Notes under the pieces: model-generated
The model's database searches: none
What the model saw: only the letters and a program-made list of their open reading frames with translations
What the model was told of the DNA's origin: nothing
Assembly: GCA_024516035.1 (NCBI GenBank)
Contig: CM044966.1
Coordinates: 22,913,185 to 22,977,184 of the forward strand
Direction of reading: 5' to 3'
From: Bactericera cockerelli
Lineage: Eukaryota > Arthropoda > Insecta > Hemiptera > Triozidae
Length of the DNA: 64,000 nucleotides
Position numbers and translations under genes: made by a program
Shown here: positions 1 through 64,000 of the stretch, piece after piece
How the letters are laid out: every line of letters starts with the position of its first letter
Numbering within the stretch: the stretch's first letter is position 1

Positions 1-209
1 CACTCTTTAGTGGAAGGTAGCCCCACCAGGCGAGGTTACTGCTCAAAGCATTTTTTACCACCTAACCCTCAGAGTCTTATTATTATAAGACTCTGAGGTC
101 ACAATCTCAATATAATGAGGAAAACTTCATGCACTGGGTGGGATTCGAATCAACGGATCCCTACGCCAGCTGGAATACCAGACGTGAACCACTTGACTAC
201 CAATACACA
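1..209 (-). mobile_element. SINE family A
   Basis: Runs from ctctttagtggaaggt at the left edge to the tRNA-like head at the right, with a B box read on the minus strand (gattcgaatc). It may extend beyond the window. Confidence 0.75.
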
Positions 210-244
210 ATAAGACATAGCAACACCAAAATATTTTATTATCA

Positions 245-405
245 TTATAGTATGCTTTATTAGATAGAACAAAAATATATACAGTAAAATACAACGAAAT
301 TATAAAATAAAAAATAAAAATAGATTCAGCAAAGAAACAAGAAAGAGAAAGAAGCTAATGTCCTACCTAAGGGGCGGGGTTATTGCCTGTGGCAATCTCT
401 TCCAC
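245..405 (-). mobile_element. Repeat tail with ggcggggttattgcc
   Basis: A-rich stretch ending in gcggggttattgcctgtggc and cttccaccca. It matches 3956-4105 (plus), 5878-5930, 21180-21245 and 62425-62610, so it is one dispersed family, probably a retroelement 3' region. Confidence 0.55.
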
Positions 406-545
406 CCAAAGATAAAACATTATAAACTTGCGCTAACAGTCTAAACAAAGCACTACTTATATGTACTTATTATAGTACATTTTCTATGTATTGTATATAT
501 TCTATGTAAATAAAAATTGATCCAATATGTTTAATTATTATTTAC

Positions 546-785
546 CTGGCGCGCTGAGAGGAGGCAAAGCGCAGCACGGGGGCGCGACTCATCCCGTCCG
601 CCACCACCCGGGAGGTGACCCGTTCACACTCACGGCCCGACACCCCCGCCTGGTGCTCGCCACCAGACACCCCTCCGTGGTTGCCATGGGAACGAACACG
701 GTCTGGTCGTCCAGGAGGAGGGGCCCGGCCACGCCCACAGGGGGGGGAGGTAGCCAATCACGTTCTCGCAGCACTGGCCCAGCAC
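546..785 (-). CDS. HMGCR: HMGCR exon 11 with two frame breaks
   Basis: The acceptor is a run of 20 C then ag|gtgctg, and the donor is gccag|gtaaat. Three reading frames are needed to read the conserved protein: [11 protein letters not shown], then [20 protein letters not shown] through [16 protein letters not shown], then [18 protein letters not shown]. The first break falls in the 8-G run at 740-747 (9 expected) and the second near the CCC at 619-621 (one G short on the coding strand). Both are one-base deficits in G/C runs, as expected from long-read consensus errors. A real lesion would destroy the enzyme. Confidence 0.92.
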
Positions 786-2859
786 CTGGGGGGGGGGGGG
801 GGGGGGGAGTCAAGAATAATAATAATAATTCCCAAAAATCAAATCTGCCCTGAAAGGTACCAGATTTGACAGCGTAGATGCCATTAAGAAAAACCGGCAG
901 AAGTCTTGAAAGGCCTCACACAAAATAACCTCCACCACTGTTTCGATCAATGGAAAATTTGCTTAGAACGTTGTAGGGATAGAGGAGGGGAGTACATTGA
1001 AGGTGATAACTACTAAAGTTGGGTAAGTTAAACACACACTGTTTTATGAGAAGAATCTACGAACTTAATAGCCACAGCTCGTATATCGCCTTATTTATAC
1101 TGCCCGATTAGGATTATTAAGTCCCATTATTCCAGCAGTAAGCCCTAGACACATTATTATGTGGCAAAAATCCCAAATGGGAGGATAACTTGTCATGTTC
1201 CGGCTGGGTTTCGAACCCGCGACCTCTGGAATCTCTGGATGCACACAGTGCCGCCTTTACCACTGAGCTACCGGGACATAACATACAGACCGGAAGAAGA
1301 ATATACAGTCGACCTTTTGTTTTGTGCAGCAGAACTACGTTTCTTACAACTACAGTAATAAAGCACAATATGTAAGACTTCTATACTATGGAGCCTAAAA
1401 ATAAACAATATCATTTGTGTATGATTTTATTTGTGATGAAGCACAAGGCATCTTCACAATTTTTGTGGGTAGCGTTCTCACGATGCAATGGTTGATTCGC
1501 ACATAAAAATATTAGGTTCAGAAAGAGCCAATTTTTCAACTTATGTGTGCTGAAGACTCTTCCAGTTGTATCCAAGGTGGCTACAACGACAACACCATAC
1601 CTGCAGTGGCGTAGCTAGACCTACATTTCGGGAGGGGTTTTGAGGGGATTTTGGAGGGGGTTTGTCCCCAAAACCCCACCCCCCCTAGTTACGCCACTGC
1701 ATACCTGAGAAAAAGTAATAATATTGTTCAGCGGATAGTAACCATTAGTTTATGCTGAAAGCGTTTCCTAGCACTCACCTTGGTGTAGTCATAGTTCTTG
1801 TAGGGCAGCTGATCCAGCACCTTGCTTCCCCGTTTCATCTGGGCGAGGTAGTTCTGTCGTCGGATCTGCACGCCGCGCTCGTGATCGCCCAACGCTTTCT
1901 CCAGATTGTACTCGGCCAGATGGTTGGCTTGGAGCAGGGCGAGGACCTCGCGGTTGTTCATGCCTGGGGAGGAAGCAAGTAATAAAGTCAATTTTTTTTC
2001 TTATTTTTTTTTGAGCAGAGGAAAGCTCGTGCCAAAAAGTGAGGGACTCAGACATTTTTTTTCTTCTCTGTTTACACGCATATTCTATGCAATTACGTAA
2101 ACAGGTAACAGGATTTTAAATTTAAAAAATATTACAGGGGAAAAGACATGGACCTCTCGGTAACCATGGCTGTCTACCCTAACTAAAACCCACGGCTCCT
2201 CATTTGTACTGAACCATGCCGTTGTGGGACTTTTAATTATAAAATATATTTATTTTTGTATTCTTAAAAGACGTTTGCTCTACCAGATTTTGATCTAGTT
2301 GTTATGATTACTATTGATTTTTTTAAAAATAAATAAATAAAATACATAACATGTACATTAAAATTATAGATAAAATATTTTATCAATTTATTTTATAATA
2401 TATTTATTTTATAACTTATTATTATGTTCACTGTGTATAAAAAAATGTGAATAAAGCTTGATCGAATTGTTTATAAATCTTCTTCTTCTTCTTTTACTCT
2501 GTCTTATCCCGCTCAAGCTTATAATTGTTTATAAATAAAAATATATAAATAAAGAAGCAAAAGTTCATGTTGAGTTGTCATATTTGTGTTATTCACTTTC
2601 GTGATGTCACAACTACTCAAACTCGCTTAACTTAAACCACCGACCTCTGGGTTACAAGTCCGCCGTCAGGCTACTGAGGTCGGTAAGCAAATAATAATAT
2701 TCTAACCAAAAAATATATATAATAAGAGAATGCCGTTGGCATTAGCACCGCCCTTGATCAAGTTTTGTTTTATTAATTTCAATTTCTATGTGTGTGTATA
2801 TATTCTATGTCATTTGTAAATAAAACTTGATGGAACATGTTTAATAATAGGATACAGGA

Positions 2860-2892
<33 letters not shown>

Positions 2893-5800
2893 CGAAACCC
2901 CCACTTTTAACGAGCACCATAAAACATTAGACCTTTCTTCTAACTTGAATTGTTTTACCTACAAAATTACTTGAAACTTTATTTTTAGAATTAGACACTC
3001 AGCTCAAATTTTAAGCACTTTCATCTATTTAAAAACATATAATTATATTTTCCTCTATGATAAACTTTATTCCACTTAATTTTGTATTGTAATAGCACTA
3101 ATAGCATTAGTTTCAAGCACTTAGTTGTACCTACGTATTATATTGTACCATTGTAAATTGTGAAAAATGTCATTTGTAAACGATATCACAATAAACATAT
3201 TTGATTTGATTTGAAATGAGACACCTGACATATTTTAATAAATATACCCTCACAGATGTGTCATTTATTGCTGGATTATGCTTGAGGAAATTTAAATTAA
3301 TAATTTAGTGTAAAGTGTAGACACTAATAAATAAAAAATATTAAAAAAAAACTGTGTCTCATATCTTTTAAAAAAATTCCCATAAAAAAAAAAATAATAA
3401 TTTATTTATTTATTTATAAATAAATAAATTATTATTCCCCATAAAAATAAATGAATAATAATTTATTTATTTTTATGGGGATTTTTTAAAAGATATGGAG
3501 ACACAGTTTTTTTTTTAAATATTTTTTTATTTATTATTAGTGTCTTCTAATAATAATATAAGTAAAACTGCTGAGTGACTCACCCTCCAGCTTGTCCGTG
3601 CTCCTGTAGATATCCACCAGCTCGGACACACTCCTCACCTCCAGGCTCCCCTCCTCTGGCTCAGCCTCCGTGGAGTCTGCAGCCCAGGAGGTATGCGAGG
3701 TGGAGGGAGAGGCGGAGGAAGAAGAAGTGAGGCCAGAGTCGAGGGGCGAGTTCGTGGTGGCTATGGTCACTTCAGTGCCGGTTCCTGGAAATAAGATAAA
3801 CTTATCATAATTATTTGTTCAACTATGGAATTTTTCAATTCTAAAGGACCATAGAGTAGCAATGACAAATCAAATATAAAATTGTAGTGATGAAAATTGG
3901 GCTAAATGTTCTAAAATAAATAGATTTGATATAATTATTTGTGTTGTAATAATAATTATTTATAATGCCCTTTAGGTAGGACATTAGCTTCAATATCTTT
4001 TTTGTTCTTGTTTCTTTGCTCAATCTATTTATTTTTTCTTTATAATTTCATTGTATTTTACTGTAAATATTTTTGTCTTAACTAATAAAGCATACTATAA
4101 TAATAATAATAATAATAATTTCCGTGTCCATGAAATGTTGTTGTTGTTGCTCCCCCGTCCAGCTTGGCTACAGCTGGAGGGGGGAGTGATGGTCTCCAGC
4201 CAACTTTATTTCAAAGTTGGCTCGTCCTGAACCACATTTATTTCTATGTGCAATCAAGTGTATAGTCCTCTATCGAGACACTGGTCTTGTCCCTGTTTAC
4301 CGTCCCTCAGCCAGACAGATACCTATGTATATCACGGTGGTGAGAGGATCATATGGACGCCCAGATATGGTTTTAAAGTTCTTTTGACATTTTCATGTCT
4401 TTGCTCTGGCACATAACCAAAATTATGTGACGAAATTATGTAACGATATTATGTAACGATATTATGTAACGAAATATTGAATTGTAAAGGGAGAGAAGTC
4501 TTCTAATATCGGATATCGATATTATGGTTTCGATATTATCGATATACCTAAATCGATATTTTCGTTTCGATATTGCAACCCTAAGAGAAGAGGGAAAGTG
4601 TGTGTCATGCGCACAATGGCGAAGTATTGAATTGTAGAGGGAGAGAAGAGAGAAGGTATGTGTCATGCGCACAATACGAAATTTGGTCAGTTGGGTTTTG
4701 GACCTTGAATAGTAAAGATGAAAATGTCGAAATGGTTGCAGACTCGTATGCAAGCGTTTTTTTTTAATAATCAGGACGGTGGTTTTACCCTCCATTCGCT
4801 GGGAATCGTACCAGCTAGTCCAGGTACCCACATTAACCTCAAGTTAGAATTAGCTTAAGAGGTAACAATATTGTATTAATAATTTATTGTCAATAAAGCA
4901 AATAATTCAAATTCAAAATTCAAATTCACCCAGCCTGGGTTGAGCGCGAAAATGCCAGCCTCACGTGTTCGGAGGGAACAATATTTTCTGTTAGAAAATT
5001 CTGCACCACCCGGAAATCAAACTCAGGATCTCTGGACTACAGGCAGTAGTCACCATCCTAAACCTGACATATTTAAATTTAATGTTAGGAATAATGTACC
5101 TAATTTTGAGTTTTGTAAATTTAGTATAAACGTTTCAGTTGTTGCTGTGTTTCGAACCATCTAAGGTCGAAACACAGTGTTTTTTGTTTTGAAAGTTTAC
5201 GGAACAAGTTCCATTTGTACAAAATAATAATCTTAAAATTAAAAAAAAAAATTTAAATTATAAATCCTAGCTAGATTTTATAATTCTAAAAATACCTAAA
5301 ACTACTTACCAACTAGTAAAATTAAACAGACCAAAGTATGAAGTCAGAAATGAAACCATTTCATCCTTTGTACTGAAAAAGACATCGACTCCAGCACCGC
5401 TGATTAAATTACCAAGATTTTGAATTCTATTGATGGGACGTGTTGAAATTACAATAAAAAAAAGCTTACTCAGAACGGTGACATTCGGGGAAGCATCGAG
5501 CGCTTTCTTCACCAGACCGCTCTTGTCTTGCTCGAAGAAGATGAACTTGATGAGGAGAGCTGTGAGTAGGGTGACTATAACCAGCTGGTCTGCCCGTAGG
5601 GTCACCCATCTGGGGGGAGAGGAAACAAAGAAAATATTATAAAAAAATTGAAATCGGAGCAAAAAAATATATATTTTTTTTACAAAAACGAACACAATAC
5701 TTCCGATTTCTAATATTAGAAATTTCTCAAAAGTAATTCTTTATTAATATTATTTTATACTTTAATAATAAGGACATACCTATACAAACAGACAATTCCA

Positions 5801-8800
5801 AATTAATACACAAAATTGGAAACAATACACAAGAAAAAAAAACAGAAAAAAATTGAGAAAAAAAAATGAATGTCTTAACTCAAGGGCGGGGTTATTGTCT
5901 TTGGCAATATCTTCCACACAACCCTGCATTAGGTAACATATGGAGAATAATATCAGAGCAAGGTCCGTTCACACTCACCTCATAAGACCCTTGAATCGTC
6001 TCATTCACTATCATGGAGAATAATATCAGAGCAAGGTCCGTTCACACTCACCTCATAAGACCTTGAATCGTCTCATTCACTATCATGGAGAATAATATCC
6101 GAGCAAGGTCCGTTCACACTCACCTCATAAGACCCTTGAATCGTCTCATTCACTATCATGGAGAATAATATCAGAGCAAGGTCCGTTCACACTCACCTCA
6201 TAAGACCCTTGAATCGTCTCATTCACTATCATGGAGAATAATATCAGAGCAAGGTCCGTTCACACTCACCTCATAAGACCCTTGAATCGTCTCATTCACT
6301 ATCATGGAGAATAATATCAGAGCAAGGTCCATTCACACTTACCTCATAAGACCTTGAATCGTCTCATTCACTATCATGGAGAATAATATCAGAGCTAGGT
6401 CCATTCACACTTACCTCATAAGACCTTGAATCGTCTCATTCACTATCATGGAGAATAATATCAGAGCAAGGTCCATTCACACTTACCTCATAAGACCTTG
6501 AATCGTCTCATCTCATTCACTATCATGGAGAATAATATCAGAGCAAGGTCCGTTCACACTCACCTCATAAGACCTTGAATCGTCTCATTCACAATCATGG
6601 AGAATAATATCAGAGCAAGGTCCGTTCACACTCACCTCATAAGACCTTGAATCGTCTCATTCACTATCATGGAGAATAATATCAGAGCAAGGTCCGTTCA
6701 CACTCACCTCATAAGACCCTTGAATCGTCTCATTCACTATCATGGAGAATAATATCAGAGCAAGGTCCATTCACACTCACCTCATAAGACCCTTGAATCG
6801 TCTCATTCACTATCATGGAGAATAATATCAGAGCAAGGTCCGTTCACACTCACCTCATAAGACCCTTGAATCGTCTCATTCACTATCATGGAGAATAATA
6901 TCAGAGCAAGGTCCGTTCACACTCACCTCATAAGACCTTGAATCGCCTCGTCTCCGCTGGTGTTGGCCGTGTCATTCACTATCATGGAGAGGCTGGAGCC
7001 ATCTGTGGCGGACCTTGTTCCTCGCACATCCAGACGGCTGGGGAGCAGGAAGTCAAAACAGAGAACATTACACAAGATGAACATAGTGGCAGAGAATGTG
7101 GTTAACCTCTTTTAGCCCGAAGCTAGAATGTGATTTGTAGTCATAAATATCCACTGTACTCATATATGCACTTGCAGTTAGGCCGAAAATTATTTTTTTC
7201 TTGTGTTAAAAACACATTTGAGAATAAGAAAAACATAGTACAGTGAAAAATATTGGTTGGGTACTCATGACTACAGAAATGTTGTTCACATATGTGCACA
7301 TTCGGTCACAATGATCACAAGTCTATATATTTAGCTGGGCATTCCACACGAAAAGTTTGTGCACATATGTGTACACTGGGCGCGAAGAGGTTAAGTGGCA
7401 GAGAATGCCTAAGGCATTAACTTCGCCCCGGATTACAAGACAATTGCACATTTAAATTTAATTTTTTTTTTATACCTTATTTTGTAAATATTGTTAATTT
7501 TTTTTATTATCTCTGTTAATAATTTATAGTTGTTTGTCTTGTATAAAAAAATAAAGTGTAAATAAATAAAAACACAGCTAAGAGTATTATTTAAAGGTAG
7601 TTGTGCCCCGGAACCGCTTTCGCATTACTTCAGGGAACTTTACCTTTACATCCATGCCATTCCGGAAACGGAAAATTTCGGTCAGAATTTTCCGCTCCGG
7701 CCGGGATTCGAACCTGCAACCTCCGGGTCAGTAACCAATGCTCTTAACCACTGAGCCACGGAGGTCGGCTAAGAGTTAATAATGATCACATAACAGTTAA
7801 AAAATAATAATACAATGTTTCAGCAAAATATAAAAGAGTAGCATACTTCAAAGCAATTTTTTGATGTTTCAAACTTGCCTAGATTTTTAATGTTAAATTT
7901 TAGCGTTGTTAAAAAGCATAAAAATGGGAAATATCATGTCCAATCGTCAGCTTGATTCCTGTACTTGAGACTCTTTTGTGAGGAGATAATATCCAGATTA
8001 CAAGAACTTGGCCTTCATTTGATATCAGTTCCTTTTTAGGCAATTCTATTTACAAAGGATAGTTATTTTCTTGGCGTCTTTTGCACACGAATTGTATTTT
8101 TGGGGGATAATAATAACCTCGTGAATTCAGATCTCCGCACGCGTGCTGCACGCGGCCTAGTCCCACTCCGCCTCGGCGCCTTCGAAGAAATACAGTAAGT
8201 GGTAGTGGTGCAGGAAGTGGAAGATTCGGAACAGCTGGGACCACAGGGTGCCCAAACAGCGGAGAGTCTTGCCCCACATGGCCCGCGCTTTTCTATTTAT
8301 TGAGGTTGATTATGGCCCGCGCTTCCTATTTATTGATGTTGATTATGGCCCGCGCTTCCTAATTATTGAGGTTGATTATTGCCCGCGCTTTCTAGTCGAC
8401 GTTAATTGTTTGTTTGTCTCTTTATTGTATTTTTTATGTAAACATAATGAAGAAATGAGGCTAGAGACTTTACACTGTGAGACAAAAGACCGAATCATAA
8501 AACAGGATTAAAGTTGAGATAAGTCAGACTGTCCCTCAACTCGGGCTAGCACTGTAATTGGTTGAAACTCCGACTTTAGGGCGTGTCTGGCTTATCTCAA
8601 CTTCAGTCCTGTTTCATGATTTGGCCTTAAAGTAATTGTTTCTTTATTTCTGCTTTTACTCGATAATATGTTTTTAGACTTAACTTTTAAAACAAACAGC
8701 AGATTTAAAATCATTAAAACAGTAATTCACTTTTTATTTGTTGAGATGGGATGCACTTAACAAAAAAATATCTTGACATTTTTTTGAACCTCTGAATTAG

Positions 8801-11800
8801 TCTCTACAATTTAAAACACTATAATTATTTTTTTTAATTGTTTTGTTGATGATCAAATTACCAAAAAAAGATTTCATTAAAAACTCATGTTGATGAAAAG
8901 AACCAAGTGTTGGGAGACGCGCGGGGGATATTTCAGGCAAAGGCTTAGTTTCGCTGTTTAAAGAGGTAATGTGTATTTTAAGGAAGTGTTTTTTTTTTCT
9001 TCTTTCAACTTGTGTCCTTAAAAAATGTCTAATTTTGAAGAGTTTTTTTTTAAAAGTCAAGTTGAAAAATTGTAAACTGACAGCTTGGTTCTACAAGTCC
9101 AACTGTCAAAATGGCAATGTTTGAAGTGTTTTTTCTTTAGTGTTGTTTGTGTGTTTGTTTTTTAAACAAATGCCCGAATTGTCTAGTACATAAATATATG
9201 TTATTGCCATACACACGACTAAATAAAACCTTTTATATCTAAAATATGAATTCTAATTTATACTGGGGGTATGAATTCTAATTTGATATCAGTAGCTTGA
9301 ACTCAGTACCTTGATCTCAGTAGCTTGATGGATAAGGCGGCGGACTTGTGACCTGGAGTTCGGTGGTTCAAGTCTCAAGTTCAGCGTAGATTTAATAAAG
9401 CGAGTTTTAGTAGTTGTGATATCACGAAAGTGATTAACACAAATATGATAACTTATATGTATCTGTGTATCTCTCTTGCTTTTATCCCATATTGGCTTAT
9501 GTTGCTATTGGGGTCGGCATTAAATATGATAACTTACAGAAAACATTTCTCGTGAAATACAATGGAACATTGTTCCGTAAATTTATTATAATAAATAAAT
9601 ACTAAAAGTTCTGATTATCTTCCTGATTTTATCCTGGAACAGACAAACAAACTAAAGCCAAATCGTCCAGTAGGTACCCAAGTTAAAACAGAACCTCACT
9701 TAGTGAAGTCACTTAGCTCCCTCACTGTGTTCGGTTAATAATAATAATAATGTGATTTTCTTTTGTCTGTTCAAAACAAACAGTCTGAAATAATAATGAA
9801 TGAACAAACTCAAAGACACTATAAGCCCTTGTATGGAAATGGAATATTCTATCAAGCCTTGCTTGAACTATGTGTGTGCTTGTTTGTATGGCTCTATTAA
9901 GTCTACACTATACACCTATACAGGGTTGCTCATCTACACTATACACCTATACTATACCGGGTCTCTCATTTCAAACGAGGCAGCGCGATAACTCGGAAAA
10001 TATTAATTATACAGAAAACATCTGGTTGCATTGGAATTTCACTTGGTTCCGGGATTCTGGGGACCCTTCTTCAATATTATTAATTATTAGCCTTCTTGTA
10101 TAAATTTGATGAAAATATAAAGTTTAGCACCCATCCAACACGATGATGCTACCCAATGATGATGATTTAAATTTCTAAAATTGACCTCATCTAAGCTAAA
10201 AGCTTGAAAAAAAAAAAAAAAAAAAATTGAGGCCACCATCAGTTTTCCCATAGTTTAAACAATTCAATTCAATCGATTGTGTGATTTTAAAATAAAAAAA
10301 AATGAAATCGGAGCAAAAAAATATTTTTTTGTACAAAAACGAACACAATACTTCCGATTTCTAATATTAGAAATTTCTCGGAAGTAAAATTAAACACAAT
10401 TTACAATTAAACGGAAATTTGGTCAGAATATTTTTTCTGTAGAATCAACACTTTTCAAGTAATCACTCTGTTTCGTTTAAATGAGACACACTGTACATGT
10501 GTACATATACGCATAGAGTTTCTGTGTGTTTGTTAGCGTGGCTTTGCTGAGTATACTTTACACATTAGGTAGAGTTCCTCACTTTTATCACGAGGCATTG
10601 ACGAGTATGAATATAGTCACCGTGGCCGAGTGAGTTAGCGCGCTAGGCTCGCACGCACGGTGATCTTGGTTCGATCCTTAGCGGGGCAGCATTTTTTTCT
10701 GCTCCGTACTTGGGTGTTCGGGGTCCACTCATACCTCGTGAGGAAAAATGAGTAGCTGCCTAAATGTTAGCAGAGACCAGTGGCGGAATTATAGGCAAAA
10801 ATAAGATATTGGGATATTAAAAGATACCGAAAAGTCCTATAATTCTGCGCTATCCACTAAAATTGTGATATAATAACACAAAGAAATACATTATTATTAT
10901 GAATATTTTTCCAAATGATCTGAGATTAGAAAATATAAGGACCGTATCATTATTTTTTTCCAAATAATACATGTACAATCATGAGAACCGCAGACATGAT
11001 GACCTTCACATGTTGTACCAACGAGTTATCTACACCTCCACAAATTCTACCAAATATGTACACCTTCACGTCCTTCACGAATTCAAACCAATATGTACAC
11101 CTTCACGAATTCTACCCAATATATTCTACACCTTCACGAACCGTACACAATATCTACACCTTCACGATTTCTACCCAATATGTACAGTGTACACCTTCAC
11201 GAATTCTACCCGATATCTACTACTAGACAGTCGGCAGCTTACCTGAGCACATGCACAATCATGAGACCCGCAGACATGATGACCTTCACGTGTTGTACCA
11301 CCGGGTTCGGTTTCTTGCCTTCTTCTTTCAGTGCCTTCACGAATTCTGCCGACTTGAAGTACCACACGGGTCTCTCCGTGTCCTGCTCTGATCTGGAGAG
11401 CTGAGGAGATGCGGACATTCAGAAATCAATAAATTAATAAATGGCCGTATTTTTCTTTCTAACCAAAGTGGATTCAAATGGAATAAATTGAACGAACTGG
11501 AATAAAGTCATTTTTCATTTGGAAGAGGAAAAATCTTCTTCCAGTTTGGTTAACCAAAATGGATTTATCTTTAAAAGTACCGAAACACATTTTTCTTTCA
11601 CGAATAGTGGGGAAGCTAAACTGGAAATATTTGGAACAAAATGGAAATATATGGAAATTCCGAACCTGGAATTTTTTTTTTTTTTTTTATCAAAACCTAG
11701 TAGTAAAGGTTTCCCCCTTGATATAATAGTACACATGTTTTAGCTTTTCTCAAAATTTAAATCAGTTCTCTAGATATTTCGAGTGGCTCTTTTTTTTTGG

Positions 11801-14800
11801 CGGACCCTGTATATACATATAGTAACAAGTTCCAAGCTATTCTACTCACCTCTAGTATGAGGGATAGGCAGGCCGGGTAGAAGGACATGAACACAATATA
11901 GTTGACCAGCACAGACATGATGGCGTAGTCATTTCTATATATATATAGTAACAAGTTCCAAGCTATTCTACTCACCTCTAGTATGAGGGACAGGCAGGCC
12001 GGGTAGAAGGACATGAACACAATATAGTTGACCAGCACAGACATGATGGCGTAGTAATTTCTATATATATAGTAACAAGTTCCAAGCTATTCTACTCACC
12101 TCTAGTATGAGGGACAGGCAGGCCGGGTAGAAGGACATGAACACAATATAGTTGACCAGCACAGACATGATGGCGTAGTCATTTCTATATATATATAGTA
12201 ACAAGTTCCAAGCTATTCTACTCACCTCTAGTATGAGGGATAAGCAGGCCGGGTAGAAGGACATGAACACAATATAGTTGACCAGCACAGACATGATGGC
12301 GTAGTAATTTCTATATATATATAGTAACAAGTTCCAAGCTATTCTACTCACCTCTAGTATGAGGGACAAGCAGGCCGGGTAGAAGGACATGAACACAATA
12401 TAGTTGACCAGCACAGACATGATGGCATAGTAGCAGAGCATTTCTATGCGACGAACTCCTGGAATGAGAAGAAGAAGTTTAAAATAAATACAGAATTTTA
12501 ATAATGTAGCCAGGTGTAGCCAGCTTGGTTACACCTGGAGGGGGGGGGGGGGGGGGGGGAGCGATGGAGCTGCAGCACCCCCAGACGAAAAGGAAAAGAG
12601 TTTTCTTTTCATGTCCGCCGACAAATATTTGTAGTCAAAATTTGGTTACAGTTGTTTGTAAGGGATACCTTCCGGTGCGCTCATGTTGACCCAGCACCTA
12701 AATGGGAAGTATTGTGTCACTTCTCGCCCATCAGAGGGGAGGCATACTATGGGATGGGCAGGCCACAACACAGACCACAAGCGTCTACAGTAGCTCCCGT
12801 TTCATGGCTACGAAATAAAATGAGGCTGTGAAACACTCATTTTTAATAAATAAAAAAATATATAATAGTTATCATATTTGTGTTAATCACTTTCGTGATA
12901 TCACAACTACTCAAACTCGCTTTACTAAATCTACGCTGAAACCGGGACTTGAACCACCGACCTCCAGGTTACGAGTCCGCTGCCTTATCGATCAAGCTAC
13001 TGAGGTCGGTATAAAAAAAAAAAAAAAGGGTGTAGAAATCGTCTTGAAGGTGTAGAAATCGTCTCCTAAAATAAAAAAATATATATGTTGTATTATTACA
13101 TTGTTAATCAAATAATCATCTTGTTGCATGAGTAGGTATAAATAAAAACAAAATAAAGTGATCTGTGACGAGTTTTAAATACGACACATTGCACATTCGG
13201 CATCTGATCTGTTTCCAATTAATTAGATTCTCTGTTTGCAATATCTATGAGGACCATCTCAGAGTTCAGAGAGTGGCTGATGCTTCTGTCACTGACCCCA
13301 ACATACATACAGGGTTAATAGACTTTTCTGTCTGTCCCGGTAGCTCAATGGTAAAGGCGGCACTGTGTGAATTCAGAGATTCCAGAGGTCGCGGGTTCGA
13401 AACCCAACCGGGAGAAGACAAGTTATTCTCCCAGTTGGGATTTTCAATGAATTTAAAATGGAACCATCTACAGAATGTCTCCTAGATGTGTGCAAAATTT
13501 CATGAAAATCCAATGAGCAGTTTCCGAGATTTACGCGTTACAAGGAATCGTTTTAACAGACCGACAGACGGACACAAAACCAAATTTGCTCAGGAGGTTA
13601 TGAAACGTTCAGAAATATGAAAAAAATTGAAATCGGAGCAAAAAAATATTTTTCTTTACAAAAACGAACACAATACTTCCGATTTCTAATATTAGAAATT
13701 TCTCGGAAGTAATAAAATAAAAACTTGTGGAAAAATCTGCCATGTACTCCCTGCTTTCATGACACCCTGTTTGCGTCTATCTCTCACCACCACCACCGGG
13801 CAAGGTATAATTCACTCACATCACTCTCCCGGTACGTCGAAACATCTCATCCGTCTCATCCCAATCAAACAAATCAATCCTCGTTCCATCACCAGCACGT
13901 CCACATCTCTCTCACTTCCGAGTTTTTTTTTATTTTAATTAGTTATTTTTTATTCACAAATCTACCGAAGCATCTAATACCAATAAATCGTTTTTTCCTT
14001 TACATTCCATTTTTTTAAAAGTAATTGTGCTCCGGAACCGATTTCGCATTACTTCAGGGCACTTTACCTTTACATCCATGCCATTCCGGAAACGGAAAAC
14101 TCGGTTAGAATTTTCCGCTCCGGCCAGGATTCGAACCCGCAACCTCCGGGTCAGCAACCAATGCTCTTAACCACTTAGCCACGGAGGTCGGCTCTTTACA
14201 TTTATTTAATCATATTATTTTGTGTTAATCTCTTTCGTGATATTATAAATACTCAAATCTACGCTTGAAACCGGGACTCGAACCACCGACCTCCAGGTTA
14301 CAAGTCCGCCACCTTATCGATCAAGCTACTGAGGTCGGTCTATTACCTGTTACGTATTATTATTGCCTGGTTGGAGTTAATGGAGTTCTACAAGAGATGT
14401 ACCAATTAATTGTCACACCGACTTCTATTTAGATCTATTGTGACCACTTATTGTTTTTGGTCGGTTTTTAATCCGAATTTGAGGTGATAATATTTGCAAA
14501 GTTATGCTATTCGGCCCGAAGCACCAATTTTATTCGGTAGCAAGGAAAAAAGGACACGGAGGACTGTATAAAAGCCGTGGCCTTTGGATAGTTAGCTTGT
14601 TGGTTTTGAGCAATGGACTGATCGGACTATGATGGGGCTTATATTGTTCCGTTCAAGTAGCTTGATCGATAAGGCGGTGGACTTGTGACCCAGAGGTCGG
14701 TGGTTCAGGTTCCGGTGTCAGCGCAGATTTAATGAAGCGAATATTCACGAAATAAATAATTAAAATGGTTTAATAAAAAAATAATTTCATGTAGATTCAG

Positions 14801-17800
14801 GACTTGAGTAGGTTTTAATAGATGCTTAGGAAATTTATTGTATTTACTTAGCTTGTGTAACTTGGCTTTTTGCTATAAACATTATCGGTGTTCTATTTTA
14901 CGCCAACAACCAACAAAACAATATGAAATTGTGAACCAACTATCAGAATCTAGTTGATCGTGGAGAAATCTAGTTAAGCATAGAAAAATCTAGCAGAACC
15001 TCGAGTATGCATCACCTATGGAGGCTCCACCTAGTCCTAGTCCTATTTCTTGTGTGGGATACAGAAGAAGCAGAAGCAGGGAGGAGTACATTGGATGTGG
15101 CTACACCTGGACATGGTAAGGATTCTTTTAATGAAAATTTAATGAAATGAAAATAGGTTGAGAAAGATCATTACTATCCATGAAGATCAAAGTGGCTTTG
15201 TCTCTGGGAAATCGACAATGGATGAAATACAGACAGTAAGGATAATAGTGGAAAAGTATAGAGATGCCAAAAAAGACCTTCACATGGTATTTATAGACTT
15301 AGAAAATGCCTTTGATAGGGTACCTAGAACACTCATCTATGAATCACTTTGATCACACGATGTACCTGAAGAATATGTAAGATTGATTATGGATATGTAT
15401 TCAAACACAACTAAGCAAATAAGATGCACTGCTGGCATTACATCAAAATTCAATATTAAAGTGGGTGTCCATCAAGGAAATGTGCAAACTCCATTACTCT
15501 TTTACTCTTTATTATGATAGTTAACCACCTAACACACCAAAAAATGGATGGCCTTTTAAAAATACTCTTGTTTTGCCGATGACATTGCAATGATTGCGGA
15601 CAACAAAAAATTGCTGGAAAATAAATTGGAAGAATGGAAAAAATCCTTGAAGATAATGGTTTAAAAATAAGCAGAACTAAAACTGAATACCTTCACCTAC
15701 CATTTGATAATGACACTGTTGACCAAATACAACCCACTATAAAATTACAAGGAGTGCATATACCAACATGTGAGACTTTCAAATACCTTGGATCAGTCAT
15801 TAGCAAAGATGGAACGTGCAAAGCAGATGTTGATAGCAGAGTGAAGATTGGATGGTGCAAGTTTAGATCAATGACAGGAGTTTTATGCGATAAGAAAATA
15901 CCAATGAAGTTGAAGGGAAAAATTTATAAGACTATTGTGAGACCAGCATTATTATATGGAACGGAAGCATGGCCAATGTATGAAACTTATAATAAGAAAA
16001 TGGAAACTAAAGAGGTGAAAATGTTAAGAATGTCAGCAGGAGTGTCACTAATGGATCGAATTCAAAGTAAATATATTAGAGGTAGTATGGGTGTCACAAT
16101 TATATCACAATGGCACAGGGATCCGTTGGTTCGAATTCCACCCAGTGCCTGAATATTTAATCATTAATTTGAATTTGTGACCACATAATAAAAATACTCT
16201 GTGGGTTAGGTGGTAGAAACTAGACAACTAGGAGTCTCAGCAAGTCAAACTGGTCACAATAGATCTAATAGAGGTCGGTGTGAGAATTGGGGCTCTTCAG
16301 GGACCCCAACCAGTTTATAACAATAATAGGAGGTAGAAAAACTTTGAGCATTCACCTCGCCTGGTAGTTACCTTCCACTAAAGAGTGTTATTTTTTTTAT
16401 TAAATACATGACAAGTAAATGGTTCAAATTTATAATTATATAACAATGACTTGTTTACATAATTCATAATATTTTAACTGAACTTATGCTAGTTTCTTTT
16501 GGCTGTCGTCATGCCACACTAAGGGCAACACCTATGAAGTATGGTCCTTGTGTCGTGGGATGCAGCCTTGTTTTAGTTTCTGCATGTGTTAATTATTATT
16601 ACACTATCCTTTACATTTCTATTTCTTTTTAATAAAATAATTATAATTTCCTTTTGTATAGAATAATTATAATTTCCTTTTGTATAAAAGAATTATAATT
16701 TCCTTTGAATAATTTCCTTTTGTATAAAATAATTATATTTTTTTTGTATAATTTCCTTTTGTCTAAAATAATTATATTTTTTTTTTTTGTATAATTTCCT
16801 TTTGTATAAAATAATTATGATTTCCAGACACCCCCGCGGCGCTGGTCAGGGGCAAGCTGCGGCACCTGCTGGAGTGCCGCAAGTACTCTGAGAACGGGCA
16901 GCTGCGGCAACACTGCAGCCTGCGGCAAGAGAAGCTGCGGCACGCGCTGTCCCAGCTATCGACCATAGCGCGCAAGTGGCGCAGCTTTCGGTCCTACCTG
17001 ATCAACCCTGGGACGTGATGGCATGTTTTTTTTATAAAAAAAATTATATACATATATAATTAAATATATTTTTTTTTTGAATTTACATCAAGTTTTGTTA
17101 TTGGGGGCGGGGGCAGTTATTTTCTTACTAACTACTAACTCACCGGACAGAGTGCCCACACTACTAACTACTAACTCACCGGACAGAGTGCCCACACTAC
17201 TAACTACTAACTCACCGGACAGAGTGCCCACACTACTAACTACTAACTCACCGGACAGAGTGCCCACACTACTAACTACTAACTCACCGGACAGAGTGCC
17301 CACACTACTAACTACTAACTCACCGGACAGAGTGCCCACACTACTAACTACTAACTCACCGGACAGAGTGCCCACACTACTAACTACTAACTCACCGGAC
17401 AGAGTGCCCACACTACTAACTACTAACTCACCGGACAGAGTGCCCACACTGATGACCAGAGCCTCGACTAGGGTGTCCAGAGTGATGGTACACTACTAAC
17501 TACTAACTACTAACTACTAACTCACCGGACAGAGTGCCCACACTGATGACCAGAGCCTCGACTAGGGTGTCCAGAGTGATGGTACACTACTAACTACTAA
17601 CTACTAACTACTAACTCACCGGACAGAGTGCCCACACTGATGACCAGAGCCTCGACTAGGGTGTCCAGAGTGATGGTACACTACTAACTACTAACTCACC
17701 GGACAGAGTGCCCACACACTACTAACTACTAACTCACCGGACAGAGTGCCCACACTACTAACTACTAACTCACCGGACAGAGTCCCCACACTACTAACTA

Positions 17801-20800
17801 CTAACTCACCGGACAGAGTGCCCACACTACTAACTACTAACTCACCGGACAGAGTGCCCACACTGATGACCAGAGCCTCGACTAGGGTGTCCAGAGTGAT
17901 GGTACACTACTAACTACTAACTCACCGGACAGAGTGCCCACACTACTAACTACTAACTCACCGGACAGTGTGCCCACACTACTAACTACTAACTCACCGG
18001 ACAGAGTGCCCACACTACTAACTACTAACTCACCGGACAGAGTGCCCACACTGATGACCAGAGCCTCGACTAGGGTGTCCAGAGTGATGGTACACTACTA
18101 ACTACTAACTCACCGGACAGAGTGCCCACACTACTAACTACTAACTCACCGGACAGAGTGCCCACACTACTAACTACTAACTCACCGGACAGAGTGCCCA
18201 CACTGATGACCAGAGCCTCTACTAGGGTGTCCAGAGTGATGGTACACTACTAACTACTAACTCACCGGACAGAGTGCCCACACTACTAACTACTAACTCA
18301 CCGGACAGAGTGCCCACACTACTAACTACTAACTCACCGGACAGAGTGCCCACACTGATGACCAGAGCCTCTACTAGGGTGTCCAGAGTGATGGTACACT
18401 ACTAACTACTAACTCACCGGACAGAGTGCCCACACTACTAACTACTAACTCACCGGACAGAGTGCCCACACTACTAACTACTAACTCACCGGACAGAGTG
18501 CCCACACTGATGACCAGAGCCTCGACTAGGGTGTCCAGAGTGATGGTACACTACTAACTACTAACTACTAACTCACCGGACAGAGTGCCCACACTACTAA
18601 CTACTAACTCACCGGACAGAGTGCCCACACTGATGACCAGAGCCTCTACTAGGGTGTCCAGAGTGATGGTACACTACTAACTACTAACTACTAGGGTGTC
18701 CAGAGTGATGGTACACTACTAACTACTAACTACTAACTCACCGGACAGAGTGCCCACGCTGATGACCAGAGCCTCTACTAGGGTGTCCAGAGTGATGGTA
18801 CACTACTAACTACTAACTACTAGGGTGTCCAGAGTGATGGTACACTACTAACTACTAACTCACCGGACAGTGTGCCCACACTACTAACTACTAACTCACC
18901 GGACAGAGTGCCCACACTACTAACTACTAACTCACCGGACAGAGTGCCCACACTGATGACCAGAGCCTCGACTAGGGTGTCCAGAGTGATGGTACACTAC
19001 TAACTACTAACTCACCGGACAGAGTGCCACACTACTAACTACTAACTCACCGGACAGAGTGCCACACTACTAACTACTAACTCACCGGACAGAGTGCCCA
19101 CACTACTAACACAACTCACGGACAGAGTGCCACACTACTAACTACTAACTCACCGGACAGAGTGCCCACACTACTAACTACTAACTCACCGGACAGAGTG
19201 CCCACACTGATGACCAGAGCCTCTACTAGGGTGTCCAGAGTGATGGTACACTACTAACTACTAACTCACCGGACAGGTGCCACACTACTATACAACTCAC
19301 GGACGATGCCACACTACTAACTACTAACTCACCGGACAGAGTGCCCACACTACTATACGGACAGAGTGACACCTAACTACTAACTCACGCGGTGCCACAC
19401 TAATAACTCACGGCAGTGCACACTACTACTACTAACTACGACAGAGTGCCCAACTATATACTAACTCACGGAGGTGCCAAGTGATGGACCATACTAACTA
19501 CTAACTCACGGACTGTGCCACACTACTAACTACTAACTCACCGGACAGAGTGCCCACATACTAACTACTAACTCACCGGACAGAGTGCCCACACTAACCA
19601 CACCGACAGGTGCCAATTAACTACTACTAACTAACTATAACTCACCGGACAGAGTGCCCACACTACTAACTACTAACTCACCGGACAGAGTGCCCACACT
19701 ACTAATACTAACTCACCGGACAGAGTGCCACACTACTAACTACTAACTCACCGGACAGAGGTGCCCACACTACTAACTACTAACTCACCGGGACAGAGTG
19801 CCCACACTACTAACTCTATAACTCCGGACAGAGTGCCCACACTGATGACCAGAGCCTCTACTAGGGTGTCCAGAGTGATGGTACACTACTAACCTAACTA
19901 ACTCACCGGACAGAGTGCCCACACTACTAACTACTAACTCACCGACAGAGTGCCCACACTACTAACTACTAACTCACCGGACAGAGTGCCCAACATAACT
20001 ACTAACTCACCGGACAGAGTGCCCACACTACTAACTACTAACTCACCGGACAGAGTGCCCACACTACTAACTACAACTCACCGGACAGAGTGCCCACACT
20101 ACAACTAAACTCACCGGACAGAGTGCCCACACTACTAACTACTAACTCACCGGACAGAGTGCCACACTACTAACTGACTAACCACCGACAGAGTCCCACT
20201 ACTAGTGTAACTCACCGGACAGATGCCCACACTACTAACTACTAACTCACCGGACAGAGTGCCACACTACATAACTACTAACTCACCGGACAGAGTGCCC
20301 ACACTACTAACTACTAACTCACCAGGACAGAGTGCCCACACTACTAACTACTAACTCACCGGACAGAGTGCCCACACACTAACTACTAACTCACCGGACA
20401 GAGTGCCCACACTACTAACTCACCAAGAGTGCCACACTACTAATACTATCACGGACAGAGTGCCAACACTACTAACTACTAACTCACCGGACAGAGTGCC
20501 CACACTACTAACTACTAACTCACCGGACAGAGTGCCCACACTACTAACTACTAACTCACCGGACAGAGTGCCCACACTACTAACTACTAACTCACCGGAC
20601 AGAGTGCCCACACTGATCACCAGAGCCTCGACTAGGGTGTCCAGAGTGATGGTGGGCCCGAGCAGAGCCATGCCGCGGGCTATGTTGCCCTTCACCTCCG
20701 CGGGGGAGGGGGAGGAGAGGGCGCACTGGGCGAGCAGCGTCGCCTTGGAGAGGTCTATGAGGAGCAGGAAGAAGAAGAGGGCGTCGTCCCTGGGGGGGGG

Positions 20801-23800
20801 GGGGGGGGGAGAGAGAAAAATTCATTAAAATACAGTCGAACCTGGAATATAAGAGAATCCTGTAAGAATATAAGAGAAGACTCGGTATAGGAGAACAAGT
20901 GGTTAACGCGCTACTCTTATAATACAGATAGCGTAGGAATCTCCCTCAAATGCATTAATTTTTCCTCATTAATTTGAGTTTGAGACCACATAGGTAATAA
21001 TAATCCGGGGCGAAGTTAATGCCTTAGTTAATGCCCATTCTCTGCCACTTAACATAATAATAAAACTCCGAGGCTTAGGTGGTAGAAAATGCTTTGAGCA
21101 TTAACCTCGCCTGGCGGCCTGTTGTTATTCTTATAATTAGAATGGAACCTTAAGTGGAAGGTTACTACTGGGTGAGTTAAATGCGATGATAAGGGTTGGG
21201 TGGAAGAGTTCGCCATAGACAATAACCCCGCCCTATAGTTAGGACATCTAAAAGTCAGATCATTTGGCGAAAAATGTCGTCAAACGATACATAGTCTTAC
21301 TTGAGATCGGACAGGTCGCCTCTCAGGAAGTTTATGACGGTGGAGCTGAACACAAAGCTGGAACACACGGTGAACAGGCCCGCGATACCTGGGGAGAACA
21401 TGATATTAATAAATAAATAAATATTGAGAAACCCTCCCAAAGTTAAATTTCCCACCATCAAGAACCAGGCCAGCTGGCAACACTGCATTTTTAAAGGCGC
21501 CCAGAAAATTGCTTCTGGGCGTCCACAGGGGTTAATACGCTATCAATCCTTCCACCACCATGACAACCATCATGGACACGGAAAGTAAGTAAGTAGCAAG
21601 TGTCAACACCAAAACCTCTCCTCACCTCGTGGAGATTTCCTAGAAATAATTTAGTAAGTACCTTTCCAATTTTCTCTCCCCATCTTGCAATGTCAATGCT
21701 ACTCACAAAAATTGTGACATAAGAACACAAATAACTAACATGTTATCTTTTAAACAATAAAAAAAACACTTAATAATTAACAATAAATAACGTGCATTGG
21801 TAGTCAAATGATTGAAGCGCTAGTCTGGTAATCCAAGTCGCTTAGGGATCCGTTGGTTCGAATCCGAGCCAATGCATAAATTTTTCCTGATTTATTTGAG
21901 AATTTAATCACATAATAATAAGACTCTGAGGGTCAGGTGGTAGAAAAGGGTTGGAGCATTAACCTTGCCTGGTTACCTTCTACTACAGAATTTTATTATT
22001 ATATTATTATAATAACACTCTTTAGTGGAAGTTAACCACCAGGCGAGGTTAAATCTCAAAGCATTTTTTACCACCTAACCCTCAGAGTCTTATAATTATG
22101 GGCTTACAAACTCAAAATAATGAGGAAAATTTCATGCACTGGGTGGGATTCGAACCAACGGACCCCTACGCGACCTGGATCACCAGACCAGACGCTTTAA
22201 CCACTTGACTATCAGTGCACGTTTTTATAAAGCACTCACCCATGATATACTTGGAGCCGAGACGATGAAGATTACGGAACTGATAGAATGTGTAGAGGAC
22301 TGCCGCACATCTGATGATAGTCATCACCACCATGTCAGCTGGTATGTATTCCTGAGAATAGAATAGAATAGAATAGAACATCTGATGATAGTCATCACCA
22401 CCATGTCAGCTGGGATGTATTCCTGAGAATAGAATAGAATAGAATAGAACATCTGATGATAGTCATCACCACCATGTCAACTGGTATGTATTCCTGAGAA
22501 TAGAATAGAATAGAATAGAACATCTGATGATAGTCATCACCACCATGTCAGCTGGTATGTATTCCTGAGAATAGAATAGTATAGAATAGAACATCTGATG
22601 ATAGTCATCACCACCATGTCAGCTGGTATGTATTCCTGAGAATAGAATAGAATAGAATAGAACATCTGATGATAGTCATCACCACCATGTCAGCTGGTAT
22701 GTATTCCTGAGAATAGAATAGAATAGAATAGAACATCTGATGATAGTCATCACCACCATGTCAGCTGGGATGTATTCCTGAGAATAGAATAGAATAGAAT
22801 AGAACATCTGATGATAGTCATCACCACCATGTCAACTGGTATGTATTCCTGAGAATAGAATAGAATAGAATAGAACATCTGATGATAGTCATCACCACCA
22901 TGTCAGCTGGTATGTATTCCTGAGAATAGAATAGTATAGAATAGAACATCTGATGATAGTCATCACCACCATGTGAGCTGGTATGTATTCCTGAGAATAG
23001 AATAGAAGAGAATAGAACATCTGATGATAGTCATCACCACCATGTCAGCTGGTATGTATTCCTGAGAATAGAATAGAAGAGAATAGAATAGAATAGAACA
23101 TCTGATGATAGTCATCACCACCATGTCAGCTGGTATGTATTCCTGAGAATAGAATAGAATAGAACATCTGATGATAGTCATCACCACCATGTCAGCTGGT
23201 ATGTATTCCTGAGAATAGAATAGAATAGAACATCTGATGATAGTCATCACCACCATGTCAGCTGGTATGTATTCCTGAGAATAGAATAGAAGAGAATAGA
23301 ATAGAATAGAACATCTGATGATAGTCATCACCACCATGTCAGCTGGTATGTATTCCTGAGAATAGAATAGAATAGAATAGAACATCTGATGATAGTCATC
23401 ACCACCATGTCAGCTGGTATGTATTCCTGAGAATAGAATAGAATAGAATAGAACATCTGGTGATAGTCATCACCACCATGTCATTTGGTATGTATTCCTG
23501 AGAATAGAATAGAGTAGAGAAGATAATAAAGAATAGAATAGAAGGACAAATGACAGAATATGATTTGTCCAGATGACAATGAATCCTAGGCTTTCTATAC
23601 CTAATAGGTAATTCATTCATTCATAGGTTGCATCTTCGTACCCGAAGGTTGCATTAGTCAATATTCAATATGGCACTTCTCCATTATTCTCTCTGCTCCG
23701 CCAATCTCTTGCATTCTCCATATGTTCTGAGGCGATAGAAAGCAATAAACAAATATATAAAGGGGCAAGGACTCTGAATGTTACAGACCTCTCTTTAAAT

Positions 23801-24305
23801 AAATATTCATTAAAAAAAAAAACAAAAAAATAATAATAATAATATCGTCTTATTTATACTGCCCGATTAGGACTATTAAAGTCCTATTATTCCAGCAGTA
23901 AGCCCAAGACATATTATTATGTGGTAAAAATCCCAAATGGGAGGATAAATTGTCACGTCCCGGCTGGGTTTCGAACCCACGACCTCTGGAATCTCTGGAT
24001 TCACAGAGTGCCGCCTTTACCACTGAGCTACCGGGACAGACTAAAATAAAAATAATAACTAAAATTTTCGACAGTGGAGGAGCGTGTTTCTGGAACCGGG
24101 GGGGCCCCCGGTCTGGTCTCACCTGTTGCACGATGCAGTGGCGACTCCACGAGTGCCCGGCGGCGCAGCGGTCCCCGCCCCCCTCCCCTCCTCCCCCCCT
24201 GTCCACGCACAGGAGACAGGAGGTGAGACAGGCCACGCCCACAATCACCTCCCACGGGTGCGAGGCGCACAGCTCGCCGTGGCGCCGGAACAGACGCACC
24301 AGCAT
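546..24305 (-). CDS. HMGCR: HMG-CoA reductase, N-terminal 573 codons in 11 exons (3' end outside window)
   Basis: 3-hydroxy-3-methylglutaryl-CoA reductase reduces HMG-CoA to mevalonate with NADPH at the ER membrane. In insects this supplies isoprenoids such as juvenile hormone precursors rather than sterols. Exons (minus strand, in order): 24308-24123, 22351-22240, 21388-21301, 20789-20596, 12458-12352, 11400-11243, 7037-6927, 5609-5470, 3784-3584, 1963-1779, 785-546. All introns are GT-AG and the phases join without conflict, giving 1719 coding bases. The protein follows the vertebrate enzyme almost collinearly: start [20 protein letters not shown], sterol-sensing segments ([40 protein letters not shown]), a variable serine-rich linker, then [10 protein letters not shown] and the catalytic start CCENVIGY containing the conserved catalytic glutamate. 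The remaining catalytic Lys, Asp and His lie past the left edge. Exon 11 has two one-base frame breaks. The start is the first ATG after the exon 1 acceptor and matches the family N-terminus. Confidence 0.95.
1085..1280 (-). mobile_element. SINE family B
   Basis: Minus-strand tRNA-like head with gtagctcagtggtaaagg and B box, followed by the family body (gggaggataacttgtcat, taagccctagacacattatt). Confidence 0.8.
1604..1699. mobile_element. hAT-type MITE with 8-base target duplication
   Basis: Inverted ends CAGTGGCGTAGCTAG and ctagttacgccactg, flanked by direct repeats CATACCTG at 1596-1603 and 1700-1707. Eight-base duplications and CAG...CTG ends are typical of hAT elements. Confidence 0.8.
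1779..1963 (-). CDS. HMGCR: HMGCR exon 10 (start of catalytic domain)
   Basis: The acceptor is ccccag|gcatga and the donor is accaag|gtgagt. It encodes [20 protein letters not shown] then [11 protein letters not shown] and [10 protein letters not shown], matching the N-domain of the catalytic part. It joins exon 11 in phase 0. Confidence 0.94.
2574..2683 (-). mobile_element. SINE family D
   Basis: Contains cgtgatgtcacaactactca and the minus-strand tRNA-like head with the B box mutated. It lies in the HMGCR intron between exons 9 and 10. Confidence 0.7.
3319..3546. repeat. Long inverted repeat near HMGCR exon 9 donor
   Basis: Left arm agacactaataaataaaaaa ... ctgtgtctcatatctttt and right arm aaaagatatggagacacag ... 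tttattattagtgtct pair over roughly 110 bases around an AT-rich centre. It could form a hairpin in the pre-mRNA. Confidence 0.8.
3584..3784 (-). CDS. HMGCR: HMGCR exon 9 (linker)
   Basis: The acceptor is ttccag|gaaccg and the donor is tggagg|gtgagt. It encodes a low-complexity linker ([35 protein letters not shown]) between the membrane and catalytic domains. The linker is fast-evolving in the family, so the call rests on phases and position. A long inverted repeat starts about 40 bases after the donor. Confidence 0.85.
4140..4400 (+). mobile_element. Dispersed repeat with ttgttgttgctcccccgtcc
   Basis: Shares a 60-base block (cagcttggctacagctggag, then gagtgatggtctccagccaa) with 33960-34035 (minus) and partly with 12505-12570. 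No coding capacity. Confidence 0.5.
4480..4690. repeat. Imperfect direct repeats
   Basis: Two copies of a segment with gtgtcatgcgcacaat (about 80 bases) preceded by repeated atcgatatt/cgatatt words. Intronic. Confidence 0.6.
4755..5062 (-). mobile_element. SINE family F, interrupted
   Basis: The tail part (ggttttaccctccattcgct) and head part (gttagaaaattctgcaccac, ctctggactacaggcagtag) are separated by about 85 A/T-rich bases (4842-4928) absent from other copies, apparently an insertion. Confidence 0.65.
5470..5609 (-). CDS. HMGCR: HMGCR exon 8 (last membrane segment)
   Basis: The acceptor is ccccccag|atgggt and the donor is ttctga|gtaagc. It encodes [19 protein letters not shown] then [18 protein letters not shown]. 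The IKFIFFEQ motif closes the membrane domain in all animal HMGCRs. Confidence 0.94.
5644..5735 (-). mobile_element. Short repeat with terminal hairpin
   Basis: Holds the conserved aaaacgaacacaatacttcc and the palindrome tttctaatattagaaa bracketed by ttccga/tcagaa-type arms. Other copies are at 10298, 13618, 26571, 32472, 45560 (reversed) and 52948. Confidence 0.65.
5940..6926. repeat. 73-base minisatellite carrying the HMGCR exon 7 donor
   Basis: Fourteen copies of a unit that on the minus strand reads exon 7 fragment (atgatagtgaatgagacg, then attcaagg), end of exon and donor gtgagtgtg, then intron. Compared with the true exon each unit lacks a stretch of about 22 exon bases, so the array began from an internally deleted copy. 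Confidence 0.92.
6927..7037 (-). CDS. HMGCR: HMGCR exon 7 (luminal loop)
   Basis: The acceptor is ccccag|ccgtct and the donor is atgag|gtgagt. It encodes [20 protein letters not shown] then [17 protein letters not shown], a poorly conserved luminal loop with potential N-glycosylation sites (NDT, NTS). Its assignment rests on position and on phase agreement with exons 6 and 8. Confidence 0.85.
7093..7560. mobile_element. Composite of dispersed-repeat pieces
   Basis: The block ggcagagaatgcctaaggca, then cgccccggattacaag, recurs at 21003-21055, 25103-25150 and 48480-48525. The preceding part (7093-7390) is AT-rich with no coding signal. Confidence 0.5.
7595..7772 (-). mobile_element. SINE family C
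   Basis: Minus-strand head ccgtggctcagtggttaag with B box (gggattcgaacctgca on the plus strand) and body with ccggaaacggaaaatttcgg. Confidence 0.8.
8157..8279 (-). CDS. Possible small ORF, 40 residues
   Basis: ATG to TAG on the minus strand in a GC-rich island inside the HMGCR intron between exons 6 and 7. Third codon positions are strongly GC-biased, like the HMGCR exons (ttc, cac, ctg). It would encode [20 protein letters not shown] followed by [14 protein letters not shown] and an acidic end. A four-copy tandem repeat abuts its 5' side, as at the real splice junctions here. It could be the last exon of an undetected gene or a chance open frame. The plus strand also has an exon-like donor (gaaataca|gtaagt), so the strand is not certain. 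Confidence 0.3.
   Translation of the reverse strand: MWGKTLRCLGTLWSQLFRIFHFLHHYHLLYFFEGAEAEWD
8276..8395. repeat. 34-base tandem repeat, four copies
   Basis: Units of the type atggcccgcgctttctattt plus attgaggttgatt. They begin at the edge of the GC-rich island just to the left. Confidence 0.85.
8487..8640. mobile_element. Inverted-repeat MITE
   Basis: Arms of about 40 bases (catgaaacaggactgaagtt type, then gagataagccagac) are about 90 percent complementary. A diverged relative is at 55010-55186 (gacaggattagaataaatcc ... ttatcctgtttcataatgtg). Confidence 0.7.
9311..9450 (+). mobile_element. SINE family D
   Basis: Head gtagcttgatggataaggcg, B box ggttcaagtct, and body ending tatcacgaaagtgattaaca. 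Confidence 0.8.
9460..10297. other. HMGCR: AT-rich intron sequence
   Basis: Part of the HMGCR intron between exons 6 and 7. It holds a short repeated piece (aacctcacttagtgaagtca, also at 46800 and 57310) and words like tatacagggt, but no exon or clear element. Confidence 0.6.
10298..10388 (-). mobile_element. Short repeat with terminal hairpin
   Basis: Same element as at 5644: gaaatcggagcaaaaaaat, then the palindrome tttctaatattagaaa and ctcggaagt. Confidence 0.65.
10616..10890 (+). mobile_element. SINE family E
   Basis: Head caccgtggccgagtgagtta, B box ggttcgatcc, body tgttcggggtccactcatac, and tail aattctgcgctatccact. Confidence 0.8.
10965..11242. repeat. Decayed duplication of HMGCR exon 6 end
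   Basis: At 10976-11030 there is an imperfect copy of the exon 6 end (atgagaaccgcagacatgat). It is followed by six or seven ragged units with ccttcacgaattctaccc, derived from the middle of exon 6, running up to the true donor at 11242. Confidence 0.8.
11243..11400 (-). CDS. HMGCR: HMGCR exon 6
   Basis: The acceptor is cctcag|ctctcc and the donor is ctcag|gtaagc. It encodes [15 protein letters not shown], then [20 protein letters not shown] and LMIVHVL, matching the cytosolic loop and next membrane segment of the family. A decayed partial copy of the exon lies just downstream (10965-11240). Confidence 0.93.
11535..11695 (+). mobile_element. Dispersed repeat, partner at 57395
   Basis: The stretch tttctttcacgaatagtggg, then ggaaatatttggaa, is shared with 57395-57510. 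Family not recognised. Confidence 0.55.
11818..12351. repeat. Tandem array carrying HMGCR exon 5 with its donor
   Basis: Four copies of a 122-128-base unit, each holding the exon 5 segment from [12 protein letters not shown] to LILE, the donor gtgagtag and a (ta)n spacer. The reading frame stays open through several copies. Confidence 0.93.
12352..12458 (-). CDS. HMGCR: HMGCR exon 5
   Basis: The acceptor is attccag|gagttc and the donor is ctagag|gtgagt. It encodes [16 protein letters not shown] and [19 protein letters not shown], a very strongly conserved membrane segment. Most of the exon with its donor is repeated four more times downstream (11818-12351). Confidence 0.95.
12490..12835 (+). 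mobile_element. Dispersed repeat with 20-G run
   Basis: After a run of 20 G (12540-12559), the block tgacccagcacctaaatggg through cgtttcatggctacgaaata recurs in reverse at 27105-27265. Confidence 0.6.
12864..13010 (-). mobile_element. SINE family D
   Basis: Minus-strand copy with aaaccgggacttgaaccacc (B box) and atcgatcaagctactgaggt (A box side). Confidence 0.8.
13328..13713 (+). mobile_element. SINE B head joined to hairpin repeat
   Basis: The family B head (cccggtagctcaatggtaaa) and part of its body end near 13445. An element follows with ggaaccatctacagaatgtc, gaccgacagacggacaca and the terminal hairpin, with the same composition as 32275-32568. Confidence 0.65.
14019..14194 (-). mobile_element. 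SINE family C
   Basis: Minus-strand copy with agcaaccaatgctcttaacc (A box side), B box and body. Confidence 0.8.
14213..14341 (-). mobile_element. SINE family D
   Basis: Minus-strand copy directly next to a family C SINE in the same orientation. Confidence 0.8.
14567..14574 (+). promoter_or_regulatory. TATA box of the nested gene
   Basis: TATAAAAG sits in a non-repetitive stretch 440 bases before the start codon. Transcription would then start near 14595-14600, giving a 5' leader of about 400 bases that includes a family D SINE (14649-14750). Strong TATA boxes are typical of tissue-specific secreted-protein genes. Confidence 0.5.
14649..14750 (+). mobile_element. SINE family D in the nested gene's leader
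   Basis: Head gtagcttgatcgataaggcg and B box-like ggttcaggttcc. It lies between the TATA box and the start codon of the nested gene, so it is transcribed with it or sits in a 5' intron. Confidence 0.75.
15007..15115 (+). CDS. Nested gene exon 1 (signal peptide)
   Basis: Thirty-six codons plus one base, ending ccTGGACATG|gtaagg. I chose the ATG at 15007 because it gives a hydrophobic signal sequence and the correct phase for exon 2. The later ATG at 15018 is in another frame and gives a serine/arginine-rich peptide that would not join in phase. Confidence 0.7.
15007..17018 (+). CDS. Nested gene for a 99-residue secreted protein, two exons, family unknown
   Basis: The gene lies inside the HMGCR intron between exons 4 and 5, on the opposite strand. 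Exon 1 (15007-15115) reads [20 protein letters not shown], an evident signal peptide with hydrophobic core at residues 9-17 and likely cleavage near EEAEA|GRS. Its donor is acatg|gtaagg, leaving one base of a codon. Exon 2 (16828-17018) follows tttccag, starts with the two missing bases (giving Asp37) and stays open to a TGA. The mature part is basic and probably helical, with Cys53 and Cys66 that could form one disulfide, and ends in SYLINPGT. Third positions of exon 2 are GC-rich, like the neighbouring HMGCR exons. The phase match, good splice sites, signal peptide and a TATA box 440 bases upstream together support a real gene. Candidates are a peptide hormone, a cytokine-like factor or a salivary protein. 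I recognise no family. Confidence 0.72.
15155..16117 (+). pseudogene. Decayed RTE-like LINE reverse transcriptase
   Basis: Fragment in the intron of the nested gene. Reverse-transcriptase motifs can be read in several frames: [35 protein letters not shown], then [12 protein letters not shown] and [12 protein letters not shown], ending [13 protein letters not shown]. Internal stops and frame changes show it is dead. The YLGS and LYGTE motifs are typical of the RTE group. It runs directly into a family A SINE lacking its own head. Confidence 0.75.
16118..16389 (+). mobile_element. SINE family A, 5'-truncated
   Basis: Begins at gggatccgttggttcgaatt (B box) and ends ttccactaaagagtgtta. An internal stretch (16225-16320) is unlike other copies. 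Confidence 0.7.
16390..16580 (+). mobile_element. Dispersed repeat, partner at 63546
   Basis: The block tgctagtttcttttggctgt, then ctatgaagtatggtccttgt, is repeated almost exactly at 63625-63715. Confidence 0.6.
16632..16827. repeat. AT-rich tandem array up to the nested-gene acceptor
   Basis: About seven copies of a 25-30-base unit of the type ataattataatttccttttgtata. The last copy merges into the acceptor ataattatgatttccag, so the array appears to have grown from the acceptor region itself. Confidence 0.75.
16828..17018 (+). CDS. Nested gene exon 2 (mature protein, stop)
   Basis: Begins after tttccag with a 2-base partial codon, then 62 codons and TGA. It contains [20 protein letters not shown] and [16 protein letters not shown]. 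The intron (15116-16827) has been filled by an RTE-like fragment, a family A SINE and a tandem array next to the acceptor. Confidence 0.72.
17059..17064 (+). promoter_or_regulatory. Possible polyadenylation signal of the nested gene
   Basis: ATTAAA 41 bases after the stop codon, followed by a T-rich stretch. The surrounding sequence is AT-rich, so chance occurrence is easy. Confidence 0.3.
17130..20595. repeat. 36-base minisatellite carrying the HMGCR exon 4 donor
   Basis: Several dozen copies of a 36-base unit. On the minus strand it is the last 16 bases of exon 4 plus the donor gtgagttag and a tagt-rich spacer. Longer variant units carry 40 more exon bases (around tgatgaccagagcctc). Units are clean at 17130-19010 and 20470-20595 but full of one- and two-base deletions at 19020-20465. 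Confidence 0.93.
20596..20789 (-). CDS. HMGCR: HMGCR exon 4
   Basis: The acceptor is a run of 18 C then ag|ggacg, and the donor is tccg|gtgagt. It encodes [20 protein letters not shown], then [20 protein letters not shown] and SVGTLSG, the core of the sterol-sensing domain. The donor and last 16 exon bases are the unit of the array at 17130-20595. Confidence 0.94.
20830..21250 (+). mobile_element. SINE A remnants and other repeat pieces
   Basis: Family A words (aattaatttgagtttgagac; ttgagcattaacctcgcctg) are broken up by the cggggcgaagttaatgcc repeat and end at the ggcggggt-type piece. This fills the gap between HMGCR exons 3 and 4. Confidence 0.55.
21301..21388 (-). CDS. HMGCR: HMGCR exon 3
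   Basis: The acceptor is ccccag|gtatcg and the donor is ctcaa|gtaaga. It encodes [20 protein letters not shown], a membrane segment of the sterol-sensing domain, and ends in DLSDLK. The phases fit exons 2 and 4. Confidence 0.93.
21430..21790. other. HMGCR: Unassigned intron sequence
   Basis: Between HMGCR exons 2 and 3. Open frames occur on the minus strand, but there is no splice-bounded island or recognisable motif. Confidence 0.5.
21793..22005 (+). mobile_element. SINE family A, plus copy of an inverted pair
   Basis: Head ttggtagtcaaatgattgaa, B box ggttcgaatccg, tail gcattaaccttgcctggtta. It sits tail to tail with the next copy. Confidence 0.8.
22016..22220 (-). mobile_element. SINE family A, minus copy of an inverted pair
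   Basis: Complete copy from ctctttagtggaagtt to the head at 22220, ending only 20 bases from the HMGCR exon 2 donor. Confidence 0.8.
22240..22351 (-). CDS. HMGCR: HMGCR exon 2
   Basis: The acceptor is ttctcag|gaatac and the donor is atcatgg|gtgagt. It encodes [15 protein letters not shown] then [16 protein letters not shown], matching the second membrane segment and the start of the sterol-sensing domain. The acceptor side is repeated about 16 times upstream (22352-23520). Confidence 0.93.
22352..23520. repeat. Tandem array carrying the HMGCR exon 2 acceptor and exon start
   Basis: About 16 copies of a roughly 71-base unit. Read on the minus strand each has a (ttcta)n pyrimidine tract, the acceptor ttctcag, and the first 43 or so bases of exon 2 ([15 protein letters not shown]). 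Small variations include GTATAG for GAATAG and extra pentamers. Confidence 0.93.
23846..24045 (-). mobile_element. SINE family B
   Basis: Full minus-strand copy with gtttcgaacccacgacctct (B box). It lies just downstream of HMGCR exon 1. Confidence 0.82.
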
Positions 24306-24308
24306 CGT
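24123..24308 (-). CDS. HMGCR: HMGCR exon 1 (first coding exon)
   Basis: The acceptor is ttccag|acgATG, so three untranslated bases precede the start codon at 24305-24303. There must be an upstream non-coding exon, which I could not locate. It encodes 61 residues: a short cytosolic N-terminus, the first membrane segment ([16 protein letters not shown]) and a glycine-rich luminal loop with [11 protein letters not shown], ending HCIVQQ|gtgag in phase 0. The intron just upstream is a tandem array that repeats the acceptor. Confidence 0.93.
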
Positions 24309-24837
24309 CTGGAACAGAGGACAAGAAGGGGTTAAGGGTTAAGAGGACTTAGTATTTATTCTTGAGAGGGTATTTATTTCTGGAACAGAGGACAAGAAGG
24401 GGTTAAGAGGACTTAGTATTTATTCTTGAGAGGGTATTTATTTCTGGAACAGAGGACAAGAAGGGGTTAAGGGTTAAGAGGACTTAGTATTTATTCTTGA
24501 GAGGGTATTTATTTCTGGAATAGAGGACAAGAAGGGGTTAAGAGGACTTAGTATTTATTCTTGAGAGGGTATTTATTTCTGGAACAGAGGACAAGAAGGG
24601 GTTAAGGGTTAAGAGGACTTAGTATTTATTCTTGAGAGGGTATTTATTTCTGGAATAGAGGACAAGAAGGGGTTAAGAGGACTTAGTATTTATTCTTGAG
24701 AGGGTATTTATTTTTGGAACAGAGGACAAGAAGGGGTTAAGAGGACTTAGTATTTATTCTTGAGGGGGTATTTATTTCTGGAACAGAGGACAAGAAGGGG
24801 TTAAGAGGACTTAGTATTTATTCTTGAGAGGGTATTT
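24309..24837. repeat. Tandem array carrying the HMGCR exon 1 acceptor
   Basis: About seven further copies of a 63/72-base unit follow the true junction. On the minus strand each has a pyrimidine tract (ccccttcttgtcctctg) and ttccag or ttctag-like ends, i.e. copies of the exon 1 acceptor region. The two unit lengths alternate, differing by a gggttaa insertion. Confidence 0.9.
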
Positions 24838-24957
24838 TTTTTATTTTACACTTTTATTTTTTTTATACAAAACAATCAACATTAAATTATTAACAGTAAT
24901 AATTTTTTTTAACAATATTTACAAAATAAAAAATAGAAAAAAAATATTTAAATTTAA

Positions 24958-25086
24958 GGGCGGAATTAATAGACGTTTTTGTAATACCTCTGTGGCGCTA
25001 AGTCACGGATTGCGTACTGTGTAAGATAGGGAAAACCGACACTTACCAACGACTTAAGTTATTGATGTTGTCTATTAATTCCGCCC
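24958..25086. mobile_element. PIF/Harbinger-type MITE
   Basis: Ends GGGCGGAATTAATAGAC and gtctattaattccgccc are perfect inverted repeats flanked by TAA on both sides (24955-24957, 25087-25089). TAA duplications are the mark of the PIF/Harbinger group. Confidence 0.75.
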
Positions 25087-25277
25087 TAAATGTACAATTG
25101 TCTTGTAATCCGGGGCGAAGTTAATGCCTCAGGCATTCTCTGCCACTTAACCTCGAGGGTACAACTTGAAAGATGAGGTTTTACAGAGGTTTTACAGTTT
25201 TTTTATTTATTTTGTGGCCAGCTATGATTTGAGAATTTATATCTGTGTGAACAGGTATTCACATTTTCCAAGATTGT

Positions 25278-25890
25278 TTTTTTTTTTTTTTTTTTTTTTT
25301 TCAACAAATAACTTTTATTTATTTACATTTTTTGTTATTTACAATGGATGAAAATAATATAAATATCAAAAAATACAAAGACAAAATTTTAAATCATAAG
25401 TCAGTATCCCATAGCCTAATGTACTTATTAAGTATGTGCTAGGCTATGGTTATGTGATATAAATTTTTAATAATTGATGAAAAAAAAATAAAAAGTGTTT
25501 TTCTCTCTCCTATAGTTATTGTAATTGAAATGTTATTGTCAATAAGTAATTGTAAAAATAGAAATTCTAATTTAGGGGAAAATAATTATGAATAGATTTT
25601 TTACTGTCATTATTTTAAAAGATTGCGTATAGTTTCCTTGTTTTGGTCCTCAATTAACCATTTTTGGACAAATTTCTTTGTTATTTTGCTGTTGAAAATT
25701 TGTGTTTGAATTGTTAACGACTGTGGTAGTAAATTGTATATTCGTCTGGCTAGGTAAGTAAAATGTCGCATTGTCAGTGTTTTATGTATTCTGTTAGTTT
25801 GAACTTGATTTGGTCTTCTTGTGTTATAAATGTTCGTCTTCGGTTTTGAAATATATTTTGTGCTCTCAGCATTTTTCAAGTTTTTCTACT
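25278..25890 (-). pseudogene. LINE 3' fragment with poly(A)
   Basis: A minus-strand frame (25610-25879) reads NTRRPNQVQTNRIHKTLTMR then ARRIYNLLPQSL, which resembles the C-terminus of Jockey/CR1-type reverse transcriptases. A poly(T) run at 25278-25301 is the poly(A) tail seen from the other strand. Confidence 0.55.
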
Positions 25891-25989
25891 TTTATTATTT
25901 TCTCTAGTTAGAATGAGAGAAACAGAAATCTTCCACGATCATGTATGATTTAGTACTTGGCGCCTAGTTTCGCGCCTGACTGACCGACA

Positions 25990-26236
25990 ATTAAATCAGA
26001 GTAATTTCTAATAACAGAGTGTAGAGCCCTGCACAACACCTCACCGTGCTACAACTCAGTCATTAACCGTGCGGCATGCTACCATTGCAACGCGCCAAAT
26101 CAGTTCTTGGTAGCGAGGTCACCGCTCAAGTGACGCAGCGCCGGTGTAGCTTAACACTGTCGACACTAATGTAGGTCAAACACATTAGAGAGATCGAGAA
26201 GTCAGAGGTATGGTCGATGAGTATCTACAGCTTCTC
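25990..26236. other. Non-repetitive GC-richer block
   Basis: About 250 bases without a known repeat, with several CpGs (caacgcgccaaatcag, gtgacgcagcgccgg), upstream of HMGCR and next to a TG repeat. On the minus strand there is a possible donor (gtagcacg|gtgagg). It is a candidate for the missing HMGCR 5' exon or promoter, but nothing proves it. Confidence 0.2.

Positions 26237-26237
<1 letters not shown>

Positions 26238-26285
<48 letters not shown>
26238..26285. repeat. (TG)n microsatellite
   Basis: About 24 TG units. Confidence 0.95.
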
Positions 26286-26286
<1 letters not shown>

Positions 26287-26570
26287 TTGTGAAATTTGTC
26301 AAGTGTCTAATTCTACCAAACTAATGAACTAATCTTAAAACTTGGAATCCATTATATTAGTAATTCTGTAATGTTCCAGACACTCCAAGACCTGTCATTT
26401 AGCCAGATAAGTCTTCAGACCAAAAGTTTTAAACCTCACCTAGCTGGTGGCTTGGTCTGGCATGCGCAATATCAAGCACTCCTGAACACAGGAGTGGTAT
26501 AGTTGGTTGACTCGACGTAGCGGAGTGCTCCTTACTTGGGGTTGCGACCGATTTCAGCAGCATTGAGAAG

Positions 26571-26661
26571 AAAAAAAATTGAAATCATAGCAAAATGTTT
26601 ATTTTTTACAAAAAAACACAATACTTCCGATTTTTAATATTAGAAATTTGTCGGAAGTAAT
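26571..26661 (-). mobile_element. Short repeat with terminal hairpin
   Basis: Diverged copy of the 5644 element ending gtcggaagtaa. Confidence 0.6.
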
Positions 26662-26817
26662 ACGTGCAAGTGAGCCATTAGGTATAAGATAAAAGCTAGT
26701 TATTTGTGTTATTATGTCACAATTTTCGATATTACGAGAACTAATGATTATGCATCATATCTCCAATCAACCATCATATTCCGACATCAATGTCGTAATG
26801 CTGCTACTGGTCGTTGG

Positions 26818-26975
26818 CCACACTACAACTACCCCAAATTGTCCTCACGAGGCTAGGGTAGGCCCCGACATCCAAAGTACAGAGCCGAAAAAATACGACC
26901 CCGCCGGGATTCGAACCCGGGTCACCTGGAGTGCAAGCCGAGCATGCTACCGCTAAGCCAAGATGACTACTATCC
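26818..26975 (-). mobile_element. SINE family G
   Basis: Minus-strand tRNA-like head with gggattcgaacccgggtcac (B box). The body cctcacgaggctagggtagg matches the plus copy at 35390. Confidence 0.75.
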
Positions 26976-27104
26976 ATTGGGTATGGGTACGGTGACCTCA
27001 GCTTCCTCAGAAGTGGTGCGATGACTCAATACTATGGTCCATGACAGTTCTCTCTATACTTGAAACTTACTGCACCCGTTTGGGATTTTAACACCTTTTT
27101 TTAA

Positions 27105-27265
27105 AACGAGTGTTTTACAGCCTTTTTTATTTCGTAGCCATGAAACAGGAGCTACTACTGTAGATGCTTGTGGTCTGTGTTGTAGCTTGCCTATCCCGTA
27201 GTATGCCTCCCCTCTGATGGGTGAGAAGTGCCACAGTACTTCCCACTTAGGTGCTGGGTCAACAG
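27105..27265 (-). mobile_element. Dispersed repeat, reverse copy of 12680-12835
   Basis: Shares atttcgtagccatgaaacag and gggtgagaagtgccaca with the copy at 12680. Confidence 0.6.
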
Positions 27266-27802
27266 CGACTATCTAACACACATACTGCAAACCCTCTTAT
27301 ATTAATTTTTTTTAGGGTTAAACCATATATATATTAATTTTATTTGATAGTTCCTATGCGTCCTTGTCTTTTATACTAGAGTGAATATTAGAGAGCATAT
27401 GATATTTTAATGAAATTGAATTTAAAAATGGTTAATCCATTACTCATGGGGTTTTCTAGACAAAGAGAACCCTGTTTCGAGTAAGGATTATAATAATATA
27501 ATATTATAATAATAATATTTCTGATCACTTAGTTCTAAAGAGGACTTGTGTAGAATCTCGAAACCCTCTTAAGTGAGTGGCAGAGACGGGGAGACCTCAG
27601 GTATCCAGGACAGAACACAGAACCCCATCTTCTAGTTTTCGGATCAAGGTGGACCACTCAACCACTGTACTATCTATGTTCTGATAATAGTATACGACAC
27701 AATACATTTATGTATGAATACCTATACAGTATACAAAACATATGTAGACACTGTACATAATAGTCGAAATTGATAATATATTCGAAGAGATTGAGAGAAG
27801 AT

Positions 27803-28095
27803 AGTCACCGTGGCAGAGTGAGTTAGCGCGCTAGGCATTGCACGCATGGCGATCTGGGTTCGATTCCCAGCGGGGCAGGAATTTTTCTGCTCTGTACTTG
27901 GATGTTCGGGGTCCACTCATACCTCGTGAGGAAAAAATGAGTAGTTACTTGTATGAGTAGCAACCAGTGGCGGCATTACCAGAGTAAAAAGAAATTAATG
28001 TAATAGAATAATTCGAAATGTGAAGGAGGCTCTTAGTAATGCTGCGCCACCCACAAAAATTGTGAAGGGGCCTTGTGCTTGACCACAAATAAAAT
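27803..28095 (+). mobile_element. SINE family E
   Basis: Head caccgtggcagagtgagtta, B box ggttcgattccc, body, and tail ctgcgccacccacaaaaatt. Confidence 0.8.
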
Positions 28096-28339
28096 CTTAC
28101 ATACATACAGTTGCCTGAGGCCTGAGATGGAGAGAAGATACCGCTCCTAACTTCTAGTGAGAACTGTGCTTAAGCTTCGAACCAATGATAGAAGACTTGA
28201 CGAGTGTATTGATATAAGGTTAAGTTAAGTCATCGTATTTGTGTTGATCACCAGGCGTGGCCGGTGCTAAGGAGCTGCGGAACTGCAGCACCTTCGGGCG
28301 AAAAGAGGAAGAGAGAATTTTTTACGAAGAAAAAAATAA

Positions 28340-28496
28340 AAATTGTGAGAGAGGAGAGAGAAAGAGAGAGCGAGAGAGAGAAAGAAAGAGAGAAAAAGAG
28401 GAGAGAGAGAGAGAACGAGAGAGAGAGAGAGCGAGAGAGAGAGAGCGAGAGAGAGAAAGAGAGAGAGAGGGAGAGAGAGAAAGAAAGAGAGAGATC
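28340..28496. repeat. GA-rich microsatellite
   Basis: Interrupted (GA)n with gagc and gaaa variants. The open frames over it are low-complexity artefacts. Confidence 0.95.
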
Positions 28497-28509
28497 TAGA
28501 TGTCTTCAT

Positions 28510-28905
28510 TTCTAATATTAAAATTTCTAAGAAATGCGGTCAGATCAGCAGCAGAGATAATAGAAGAGATCTGCTGACTCAACATCAAGACAAGACACGG
28601 TAAGGCACGAGGACTAGTACTGGTGTAGTATACTGCTGATGCTATGGGACGTTCCCAGGGAGAAGACCAGTGTCTCGCTTGAGGACTATAGAGGGAGAGA
28701 AAAATGTAGGTGTTTTTATTTCTAATATTACAATTTCTAAGAAATGCGGTCAGATCAGCAGAGATAAGAGAATAGATCGCTGACTCAACATGAAGACAAG
28801 ACTCGGTGAGGCATGAGGACTTCTAGTGCGCAGAACTGCCCTGGTGTTACTGCTGATGCTATGGGACGTTACACAGGGAAAAGACCCGTGTCTCGCTAGA
28901 GTACT
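28510..28905. repeat. Two-copy tandem duplication of about 195 bases
   Basis: Both copies begin tctaatattaaaatttctaa or similar, contain aatgcggtcagatcagcag, and end tgtctcgctngag. The copies differ by small indels. Confidence 0.8.
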
Positions 28906-28937
28906 TTACAAAACGTAAAGTTATAAACGACTAACTT

Positions 28938-29077
28938 TTCATATTTGTGTTAATCACTTTCGTGAAATCACAACTACTCGAACTCGGTTTACTAAAACGA
29001 CGCTGAATCCAGGACTTGAACCACCGACCTTCAGGTTACAAGTCTGCCGCCTTATCGATCAAGCTACTGAGGTCGGT
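28938..29077 (-). mobile_element. SINE family D
   Basis: Minus-strand copy with ccaggacttgaaccaccgac and the A box side atcgatcaagctactgaggt. Confidence 0.8.
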
Positions 29078-29204
29078 TTTATAAAGGACAATAATATAAT
29101 TTATAAAGTTTAAATTATGAAGAATTTTTTTTTGAAACATTAACACTAACGCCAACCTTGTTAGGGTTGCAGTTCTTCCCACGGGTTAGATGGCTAAAGG
29201 TTAG

Positions 29205-29725
29205 TAGTCACCGTGGCCGAGTGAGTTAGCGCGCTAGGCATTGCACGCACGGTGACCTGGGTTCGATCCCCAGCGGGACAGGATTTTTTCTGCTCTGTAC
29301 TTGGGTGTTCGGGGTCCACTCATAATTCGTGAGGAAAAATGAGTAGCTGCTTTAATGTGAGCAGCGACCAGTGGCGGAATTATAGGCAAAAATAAGATAT
29401 TAGGATAACAAAGATACGGTAAAGCAGGGCCGTATCCAGGATTTTCGTCAGGGGGGGGCCCAAATAGTATAATAATAATTATGGTGTAATGTAGTTGGAT
29501 TTTACTGTTTATTGTGTTTAGGAATCAACATGTACGTATGTAGATATGTAATATACCTAGGAAAAAATCCAAGGCAGGGGGAGCCCGGGACGAGAACCTG
29601 CGTTCAAGTAAGAATTTCGAGGGGGGGGCCCGGGCCCCCTGGGCCCCCCCCCCTTTAATACGGCCCTGCGGTAAAGTCCTATAATTCTGCGCTATCCACT
29701 AAAATTGTGATAATAACACAAAGAA
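29205..29725 (+). mobile_element. SINE family E split by a hAT MITE
   Basis: The head and body (29205-29424) and tail (29669-29725) match uninterrupted copies. The 244-base insert in between is the MITE listed separately. Confidence 0.85.
29425..29668. mobile_element. hAT-type MITE inside a SINE
   Basis: Ends CAGGGCCGTATCCAGG and tttaatacggccctg are inverted. The 8-base duplication CGGTAAAG flanks it at 29417-29424 and 29669-29676. The interior is G/C-run rich. Confidence 0.85.
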
Positions 29726-29907
29726 ACACATTTTTGATTTATTTTAGATGGGTAAGAGAGAAAAATCCCAAGATATCAGGATGGATGGTTGACCACCCAC
29801 AAGATTACGTGGTTCAGGACGAGCTGGAGTGTGCTGAAGCTGGAGACATCAACAAAGCAAATGCTGGTAATGCGGTACAGAGAAGAAAATCCAAATAGAT
29901 GATAATA

Positions 29908-30110
29908 CAAAAACTGGTAGTCAAGTGGTGAACGCGCTTGTCTGGTAATCCAGGTAGCGTAGGAATCCGTTGCGCGTTGGTTCGAATTCCACCCAGTGCA
30001 CGAATTCTCTTCATCATTCGAGTATGTGAGCACATAATAATAAGACTCTGAGGGTTAGGTGGTAGAAATTAACCTCGCCTGGTGGTTACCTTCCACTAAA
30101 TAGTCTTATT
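29908..30110 (+). mobile_element. SINE family A
   Basis: Head ctggtagtcaagtggtgaac, B box ggttcgaattcc and tail ccttccactaaatagtctta. Confidence 0.8.
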
Positions 30111-30655
30111 ATTCTAAAAAAAAAACTCTTTAAAAAATACTTTCCTTACTATTGGATAAGAAAACTAAAAAACACCAATAATGAACGAGACAGAGTTTAG
30201 TACCTCCTAGATTCAAACTATAATTAGCATAAAATCACAACTTAAAAGCTAACATAATCCGGAGTGACACTTACGTTTTAAAATACATACTTTCGATACC
30301 AATACACTATACACGATACCAATACACAAGATATGACATTGAAATTTTAATGACTATACATAATATTTTTAATAGACATTCACATAAGATTATACATATG
30401 TATTTATGATTATATGTATGTAAATGTATATCATATTATGTACGTAAAAAAACTTTTCATTTATTATATCACACCAAACTTACGTACCTTGCGGAGTGAA
30501 GGTCGGAATTTGGAATGAGAGAATAAATTAATTCATAAAAAAATGTGTTTCTTTGAGTTCATATTTTCTTATATCAAAATCTTATAATAGAGTCAAAATT
30601 ACATATTTTATAGGAACTCAGGAGACCTTTAGTTTTAACAATGTCTCGCTATCGG
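30111..30655. other. AT-rich intergenic sequence
   Basis: No exon-like island, tRNA head or inverted end was seen. Confidence 0.5.
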
Positions 30656-30830
30656 CGCTATTCACCAGAACAAAATACTTTCCTTTCTATAGGATAAAGT
30701 AAAAAATTACTTTGCTTTCTATAGGATAAAGTAAAAAATTACTTTCCTTTCTGTAGGATAAAGTAAGAAATTACATTCCTTTCTATAGGATAAAGTAATA
30801 AATTACTTTTCTTTGTATAGGATAAGGAAA
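30656..30830. repeat. 34-base tandem repeat, five copies
   Basis: Unit of type actttcctttctataggata followed by aagtaaaaaatt. Confidence 0.85.
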
Positions 30831-30896
30831 GTAAAGAAACGTGAAACAGAGACCAATGGTGGAATTATAGGCAAAAAAGTACAAGTTATTGTATCG

Positions 30897-31155
30897 TCTG
30901 TCCCGGAGGCTCAGTGGTCAAGGCGTCTGACTGGTAATCCGGAGGTCACGGGTTCAAAACCCAGCCGGGATTTTATTTATTTTGTTTTTATAAATTAACG
31001 GGTTTCCCCATTTTTACATACTATGCTATCTATAATGACAAGTTACCCTCCCATTTGGGATTTTGATCACATTAAAATCGACTTGGGCTTACTGCTGGAA
31101 TAATGGGACTCAATAGTCCTAATCGCGGAGTATAAAAAACGCGATATTATTATTA
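30897..31155 (+). mobile_element. SINE family B variant
   Basis: Head tcccggaggctcagtggtca with ggttcaaaacccagccggga. The body is partly family B (ggcttactgctggaataatg). Confidence 0.7.
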
Positions 31156-31605
31156 TATTAAAGTGGTAAAGGTCAGCATCAATGGCGCGTTGAAAGCACC
31201 GGTTCTGGTAGAATCAATGTAGTTAAGCAACGTCCAGAGAGGTGAAGACTTCGTGATGCTGGCATTCCGGTCCAACCCAGGCTAAGTGAGGTTAATGTGG
31301 GTAGCAGGTTTGTGAGTTTCCTGTGAATGGAGCGTAACACCCCCATCGTGATATAACCCTTCAGTTAAAAAAAGTGGTAAAGTCTTATGATTCTTTGCTC
31401 CCCACGAAAATTGTGACAAAAGACAGAGAAAAACATTATTATTACTATCATTATTATTATTGTTTGTTTACTAGACATAGCTTACAAATTTAGAGTTAAT
31501 CTGTTATGTCTAAATTATGTAAATTTTTAGATAATTTTCAATTCATTTTTTTTATTTTTATTCTAATTTTTAGTTTGAAAAATCTATTGTTCTCTTACTC
31601 TTAAG

Positions 31606-31650
31606 AACCTATTGTAGTGATTCAATGTAATTGAATCACTACAATAGGTT
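31606..31650. repeat. Perfect 20-base inverted repeat with 5-base loop
   Basis: Arms aacctattgtagtgattcaa and its exact complement around tgtaa. It may be a terminator-like or processed hairpin, or an element remnant. Confidence 0.85.
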
Positions 31651-31699
31651 TTTTTTTTTTAGATTATTTTTCATTATTTATTTCAAACTCCATTTGTAA

Positions 31700-32274
31700 A
31701 ATTAATTTTATACAAATAAAAATTCTATTCAATTCTATTATTATTATTATGTATAAAAAAAAATATATTGTTCCTCTCAAAGTGCCTACCCTATAAGATC
31801 ATTAAGTATATTCTAGAATGATTTTAAAAATTCGAACTTGATAAAAAATACACTGCCAATTATGGACACAATACTTCCTCGTGATTGTTTCACATTGTTA
31901 ACACGTGCCAATTTTGAGATTTTATACTAAATTACTTGTATCTCCAAAACGACTGAACCGATTTTCTTCAAATTTGTTTTATATGGTAGAAAACCGTTTT
32001 TTTTACATTCGAGATTCCACAAAAAATTCTGTATCGGCAAGTCGTGGTCCTTATTTTTTGACTTTTTTGTCCAAAATTTTGGATTTTCTTAAATATTAGA
32101 GTCTAATTATAATTAATTAAAAAATAAATATAAATAATCTATGTAAAACAATAATATGCATATACACACAAAATTTCATTAAAATCGGGTGTACCGTTCA
32201 CGAGATATAAGCATTTAAGTAAAAAGTTAGTGGTAAGGCGCATGGTCTCTTTCACCCAGAACCGCTAGTACGAA
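31700..32274. other. AT-rich intergenic sequence with old repeat pieces
   Basis: Includes a stretch (31900-32100, atttgttttatatggtagaa) that recurs diverged and reversed near 53740-53850. No gene signal. Confidence 0.45.
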
Positions 32275-32568
32275 TTCGATGAATTTAAAATGGGACCATC
32301 TACAGAATGTCTCCTAGATGTGTGCAACATTTCATCAAAATCCGTCGAGTAGTTTCCGAGATTTGCGCGTTACAAGGAATCGTTTTAACAGACCGACGGA
32401 TCGACGGACCGACAGACCGACAGACGGACACAAAACCAAATTTGCTCAGGAGGTTATGAAACGTCCAGAAATATGAAAAAAATTGAAATCGGAGCAAAAA
32501 AATATTTTTTTTTACAAAAACGAACACAATACTTCCGATTTCTAATATTAGAAATTTCTCGGAAGTAA
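32275..32568 (+). mobile_element. Repeat with terminal hairpin, longer form
   Basis: Matches 13445-13713 nearly throughout (catctacagaatgtctccta; aacagaccgacggatcgacg) and ends with the tttctaatattagaaa hairpin. Confidence 0.75.
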
Positions 32569-32761
32569 AAATTGTAAGATCAAGACCACAATGGATAACC
32601 TTAACCAGGTCCATTTACTGTACTATAATAACCGGTTATTTACTGTACTAATAACCGGTTAGCGCGGGGGTTAATAAAGGTTACATGGCCGTGATTGACC
32701 GGGTTTATACCTCATGTACCATTAAATTCGAAACTAACAACACGAATTATAGATTTTTCTT

Positions 32762-32768
32762 CTCTCTG

Positions 32769-32799
<31 letters not shown>

Positions 32800-32830
32800 C
32801 TCTTCTCTCTCTCTTTCTCTCTCTCTCTCT

Positions 32831-32905
<75 letters not shown>

Positions 32906-32918
32906 TCTCCCTCTCTCA
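32762..32918. repeat. (CT)n microsatellite
   Basis: Interrupted CT repeat about 155 bases long. Long Ser-Leu open frames over it are artefacts. Confidence 0.95.
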
Positions 32919-33199
32919 CACACTCACACACAAAAAAGTTAAGCTTGCTAATTATTTGGTGGCCATCACACGACTAACATACAGTTCTAACTTGTGGAGA
33001 AAAAAAACCACTCGTAATGTTTTTTTTTTTATTAAAAAATCGTAAAACTTGTTAATTATTTAGTGGCCGTCACACTAAAATACAGTTTTAACTTGAAAAA
33101 AGCGAGAGAGAGAGAGAAAAAAAACCAAGTGACCCTCAAATAAAAAATGTAAACACAGAACCACGGAGCAGTAAACTTGACATTAAGTACGTACCTGCT

Positions 33200-33295
33200 C
33201 GCCTTGTACTCGTGGTCAAGTTGTCAGTGCGTGAGTCTTCTGATCCAAGCATGCGCGGGAGCCGTGGGTTCGATTCCCACCGGATGCATTATTTT
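33200..33295 (+). mobile_element. tRNA-like SINE head
   Basis: Pol III-type B box (ggttcgattcccaccg) preceded by a weak A-box region (gtggtcaagttgtcag). It does not fold into a full tRNA by eye. Confidence 0.5.
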
Positions 33296-33376
33296 TTTAA
33301 TTTTTGATTCGAGAAAATTTGACACTTCGCGGGACGACACTGGGCTATGCCTCGTCTTGCGTCCATCGCTATAACA

Positions 33377-33582
33377 ATAAAACTTTAGTGGAAGGTAACC
33401 ACCAGGCGAAGTTAATGCTCAAAGTTTTTTCTACCACCTTACCCTCAGAGTCTTATTATTATGTGGTCACAAACTCAAATTAATGAGGGAAAATTCATGC
33501 ACTAGGTGGGATTCGAACCAACGGATCCCTACGCTACCTGGATTACCAGACCAGCGCGTTAACTACTTGACTACCAGTGCAC
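33377..33582 (-). mobile_element. SINE family A
   Basis: Complete minus-strand copy from tttagtggaaggtaaccacc to tgactaccagtgca. Confidence 0.85.
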
Positions 33583-34544
33583 ATCGCTACATTGCCGTAC
33601 CTATGTAGTCCTATAAGAGTAGAATCCCGCTGACATTTGGAGCTATCGAGAGTTTCGAGTTAACGAGATTTTTAACATAGCTGGGTTTCGATTTTTTTTA
33701 ATTTTTATTAGAAGTGTTTCACAGCCTTTTTACTTTCCTCGTCCCATAAAAATGAAAGTATTGTATTTATTTCGGAGCCATCAAACAACATCAAGCTCGC
33801 CGGTAGGCGAGCGCTCGTCAAGTAGCGCCAGCCAACCGGCCTATATTAACACGAAGACTACAGCCAACTTTTTATCTATTTATTTATTTTATTTGATAAA
33901 TGGTCTTGACACATTATTAAGAATGACCCGTCAGAAAAAAATAATTAAAGAGTTTTCAACTTAAGTTAGCTGTAGTGTAGGAGACCATCACTCCCCCCAA
34001 CTGTAGCCATGCTGGTTACAACAACAACAACAAGAGTAGTCCTAGGTCTTGCGTTCGCAGCACCATCATATTATCTCGCCAAGGCCACAGCACCGGTAAT
34101 CGTCCAGTCATTCAAAGTTCCGTTGTGAAAGGATATAAGTCGATGATGATTTTAGAACTTTGATAACTTTGATTTTTTCATAATCATTCTCATCATCAAT
34201 ATTATTTATTATCAATATTATTATCAATATAATTACTATCATTAACATCATTTAATTATTATTATTATTCATGGTTATCTCCTCTTTAGGATGTGAGGCA
34301 CCCCCGAGAGGGTGTTACACCAGGAGCGGATCTATGATCAAATCTCCTGGTATTGCTATGTTCACAATGTGAGGAGGATATTAGTTGGTGGACTTGATTG
34401 TCCACCGTATTCTTTCCTGTGGCCATTCCCCTTGGTGATCCCGTCATTACTCTGATGGGAAAACACATCTGTGGGCTTGGAATAGTTTGCAAACGCCACT
34501 TTTTCCCATTGTGAAGTTCTCTTTGTTCATACAGGGTTAATAGG

Positions 34545-34770
34545 GTTTCCTGTCTGTCCCGGTAGCTCAGTGGTAAACGCGGCACTGTGTGAATCCACAG
34601 ATTCTAGAGGTCGCGGGTTCGAAACCCAGCCGGGACAAGACTATATAGTTATCCTCCCAGTTGGGATTTTTACCACATAATAATACGTCTTGGGCTTACT
34701 GCTGGAATAATGGGACTTTATAGTTCCTAATCGGGCAGTATAAATATGGCGATATTAATATTATATTATT
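34545..34770 (+). mobile_element. SINE family B
   Basis: Head tcccggtagctcagtggtaa, B box, body, and tail cgggcagtataaatatggcg. Confidence 0.85.
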
Positions 34771-34861
34771 ATTTCATAAAATTGTTGATATTTCCATCTG
34801 GGCGATTGAGTCAAATTATGAAATTGTAGACAACAACATTTACAACATTTTGAGACATCTT

Positions 34862-35208
34862 CTTCTTTTTTTACTATGTCTTATCCCGCTTAAGCAGGGT
34901 CGACGTTCTTCAACCTCATGGTTGAGGTTGATTGGTTTTCGCACATTTTTACGGCTGGATGCCCTTCCTAACGCCAACGATTCTACTTGATTTAACGTCC
35001 TGGATTTGGACGGGGGTTTTACCCTCCATTCGCTGGGAATCGTACCAGCTACCCACATTAACCTCACCCAGCCTGGGTAAGGCCGGAAATTGCAGCCTCA
35101 CGTGTTTGGATGAAACAGAATTTTTCTTCGAAAAGTCTGCCCCAGCCGGGAGTTGAACTCGGGAACTCTGGACTACGGGCAGTAGTCACAACCGTTACGC
35201 CACGGAGG
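34862..35208 (-). mobile_element. SINE family F, full length
   Basis: Minus-strand copy from the tail (tttactatgtcttatcccgc) to the head (cagtagtcacaaccgttacg). Confidence 0.85.
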
Positions 35209-35389
35209 CTGAGACATCTTACGACTCGATAAAAAAAAAGAAGTAATTTCGAAGATATCGCAGATTTGGTGGAGGAAAAAGTTCGATTCGCTTTTTCTGC
35301 TCTCAAGTGTATTTTACTGAGTCAAGGGCACCCTTGTCTCGTAATTCCGAATATTCAGTCAAGGCTGGGTTGATCAGATGCATTCTAGT

Positions 35390-35540
35390 CACCTTGATCT
35401 AGCGGTAGTACGCTCGACTTGCACTTCAGATGACCTGGGTTCGAATCCCGACGAGGTTGAATTTTTTTCGGTTCTGTATTCTGTACGTCGGAGCCTATCC
35501 TAGCCTCGTGAGGACAATTGGGGTAGTTGTAGCGTGGCAA
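35390..35540 (+). mobile_element. SINE family G
   Basis: Head caccttgatctagcggtagt, B box ggttcgaatcccg, and body cctagcctcgtgaggacaat. Confidence 0.8.
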
Positions 35541-35549
35541 CGTTGAGGT

Positions 35550-35747
35550 ACTCGGTAGCTTAGTGGTGAAGCCGTCTGACTGTTCATCCAGAGGTCGTGG
35601 GTTCGAAACCCGGCCGCGACATGACATTTGAGTCCCATTTGAGATGTTGACCACATAATAATCCTTCTGGCTACTGCTGGATAAGTGGGACTACTGGGAC
35701 TCATTAGTCTTAATAGGGCAGTATAAATTAGGCGATATTATTATTAT
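35550..35747 (+). mobile_element. SINE family B variant with ATT tail
   Basis: Head ctcggtagcttagtggtgaa. The tail ggcgatattattattat forms the target for the retrotransposon that follows. Confidence 0.8.
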
Positions 35748-35834
35748 GGCAGGGGTTCTCAGCTGATATCCTCTTCTTCTATCTGCTGGTTTTGGAAGAC
35801 ACTGGCAGGTGGGTACCAAAGTCAGTATCTTCAT

Positions 35835-36980
35835 TTAAATGTCGTTTAGGAATCTTCGAACAATGGAGCAGGTGTTAATGATCACACTTTTCTGCATTTG
35901 GATGTACATGTTTTTGTTTAACTCCAGGATCTTTAGGCTGTCGTGTAGCTTCTTTGGTATGACTCCAGTGGATGAAATGATGACTGGGATAACTTGGACG
36001 ATTTTTTGTTTCCACATCTGTTTTATTTCTTCGGCCAATGGTATGTATTTCTCTATTTTTTCTGCATGTTTCTTTTCAAGGTTGGTAGTGTTGGGAATTG
36101 CTACGTCTATTAAGTATGTTGTCTGATCTTTTTTGATGGTAAGTACTATGTCTGGTCGATTGTGTGGTCTTGTTCTATCTGTTATTATGCTTCTGTTGTA
36201 ATATATTTTTGCTTGTTCGTTTTCTACTACTTGTTGTGGTGTTGACGCATACCATGGTTTTTCTTCCGATTTAATTTCGTATTTTTTCATTAGAGCTTGG
36301 TGAAGTTGCTTACAAACATTGTCGTGTCGTTGGGTGTATTCATTGTTGGCTAGGGCACTACATCCACTCGTAACGTGTTCAATTGTTTCGCCGTATTGGA
36401 AGCATCTTCGGCATTGATCGGTGATGTTAGGTTCTTTCAGTATGTGTTTGGAGTAGTTTCGGGTTTTTATTACTCTGTCTTGTATTGCTATCATGAACCC
36501 TTCTGTTTCCGCAAATATTCCTGGTGTTGTGAGCCATTTGTTTGTTCCCTTGTGGTCGATATTATTCTGTTCTATTTGTTTTCTGTAGATTCCATGTACC
36601 TGTTTTCCTTTCCATCTTGTTATTTTATCTTCATCTGTTTCAATAGTTGGTGTTAGGGTAATATTTTTCAAGTGTAAAGGTGAACGATCGATGGTGGTAA
36701 TCATGCGATGCATTGGTGATTGCTCAGCTTTTTCGTAGAAGAATTTGCGGAGGTTGTCGATCTGTTTGTTGTGTAGGTTTTTGATATCGATCACGCCTCG
36801 TCCACCTTTTGTCCTCGGGAGATGGAATCGTTCAGTCGCTGATGTTCGGTGGTGTTTTCTGTGTTTGGTTGTTGTTGTTCTGATGAGTATGTTAATATTG
36901 TTGAGGTCAGTTTCTGTCCACTGTATAATGCCGAAGGAGTATGTCAATACGGGTATAGCAAATGTGTTGATGGCTGTCAT
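35835..36980 (-). CDS. Retrotransposon polyprotein, C-terminal part (381 residues): zinc knuckle and restriction-like endonuclease
   Basis: Continues the polyprotein one frame over, starting MTAINTFAIPVLTYSFG, which in relatives follows directly after the NGK motif at the end of the upstream frame. It has a zinc-knuckle pattern (CRRCFQYGETIEHVTSGC) and a restriction-like endonuclease core (RPDIVLTIKKDQTTYLIDV), as in R2/R4-group elements. An extra A in caaatg at 36978 would rejoin the frames. This is either one deletion or a consensus error. The ATG is probably not a true start. Confidence 0.85.
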   Translation of the reverse strand: MTAINTFAIPVLTYSFGIIQWTETDLNNINILIRTTTTKHRKHHRTSATERFHLPRTKGGRGVIDIKNLHNKQIDNLRKFFYEKAEQSPMHRMITTIDRSPLHLKNITLTPTIETDEDKITRWKGKQVHGIYRKQIEQNNIDHKGTNKWLTTPGIFAETEGFMIAIQDRVIKTRNYSKHILKEPNITDQCRRCFQYGETIEHVTSGCSALANNEYTQRHDNVCKQLHQALMKKYEIKSEEKPWYASTPQQVVENEQAKIYYNRSIITDRTRPHNRPDIVLTIKKDQTTYLIDVAIPNTTNLEKKHAEKIEKYIPLAEEIKQMWKQKIVQVIPVIISSTGVIPKKLHDSLKILELNKNMYIQMQKSVIINTCSIVRRFLNDI

Positions 36981-39403
36981 TGTGTTTTTCCATTTAGTTG
37001 TGTTTTCAGGATATCTTCAGTTCTTCTTTTAAATTTTGTTTTGATTTCTTCTTTCCTTTCTTTCTGTATGATTAGGGGATTTTGATAGAGGCCTAGATAC
37101 TTGTAGTGTTCTTCTTTTTCAAGTGATTGGATGTTGTTCCCATCATCCAGTATATATCCTTGTTCTTCTTGTACTTTTCCTTTTATGATGCTGCATGTTT
37201 TACATTTATCAAGACCAAATGTCATGTTGATGTCATCGCTGAACATTTTTGTAAGTTGCAGGTTGTGTTCAAGGTCTTCTTTGTTATTAGCAAATAGTTT
37301 TAAGTCATCAACATAAAACAGATGGTCGAAGGTTATTTCCATATTTGTGGTTTTGATAGAATATCCTTTACATGATCTTTTTAGGATGCTAGATAGGGGG
37401 TTCAACGCAATACAAAACCATAGAGCACTGAATGAATCACCTTGAAAGATACCATTTTTTATTTTTATTGTCTGGCTTGATAGTGTTTCTTCTTTGGTTG
37501 TTATTTGCAGTGTTGTTCTCCAGCTTTTCATTAGGGTTGATATAAAGTTAATCAGTTTTGGGTTTATTTGGTATACATTCAGTATTTCTAGTAGCCACGC
37601 ATGTGGAATGCTATCGAAAGCTTTTTGGTAATCAATAAAGGCACAAAATAGATCTTTTTTTCTGTGTTTGGCATCTAGTGTTATGTTTTGATCAATGATA
37701 AGTTGTTCTTTGCAGCCTCTAGAGTTTTTTCTGGATCCTTTTTGTTCTTCTTTAATTATTTTGTTGTTTGTCAGGTGTTTGTCAACTTTTGTTGTGATAA
37801 TTGATGTTAGGATCTTGTATATTGTAGGTAGACATGTTATAGGCCGATACTTGGTTGGATTGGTGGTTTCGGATGTCTTTGGTTTTAGGTATGTGAGTCC
37901 TAGAGTGAAGAAACTTGGTATTTTGTTTGGATTTTCTATGGCTTCATGGAGTAGTTGTGCTAGTTTTTTGTGTGTTGAACTGAGATATTTGAACCAGTAG
38001 TTTTGTAATTTGTCTATGCCTGGTGCTTTCCAGCTATGGGTTCGTTTAATAGCGGCTTGTACGTCTTCTGTGGTGATGTTTATTTCTGTCATACGAGGTA
38101 TTCTTGATGATTCTTCTATTTCGTTTTCTAACCATGTAGCTTCTTTGTTGAATTCTTTTTCTACAGACCAAATTGATTTCCAGTAGTCTTCTATTGTATC
38201 AATAGGAGGATTTTCATGAATTTCTATTTTCTCTGTTCTTAGGTTGTCGTAGAAATTGCGGGGTTTATTGCTAAATAATATGTTCTGATGTTTTCTATCT
38301 TTGCTTACTTTGTACCTTCTGAGTCTGTTGCTTTGTGCCATGAGCTTTTGTTTAAGTGTGTCGAGAAGGTTAGTGAAGCTATCTTCTTTATAATTTTCTC
38401 TGAGTTTTTCGACTTCTTTAATGATTTTCTGCTTTTTGATGTTTCCTTTGATGTATTCTGTTGTTCTAGCAGCTTCCAGTCTGAGTTTCTCAATCTTTTT
38501 TTCCAATCGAATTTGCCATTTAGGGGTTTCGTTGTAGTTTCTCTTACTTGAGTCGTTCCTTGATTCTTTTATTTGATTATTCAGATGTAATATAGTGTAT
38601 GCACTGCAGTATAGCAGAGTATGTATTTCTTGAAGGCTTTTGATTGTATCAATTTTTTTTTGTATGATGTCATTGATTTTTATAATGTTGTTGATGTTTC
38701 TTTGATTGATACTTAGTTTAGGCAGGTGAGGTCTTGTGGTTGGATCTGAGTCTTTGAATGTGTTTATAGTTTCTTCAAGTTTTTCTTTTAGAAGACATTC
38801 TTCTGATATTGTAAGTTCTTGATGTTGTGTCTGTTGCTCTTGTTGTTGCTCTTGTTGGTTGTTTTCTTGAGGTTCTTCTTGTGTCTGTTGATTAATGGGG
38901 TTGATTGTTGTTGGTATACTCATTCCGAGACTTTCTGCTGCTTTTCTTTTCGTTTTTTCGATCATGTTTTTGGTGTTCTGATCTTTTATGCTTTTCTGTA
39001 TTATAACTTGTTTTTGGTCCATTAGTCTTTGAGGTGTGATTTTGTCTGTATATTCAGGGTAAAGTTTCAGGAATTCTTTATGTAGATTAATTCCGATGCG
39101 TCCATTCGAAGTTTCCAGGTGTGAGGCAACGTAATAGCAGAGCATTACGTTTTCATTCATAGTGTTGTTCCATCCTATTCGTTGCCTCGGTTTTCCCGCT
39201 TTGGTGGTTGCTGGCTGACTTTCCGGCAAAACACGTTCCGCAGGTTCAGTTTCGATCCTATTCCTTGTGGGCCGTTCTCGCAGAGTGATGCCACTCGCTC
39301 CATCATTGGTCTCTGCTGAGGGCAAATCATCATGACGGCTCCGACGACTACTTGCCCTTGTAGTCACACCGCCTTGGTTGTTATTTTCTATAGTTGTATC
39401 CAC
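36977..39403 (-). CDS. Retrotransposon polyprotein, N-terminal part (808 residues): Myb-like domain and reverse transcriptase
   Basis: After a charged N-terminus, residues around 70-140 have a Myb-like pattern (RQRIGWNNTMNENVMLCYY) as in R2/R4-type proteins. A long coiled, Glu/Gln-rich region (residues 160-330) precedes the reverse transcriptase. Its motifs are GIDKLQNYWFKYL, FCAFIDYQKAFDSIPH (catalytic Asp in FIDY), FQGDSFSALWF and the active-site FYVDDLKLFA. The frame ends at KTQLNGKTQ with a TGA that overlaps the ATG of the next frame. Confidence 0.88.
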   Translation of the reverse strand: MDTTIENNNQGGVTTRASSRRSRHDDLPSAETNDGASGITLRERPTRNRIETEPAERVLPESQPATTKAGKPRQRIGWNNTMNENVMLCYYVASHLETSNGRIGINLHKEFLKLYPEYTDKITPQRLMDQKQVIIQKSIKDQNTKNMIEKTKRKAAESLGMSIPTTINPINQQTQEEPQENNQQEQQQEQQTQHQELTISEECLLKEKLEETINTFKDSDPTTRPHLPKLSINQRNINNIIKINDIIQKKIDTIKSLQEIHTLLYCSAYTILHLNNQIKESRNDSSKRNYNETPKWQIRLEKKIEKLRLEAARTTEYIKGNIKKQKIIKEVEKLRENYKEDSFTNLLDTLKQKLMAQSNRLRRYKVSKDRKHQNILFSNKPRNFYDNLRTEKIEIHENPPIDTIEDYWKSIWSVEKEFNKEATWLENEIEESSRIPRMTEINITTEDVQAAIKRTHSWKAPGIDKLQNYWFKYLSSTHKKLAQLLHEAIENPNKIPSFFTLGLTYLKPKTSETTNPTKYRPITCLPTIYKILTSIITTKVDKHLTNNKIIKEEQKGSRKNSRGCKEQLIIDQNITLDAKHRKKDLFCAFIDYQKAFDSIPHAWLLEILNVYQINPKLINFISTLMKSWRTTLQITTKEETLSSQTIKIKNGIFQGDSFSALWFCIALNPLSSILKRSCKGYSIKTTNMEITFDHLFYVDDLKLFANNKEDLEHNLQLTKMFSDDINMTFGLDKCKTCSIIKGKVQEEQGYILDDGNNIQSLEKEEHYKYLGLYQNPLIIQKERKEEIKTKFKRRTEDILKTQLNGKTQ

Positions 39404-39729
39404 TTTTTGCTTTTTTAAAAAGGTTTGCAGATAAGCTCTGCGAGCAAGGCTCCGACACCAGTTGAAACAGCCGCCCTATAAGGAACAGACGCTGACCAGG
39501 GAGCCGCCCATTCTGAGTCAGTCGCTTCTGGATTTAGTTTGTTGTGCATGTAGCCGCTCCTCTGGAGACAGACACTACCACACGTCAGTTTGCCGCCCAT
39601 TCTGGGTACCGTCGCTCCCTGGTGGTTCTTTACCATTGCCCTGTTAGCCACTTATTTTTGAGTGTTGCCCGTCCCCCACGTGGCTAGGATTGACTGCTCG
39701 GACGTAGGGTTGGTTTTCTGGGGAACCAA

Positions 39730-39760
<31 letters not shown>

Positions 39761-39765
39761 TCGAG
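39730..39765. repeat. (ATT)n microsatellite flanking the retrotransposon
   Basis: Twelve or so ATT units at the 5' end of the R4/Dong-like element, matching the ATT tail at its 3' end. Confidence 0.9.
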
Positions 39766-39769
39766 GTAG

Positions 39770-40730
39770 ATTACATTTATTTTTCAGCTTCTAAATTTTT
39801 TTTGTTGTAAAATTTCAACTTTATTTATATAATGTTCTATATTTCTTTTAAGTTAATAATTAGGAGACATTTCAGTCTATCTCACTATAAATAATAATAG
39901 TAATATAATAATAAATATATAAAATAATAATAAATATATATTATTACTTACACAAAGGAAGCTGCGTCATCAACTTTTTCACATGATTTATTTTCGTATT
40001 CTGGCAACCAATTCAATAAGGTTGTCTTTGCATTTCAATGAGGTATTTTAACATAATATTATCGCGATCGTATGCGTTGGTAACTGTGAGAGGTTTTTTG
40101 TGTGCATTCAGAGAGGTTTTTTCATTCTTTTTTTCACCGATTCTGATTTTTTAGTGTCGGTTGTTGAATGGCGCATTAGATTGTTCAGATTAGTATAAGT
40201 TTTCTTTGACGTTTTGTCTCTTTTCGTATTCTTTTGTCTGATATCTGACATCAGGACATTCTAAATATAACTTTCGGTACCTATAATAAGGTCACAATAG
40301 ATCTAAATAGAGGTTTCCAAACACTCTATAATAATACTAAGTATTTTGTTTTTAGCATTGAAATTATTTTTAGTGGTCTTTTTTTAGCTGTTTTTTTTCT
40401 GTCTCAATTGTGCTCGCTTGATCTTTCTTTGTGGCTTTGTCACGTTCGTTATTTAAGCTATTTCGTATTTGTATAATACACAAGAATATGTAGATTATTT
40501 TAAATAATATATGAATAACTTAACAAGAATTTGTTTAGATACAAAGATAACAATAACATACCTGGGCAATTCGAATAATCATACACACTTTTTTCCTTAA
40601 TATTAAAATTCTAATCGTTCCTTTAAATCTTTTTTATGACGGGGGTTCATTCATAGTTTTTTATGTCAGTACCATTTGTCAAATAAAATAAAAAGCTCTC
40701 TATGTCGGGTGTTAGTATTACTATTAAAGT
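39770..40730. other. AT-rich intergenic sequence
   Basis: No coding island. Only short dispersed words such as ggtcacaatagatctaaa, shared with SINE copies, were seen. Confidence 0.5.
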
Positions 40731-40732
40731 AG

Positions 40733-40905
40733 TCACTTTGGCCTAGCGGTCGCATACTGCAGGTGACTCGGGTTCGATTCACACTGTTCATCATGCTCCC
40801 ACATGATGTTCGTCTTTTGAAGATTTCCCCTTCTCACAAAACAAAGAATTAAATAACCAACGGATCCCTACGCTACGTTAACCACCTGACTACCAGTGCA
40901 CCAAC
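40733..40905. mobile_element. SINE fragments (G, plus; A, minus)
   Basis: A family G head piece (cactttggcctagcggtcgc, cgggttcgattcac) and at 40855-40902 the head end of a minus family A copy (ctgactaccagtgca). Confidence 0.6.
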
Positions 40906-41340
40906 ATTCATTATTTATAGACATGGGTAAAACCTCAGCAATACGCTGAATTAGAATACTATCAATTATTGTTAATTTATATTTTAATTGTAATTTTGTA
41001 CCTAAATTTATTCCAAATAAAGGTTTATTTTTTTTTTTTTTAATTATTTTCAAACGCATCATTTATGATGCAATTACATGAAAATTTACAAAGGGGAAAA
41101 ATAATATAAATATATATTTATGTTTATTACCTAGATGGGTAATAAACATAAATACATACATATTGTAGTGCGAGATACATGTAGGAGACATATTTATGTA
41201 GCTGACAGCCGGAAATAGCCACAAAACAGAAAGTAGTCGAGTGAAATCCTTGATGCCTCAGGAGTGTCAGGTACTATCGGGACATAGATGCTATCCGGGC
41301 ATTACCTAATCATGCCATTGACAATAATAATCATATGAAT

Positions 41341-41510
41341 GTAGTCACCGTGGCAGAGTGAGTTAGCGCGCTGAGCATTGCACGCACGGTGATCTGGATT
41401 CGATTCCAAGGGGGCAGGAATTTTTCTGCTCTGACTTGGATGTTCGGGGTCCACTCATACCTCGTGAGGAAAAATGAGTGGTTACTTGTATGAGTAACGA
41501 TAACCATTTA
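41341..41510 (+). mobile_element. SINE family E
   Basis: Head caccgtggcagagtgagtta through cctcgtgaggaaaaatgagt. The tail is missing. Confidence 0.8.
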
Positions 41511-41603
41511 CCTCTTTATAAGAGAAACCTGGATTTAAGAGAACAATTTCTAGGTCCCATTTACCTCTCTATGAGAGAATGAAAACCTCTTTAACCGACC
41601 TAA

Positions 41604-41735
41604 GCAGTAGCTTGATCGATAAGGCGGTAGACTTATAACCTGAAGGTCGGTGGTTCAAGTCCCGGTTTCAGCGTAGATTTAGTAAAGCGAGTTTGACTAG
41701 TTGTGAAATCACGAAAGTGATTAACACAAATCATT
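41604..41735 (+). mobile_element. SINE family D
   Basis: Head gtagcttgatcgataaggcg, B box ggttcaagtcccg, and tail cacgaaagtgattaacacaa. Confidence 0.85.
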
Positions 41736-41918
41736 ATCGTAGGGTGGCGTCATCGTGAACGATGGTAGCCAGACAGTGGAGGAATGACTCAGCACTTTTA
41801 CCACTGTCTTTACAAGGAGGCTAATAATTGACAAGGGCCCCCAGAACCAAGCCCATGCTGGTCTACTCCCTGTTTATAGTAAAAAACATTGTAAAATTTC
41901 AAATGCTTTATTTAGTTT

Positions 41919-42113
41919 TTACAAATAGAATACTTCGTCCAATTTGTTATCGTCGGGGATAGACCCCATAATACTCAAAGCATTCCCTTTTTGAATTGCC
42001 AGACTCAATCTTTGTTTAAGGAATTCGGCGGCTTGCTTCTCTCCAGAAATACACTCCACTTGAATCCCAATTTCTTTTATCCACTCTATAGCTTCTCTAC
42101 ACCATGGGCCCAT
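41919..42113 (-). pseudogene. Transposon-encoded ORF remnant
   Basis: Open frame MGPWCREAIEWIKEIGIQVE with FLKQRLSLAIQKGNALSIMG, the conserved end of a protein that accompanies invertebrate reverse-transcriptase elements (pattern MGPW...FL.QR.S...Q.GNA). A parallel fragment is at 62680-62935. Confidence 0.5.
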
Positions 42114-42119
42114 GGATTA

Positions 42120-42945
42120 TAATAATAATAATTTAACGTTACGTGTACAATGATTAGTGTGTGCCAAAATGTGCCATCAATGAAGTTACATCACTTAGAA
42201 TAGTCACTAGATAATAATTATGTATAGTGATTAACTACGTATCGTATACTATACATAATTATACAGTGTCTACGTTTTTTTACTTTTTGGACCTCGGCCC
42301 CAATTTACCGGTATTTTGGGGCGACCCACTTTGACTAACTTTTATATTATTTATCGTAGATGGGGGTTGTGACATATCAAATCTAATGGTGTTGAGGTGC
42401 TGATTACGAATTTGACAGTGAGTTTTAGCTAACTGTTACCTGTGAGTCACCAGTGGCTTTTGGTCCTGTTCCCATTCCTAATATGATAAGGAGAGTCGTG
42501 TGATGTTTACACCAGATTTTTTTTATAGAAAAATACGGAATGAATTCTAGGGGACACGTCTAAAGTAATCTCGGATAATTTTTCGAAAAACGCCGTCGAA
42601 CGGAGATATGAACAAAGTTGTAGCTCAGTTTTGAATGTAAATAGGTACAAAATATGTATTAGGTATTTACTGGGACGTTTACTCAATTATCACAATACAT
42701 AAAGACAAGAAGTATTTTCACGACTTTTCAACAAGTTCAAGATTATTTTTCAGGTGAAAACTTTCTTTTCGAGTGGATTTTTGTTTCATATTTCGAAAAA
42801 TTACCTAAGATTATTTTATTCTGAGAATATCTCCTGGAGTTGGTTCTGAAAGTTTCTGAAAATTAAAACTTGGACACCCTGTATATTAATTAATTCTGAT
42901 ATTTCAAAATGGGAATTTTGTGCCAGTGTGCGGTTGAAATAATAA
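42120..42945. other. AT-rich intergenic sequence
   Basis: Contains words seen in other dispersed repeats (cttggacaccctgtatatta) but no definable element or gene. Confidence 0.45.
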
Positions 42946-42949
42946 TAAT

Positions 42950-43152
42950 AACACTCTTTAGTGGAAGGTGACCACCGGGCGAGGTTAATGCTCAAAGCAT
43001 TTTCTACCACCTAACCCCCAGAGTCTTTATGTGGTCACAGACACAAATTAATGAGGTAAAATTTTATGCACTGGGTGGAATTCGAACCAACGGATTCCTA
43101 CGCTATCTAGATTACCAGACTAGCGCTTTAACCACTTGACTACCAGGGCACT
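42950..43152 (-). mobile_element. SINE family A
   Basis: Complete minus copy from ctctttagtggaaggtgacc to cttgactaccagggcac. Confidence 0.85.
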
Positions 43153-43611
43153 TTGTAACATATTTGGGGCAAGGACTCTGACAGTTATAGATCTCTTTAA
43201 ATAAAACACGATCCGCACATAGAAATCCCCCAAAAAATATCACTTCGTGACATAAATATGGTTCAGGAAGAAACAAATAAGGAATAAAGTTGGCTGGATA
43301 CATCATTCCCTTCCATCATTCCCCCATTGAGCTGTAGACAAGCTGTCTACAACAACAACTAGTTAATAATAATAATATAATAATAATAATAAGAGGCAGA
43401 AAGACTCACATGTATAGGCGTAAAGTTGAACTTTTAACAAATCCAAAGAAGATCACCGCCGGTATATCAGATTAAATTCACCTTCTTCAAACTCCTAATG
43501 GATGGTCCATCAACACACGAAATAAGAGAAAGTTTAGGGAAAAAAACACACCGCAAAAACACTAAAATAATGAACTTGATGAAGAAAAAAAAACAATACT
43601 TTCTATAACCG

Positions 43612-43795
43612 TGCACTGGTAGTCAAGTGGTTAAGGCGCTAGTCTGGTAATCCAGGTAGCGTAGGGATCCGTTGGTTCGAATCCCACCCAGTGCATGAAT
43701 TTTTCCTTATTAGTTCAAGTTTCTGACCACATAATAATAAGACTGTGAAGGTTAGGTGGTAGAAAATGCTTTGAGCATTAACCTCGCCTATATTG
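43612..43795 (+). mobile_element. SINE family A
   Basis: Head actggtagtcaagtggttaa, B box ggttcgaatcccacc, and body to gcattaacctcgccta. Confidence 0.85.
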
Positions 43796-44690
43796 ACACA
43801 GTTTCATAAATTTCAACAACAATAAAAAAAAATCTGAATAGAGTAACCCAATAGGTGTCAACATTTCAAGAATATTCTTTGTAATTTTTCAATACGCCAA
43901 GGTAATGAATATTTTCATTACAATTAAAACACTTCATCCATATTGATACTTGATGGCAAAAAAAAAAACTTTCTAATTCATTTCAATGGCCACAGAAAAA
44001 CCCACAAAAAAAGGAACATTTTGGTTACATTTTTTATCTATAAATTTTAACAGAAGCAAAGTTCATCAAAGGATTTTTTCTTTGACCAAAAATCACCAGA
44101 ATGATAAATCCGATGTATTCAACCAAAAATGACAAGTTTATCTGAAGCCCGATTAGACAGAGACAAAAATGACTGAAACCAAAAAAGTGTTCTATCTAAA
44201 ACCAAAAAAAATAATAGCGAAAGTAAGACCAATTTACCTTCTTTTTAATGTATAAAAAATATGAAGAAACTTCAACAGTTACTTCAACGAAACCAAAAGT
44301 AAAAAAAAACACTCACACTAAAAAACCTCGAAAAAAAAAATCAGAAACGTTTCACAGAAAAGATCTCACAAAAAAACAGAAAAGTCTTGTTAACGGATAT
44401 TTTGTTAGAAGTCTATGAGAAGAAAAAATGTCTCGTTACTAGGGGTTTTTTTTTCGTATGAACAAAGCGCTGAATATGACAAAGACTGAGCGACACAGAA
44501 ATATTTTTTTAATTTTTTTTTTTAAAGATCGAGATGAAAGATCGAGGGACTGAAGATCAAGAGAAAGAGAGAAGAGTAGTTTGCAAGAGGAGACGTGGAT
44601 AGAAATGAACTGATTACTGATTTACTGAGACTGACTGTTGAGAGAGCGTACGGCAGAACAGTAAGAAATACCTGCAGAAGTACTAGACCT
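43796..44690. other. A-rich low-complexity sequence
   Basis: Many A runs, and no coding island or repeat boundary that I can define. Confidence 0.5.
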
Positions 44691-44697
44691 TACTGCA

Positions 44698-44942
44698 GGA
44701 GAGAGAGAGAGAGAGATTGAGAGGGAGAGAGAGAAAGAGAGAGAGAGAGAGACTTGTCAAATCAGTGATAAACTGTAGAGAGATAGATAGAGATTGATAA
44801 AAATATTTTAAAAAATAAGAGAGAGAATAAGAGAGAGGAAAATGGAGAGAATAAGAGAAAGAAAATAAAAGAGAGAGAATAAGAGAAAGAAAGAGAGAAA
44901 GTAAAAGGGAGAGAATAAGAGAGAGGGATGGACAGAGAGAAA
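44698..44942. repeat. GA/GAA-rich low-complexity tract
   Basis: Interrupted gagaga and agagaata repeats. The minus-strand Ser/Leu/Phe open frame here is an artefact. Confidence 0.9.
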
Positions 44943-45559
44943 TAAAGTGGTGTGAACATCACACGAATTTCTATTACAAATGAGGATGTCTCAATATAGA
45001 AATTAAAAAAAAAAAAACTGAAAAAATAAATAAATAAATAAAACACTTATACATACATATAGGTACACTGGTACATATCGTCAGCTGGAAGGTAAAACTG
45101 ACCATCTGCATTTCGAAAATCTCCATTTGATCATTGAAATCTCCACCAGTCTTTCAGGTAAAAATTGTTTTTTTCGCCATTTCCCGCGCATATGTTTGAA
45201 TACTACCGAACTTTGGATTTTCAGCCAATAGTTGGGTTAATTTCCGACCAGAGTAACAAAAAATCGAGAAATAACCAACTGTCACTTTTGGTCAGTTTTA
45301 CCTTCTAGCCGACGATATGTATGTAGGTGTACTAACAGTACAAAGAAGTATACGTCAACTAGGACTTAAAAGAGCATGAAACATGTAGATGAGATGATAT
45401 CCAAATCAAAAACATCAAAAATAACATTATGATAAGTCACACCCAGCCTCTACCAACGAAACTATTTGTGAATAGGTTGAGCTACGTACGTATTTTTTTT
45501 TTTTTTTTTTTTTGGGCGAATGCAATGATGGATAACTTGCACATTTTCCTTGCAAGCAA

Positions 45560-45650
45560 TTTCTAATACATAATAGAAATTGAAAGTATTGTGTTCGGTT
45601 CTAAAAAAAAAATATTTTTTTGCTCCCATTTCAATTTTTATGGTGACTAC
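45560..45650 (+). mobile_element. Short hairpin repeat, reverse copy
   Basis: Reverse orientation of the 5644 element: ttgaaagtattgtgttcggt and then a T-rich run with gctcccatttcaattttt. Confidence 0.5.
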
Positions 45651-45715
45651 GGTAACTACCGTGGCAGAGTTATTATTATTAGTTATTATAATTCTTTAGA
45701 CGATTGTTATTATTA

Positions 45716-45916
45716 TTACAATAAATTGTCAACAATACTCTCAACTTGTGTGAGACAAGGTATAGTACATTCTCTTTTCTTCTTTCTGATACAATCTAAT
45801 AACACAGACCAGCCATCAGATCCATGTGGTTCCCAGATAGCCAGTGCCTGCCGGCCGGTAGCCAGCAGCCAGCACGTAAATTGGACCAGCAGCACACCAG
45901 GAGAAAGTCCTTTCAT
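45716..45916 (-). CDS. Possible exon with signal peptide and cysteine motif
   Basis: A minus-strand frame reads MKGLSPGVLLVQFTCWLLAT, then GRQALA, a good signal peptide with an A-x-A cleavage site. It continues IWEPHGSDGWSVLLDCIRKK, then ECTIPCLTQVESIVDNLL and TAA. The DC...EC..PC spacing followed by a helix loosely recalls the start of insect Osiris (DUF1676) proteins, but this is only a resemblance. A possible donor (tttatt|gtaata) sits at the end, so it could be a first coding exon whose other exons I cannot see. The other strand is also open, so it may be chance. A tRNA-like SINE head begins just upstream. Confidence 0.33.
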   Translation of the reverse strand: MKGLSPGVLLVQFTCWLLATGRQALAIWEPHGSDGWSVLLDCIRKKKRECTIPCLTQVESIVDNLL

Positions 45917-45921
45917 ATTAA

Positions 45922-46000
45922 GCGCGCGATTAGCTCACTGGTTAAGCACTCGCTTGCCATGCGAAAGGTCCCGGGTTCGATCCCCCGTGCCGACAAAAAT
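45922..46000 (+). mobile_element. tRNA-like head (family H)
   Basis: A box-like ttagctcactggttaagc and B box ggttcgatcccc. The loop ttgccat would give a glycine anticodon (GCC), but the acceptor stem does not pair (gcgcgcg against gtgccgac). It is read as a SINE head, not a functional tRNA. Confidence 0.55.
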
Positions 46001-46139
46001 TTTTATTCTTTATTTGGTAACATTAAATTAAAGTTATTATGTAAAATCCATTTATATACATAATAATAATAATAACTTTTTTTTTCACATTCATTAAAAA
46101 AAAAAAACATTTCTTGCTTTACCCAGTTTTTCCGATTTT

Positions 46140-46258
46140 TTTTTTTTTGTTTCCGGAAAAACTTGGTCAGAATTTTCCGCTCCGTCCGGGAATCGAACCC
46201 GCAACCTCCGGGTCAGCAACCAATGCTCTTAACCACTGAGCCACGGAGATCGGCTCTG
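46140..46258 (-). mobile_element. SINE family C, head part
   Basis: Minus copy with gggaatcgaacccgcaacct and ccactgagccacggagatcg. The tail is replaced by a T run. Confidence 0.75.
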
Positions 46259-46329
46259 TGTGTACTTGGCAACACTGGTAGGAACTGTAGCACGCACTGC
46301 GAGCCATCAGACTAGCAGGAGAAAGTGCA

Positions 46330-46690
46330 AGTCCGATATAAGTTTCATAATAGCAAATACATATAGGGTGCGACAAACACACGTGTCTATATTCCAATTA
46401 TTCCAATTTCCAAAAAATACCTTTTCGCGTGATAAAAAATTCCCGCCAAGTCTTCGACCCAATAAGTTTCATAATAGCAAATACATACAGGGTGCGACAA
46501 ACACACGTGTCTATATTCCAATTACTCCAATCTCCAAAAATACCTTTTCGCGTTATAAAAAACCCCGGCAAGTTTTCGAGTCAATAAGTTTCATAATAGC
46601 AAATACATACAGGGTTCCACAAACACACGTGTCTATATTACAATCCCCAAAAAAAATACACCTTCGCGGTGTAAAATTCCCCGCCAAGTC
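46330..46690. repeat. Tandem repeat of about 128 bases, three copies
   Basis: Each copy has aagtttcataatagcaaata, agggtgcgacaaacacacgt and taccttttcgcg with small changes. Confidence 0.85.
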
Positions 46691-46769
46691 GCTTTTACCA
46701 CTGAGGTACCGGGACTTGAATATGGGGTCACTAAAAACGATCTACCTATGATAGAATTTTTTAACCAAA

Positions 46770-46870
46770 CACAGTAAGGGAGCGACAATGCGACATCACT
46801 AAGTGAGGTTCTGTTTTAACTTGCATACTGGACGATTTGGCTTTCGTCTGTGTAAATGTATGTCTGTCTG
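46770..46870 (+). mobile_element. Dispersed repeat with cactaagtgaggttctgttt
   Basis: The same block occurs reversed at 9655-9740 and diverged at 57295-57360. Confidence 0.55.
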
Positions 46871-47074
46871 TCTGTTCCGCGATAACTCTCGAACGGATTC
46901 TTCAAAATTGTTGAAATTTAGTGGAACCTTTAGGAAATCGTTTTCATTTGAAAATAGTGATCTGAAAGAGAGGTGCTTAGAATAGAAAGCTTCAATTTTT
47001 TAAATGTTTTCAAAAATATAAACCCCTCTCAGGTTATTATTTTCAAATAAAATCGACTAGTAAAATTTATAACA

Positions 47075-47430
47075 GGCCAGCCTCCGTGGCGTAACGGTTG
47101 TGACTACTGCCCGATGTCCAGAGATCCTGAGTTCGATCCCCGGTCGGAGCAGATTTTTCACAGAAAATTCTGTTTCCTCCGTACATGTGAGGCTGGCATT
47201 TGCATTTCCGGCCCTACCCAGGCTGGGTGAGGTTAATGTTGGTAGCTGGTACGGTTCCCAGCTAATGGAGGGTAAAACCCCGTCCTCATCCAGGACGTTG
47301 AATCAAATAGAATCGCTGGCGTTAGGAAAGGCATTCAGCCGTAAAAATGTGCCAAAACCAATCAACCTCAACCATGAGGTTGAACAACGTCGACCCGGCT
47401 TGAGCAGGATAAGACAGAGTAAAAGAAGAA
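47075..47430 (+). mobile_element. SINE family F, full length
   Basis: Head gcctccgtggcgtaacggtt, B box gttcgatccccg, body tgaggttaatgttggtagct, and tail aggataagacagagtaaaag. Confidence 0.87.
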
Positions 47431-47499
47431 GAAGTAAAATTTGTAACAGATCGTTTTTCTGGCCACACATTCAATCATCATTATTGCTGGCTTACAAGG

Positions 47500-47697
47500 T
47501 AAAATTGCGGCCAGGAACGACCTTCGCATTACTTCTCTCTCTCTCTCTCTCTCTCTCAGGGCATTTTACCGTCACAACCATGCCACTCGGGAACCGGAAA
47601 AACTCGGTCAGAATTTTTCGCTCCAGCCAGGATTCGAACCCGCAACCTCCGGGTCAGTAACCAATGCTCTTGACCTCTGAGCCACGGAGGTCGCCCC
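47500..47697 (-). mobile_element. SINE family C with CT insert
   Basis: Complete minus copy with a (ct)n stretch at 47534-47558 inside the body. Confidence 0.82.
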
Positions 47698-47879
47698 GGT
47701 GGATATTATTTACCTAATTGGTGATGGTTGACAGATTCGAGATTGAGGAAGTCTGAGACGTTTGGGTCACCCCGGAAATACCCGAGGTCATTCCGGAACC
47801 TCACGATCAATTAGCCCCCCCCCCCCCCCCCTCCCTCTCTCGAACATTGCCCTAGAATCCCTAGATGCGCTCTACGGAG

Positions 47880-48055
47880 TCGATCTCTGTGGCGGAGTGG
47901 TTAAGAGCATTGGTTACTGACCCGGAGGTTGCGGGTTCGAATCCCGGCCGAAGCGGAAAATTCTGACCGAGGTATTTCGCTTCCGGAAAGGCATCGATGT
48001 AAAATGAAGTAAAGCGAAAGCTGTTCCGGGGTACAATTCATTACCTTTATTATTA
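47880..48055 (+). mobile_element. SINE family C
   Basis: Head ctgtggcggagtggttaaga, B box ggttcgaatcccgg, and body to the tail attattaaaaaa. Confidence 0.83.
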
Positions 48056-48319
48056 AAAAAAAAAAAAAAGATGCGCTCCTGCCTACTTCTTCTCTCCTCA
48101 CTCATACCTCGTGAGGAAAAATTAAGTAGCTGCTTTATAAGTAATTAGATGTTGATCAAGCCATTGTAAGGTCAACATCTGTTTTATCGTTACAATAAAT
48201 AAATACATTGAATTGTATACATTGAATTTATTGTGGCAGAATTATAAGCAAATGATACACAAGAATAAAGAGCAAAAGTCCTGTAATATTTTTCCTTTGG
48301 TTTAACGACGCTTTCAACT

Positions 48320-48530
48320 GATACCTGGTCAATATGGTCATATCACGACGGGGGTGTTACAGGAAACTCACAAACTTGCTACTTGACCACAAACCCACAA
48401 ACCTGCTATCCACATTAACCTCCCCAGCCTGGGTTGAGCCGGAATGTCAGCATCACGAAGTCTTCACCTCGCTGGACTCCGAGGCGAAGATAATGCCTTG
48501 GGCATTCTCTGCCACTTAACCTTATCTCAA
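48320..48530 (-). mobile_element. SINE family F-like remnant
   Basis: Words catattaacct-type and cccagcctgggttgagccgg link it to 31190-31340 and 56080-56250, a shared variant with gtcttcacctcgct. Confidence 0.5.
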
Positions 48531-48729
48531 ACATCACAATGTAAAACATGTCTTCACTTAGGCACAATACATCTATAATTATACCGTAGATGCATGGTAG
48601 CTGGGTAGCAATAGCAAGCGGCGCGGCGGTTCATCACACCTTACATTGTGGTCAGTTTCCAATATTGATTTGGTCTTGAGCTAGTGTTAACTTGAAGCTG
48701 ATACATCTACCGGGTACAACAATAATAAC

Positions 48730-49060
48730 AACACTCTTTGGTGGAAGGTAACCATTAGGCCAGTGGCGTAGATAGACCTACATTTCGGGGGGGGGGGGGG
48801 TTTGAGGGGGATTCCGAAATCTCGCCTAACATATATTCCATTTTTGCAGGGTATTTCTTGGAAATTGGGGGGGGGGGGGGGGGGGGGGGGGTTTAGACGG
48901 TAATGCTTAAAGCATTTTCTACATGGTAGAAATTCTTAAAAATATTAAAAAAAAATACACATTAAAATAAATAAAATGCACCTAGACTCAGATCTTATTA
49001 TATGTGTGGTCACAAACTCAAATTAATGAGGTAAAATTATGACTGGGTGAGTTCGAACCA
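48730..49060 (-). mobile_element. SINE family A with G-rich insert
   Basis: Starts ctctttggtggaaggtaacc. At 48764 an element beginning cagtggcgtagatagaccta (same end as the MITE at 1604) interrupts it, with G runs of 14 and 23 bases. The right end of the insert is not recognisable. Confidence 0.65.
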
Positions 49061-49439
49061 ACGCAATATCTGGTTGATCATTTATTGTCAACTCATTCAT
49101 TCACAATGTATTCATTTAATAGATAAAAAACATGAAATAAATTATTAATTAGGTATTATTTTTTTGAGAGAGTGTAAAAAGATTCATTTATGTACAGTTT
49201 TTTTTTCACTCGATTATTAGATGTATGTTTAAAAAAAAAAATCACTCCTGATACGTTAGCGGGACAACAACAGTTCCATTTCTAGGGAATCTACTTGATT
49301 GAAAAATCATTGAAGGGGTTCATTGTCTGGGTCAAGGCAATATTCATTAGAAACCAGGTTTGATTGATGATGAATGAAAATCGAGATTAAGGAGAGTGAA
49401 TTAGTGGGCAGAGTGTTCGAGAATGATCAAGGAGGAGGG

Positions 49440-52400
49440 ATATTAGTGAGGCAGTGTGTCAACAACATAGATATACAGGGTGTTCAGTTTAGTGGCAGTG
49501 GTCAACACATAATTTACAGGGTGTTCAGTTAGTGAGGCAGTGTGTCAACACATAGATATACAGGGTGTTCAGTATTAGTGAGGCGTGTGTCAAAACATAG
49601 ATTACGGGTGTTCAGTATTATGAGGCAGTGTGTAAATAGATTACGGGTTTCAGTATTAGTGAGGCATGTGTGTCAACAATAGATATACAGGGTGTTCAGT
49701 ATTAGTGAGGCGTGTGTCAACAACATAGATTACGGGTGTTCAGTATAGTGGGCAGTGTGTCAACAACATGATATCAGGGTGTTCAGTATTAGTGAGGAGT
49801 GTGTCAAAACTAGATATACAGGGTGTTCAGTATTAGTGAGGATGTGTCAAAACATAGATTACAGGGTGTTCAGTATTAGTGAGGCAGTGTGTCAAAACAT
49901 AGATATACAGGGTGTTCAGTATTAGTGAGGCAGTGTGTCAACAACATAGATATACAGGGTGTTCAGTATTAGTGAGGCAGTGTGTCAACAACATAGATTA
50001 CAGGGTGTTCAGTTTTAGTGAGGCGTGTGTCAAAACATAGATATACAGGGTGTTCAGTATTAGTGAGGCAGTGTGTCAACAACATAGATTTACAGGGTGT
50101 TCAGTATTAGTGAGGCAGTGTGTCAACAACATAGATATACAGGGTGTTCAGTATTAGTGAGGCAGTGTGTCAAAACATAATTTACAGGGTGTTCAGTATT
50201 GTGAGGCAGTGTGTCAACAACTAGATACATTCATATAGGGGTGTTCAAACATATATATAGATGAGGCAGGTGGTCAACAACATTAGGAGTGGCGTAAACT
50301 TACAGGGTGTTCAGTATTAGTGAGGCAGTGTGTCAACAACATAGATATACAGGGTGTTCAGTATTAGTGAGGAGTGTGTCAACACATAGATATACAGGGT
50401 GTTCAGTATTAGTGAGGCAGTGTGTCAAGAAGGTTAATTTAGCATTTCACAGTGGTGTTAGTATTAGTGAGGCAGTGTGTCAACAACATAGATATACATT
50501 CAGTATTATAGGGTGTAAAACTACATTACAGTGTTATTATTAGTGAGGCAGTGTGTCAACAACTGATATACAGGGTTCAGTATTATGAGAGGTGTCAACA
50601 CTATTAAGGGTGTTCAGTATTAGTGAGGAGTGTGTCAAAAGCTAGATATACAGGGTGTTCAGTATTAGTGAGGCAGTGTGTCAACAACATAGATATACAG
50701 GGTGTTAGTATTAGTGAGCATGTGTCAAAAATAGATATACAGGGTGTTCAGTATTAGTGAGGCAGTGTGTCAAAACATAATTTACAGGGTGTTCAGTATT
50801 GTGCGGCAGTTGTGTCAACAACATGTATTACAGGGTGTTCGTATTAGTGAGGCATTGTGTCAAACATAATTACAGGGTGTTCAGTATTGTGAGCAGGTGT
50901 CAAAACATAGATATACAGGGGTTCAGTATTAGTGAGGACAGTGTGTCAACAACTAGATATCAGGGTGTTAGTATTAGTGAGGCAGTGTGTCAACAACATA
51001 GATATACAGGGTGTTCAGTATTAGTGAGGCAGTGTGTCAACACATAGATATACAGGGTGTTCAGTATTAGTGAGGCAGTGTGTCAACAACATAGATATAC
51101 AGGGTGTTCAGTATTAGTGAGGCAGTGTGTCAAAACATAGATTACAGGGTGTTCAGTATTAGTGAGGCAGTGTGTCAACAACATAGATATACAGGGTGTT
51201 CAGTATTAGTGAGGCAGTGTGTCAACACATAGATATACAGGGTGTTCAGTATTAGTGAGGCAGTGTGTCAACAACATAATATACAGGGTGTTCAGTATTA
51301 GTGAGGCAGTGTGTCAACAACATAGATATACAGGGTGTTCAGTATTAGTGAGGAGTGTGTCAAAACATAGATATACAGGGTGTTCAGTATTAGTGAGGAG
51401 TGTGTCAACAATAGAATACAGGGTGTTAGTATTAGTGAGGCAGTGTGTCAAAAACATAGATATACAGGGTGTTCAGTATTAGTGAGGCAGTGTGTCAACA
51501 ACATAGATTACAGGGTGTTCAGTATTAGTGGGCAGTGTGTCAACAACATAGATATACAGGGTGTTCAGTATTAGTGAGGCTGTGTCAACAACATAGATAT
51601 ACAGGGTGTTCAGTATTAGTGAGGCAGTGTGTCAAAACATACATTTACAGGGTGTTCAGTATTAGTGAGGCAGTGTGTCAACAACATAGATATACAGGGT
51701 GTTCAGTATTAGTGAGGCAGTGTGTCAACAACATAGATATACAGGGTGTTCAGTATTAGTGAGAGAGTGTGTCAAAAGCATAGATATACAGGGTGTTCAG
51801 TATTAGTGAGGCAGTGTGTCAACAACATAGATATACAGGGTGTTGAGTATTAGTGAGGCAGTGTGTCAAAAACATAGATATACAGGGTGTTCAGTATTAG
51901 TGAGGCAGTGTGTCAACAACATACATTTACAGGGTGTTCAGTATTAGTGCGGCAGTGTGTCAACAACATAGATATACAGGGTGTTCAGTATTAGTGAGGC
52001 TGTGTGTCAACAACATACATTTACAGGGTGTTCAGTATTAGTGAGGCAGTGTGTCAACAACATAGATATACAGGGTGTTCAGTATTAGTGAGACAGTGTG
52101 TCAACAACATAGATATACAGGGTGTTCAGTATTAGTGAGGCAGTGTGTCAACAACATAGATATACAGGGTGTTCAGTATTAGTGAGGCAGTGTGTCAACA
52201 ACATAGATATACAGGGTGTTCAGTATTAGTGAGAGAGTGTGTCAAAAGCATAGATATACAGGGTGTTCAGTATTAGTGAGGCAGTGTGTCAACAACATAG
52301 ATATACAGGGTGTTGAGTATTAGTGAGGCAGTGTGTCAAAAACATAGATATACAGGGTGTTCAGTATTAGTGAGGCAGTGTGTCAACAACATAGATATAC

Positions 52401-52590
52401 AGGGTGTTCAGTATTAGTGAGGCAGTGTGTCAACTACATAGATATACAGGGTGTTCAGTATTAGTGAGGCAGTGTGTCAACTACATAGATATACAGGGTG
52501 TTCAGTATTAGTGAGGCAGTGTGCCAACAACATAGATATACAGGGTGTTCAGTATTAGTGAGGCAGTGTGTCAACAACATATATATACAG
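49440..52590. repeat. 46-base minisatellite, about 65 copies
   Basis: Unit of type gtgttcagtattagtgaggc then agtgtgtcaacaacatagat and atacagg. Copies are regular at 51050-52590 but riddled with small deletions at 49440-51000. It lies in no identified gene, and no exon or splice site was recognised in the unit. Confidence 0.93.
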
Positions 52591-52794
52591 GGTACATGCT
52601 CAGATCGTTTATAAGCTCAACTTTTGGAAAATGGACATTTGGAGCGCATAATTGTTCTGAGCTAGTCATTGGTAACCATACGAAATTTCAGCTCAAATAA
52701 ATAAACATACACACAAACGAATCATTTTATAATACATATAGGATATGTAAGTCCTTATTAATAAAGTATATAATAAAAATAATAATATCTACTA

Positions 52795-52947
52795 ATAACA
52801 TCACCACAACCACCGCTGTCAAGATCCACAAGTATCAAGATCTGACCATAGAGATCTCCAACATGTTGAATGTGGATTCTGTCGAAACGATCCCAGTCGT
52901 CGTGTCTACCAATGGCCTAATTCACCCGAGCTTCTACATCCACTCGA
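52795..52947 (+). pseudogene. LINE C-terminal fragment
   Basis: A plus frame reads TTAVKIHKYQDLTIEISNML then VETIPVVVSTNGLIHPSF. This is the conserved stretch after the endonuclease core of non-LTR elements (the R4/Dong-like copy here has KIEKYIPLAEEIKQMW and IPVIISSTGVIPKKL in the same place). It is cut by the hairpin repeat at 52948. Confidence 0.6.
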
Positions 52948-53012
52948 GAATTTTTTTTACAAAAACGAACACAATACTTCCGATTTCTAATATTAGAAAT
53001 TTCTCGGAAGTA
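52948..53012 (-). mobile_element. Short hairpin repeat
   Basis: Copy with ttacaaaaacgaacacaata and tttctaatattagaaattt, truncated on the left. Confidence 0.6.
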
Positions 53013-53204
53013 AAATCAACTACCGCATTCCCTTGTCCACCATATCCAGAAATCAGTTCTTTTTGAAAACTGCCGTCTTGATCGCAAGTTTCTATCCCAT
53101 TCTCCTGACTCAAAGAAATAGTTTTATCTATGTTTGCTGTGAAAACAGCCCATAGATTCTAAATGTAACATATGGTATACCATTGTAATATGAGAAGTAA
53201 AATG

Positions 53205-53412
53205 AAATAATAATAGCGCCTTATTTATACTGCCTCATTAGTACTAATTAAAGTCCCATTATGACAGCAGTAAGCCCAAGACATATTATTATGTGGTAAA
53301 AATCTCAAATGGGAGGATAACTTGTCATGTCCCGGCTGGGTTTCGAACCCACAAACTCTGGAATCTTTGGATTTAAAGAGTGCCGCCTTTACCACTGAGC
53401 TACCGGGACAGA
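53205..53412 (-). mobile_element. SINE family B
   Basis: Complete minus copy from cgccttatttatactgcc to the head taccactgagctaccgggac. Confidence 0.83.
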
Positions 53413-53579
53413 CTAACTATAATAATGCATATTGTGCATAATAAAGTGGTTGTCCCTAACGCTAATCTACCAGACGGGTTGATGTGAGCAGGAACAGGTG
53501 ACCTCAGACCTCAGAGAAGATGATAACTTTGTTGATAACCTCAAGAAAATTTGGGTGAAAGTATTTCTTCCTACAGGGT

Positions 53580-54150
53580 GAGAAAAAAAAGTTTTATTTT
53601 GATTTTTTTTTCTCACATTTTACTTGGTTTTAAATGCACTGTGATTTTTAAATAAAATGATATGGCTCTGATATTGAAAAAAAAATCTAAAAAATTGAAC
53701 AAAAAAGTGCAGAAATAAGGTCTATGACTTGCCAATACAGAATTCTTTGTGGGCTCTAGAATGTAGGAAAAATGGTATTTAAAACAAATTTGAAGAAAAT
53801 CGTTTAAGAAATTTTAGAGATACAAGTGATTTTGTAAAATCTCAAAATTGCCAACCAAGTACCTAAACAATGTGAACCAATTACATTGTATAGGAATTGG
53901 CAGTATATTTTTTTAGGTTGTGTTTTACTCCAGACAACTTTAGTCACAATCTTATTTTGTTTTTATAAACAATCAAAAAACTGAGTAACCTACCTCAATC
54001 CACAATGCATCAAATCTGAAGGTTTCTAATGATAAGTGATGCTTTTTGGATTTTTATTATGTTATTTCTCTCTATTGTACATAAAATAAAGAACATGTAA
54101 TACATTTTATTTAGTTAGGTATAGTAAAAGATTTGGTACAATTTTTTTTT
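53580..54150. other. AT-rich intergenic sequence
   Basis: No gene signal. The part at 53740-53850 resembles 31900-32060 in reverse. Confidence 0.45.
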
Positions 54151-54156
54151 AAATAC

Positions 54157-54522
54157 ACTCACCAGCAGAATTAACCCGACACTTGTCCTGATGGACTACA
54201 TTTGACATATCTTTTTTTGTGATTAAAATTTCTAATTATTTTTCATTTGATAAAAAAGTAACAATAGGGAGATTGATACAAAACAGAAAAATATTTTAAC
54301 TTATTTATTAATTTTTTTCCTGATAGAAACCATGATTTTTTTTTTTAAATTCATTCAATAAAACTTAGGTAACATGTGTCTTCTGTTCAGAATTAATCTC
54401 AATACTGTTTGTTTTTTATCAAAGCAAATAATAGCTTTAGAATTTTAACTACAAATTTAACATATACCTAGTCAAATGGAAAAACATCAAGTGTCCGGTT
54501 AATTCTGCCAGTAAGTATATAT
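54157..54522. mobile_element. Inverted-repeat DNA element, possibly mariner-like
   Basis: Ends cagcagaattaacccgacac and gtgtccggttaattctgcca are inverted over about 30 bases with TA at both borders. The interior is AT-rich and non-coding. Confidence 0.55.
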
Positions 54523-56075
54523 AATAATATTTTAAATAAGTAACCTATCTTTAATTCATCATAGCAGGACTTTTAGTAATAAGGATATTAATAACAATAA
54601 AAGAAAAATTGGTATAAATATAACCTCAAGATAAATTTATTTTCTTTTGCTCTTTTTTTTATGACATATCATTCATATTACTATGTCAATACTAATAATA
54701 AATAAAAAAGAAAATAAGAAAAAGCCAAAGTTCTCATGATGTTGAAACAAGCCAACTTTGCAACTCAAGTTGCATAGAGACCACTGGCTGCAGCAGAAGA
54801 TGGCTACAACAGTGGAAAGTTGTATGTCCTATAGAATGAAACTAAAAGAATATTATGTTTGGCATGTATCATTAATCTTTTAAGAGCTTGATACAATTGT
54901 TTATAAATCAATAGACAATAACATTAAAAGTAAACTATGTCCATGTGCTCAATAATGATGACATGTTTGCTCTTTGTATCACAAGACTTGATCTTTGGCA
55001 ATAAGGGCAGAATTTTAAGACAGGATTAGAATAAATCCAAGTGGACACTATCTATCCACTAAGTTAGATTTTAGTGTACTGTGATAGGTTGATATATTTT
55101 ATTTTATTGTCTCTCTGTCCTACTTGAGGGAGTGTCTGGCTATGCTTAACTTTTATCCTGTTTCATAATGTGGCCTTAAGACAGCATGTACATGCTTGTT
55201 TTTACCACCTACAGCATTTGCTAATGCATTGAAAATTTTTTGCTGCCAATCTTATAGAGAGATATAGCTAGCTTGACAACAATGGTCTTTCAACTTGAAC
55301 TTCATGGTCTACCTAAATAGATTTTTTATTAGGAAATGTTCCGCGTACTCCCTTTTCTCAACACAAAGTGTAATTTTAGCAGACTATATCATAATATTTT
55401 TGCTATTGGTATGAAGATCATTTGAATTTGAAAATATTGAATTTATCATTGATTGATAAATAAATGAATAAATTGATCATTTGAAAAATGTACCACCTCC
55501 ATCAAAATAATACCTAGTACCTACAACTTTGCTTATTACCTAATCAATGTTATCATACTAAAACCTTATGAAACTATCATTGTTATTACAAACAATAGTC
55601 TTTGAAGGGGACCGATAATTAGAAATAACTAATCTTACCTTTGGAAGTTGCAACGAAACTTCTTGAGGAGGTCCTAGACAGTTGATTGACTGATAAGGGT
55701 TTATGTGTTATCAAGAATTTGAACTGATAAGAGGGTGAAGTAGAATTTTGTTTTGTGATTCATATTAAACTTATTAAAAACATTTTCGCTAGTGTAAGAT
55801 AGAGGAAAAGGCAGATTCTGATCTGAAAACTAGCAAAAACTCGAATTGAACAGCTAATTTAACACAGTTTCAATTTTCACCAACTGTCCTCGATTTTCTT
55901 CATGAAAAGTTGGAAACACGGAGCACGCAAGAAAAGTCGACTTTCACATCATCTGAAAAGTGTAAACAAAAAGGTCAAAAGTATTCTCGTTGAGATAAAC
56001 ATATTGCGCCTTCAATAAGTGAGAGCTGCAATATGAGGTTATTTTTTTGGGGAGGGGAGGTCGTTGCTTTCAACT
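54523..56075. other. AT-rich intergenic sequence
   Basis: Apart from the MITE relative at 55010-55186, no element or exon was identified. Confidence 0.45.
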
Positions 56076-56079
56076 GCAT

Positions 56080-56255
56080 GGTCATATCACGACTGGGATG
56101 TTACCCTCCATTGGCACGAAAATCACACCTGCAACGAACATTAACCTCTCCCAGCCTGGGTTGGGCCGGCTTACCAACATCACGAGGTCTTCACCCAGCT
56201 AGACGTTTTGCTTCGGTGATCTCACGAGATCCGGTGCATTCAACGCGCCATCTAC
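56080..56255 (-). mobile_element. SINE family F-like remnant
   Basis: Shares catggtcatatcacgactgg and aacctctcccagcctgggtt with 48330-48470. Confidence 0.5.
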
Positions 56256-56284
56256 GCTGGCTAAGTTAAATTAGTCGTTACCTC

Positions 56285-56567
56285 GGTAGCTTGATCGATA
56301 AGGGCAGTGGACTTGTCGGTGGTTCAAGTCCCGGTTTCAGCGTAGATTTAGTAAAGCAAATTTGAGTAGTCTCATGGGCGTAGCCAGGATTTTGGCTAGG
56401 GGGGGGGGGCAGCTGATGAGGAAATTAATAATATCTAGTGAACAATCAATAATACCTATATACATATTAGTGTTGCATACTCCCTGGAATTTTTTAGGGG
56501 GGGTAGCTGCCCCCCTGGCTAAGCCCATGAGTAGTTTTGTGATTTCATAAAAGTGATTAACACAAAT
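56285..56567 (+). mobile_element. SINE family D split by a MITE
   Basis: Head gtagcttgatcgataagggc and B box before the insert. The tail ttgtgatttcataaaagtga continues after it. Confidence 0.82.
56373..56529. mobile_element. hAT-type MITE inside a SINE
   Basis: Ends CATGGGCGTAGCCAGG and cctggctaagcccatg are inverted. The flanks agtagtct and agtagttt are an 8-base duplication with one change. Confidence 0.7.
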
Positions 56568-56634
56568 TTGAAAACAAAATCATTGCAACCCAATTGTTTG
56601 TAAGGGTAAATAAAAAATATTTTTCAATTGTTGT

Positions 56635-57010
56635 AAGTACAGTCGAGCCAGCCTCCGTGGCGGAACAGTTGTAAGTACAGTCGAGCCAGCCTCCGTGGGG
56701 TAACAGTTGTTGTAAGTACAGTCGAGCCAGCCTCCGTGGCGGAACAGTTGTAAGTATAGTCGAGCCAGCCTCCGTGGCGGAACAGTTGTAAGTACAGTCG
56801 AGCCAGCCTCCGTGGCGGAACAGTTGTAAGTACAGTCGAGCCAGCCTCCGTGGGGTAACAGTTGTTGTAAGTACAGTCGAGCCAGCCTCCGTGGCGGAAC
56901 AGTTGTAAGTATAGTCGAGCCAGCCTCCGTGGCGGAACAGTTGTAAGTACAGTCGAGCCAGCCTCCGTGGCGGAACAGTTGTAAGTACAGTCGAGCCAGC
57001 CTCCGTGGCG
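56635..57010. repeat. Tandem array of a SINE F head
   Basis: About ten copies of a 36-39-base unit, cagcctccgtggcggaacag plus ttgtaagtacagtcgag. It is the first bases (A-box region) of the family F SINE whose remainder follows at 57010. Confidence 0.9.
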
Positions 57011-57215
57011 GAACAGTTGTAAGTACTGCCCGTATTCCAGAGATCCTGAACTCGATTCCCGGTTCGAGCAGACTTTTCAACAAAAAAAATTCTGTTCCCT
57101 CCAAGCACGCGGGGTTAGTGTGGATAGCTGGTACAATTCCTAGCGAATGGAGTGTAAAACCTCTGTCCTGACTATCTTTCTCAAGTCAGGACGTTAAAAC
57201 CAAATAGAATCAACT
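57011..57215 (+). mobile_element. SINE family F body after the head array
   Basis: Continues ctgcccgtattccagagatc with B box ctcgattcccgg and the usual body to aggacgttaaaaccaaatag. Confidence 0.82.
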
Positions 57216-57394
57216 GGTCACAATACATAGATGTAATTAGGTCGCAGTGTTAATTGTAAGGATTTTCACCGAATACCCTGCAATCAGGTCAGATCATTAA
57301 CCGAACACAGTGAGGGAGGGACCTCACTAATTGAAGTTCTTCTTTAACTTGGGTAATTCTTGCTTTCAGTTCTTTTATAGGTTAAGTCCATTGT

Positions 57395-57510
57395 TTACCT
57401 TTAAAAGTACCAAAACGCATTTTTTTTTTCACGAATAGTGGGAATGCTAAACTGGAAATATTTGGAATAAAATGGAAATATTTGGAAATACCGAACCTGG
57501 AAAAAAAATT
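57395..57510 (+). mobile_element. Dispersed repeat, partner at 11535
   Basis: Shares ttcacgaatagtgg and ctggaaatatttgga with the copy at 11535. Confidence 0.55.
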
Positions 57511-57519
57511 ATCCAAAAG

Positions 57520-58598
57520 AAAAATACCCCTAAAATACGGCTAAATTTAAACAACTTCAAAACAGCTGACTGAGCTGACTTTAATCAGATGTGTTCACAG
57601 CTGATTCGCATACAAAATTACAAACAGGCATTCAAAATAAATAGTTCCTAATCTTCTAAATCTTCTAATGGTTCAATCTGGAATCTGGTTTTTTGAAATC
57701 TTCCCGACTATTCAATTTTATGTGAGCTTTTATTTAAGGAATCTGGAGATTTAATTGAAGTTTATGAAAAGCTAAAGATCATATTAATGTTTTCTACACA
57801 TTTACCAGTTCATCATAGGCTTTTAAAAGTTGTACAATTCCTAATTCTAGAACTTGGCAGAGATTTTCTCTCTCGCCAATCTCGCCATGATTAAGTAATA
57901 CCAAAAGCTTGCTCTAATGAGTGGTACCATTTTTTATATTCTCAACTCTAATCCTATGTATTCTACAGTCAACGTCTTTCCTGTCCAGTGTTTCAATAAT
58001 AATTGGTAAGCCATAGTTAACTGCACGTTATGTTTGATTAATGAAGAAGAAGTGCATGGTGCTACCTGCATTCTTTGATAAAAACTTCCAAGGTCTTATC
58101 TTTGTAAGTAGGTATCAGAAAAAGGTCAAATAAAAAGTAGTTATCTTCTATTCGACGAGGCAAACACGAATGTGAAGAAAAAAATTAAAATGTTTTGTCC
58201 AAGAAGGTCAAAATTACAAAAGAAAATACCTACATACAAACTAGGTTTATTGTAACTACCTTTACACACTTGTTTTGTTTTTCTTGGCGTTGCAAAAATA
58301 GTGTTTTGCTTGATCCTGGAGTCAACCAGAATGGGAGTCAGGACATATTTCTGTTTAACTATTGAGAAAGAAAACTTCCTCTGAACCTGAATAATTGTTT
58401 AAAAATGTTTCACTTCTTAAAGGATAGAAGCATTAGGTAATATTTGTCTTTTCCCCAAAACCAGAATATCCTTTGTGATGGATGTTAAAAGATAAAAACA
58501 GTTCAATTAATTAATTGTCTGGCCATACCCATAATTTCATGAAAATATATTAACATTAGCATCGTTGATTAAATTCCAGTTAACAAACCAAATTCAGC
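57520..58598. other. Upstream region of TOPORS
   Basis: Non-repetitive, AT-rich. It should hold the TOPORS promoter or 5' untranslated exon, and possibly that of HMGCR on the other strand, but no TATA box or clear exon stands out. Confidence 0.35.
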
Positions 58599-58835
58599 AT
58601 GGCTGAATCACTTTTCCGTCAAACTCAAAAGCGACGTCTGGAACTGCCCAAAGAGACACCTGGACGTAAGAAAAGGAAAAGCAATGAAAATCCTAGTGAA
58701 GATGATTCAGATGCTGATCGACCAACATCCCCCACTAGCCGCTGTCCCATTTGCTTGCTGGTGCTGAATAACCGCAGTTATACGGATACATGTCTGCATG
58801 AGTTCTGCTTCCAGTGTATCAAGCAATGGTCAGAG
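58599..58835 (+). CDS. TOPORS: TOPORS exon 1 (most of the RING)
   Basis: Seventy-nine codons from ATG to tcagag|gtaaga. It holds the first six RING ligands in SRCPIC and TCLHEFCFQC. A possible acceptor (aaattccag at 58571-58579) lies 20 bases before the ATG, so a non-coding first exon further upstream is likely. Confidence 0.92.
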
Positions 58836-61800
58836 GTAAGATCATAACAGCATTATGACATTACAACAATAATAACATCACCTTTTTTACGTTTATTGTT
58901 ATTTGTTCCTTTAATGTCAAATAAAGAGCCTTATATTTTCTATATATTTTAATAAAAAATAATGGTATATTAACAGTAGATAAGTGGTAATCCAGCCTCA
59001 TCTTCATAAGGTAGACTCCTATCAATTTTTCTGTTACCTCTGAGTCTAAGAGAGATAGTGCAAATGATAGATAATTGCTCTTGAGTCCTTATCCATGCTA
59101 GAACATTCGAAAAAGTTTTGTTCTATTTAGCACTTAAAATATTTGAGTGTTTTAAAAGTATTATTATTTATAATGGTCTGGAATAATAAATCAAGCAGTA
59201 AAAATAACCAATATTATTATCTAAGGTTTTTGTTTTTTTCATTTTTTTTTAGATTTTTTTTTTATTATGTTATTTATTTATTAGCTTGCACAGACAAGTT
59301 TTAGGGAACTTTTGTTCAATAGTGAACAACAACAATAATGAATTGATTTATAATTGATGGTATGTATAGTAATTTTAACTTTTTATCTGTCAGTTTCATA
59401 CTTTTTTTATTTTTTTATTTATTGTGTTGTGTTTTCTTTCCATAAATTTTAAATTGAGTTGAAGTTATAATTGTTTATAAAAAAAGTTGATAGATATTTT
59501 TTCAAGGTTTGGTATTCCATGCTTCTGTATTTTTATTTCTTCTGTCAATTTTTTGTAAAAATGTATTCCATATTGTTGTGCAATTTGTTGTCCATGTTTT
59601 GTTTTGTTGCATGGTGTATGTATATGGTTTCCTGTTCTTGTTGGGTATGAGGTTTTGTCTTTGTTTTGTGGTAATTTGTCTATTTGTTTGTGTATATTTG
59701 TGATTATTTCAATGTAGGATATTGCATAGTATGTGAGGATATTGTTTTTGATAGAAGTGTCTTTGCACATCAATTGCCTGTGGTTTAAGTTGAATATTTT
59801 TCTTATTACCCTTTTCTGTGTTATAAATATTCTGTTTTGTTCTGTTGTTTTGCCCCTATATTATAATTGCATGTATCATATGGCTCTCTCCAAATAAATT
59901 ATAAAATTGTATAAGAGATTTTCTGGGGAAAGTTCTTTTTAGATAATTTATCATATAGGCTAATTGGTTCAGTTTCTTACAAATATAGTTTACACGTTCT
60001 TTCCACTTTAATGTAAATCTATTTCTATTCCAATGTTTCAAACCGTTTTTTCTCTTCTATTTGTTCATTGTTGACAGTAATTTCTAGATTTTGTTTTTCT
60101 TTATTTTTTATTGAGTATGCTAGGTAATTTGTTTTTGTCATATTTGGTATCATTTTGTTTATGTTGCACCATTGTAAATATTCTTCTATAACTTTTTCAG
60201 TTTTTTGTTTTAGTTCATCTTGTGTTTTTGCTGTGACTGTTATGCAGGTATTATCAGCATACATGATTGTAATTCCTTCAGTTACTCTTTTGGTTAGGTC
60301 AGATGTGTATACATCTTATAGAGTGTGAGTCCTAGGTTTGATCCCTGGCTAACTCCCATTGTATTTAACTGTTCTGTTGAGATTGCATTCCTATTTTGAC
60401 TTTGACTCTTCTGTTGTTGAGAAATGTTTATAACTAGTTGTATGCATTGTCATCTACTCTCATGTTTTTTTAGTTGAGCAAGTAATTTGTTATTATCTAT
60501 TATGTCAAAAGATGCTGTTTGGTCAAAGAACACAGTTACTACTTGGTTTTTTTGGTCTACTTTGTTTTTTTACATATATTAGGTATGTAATTAGTTCATG
60601 GGTTGCTGTGTATACATATAAACTTCACTGTTATAGCCAGAAGCTGCTTGATTTTCTAACAATGACCTTGAAACTCACATGGTGAGTTACAGCATAATTG
60701 ATATTGAGTTTCAGAGAATTGCACAATAAATGTTATATTTGCATCATCTGAACATAACAATGACACATTTCACAGAAAATCCTATTTTTCTGTGGTTTCC
60801 AATTTGTATTATGATAATTATTATTATTATTATTATTCCTCAGATCAAGCATGAGTGTCCACTGTGCAAGCAGACGTTCCGCATGATCATGCACTCTGTC
60901 CGCGCACTGGATGACTACAAGGAGTACCCACTGCCCCCCCTGGACCCCCCTACGCCACCCTATGGGAGTGGAGGGGGAGAGGGCAGGGTCTCGCTTCAGA
61001 TTGAGAACAGCAGCAACTTGAACTTGCACTTCAGCTTAGCCATGGTGGGGGTGCCTTCGGAGAGGTAATGTGGTTTCCTATTTTTTTTTTTTTTTTTTTT
61101 AAAACCTAGTTTTGGCCTTCTCACGCAGTGTATATCACACAAAGCATATCAAGCTGTTTTCACCCCCCTCATATCTTTGCTTCCTTTGAGAGTTGGTCTC
61201 TAAAGTTTGAAACATAAATTGATGTCCTAAAAATGTACATATGTACAAATAATAGTAATTTCAAAGCTCTAAACTCATCCTAAGTATCAAATTTCTCTTG
61301 CTCCCCTGGCCTGTTCCTATTTCTGCCCACCCAACAGATTTTTTCAATATCTTGGTAATATATTTTTTCTTTCCTTCAATTTTTTGGTAAAATATATTTT
61401 TTTTACTTCATTGGTATGTAATACAATTTATTTTTAATTCTCTTGAAAAAAAAAAAAAAAAATAAAAATAAAAATAAAAAAAAGGAAAATATGAATACAG
61501 CTTATTATTAATTTGTAGGAAAATAAATTGTGTAAGTTATTCATTTCTTACAAGGGTGGAGTTTTTAATACTATGCACTCAGAATTATTAGTTAGTTTAT
61601 TAAAAAAAAAAAAAAAAAAAAAAAATACATTTATCAAAATAAAATAAAAATGAAAATATTAATGTTGCTTATTATTAATTTGTTTGGAAAATAAATTGTG
61701 TAAGTTATTTATTTCTCATAAAAAAAAAATAAAAAAAAAATACTATGCACTAAGAATAAATTATTAGTTGGTTTATTTTTTAAACAATTCCACCTTTCTC

Positions 61801-63457
61801 CCTCGCTGCTCCAGTCTGTTCCGCTCCCTGCCCACCACCCGTCGCCGTCCCCCCCGGGTCCAGTACTCTCTGGCAGCTGACCGGGCCATGATCTACATGC
61901 GGAACCTCTGGGTGCGGGAGAACCAGCAGTTGGGCTACCGGCTCTCCTCTCCTGGCTTCTACAGGTGAGTCAGCAACACTAGAGTCAACAGTTATAGAAG
62001 TGAGTCAGCAATACTAGAGTCAGTAGTTGTACAGGTGAGTCAAGAACTCCCGAGTCAGCTGTTATTCATGTGAATGAATTGAGTCAGTAAGTCAGCAGTA
62101 GAGAAAAGGTGAAATGATTCTATTCCCAGGCTCTCCCAACTTCTACAGGTGAGACAAGTGAATAACACTTGAGTCAGCAGTTATTCATGTGTGTGAATAA
62201 CACTTGAGTCAGTAAGTCAGCAGTAAAGAAAAAGTGAAATGATTCTATTCCCAGGCTTTCCTGACTTCTACAGGTGAGACAAGTGAATAACACTTGAGTC
62301 AGCAGTTATTCATGTGTGTGAATAACACGTGAGTCAGTAAGTCAGCAGTAAAGAAAAGGTGAATTGATTCTATTCCCAGACTCTCCTGACTTCTACAGGT
62401 GAGACGAGTGAATTTATTTTTATTTATTTATTTAAAAACTCTTTATTAGTAGAACATAATTATGCATATACAGTCAAATAATAGTAAAACTTAAATATAA
62501 AATAGACATTATTAATAATATGAACAAGAAAAAAATAAACAAAACATATACATATGTCCTAACTAAAGGGCGGGGTTATTGCCTGTGGCAATCTCTTCCA
62601 CCCAACCCTTAACTGAACAACACTTGAGTGAGCAGCTAGTGGAGGTAATTCGAGGTAATTTTTATAAATCATCCACTCATGTTGGTTCGGCGGCCGAGGC
62701 AGCTTGTGAGAGAAAGCACTCCATATATTCTAACATCGAAAACAATGGATATATTTTCAAAGGATTGGCAGTTGAGTCCATGGGCCCTTCTTTCTGCAAG
62801 GAGATGAAGGATCTTGTCGAAGAAATGGTGAAGAAATTAAAAGAGAAAAGTGGAGAACCAAAAGCCAATCCCTGTCCTTGGCGATCCAGAGAGGGAATGC
62901 ATCAAGTATTCTTGGGACTTTTCCTCCCAATCCTTCTCTGGACTACATCTATCAACTTTAAAATGTTTTTTTTTTTATTATTAAGAACATAACATTGTTT
63001 CAAAAATTCTTAGAACTATAAATTGAAACAACAATACCAATGTTCACATTAAAATAAAATAATTAAGAACTTAAATCTATAGCGAACTAAAAACTAATTG
63101 TCTCACATTTGCTTTAAAAGCTTCCTTAGACAGTTTGTTTGTTCTTTCATAAATAAAGCTATAATCCAACAAAAAAAAAAAAAAAAAAAAAAATCGAGGT
63201 AATGCTATATCTGTTGATTCTCTGTCTCGCGTCGCAGGCGGAACGAGGCGATGACTCACCGGCTGTGCGTGTGGCTCAGTCGCGAGGTGCGGGTCCTCGT
63301 GGCGCTGGACGGAGCCCCGGACAGACGCACCAGCACCAGCCTGGACCCCAACCAGAGCGTGCAGCTCCTGGGCCCCGGGGGGACGGAGCCCCTCAGTGTG
63401 GAGGACTACGTGAACGTGATTGTGAACCGCATCCTCGAGCACATCCGCCAGTACCCG
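58599..63457 (+). CDS. TOPORS: TOPORS-like RING E3 ubiquitin/SUMO ligase, first four coding exons
   Basis: Topors is a nuclear E3 ligase acting in ubiquitin and SUMO transfer; in flies it is linked to chromatin insulators. Exons: 58599-58835, 60844-61064, 61815-61964, 63238-63457, with matching phases. Residues 1-45 are basic with a nuclear-signal-like GRKKRKS and an acidic patch (SEDDSDAD). A C3HC4 RING follows: Cys49, Cys52, Cys65, His67, Cys70, Cys73, Cys84, Cys87, split by intron 1 between SE and IK. After it comes HSVRALDDYKEYPLPP, a hallmark downstream of the Topors RING. Exons 3-4 carry the second conserved block (FYRRNEAMTHRLCVWLSREV) and a helical segment ending RILEHIRQYP. The arginine/serine-rich C-terminal half expected for the family is beyond the right edge. 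Confidence 0.9.
59440..60610 (-). pseudogene. Decayed Jockey-like LINE in TOPORS intron 1
   Basis: Minus-strand frames give IMYADNTCITVTAKTQDEL (active site YADD altered to YADN), LQWCNINKMIPNMTKTNYLA, KWKERVNYICKKLNQLAYMI and a degenerate C-terminus. Stops and frame shifts separate them. Confidence 0.7.
60844..61064 (+). CDS. TOPORS: TOPORS exon 2 (end of RING)
   Basis: The acceptor is attcctcag|atcaag, just after an ATT microsatellite, and the donor is ggagag|gtaatg. It encodes IKHECPLCKQTF, completing the RING, then HSVRALDDYKEYPLPP and a proline/glycine-rich stretch. Confidence 0.92.
61815..61964 (+). CDS. TOPORS: TOPORS exon 3
   Basis: The acceptor is tgctccag|tctgtt and the donor is tctacag|gtgagt. 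It encodes LFRSLPTTRRRPPRVQYSLA then YMRNLWVRENQQLGY. The end of this exon with its donor is repeated in the following intron. Confidence 0.88.
61965..62405. repeat. TOPORS: Tandem repeats derived from the TOPORS exon 3 donor
   Basis: Three copies of about 125 bases, with more degenerate ones at the start. Each ends with a tattcccag acceptor-like site, a 19-base copy of the end of exon 3 (ctctcctgacttctacag type) and a donor gtgaga. Each copy therefore looks like a microexon. Confidence 0.82.
62425..62610 (-). mobile_element. Repeat tail with ggcggggttattgcc
   Basis: Same family as at 245: actctttattagtagaacat ... tgtcctaactaaagggcggg ... ctcttccacccaaccctt. Confidence 0.6.
62680..62935 (+). 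pseudogene. Transposon-encoded ORF remnant in TOPORS intron 3
   Basis: Frame HVGSAAEAACERKHSIYSNI, then YIFKGLAVESMGPSFCKEMK, parallel to the fragment at 41919-42113. It resembles the conserved C-terminus of invertebrate reverse-transcriptase proteins (GSAAE.A...K...YS...Y.F...AVE..GP). It is not a TOPORS exon, since it has no phase-compatible splice sites. Confidence 0.5.
63238..63457 (+). CDS. TOPORS: TOPORS exon 4
   Basis: The acceptor is gtcgcag|gcggaa and the donor is acccg|gtgagt. It encodes RNEAMTHRLCVWLSREVRVL, then EPLSVEDYVNVIVNRIL and EHIRQYP, matching the conserved block downstream of the RING in Topors proteins. The next exon is outside the window. Confidence 0.88.
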
Positions 63458-63545
63458 GTGAGTGCGTGAGATCGTGGGTTCGCACCCCAGGCCTGGGGAT
63501 TTTTTTGTTATTAGAATTTTTTAATATATTTTTTCCCCCTCTTTT

Positions 63546-63720
63546 TTATTTATTTATTTAATACATGACAAGTAAATGGTTCAAATATATATAACAATGC
63601 CAGTTTACATAATTCATAATATTTTTAACTGAACTTATGCTAGTTTCTTTTGGCTGTGGTCATCTCACACTAAGGGCCACACCTATGAAGTATGGTCCTT
63701 GTGTCGTGGGATGTATATGG
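63546..63720 (+). mobile_element. Dispersed repeat, partner at 16390
   Basis: Near-identical to 16390-16580 over tgctagtttcttttggctgt and gaagtatggtccttgtgtcg. Confidence 0.6.
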
Positions 63721-63939
63721 GAAGTTTTAATTAGGCACTGTAAAAATATAAAAATATAATTTTATTTTCATGTGTCTTATGTTAAGTACTTATGAGAATG
63801 GACTAGCCAACCCTAAAAAGCTATATAAAAAAATAACAGCCATGTTTCATGAAAAATTACTCAGAAATAGCTGAAATTTACAGTTAAGGAAAAAGTATAA
63901 AATTGGATTCAAGAGAAAACTTCTAATTTTTTTTTTGTG

Positions 63940-64000
63940 AGCAGTGACCAGTGGTGGAATTCCAGGAAAACATAACTTTACAGAATCTTCTTTTTACTTT
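63940..64000 (+). mobile_element. SINE family E fragment at the right edge
   Basis: gtgagcagtgaccagtggtg and aattccaggaaaacataa match the body of family E. The rest is outside the window. Confidence 0.5.

Follow-up and report, generated by a model that had tools for sequence, protein, structure and literature searches.

Tandem arrays whose repeat units combine the edge of an exon, its splice site and part of the adjoining intron lie in introns of the HMG-CoA reductase gene (HMGCR) of the psyllid Bactericera cockerelli, and in other genes of the same genome. These arrays are probably products of exon stuttering, in which tandem duplication of a stretch spanning an exon-intron border is followed by expansion and contraction of the copies. 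The observations behind this reading include the composition of the units and the variation in copy number between copies of a gene. The window, meaning the whole stretch of 64,000 nucleotides that was analysed, is located on a 23.6-Mb contig (C12) of a 565-Mb assembly (G000) of 1032 contigs.

HMGCR runs along the minus strand and has 11 coding exons in the window (E1-E11), with GT-AG borders; exons E12-E15 are found in the adjoining 20 kb, and the gene spans more than 40 kb. The joined protein matches PDB 8DJK (E 7.8e-97). The top database protein is P0001 (99% identity, 855 aa, from a 2986-nt contig); the named matches that follow are from Diaphorina citri (81%) and from Cacopsylla melanoneura (77%). 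Because the gene exceeds 40 kb, yet the 2986-nt contig carries the entire reading frame, P0001 derives from RNA. P0001 is collinear with E1-E15 and holds no array content; in at least that transcript, therefore, splicing uses the sites at the true exon edges and removes the array copies. No TRF array lies wholly within any exon from E1 to E15, which upholds the original prediction that clean arrays are missing from the middle of HMGCR exons; by this measure and by the collinearity of P0001, the coding exons are intact. GC content is 0.38 in the window, 0.60 in HMGCR exons and 0.36 in HMGCR introns. The frame of E11 (546-785) is broken, probably by 1-base consensus errors, and no base was restored.

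Table. Positions of HMGCR exons, junction arrays and related features in the window
Feature	Positions	Strand	Description
HMGCR coding exons	546..24308	minus	E1 24308-24123, E2 22351-22240, E3 21388-21301, E4 20789-20596, E5 12458-12352, E6 11400-11243, E7 7037-6927, E8 5609-5470, E9 3784-3584, E10 1963-1779, E11 785-546
E1 acceptor array	24308..24841	minus	unit 64 / 135 bp; AG included, exon 1 nt only
E2 acceptor array	22307..23518	minus	71-bp unit = 45 nt exon + 26 nt intron, 16.9 copies
E4 donor array	17126..20614	minus	36-bp unit = 19 nt exon + 17 nt intron, longer units interspersed
E5 donor array	11810..12432	minus	126-bp unit, 5 copies, 80-81 nt exon
E6-derived intron material	10969..11220	minus	one exon copy (10969-11027) + array (11027-11220)
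E7 donor array	5940..6949	minus	73-bp unit, 13.9 copies
RING-protein exon donor array	61960..62413	plus	starts at donor 61964/61965

Arrays were located with TRF, and the exon and splice-site content of their units was read from alignments (Table). Six HMGCR junctions had been proposed to carry units that contain the exon end with its splice site, and this description fits four of them, namely the E2 acceptor and the E4, E5 and E7 donors, whose units include 19-81 nt of exon. The E4 array comprises about 60 donor copies and has a section rich in indels (about 18994-20580). The E7 unit joins 23 nt of exon adjoining GTGAG to another piece of the exon, the two being separated by a deletion. The remaining two junctions do not fit: the E1 array merely abuts its exon rather than straddling the acceptor, and the donor of E6 is uncopied, the single 59-nt exon copy (91.5%) ending 6 nt before it. 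The E6 intron array, with units of 28-59 bp, resembles by eye an internal stretch of the same exon. From one junction to another the arrays differ in their units. The related claim that intron arrays abut junctions does not hold throughout, as three in the window straddle none (8278-8394, 16621-16823 and the E6-derived array). The 33-bp array at 8278-8394 lies beside a 40-codon ORF (minus strand, about 8277-8157, no Pfam match) and has 22.5 copies in the second copy of the gene. At 16621-17018 an AT-rich array adjoins the possible acceptor of a plus-strand exon within HMGCR intron 4, part of a two-exon ORF that has no Pfam match.

Beyond the window, four extra copies of exon start plus acceptor lie upstream of E12, three extra copies of exon end plus donor lie downstream of it, and the E13 donor bears a 33-bp array of 26.6 copies. 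A second HMGCR copy (copy B) is situated in inverted orientation about 150 kb from the window copy (copy A). Exons E1-E11 of the two match at 92-100%, and among the matches listed the long blocks match at 81-95%. In a scan that took in inexact copies, junction copies in A and B number 17 and 12 at E2, 1 and 9 at E3, 61 and 27 at E4, 5 and 4 at E5, and 14 and 2 at E7; the remaining 17 of the 22 junctions of E1-E11 are single in both. The E3 acceptor array is thus confined to copy B. At E7, copy B contains a single additional unit, with a 64-nt exon piece, whereas copy A has 13 extra copies in which the exon part is shortened. By such copies, 7/29 junctions are affected in A and 8/26 in B, and comparison of the two across E1-E13 showed no intron gained or lost. 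In the E3 array of copy B (locus L011, about 957-995), some 40 nt of the unit (GAGTAACATAAGC...) are absent from both the adjoining exon and the intron end of copy A.

The duplication extends beyond HMGCR: within C12:22.78-23.23 Mb (the window, L009-L014 and L019-L022) HMGCR and two kinase matches are doubled, mirror-wise about a point near 23.00 Mb, and several other kinase and TCP1 matches are paired on one contig. These paired or mirrored loci are probably retained haplotypes, an inverted segmental duplication being the less likely alternative. Copy number varies between HMGCR A and B, as it does between each of two kinase loci and its second copy, all in one assembly and between presumed haplotypes.

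Like structures also occur outside HMGCR, in RING, kinase and TCP1 genes. The RING-protein gene of the window (assigned by Pfam), which we take to be TOPORS, has, at one donor among its seven junctions as judged by eye, three extra copies of a segment that joins the last 18 nt or so of the exon to GTGAG, spaced about 125 bp apart. A kinase sample consisted of 26 short matches out of 132 on contigs C1-C13, chosen by rank and length and for freedom from internal stops before their sequence was seen, with flanks of 1 kb for 20 loci and 500 bp for six; six pairs have 25-mers in common, and the 26 exons may not all be distinct genes. Copies bearing a splice site were found at 8/26 of these exons, at both ends in L053. 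Exact junction-core copies, including the source, number 18 in L041, 15 in L044, two in L048, seven and five in L053, six in L060, and eight each in L057, L061 and L064. The top chance score was 21.8 bits, both for shuffled flanks and for 20 pairings of an exon with another locus. Counted by ends, 9/52 are affected; some of the 52 may not be splice junctions. The limits of the exons came from profile matches, and junctions beyond a match were missed. The copies in L041, L048 and L057 begin about 250-310 bp from the exon, and the tandem arrangement is therefore broken there. Copy number again differs between paired loci: L053 and its second copy L059 have TRF copy numbers of 7.0 and 3.0 at the acceptor and 5.7 and 3.2 at the donor. 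In L058, the second copy of L044, a T-rich transposon-like insert (about 870-1070) splits two junction copies from the remaining array, so that the insertion there came after the duplication.

In the TCP1 gene (L066, seven matched exons) the exon-4 donor is part of a 52-bp array, and a 92-bp array of 2.7 copies takes in the exon-5 donor together with a tRNA-like element; the automatic screen flagged neither array, and both were identified by eye. A 76-bp two-copy array terminates at the exon-6 acceptor. Across HMGCR, the RING gene and the kinases, affected donors outnumber affected acceptors by 13 to 5 (P 0.10). The contigs on which such junction copies lie (C1, C2, C3, C4, C5, C8, C11 and C12) measure 24-65 Mb.

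The excess of arrays at junctions was assessed against a null in which each unit is placed at random in introns with their arrays collapsed, straddling arrays being counted by TRF overlap. In the window, 4/7 HMGCR intron arrays straddle a junction where 0.51 are expected (P 5e-4); the array 5' of E1 is outside this count, which is not an independent test, as the window was chosen for its junction arrays and these were the arrays on which the original prediction was made. Exons E11-E15, which that prediction had not seen, give 2/5 against 0.15 expected (P 0.0065), so the claim that junction arrays exceed chance stands in new sequence, and the entire gene gives 6/12 against 0.61 (P 5e-6). The E12 acceptor copies have no TRF overlap with the exon and fall outside the last two counts. 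Among the kinases, 8/20 TRF arrays are junction-derived where 1.87 are expected (P 8e-5); this curated figure replaces an automatic tally of 11/22, two split arrays having been merged and a 25-bp AT-rich array at L054 no longer counted as exon-derived, its profile match having extended into the intron. All these excesses are upper estimates, because the null takes present intron lengths, which are inflated by insertions; moreover, the arrays are not independent events, most of those in HMGCR being common to A and B.

Other arrays do not derive from junctions, among them the remaining 12/20 kinase arrays and, by TRF overlap, 6/12 HMGCR arrays. Around 15 long-ORF kinase loci, which form about 10 groups by common sequence, one array was found nearby and none at the ORF ends. 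The contrast between affected kinase exon ends and 0/30 long-ORF ends has a Fisher P of 0.023, which becomes 0.05 with 22 ends taken as independent and 0.08 with 30 ends when one further array is counted. This is a 46-bp array at L054 (C12:22774521-22776814) that crosses the putative stop codon of a kinase; at the same locus the 25-bp AT-rich array terminates beside the acceptor of the exon that holds this putative stop.

In the preferred account of exon stuttering, a short stretch (a unit of 20 to about 190 bp) lying across an existing exon-intron border would be duplicated in tandem, and the copies of this unit would subsequently gain and lose number. The first duplication may use a few bases common to exon and intron: by eye, AGT is common to both breakpoints at E4 and TCTCCAT at E7, as would be expected for microhomology-mediated tandem duplication, whereas the E5 breakpoint is ambiguous. 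Growth of the array would follow by slippage or unequal exchange. Such duplications would survive if one intact exon edge stays in place and the extra copy lands in the intron, whereas duplications inside exons would be purged. Besides E5, the broken tandem order in L041, L048 and L057, the L057 unit with only about 4 nt of exon, and the many arrays not derived from junctions speak against this account.

The bias toward junctions may come from a plain mix of duplication and selection, a reading to which we give a slight preference: if introns were short when the arrays were seeded, tolerated duplications would often include a junction. The suggestion that selection tolerates arrays where a splice site is copied thus fits in part. 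Plain tolerance also predicts arrays across stop codons, and the ends of the long-ORF kinase loci have none, but these loci amount to few groups and the L054 array does cross a putative stop. The same two observations bear, in the same directions, on the idea that GC-rich exon edges may be the sole cause. An added bias of the mutation process is a less likely source of the excess, although the process favouring junctions that was originally proposed is possible at that level. Transcribed exon-intron borders, with their R-loops, step in base composition and co-transcriptional splicing, could conceivably provoke local tandem duplication. Junction targeting of this kind would account for the excess over random seeding in HMGCR and the kinases and for the contrast between exon ends and ORF ends; it would also suit the E3 array, gained in B or lost in A, as the intron measures 851 bp in A and a random seed would seldom straddle its junction. 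Against it stand the inflated intron lengths behind the upper estimates, the weakening of the end contrast once the L054 array is counted, and arrays at the putative stop codon, at a tRNA-like element (56630-57026) and in introns off junctions. In a broader tentative version, splice junctions would act genome-wide in psyllids as hot spots for tandem duplication, by way of a DNA lesion linked to transcription or splicing, with a large proportion of introns growing by copying their own borders whatever the GC content or chromosome type.

Selection for additional splice-site copies, for instance to reinforce weak sites, is improbable. GT or AG is kept in 141/142 intronic copies of HMGCR A and B, but the 24-mers compared differ at only 46 of 3408 positions (1/284 in splice dinucleotides, 45/3124 elsewhere). 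This retention is no evidence of selection, because the copies were selected by likeness and differ little anywhere; the 142 copies give no clear signal of selection on the dinucleotides, and in E7 the exon part of copies has been deleted in places. More doubtful still is the birth of introns from a duplicated, AGGT-bearing exon piece (the Rogers model), which the original prediction had raised as perhaps seen here in action. That model centres on the tandem duplication of sequence at splice sites (PMC4974935, PMC2891723), but 13/14 spliced-junction 20-mers have no match in the gene at up to three mismatches and the other has a single match, copies A and B keep the same introns across E1-E13, and P0001 lacks arrays. 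The copies hold exon plus existing intron rather than exon-exon sequence, and it is therefore existing introns that grow. An assembly artefact, with arrays created or inflated from noisy long reads, is likewise very unlikely. Small deletions abound in the indel-rich section of the E4 array and in a 47-mer array, and the frame of E11 is broken, but the same units recur in both HMGCR copies with differing copy numbers, and like structures are present at kinase and other unrelated loci on several contigs, so an artefact was set aside.

Minisatellites, or VNTRs, consist of head-to-tail units, each tens of bp long, that vary in number; the psyllid arrays differ from ordinary ones in that their units cross exon borders above random expectation. 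Exon stuttering, as far as the available part of its description extends, was found in 236 introns of the chicken, 190 of them on dot chromosomes, with the source at most 1 base from the border in more than 90% of cases and an exon part of 20-187 bp (Hron et al. 2026, PMC12954441). Its authors report it from no other vertebrates apart from gerbils, for which the data are unshown, and tie it to GC-rich sequence and, tentatively, to high GC and recombination. As in the chicken, a lateral part of the exon, donor or acceptor included, is present in many copies in the adjoining intron while the coding exon stays intact, units measure tens to hundreds of bp, and, if the psyllid pairs are haplotypes, length varies between genome copies. 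Repetition of exon part plus splice site within an intron is found in HMGCR A and B, the RING gene, the kinases and TCP1, and the source reaches the exon border; inclusion of the splice site was a counting rule here, by which the E6 copy is left out. The association with GC-rich dot chromosomes, which is not part of the definition, is absent from the psyllid, whose arrays are on large contigs and, in the window, in sequence of 38% GC. In anatomy the psyllid arrays correspond to exon stuttering; the setting differs. Rogers-model intron gain in Drosophila (PMC2891723) and potato (PMC4974935), in the portions of those reports available, likewise involves tandem duplication at splice-site sequence, the potato duplicate spanning an intron-exon boundary; in the psyllid, by contrast, no new intron is formed and existing introns enlarge.

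Among the papers searched for prior reports, a single one uses the term 'exon stuttering', and a further search of them found none. Stuttering has been described mainly on avian dot chromosomes; here it occurs in an insect and on large contigs. Its presence at 38% GC in the window and at 9/52 sampled kinase exon ends loosens the tie to high GC and recombination. The psyllid arrays offer a system in which to study how splice sites are duplicated, how introns grow and how a splice site is chosen among dozens of near-identical ones, and they serve as a warning that phantom exons may be present in the gene models of such genomes.

Two further arrays lie elsewhere in the window. The 38-bp array at 56630-57026 resembles, by eye, the head of a tRNA-like element found elsewhere in the window (e.g., at about 47078), and would be a stuttering of non-genic sequence. 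The 47-bp array at 49441-52593, outside the genes recognised in the window, has about 69 copies and many small deletions.
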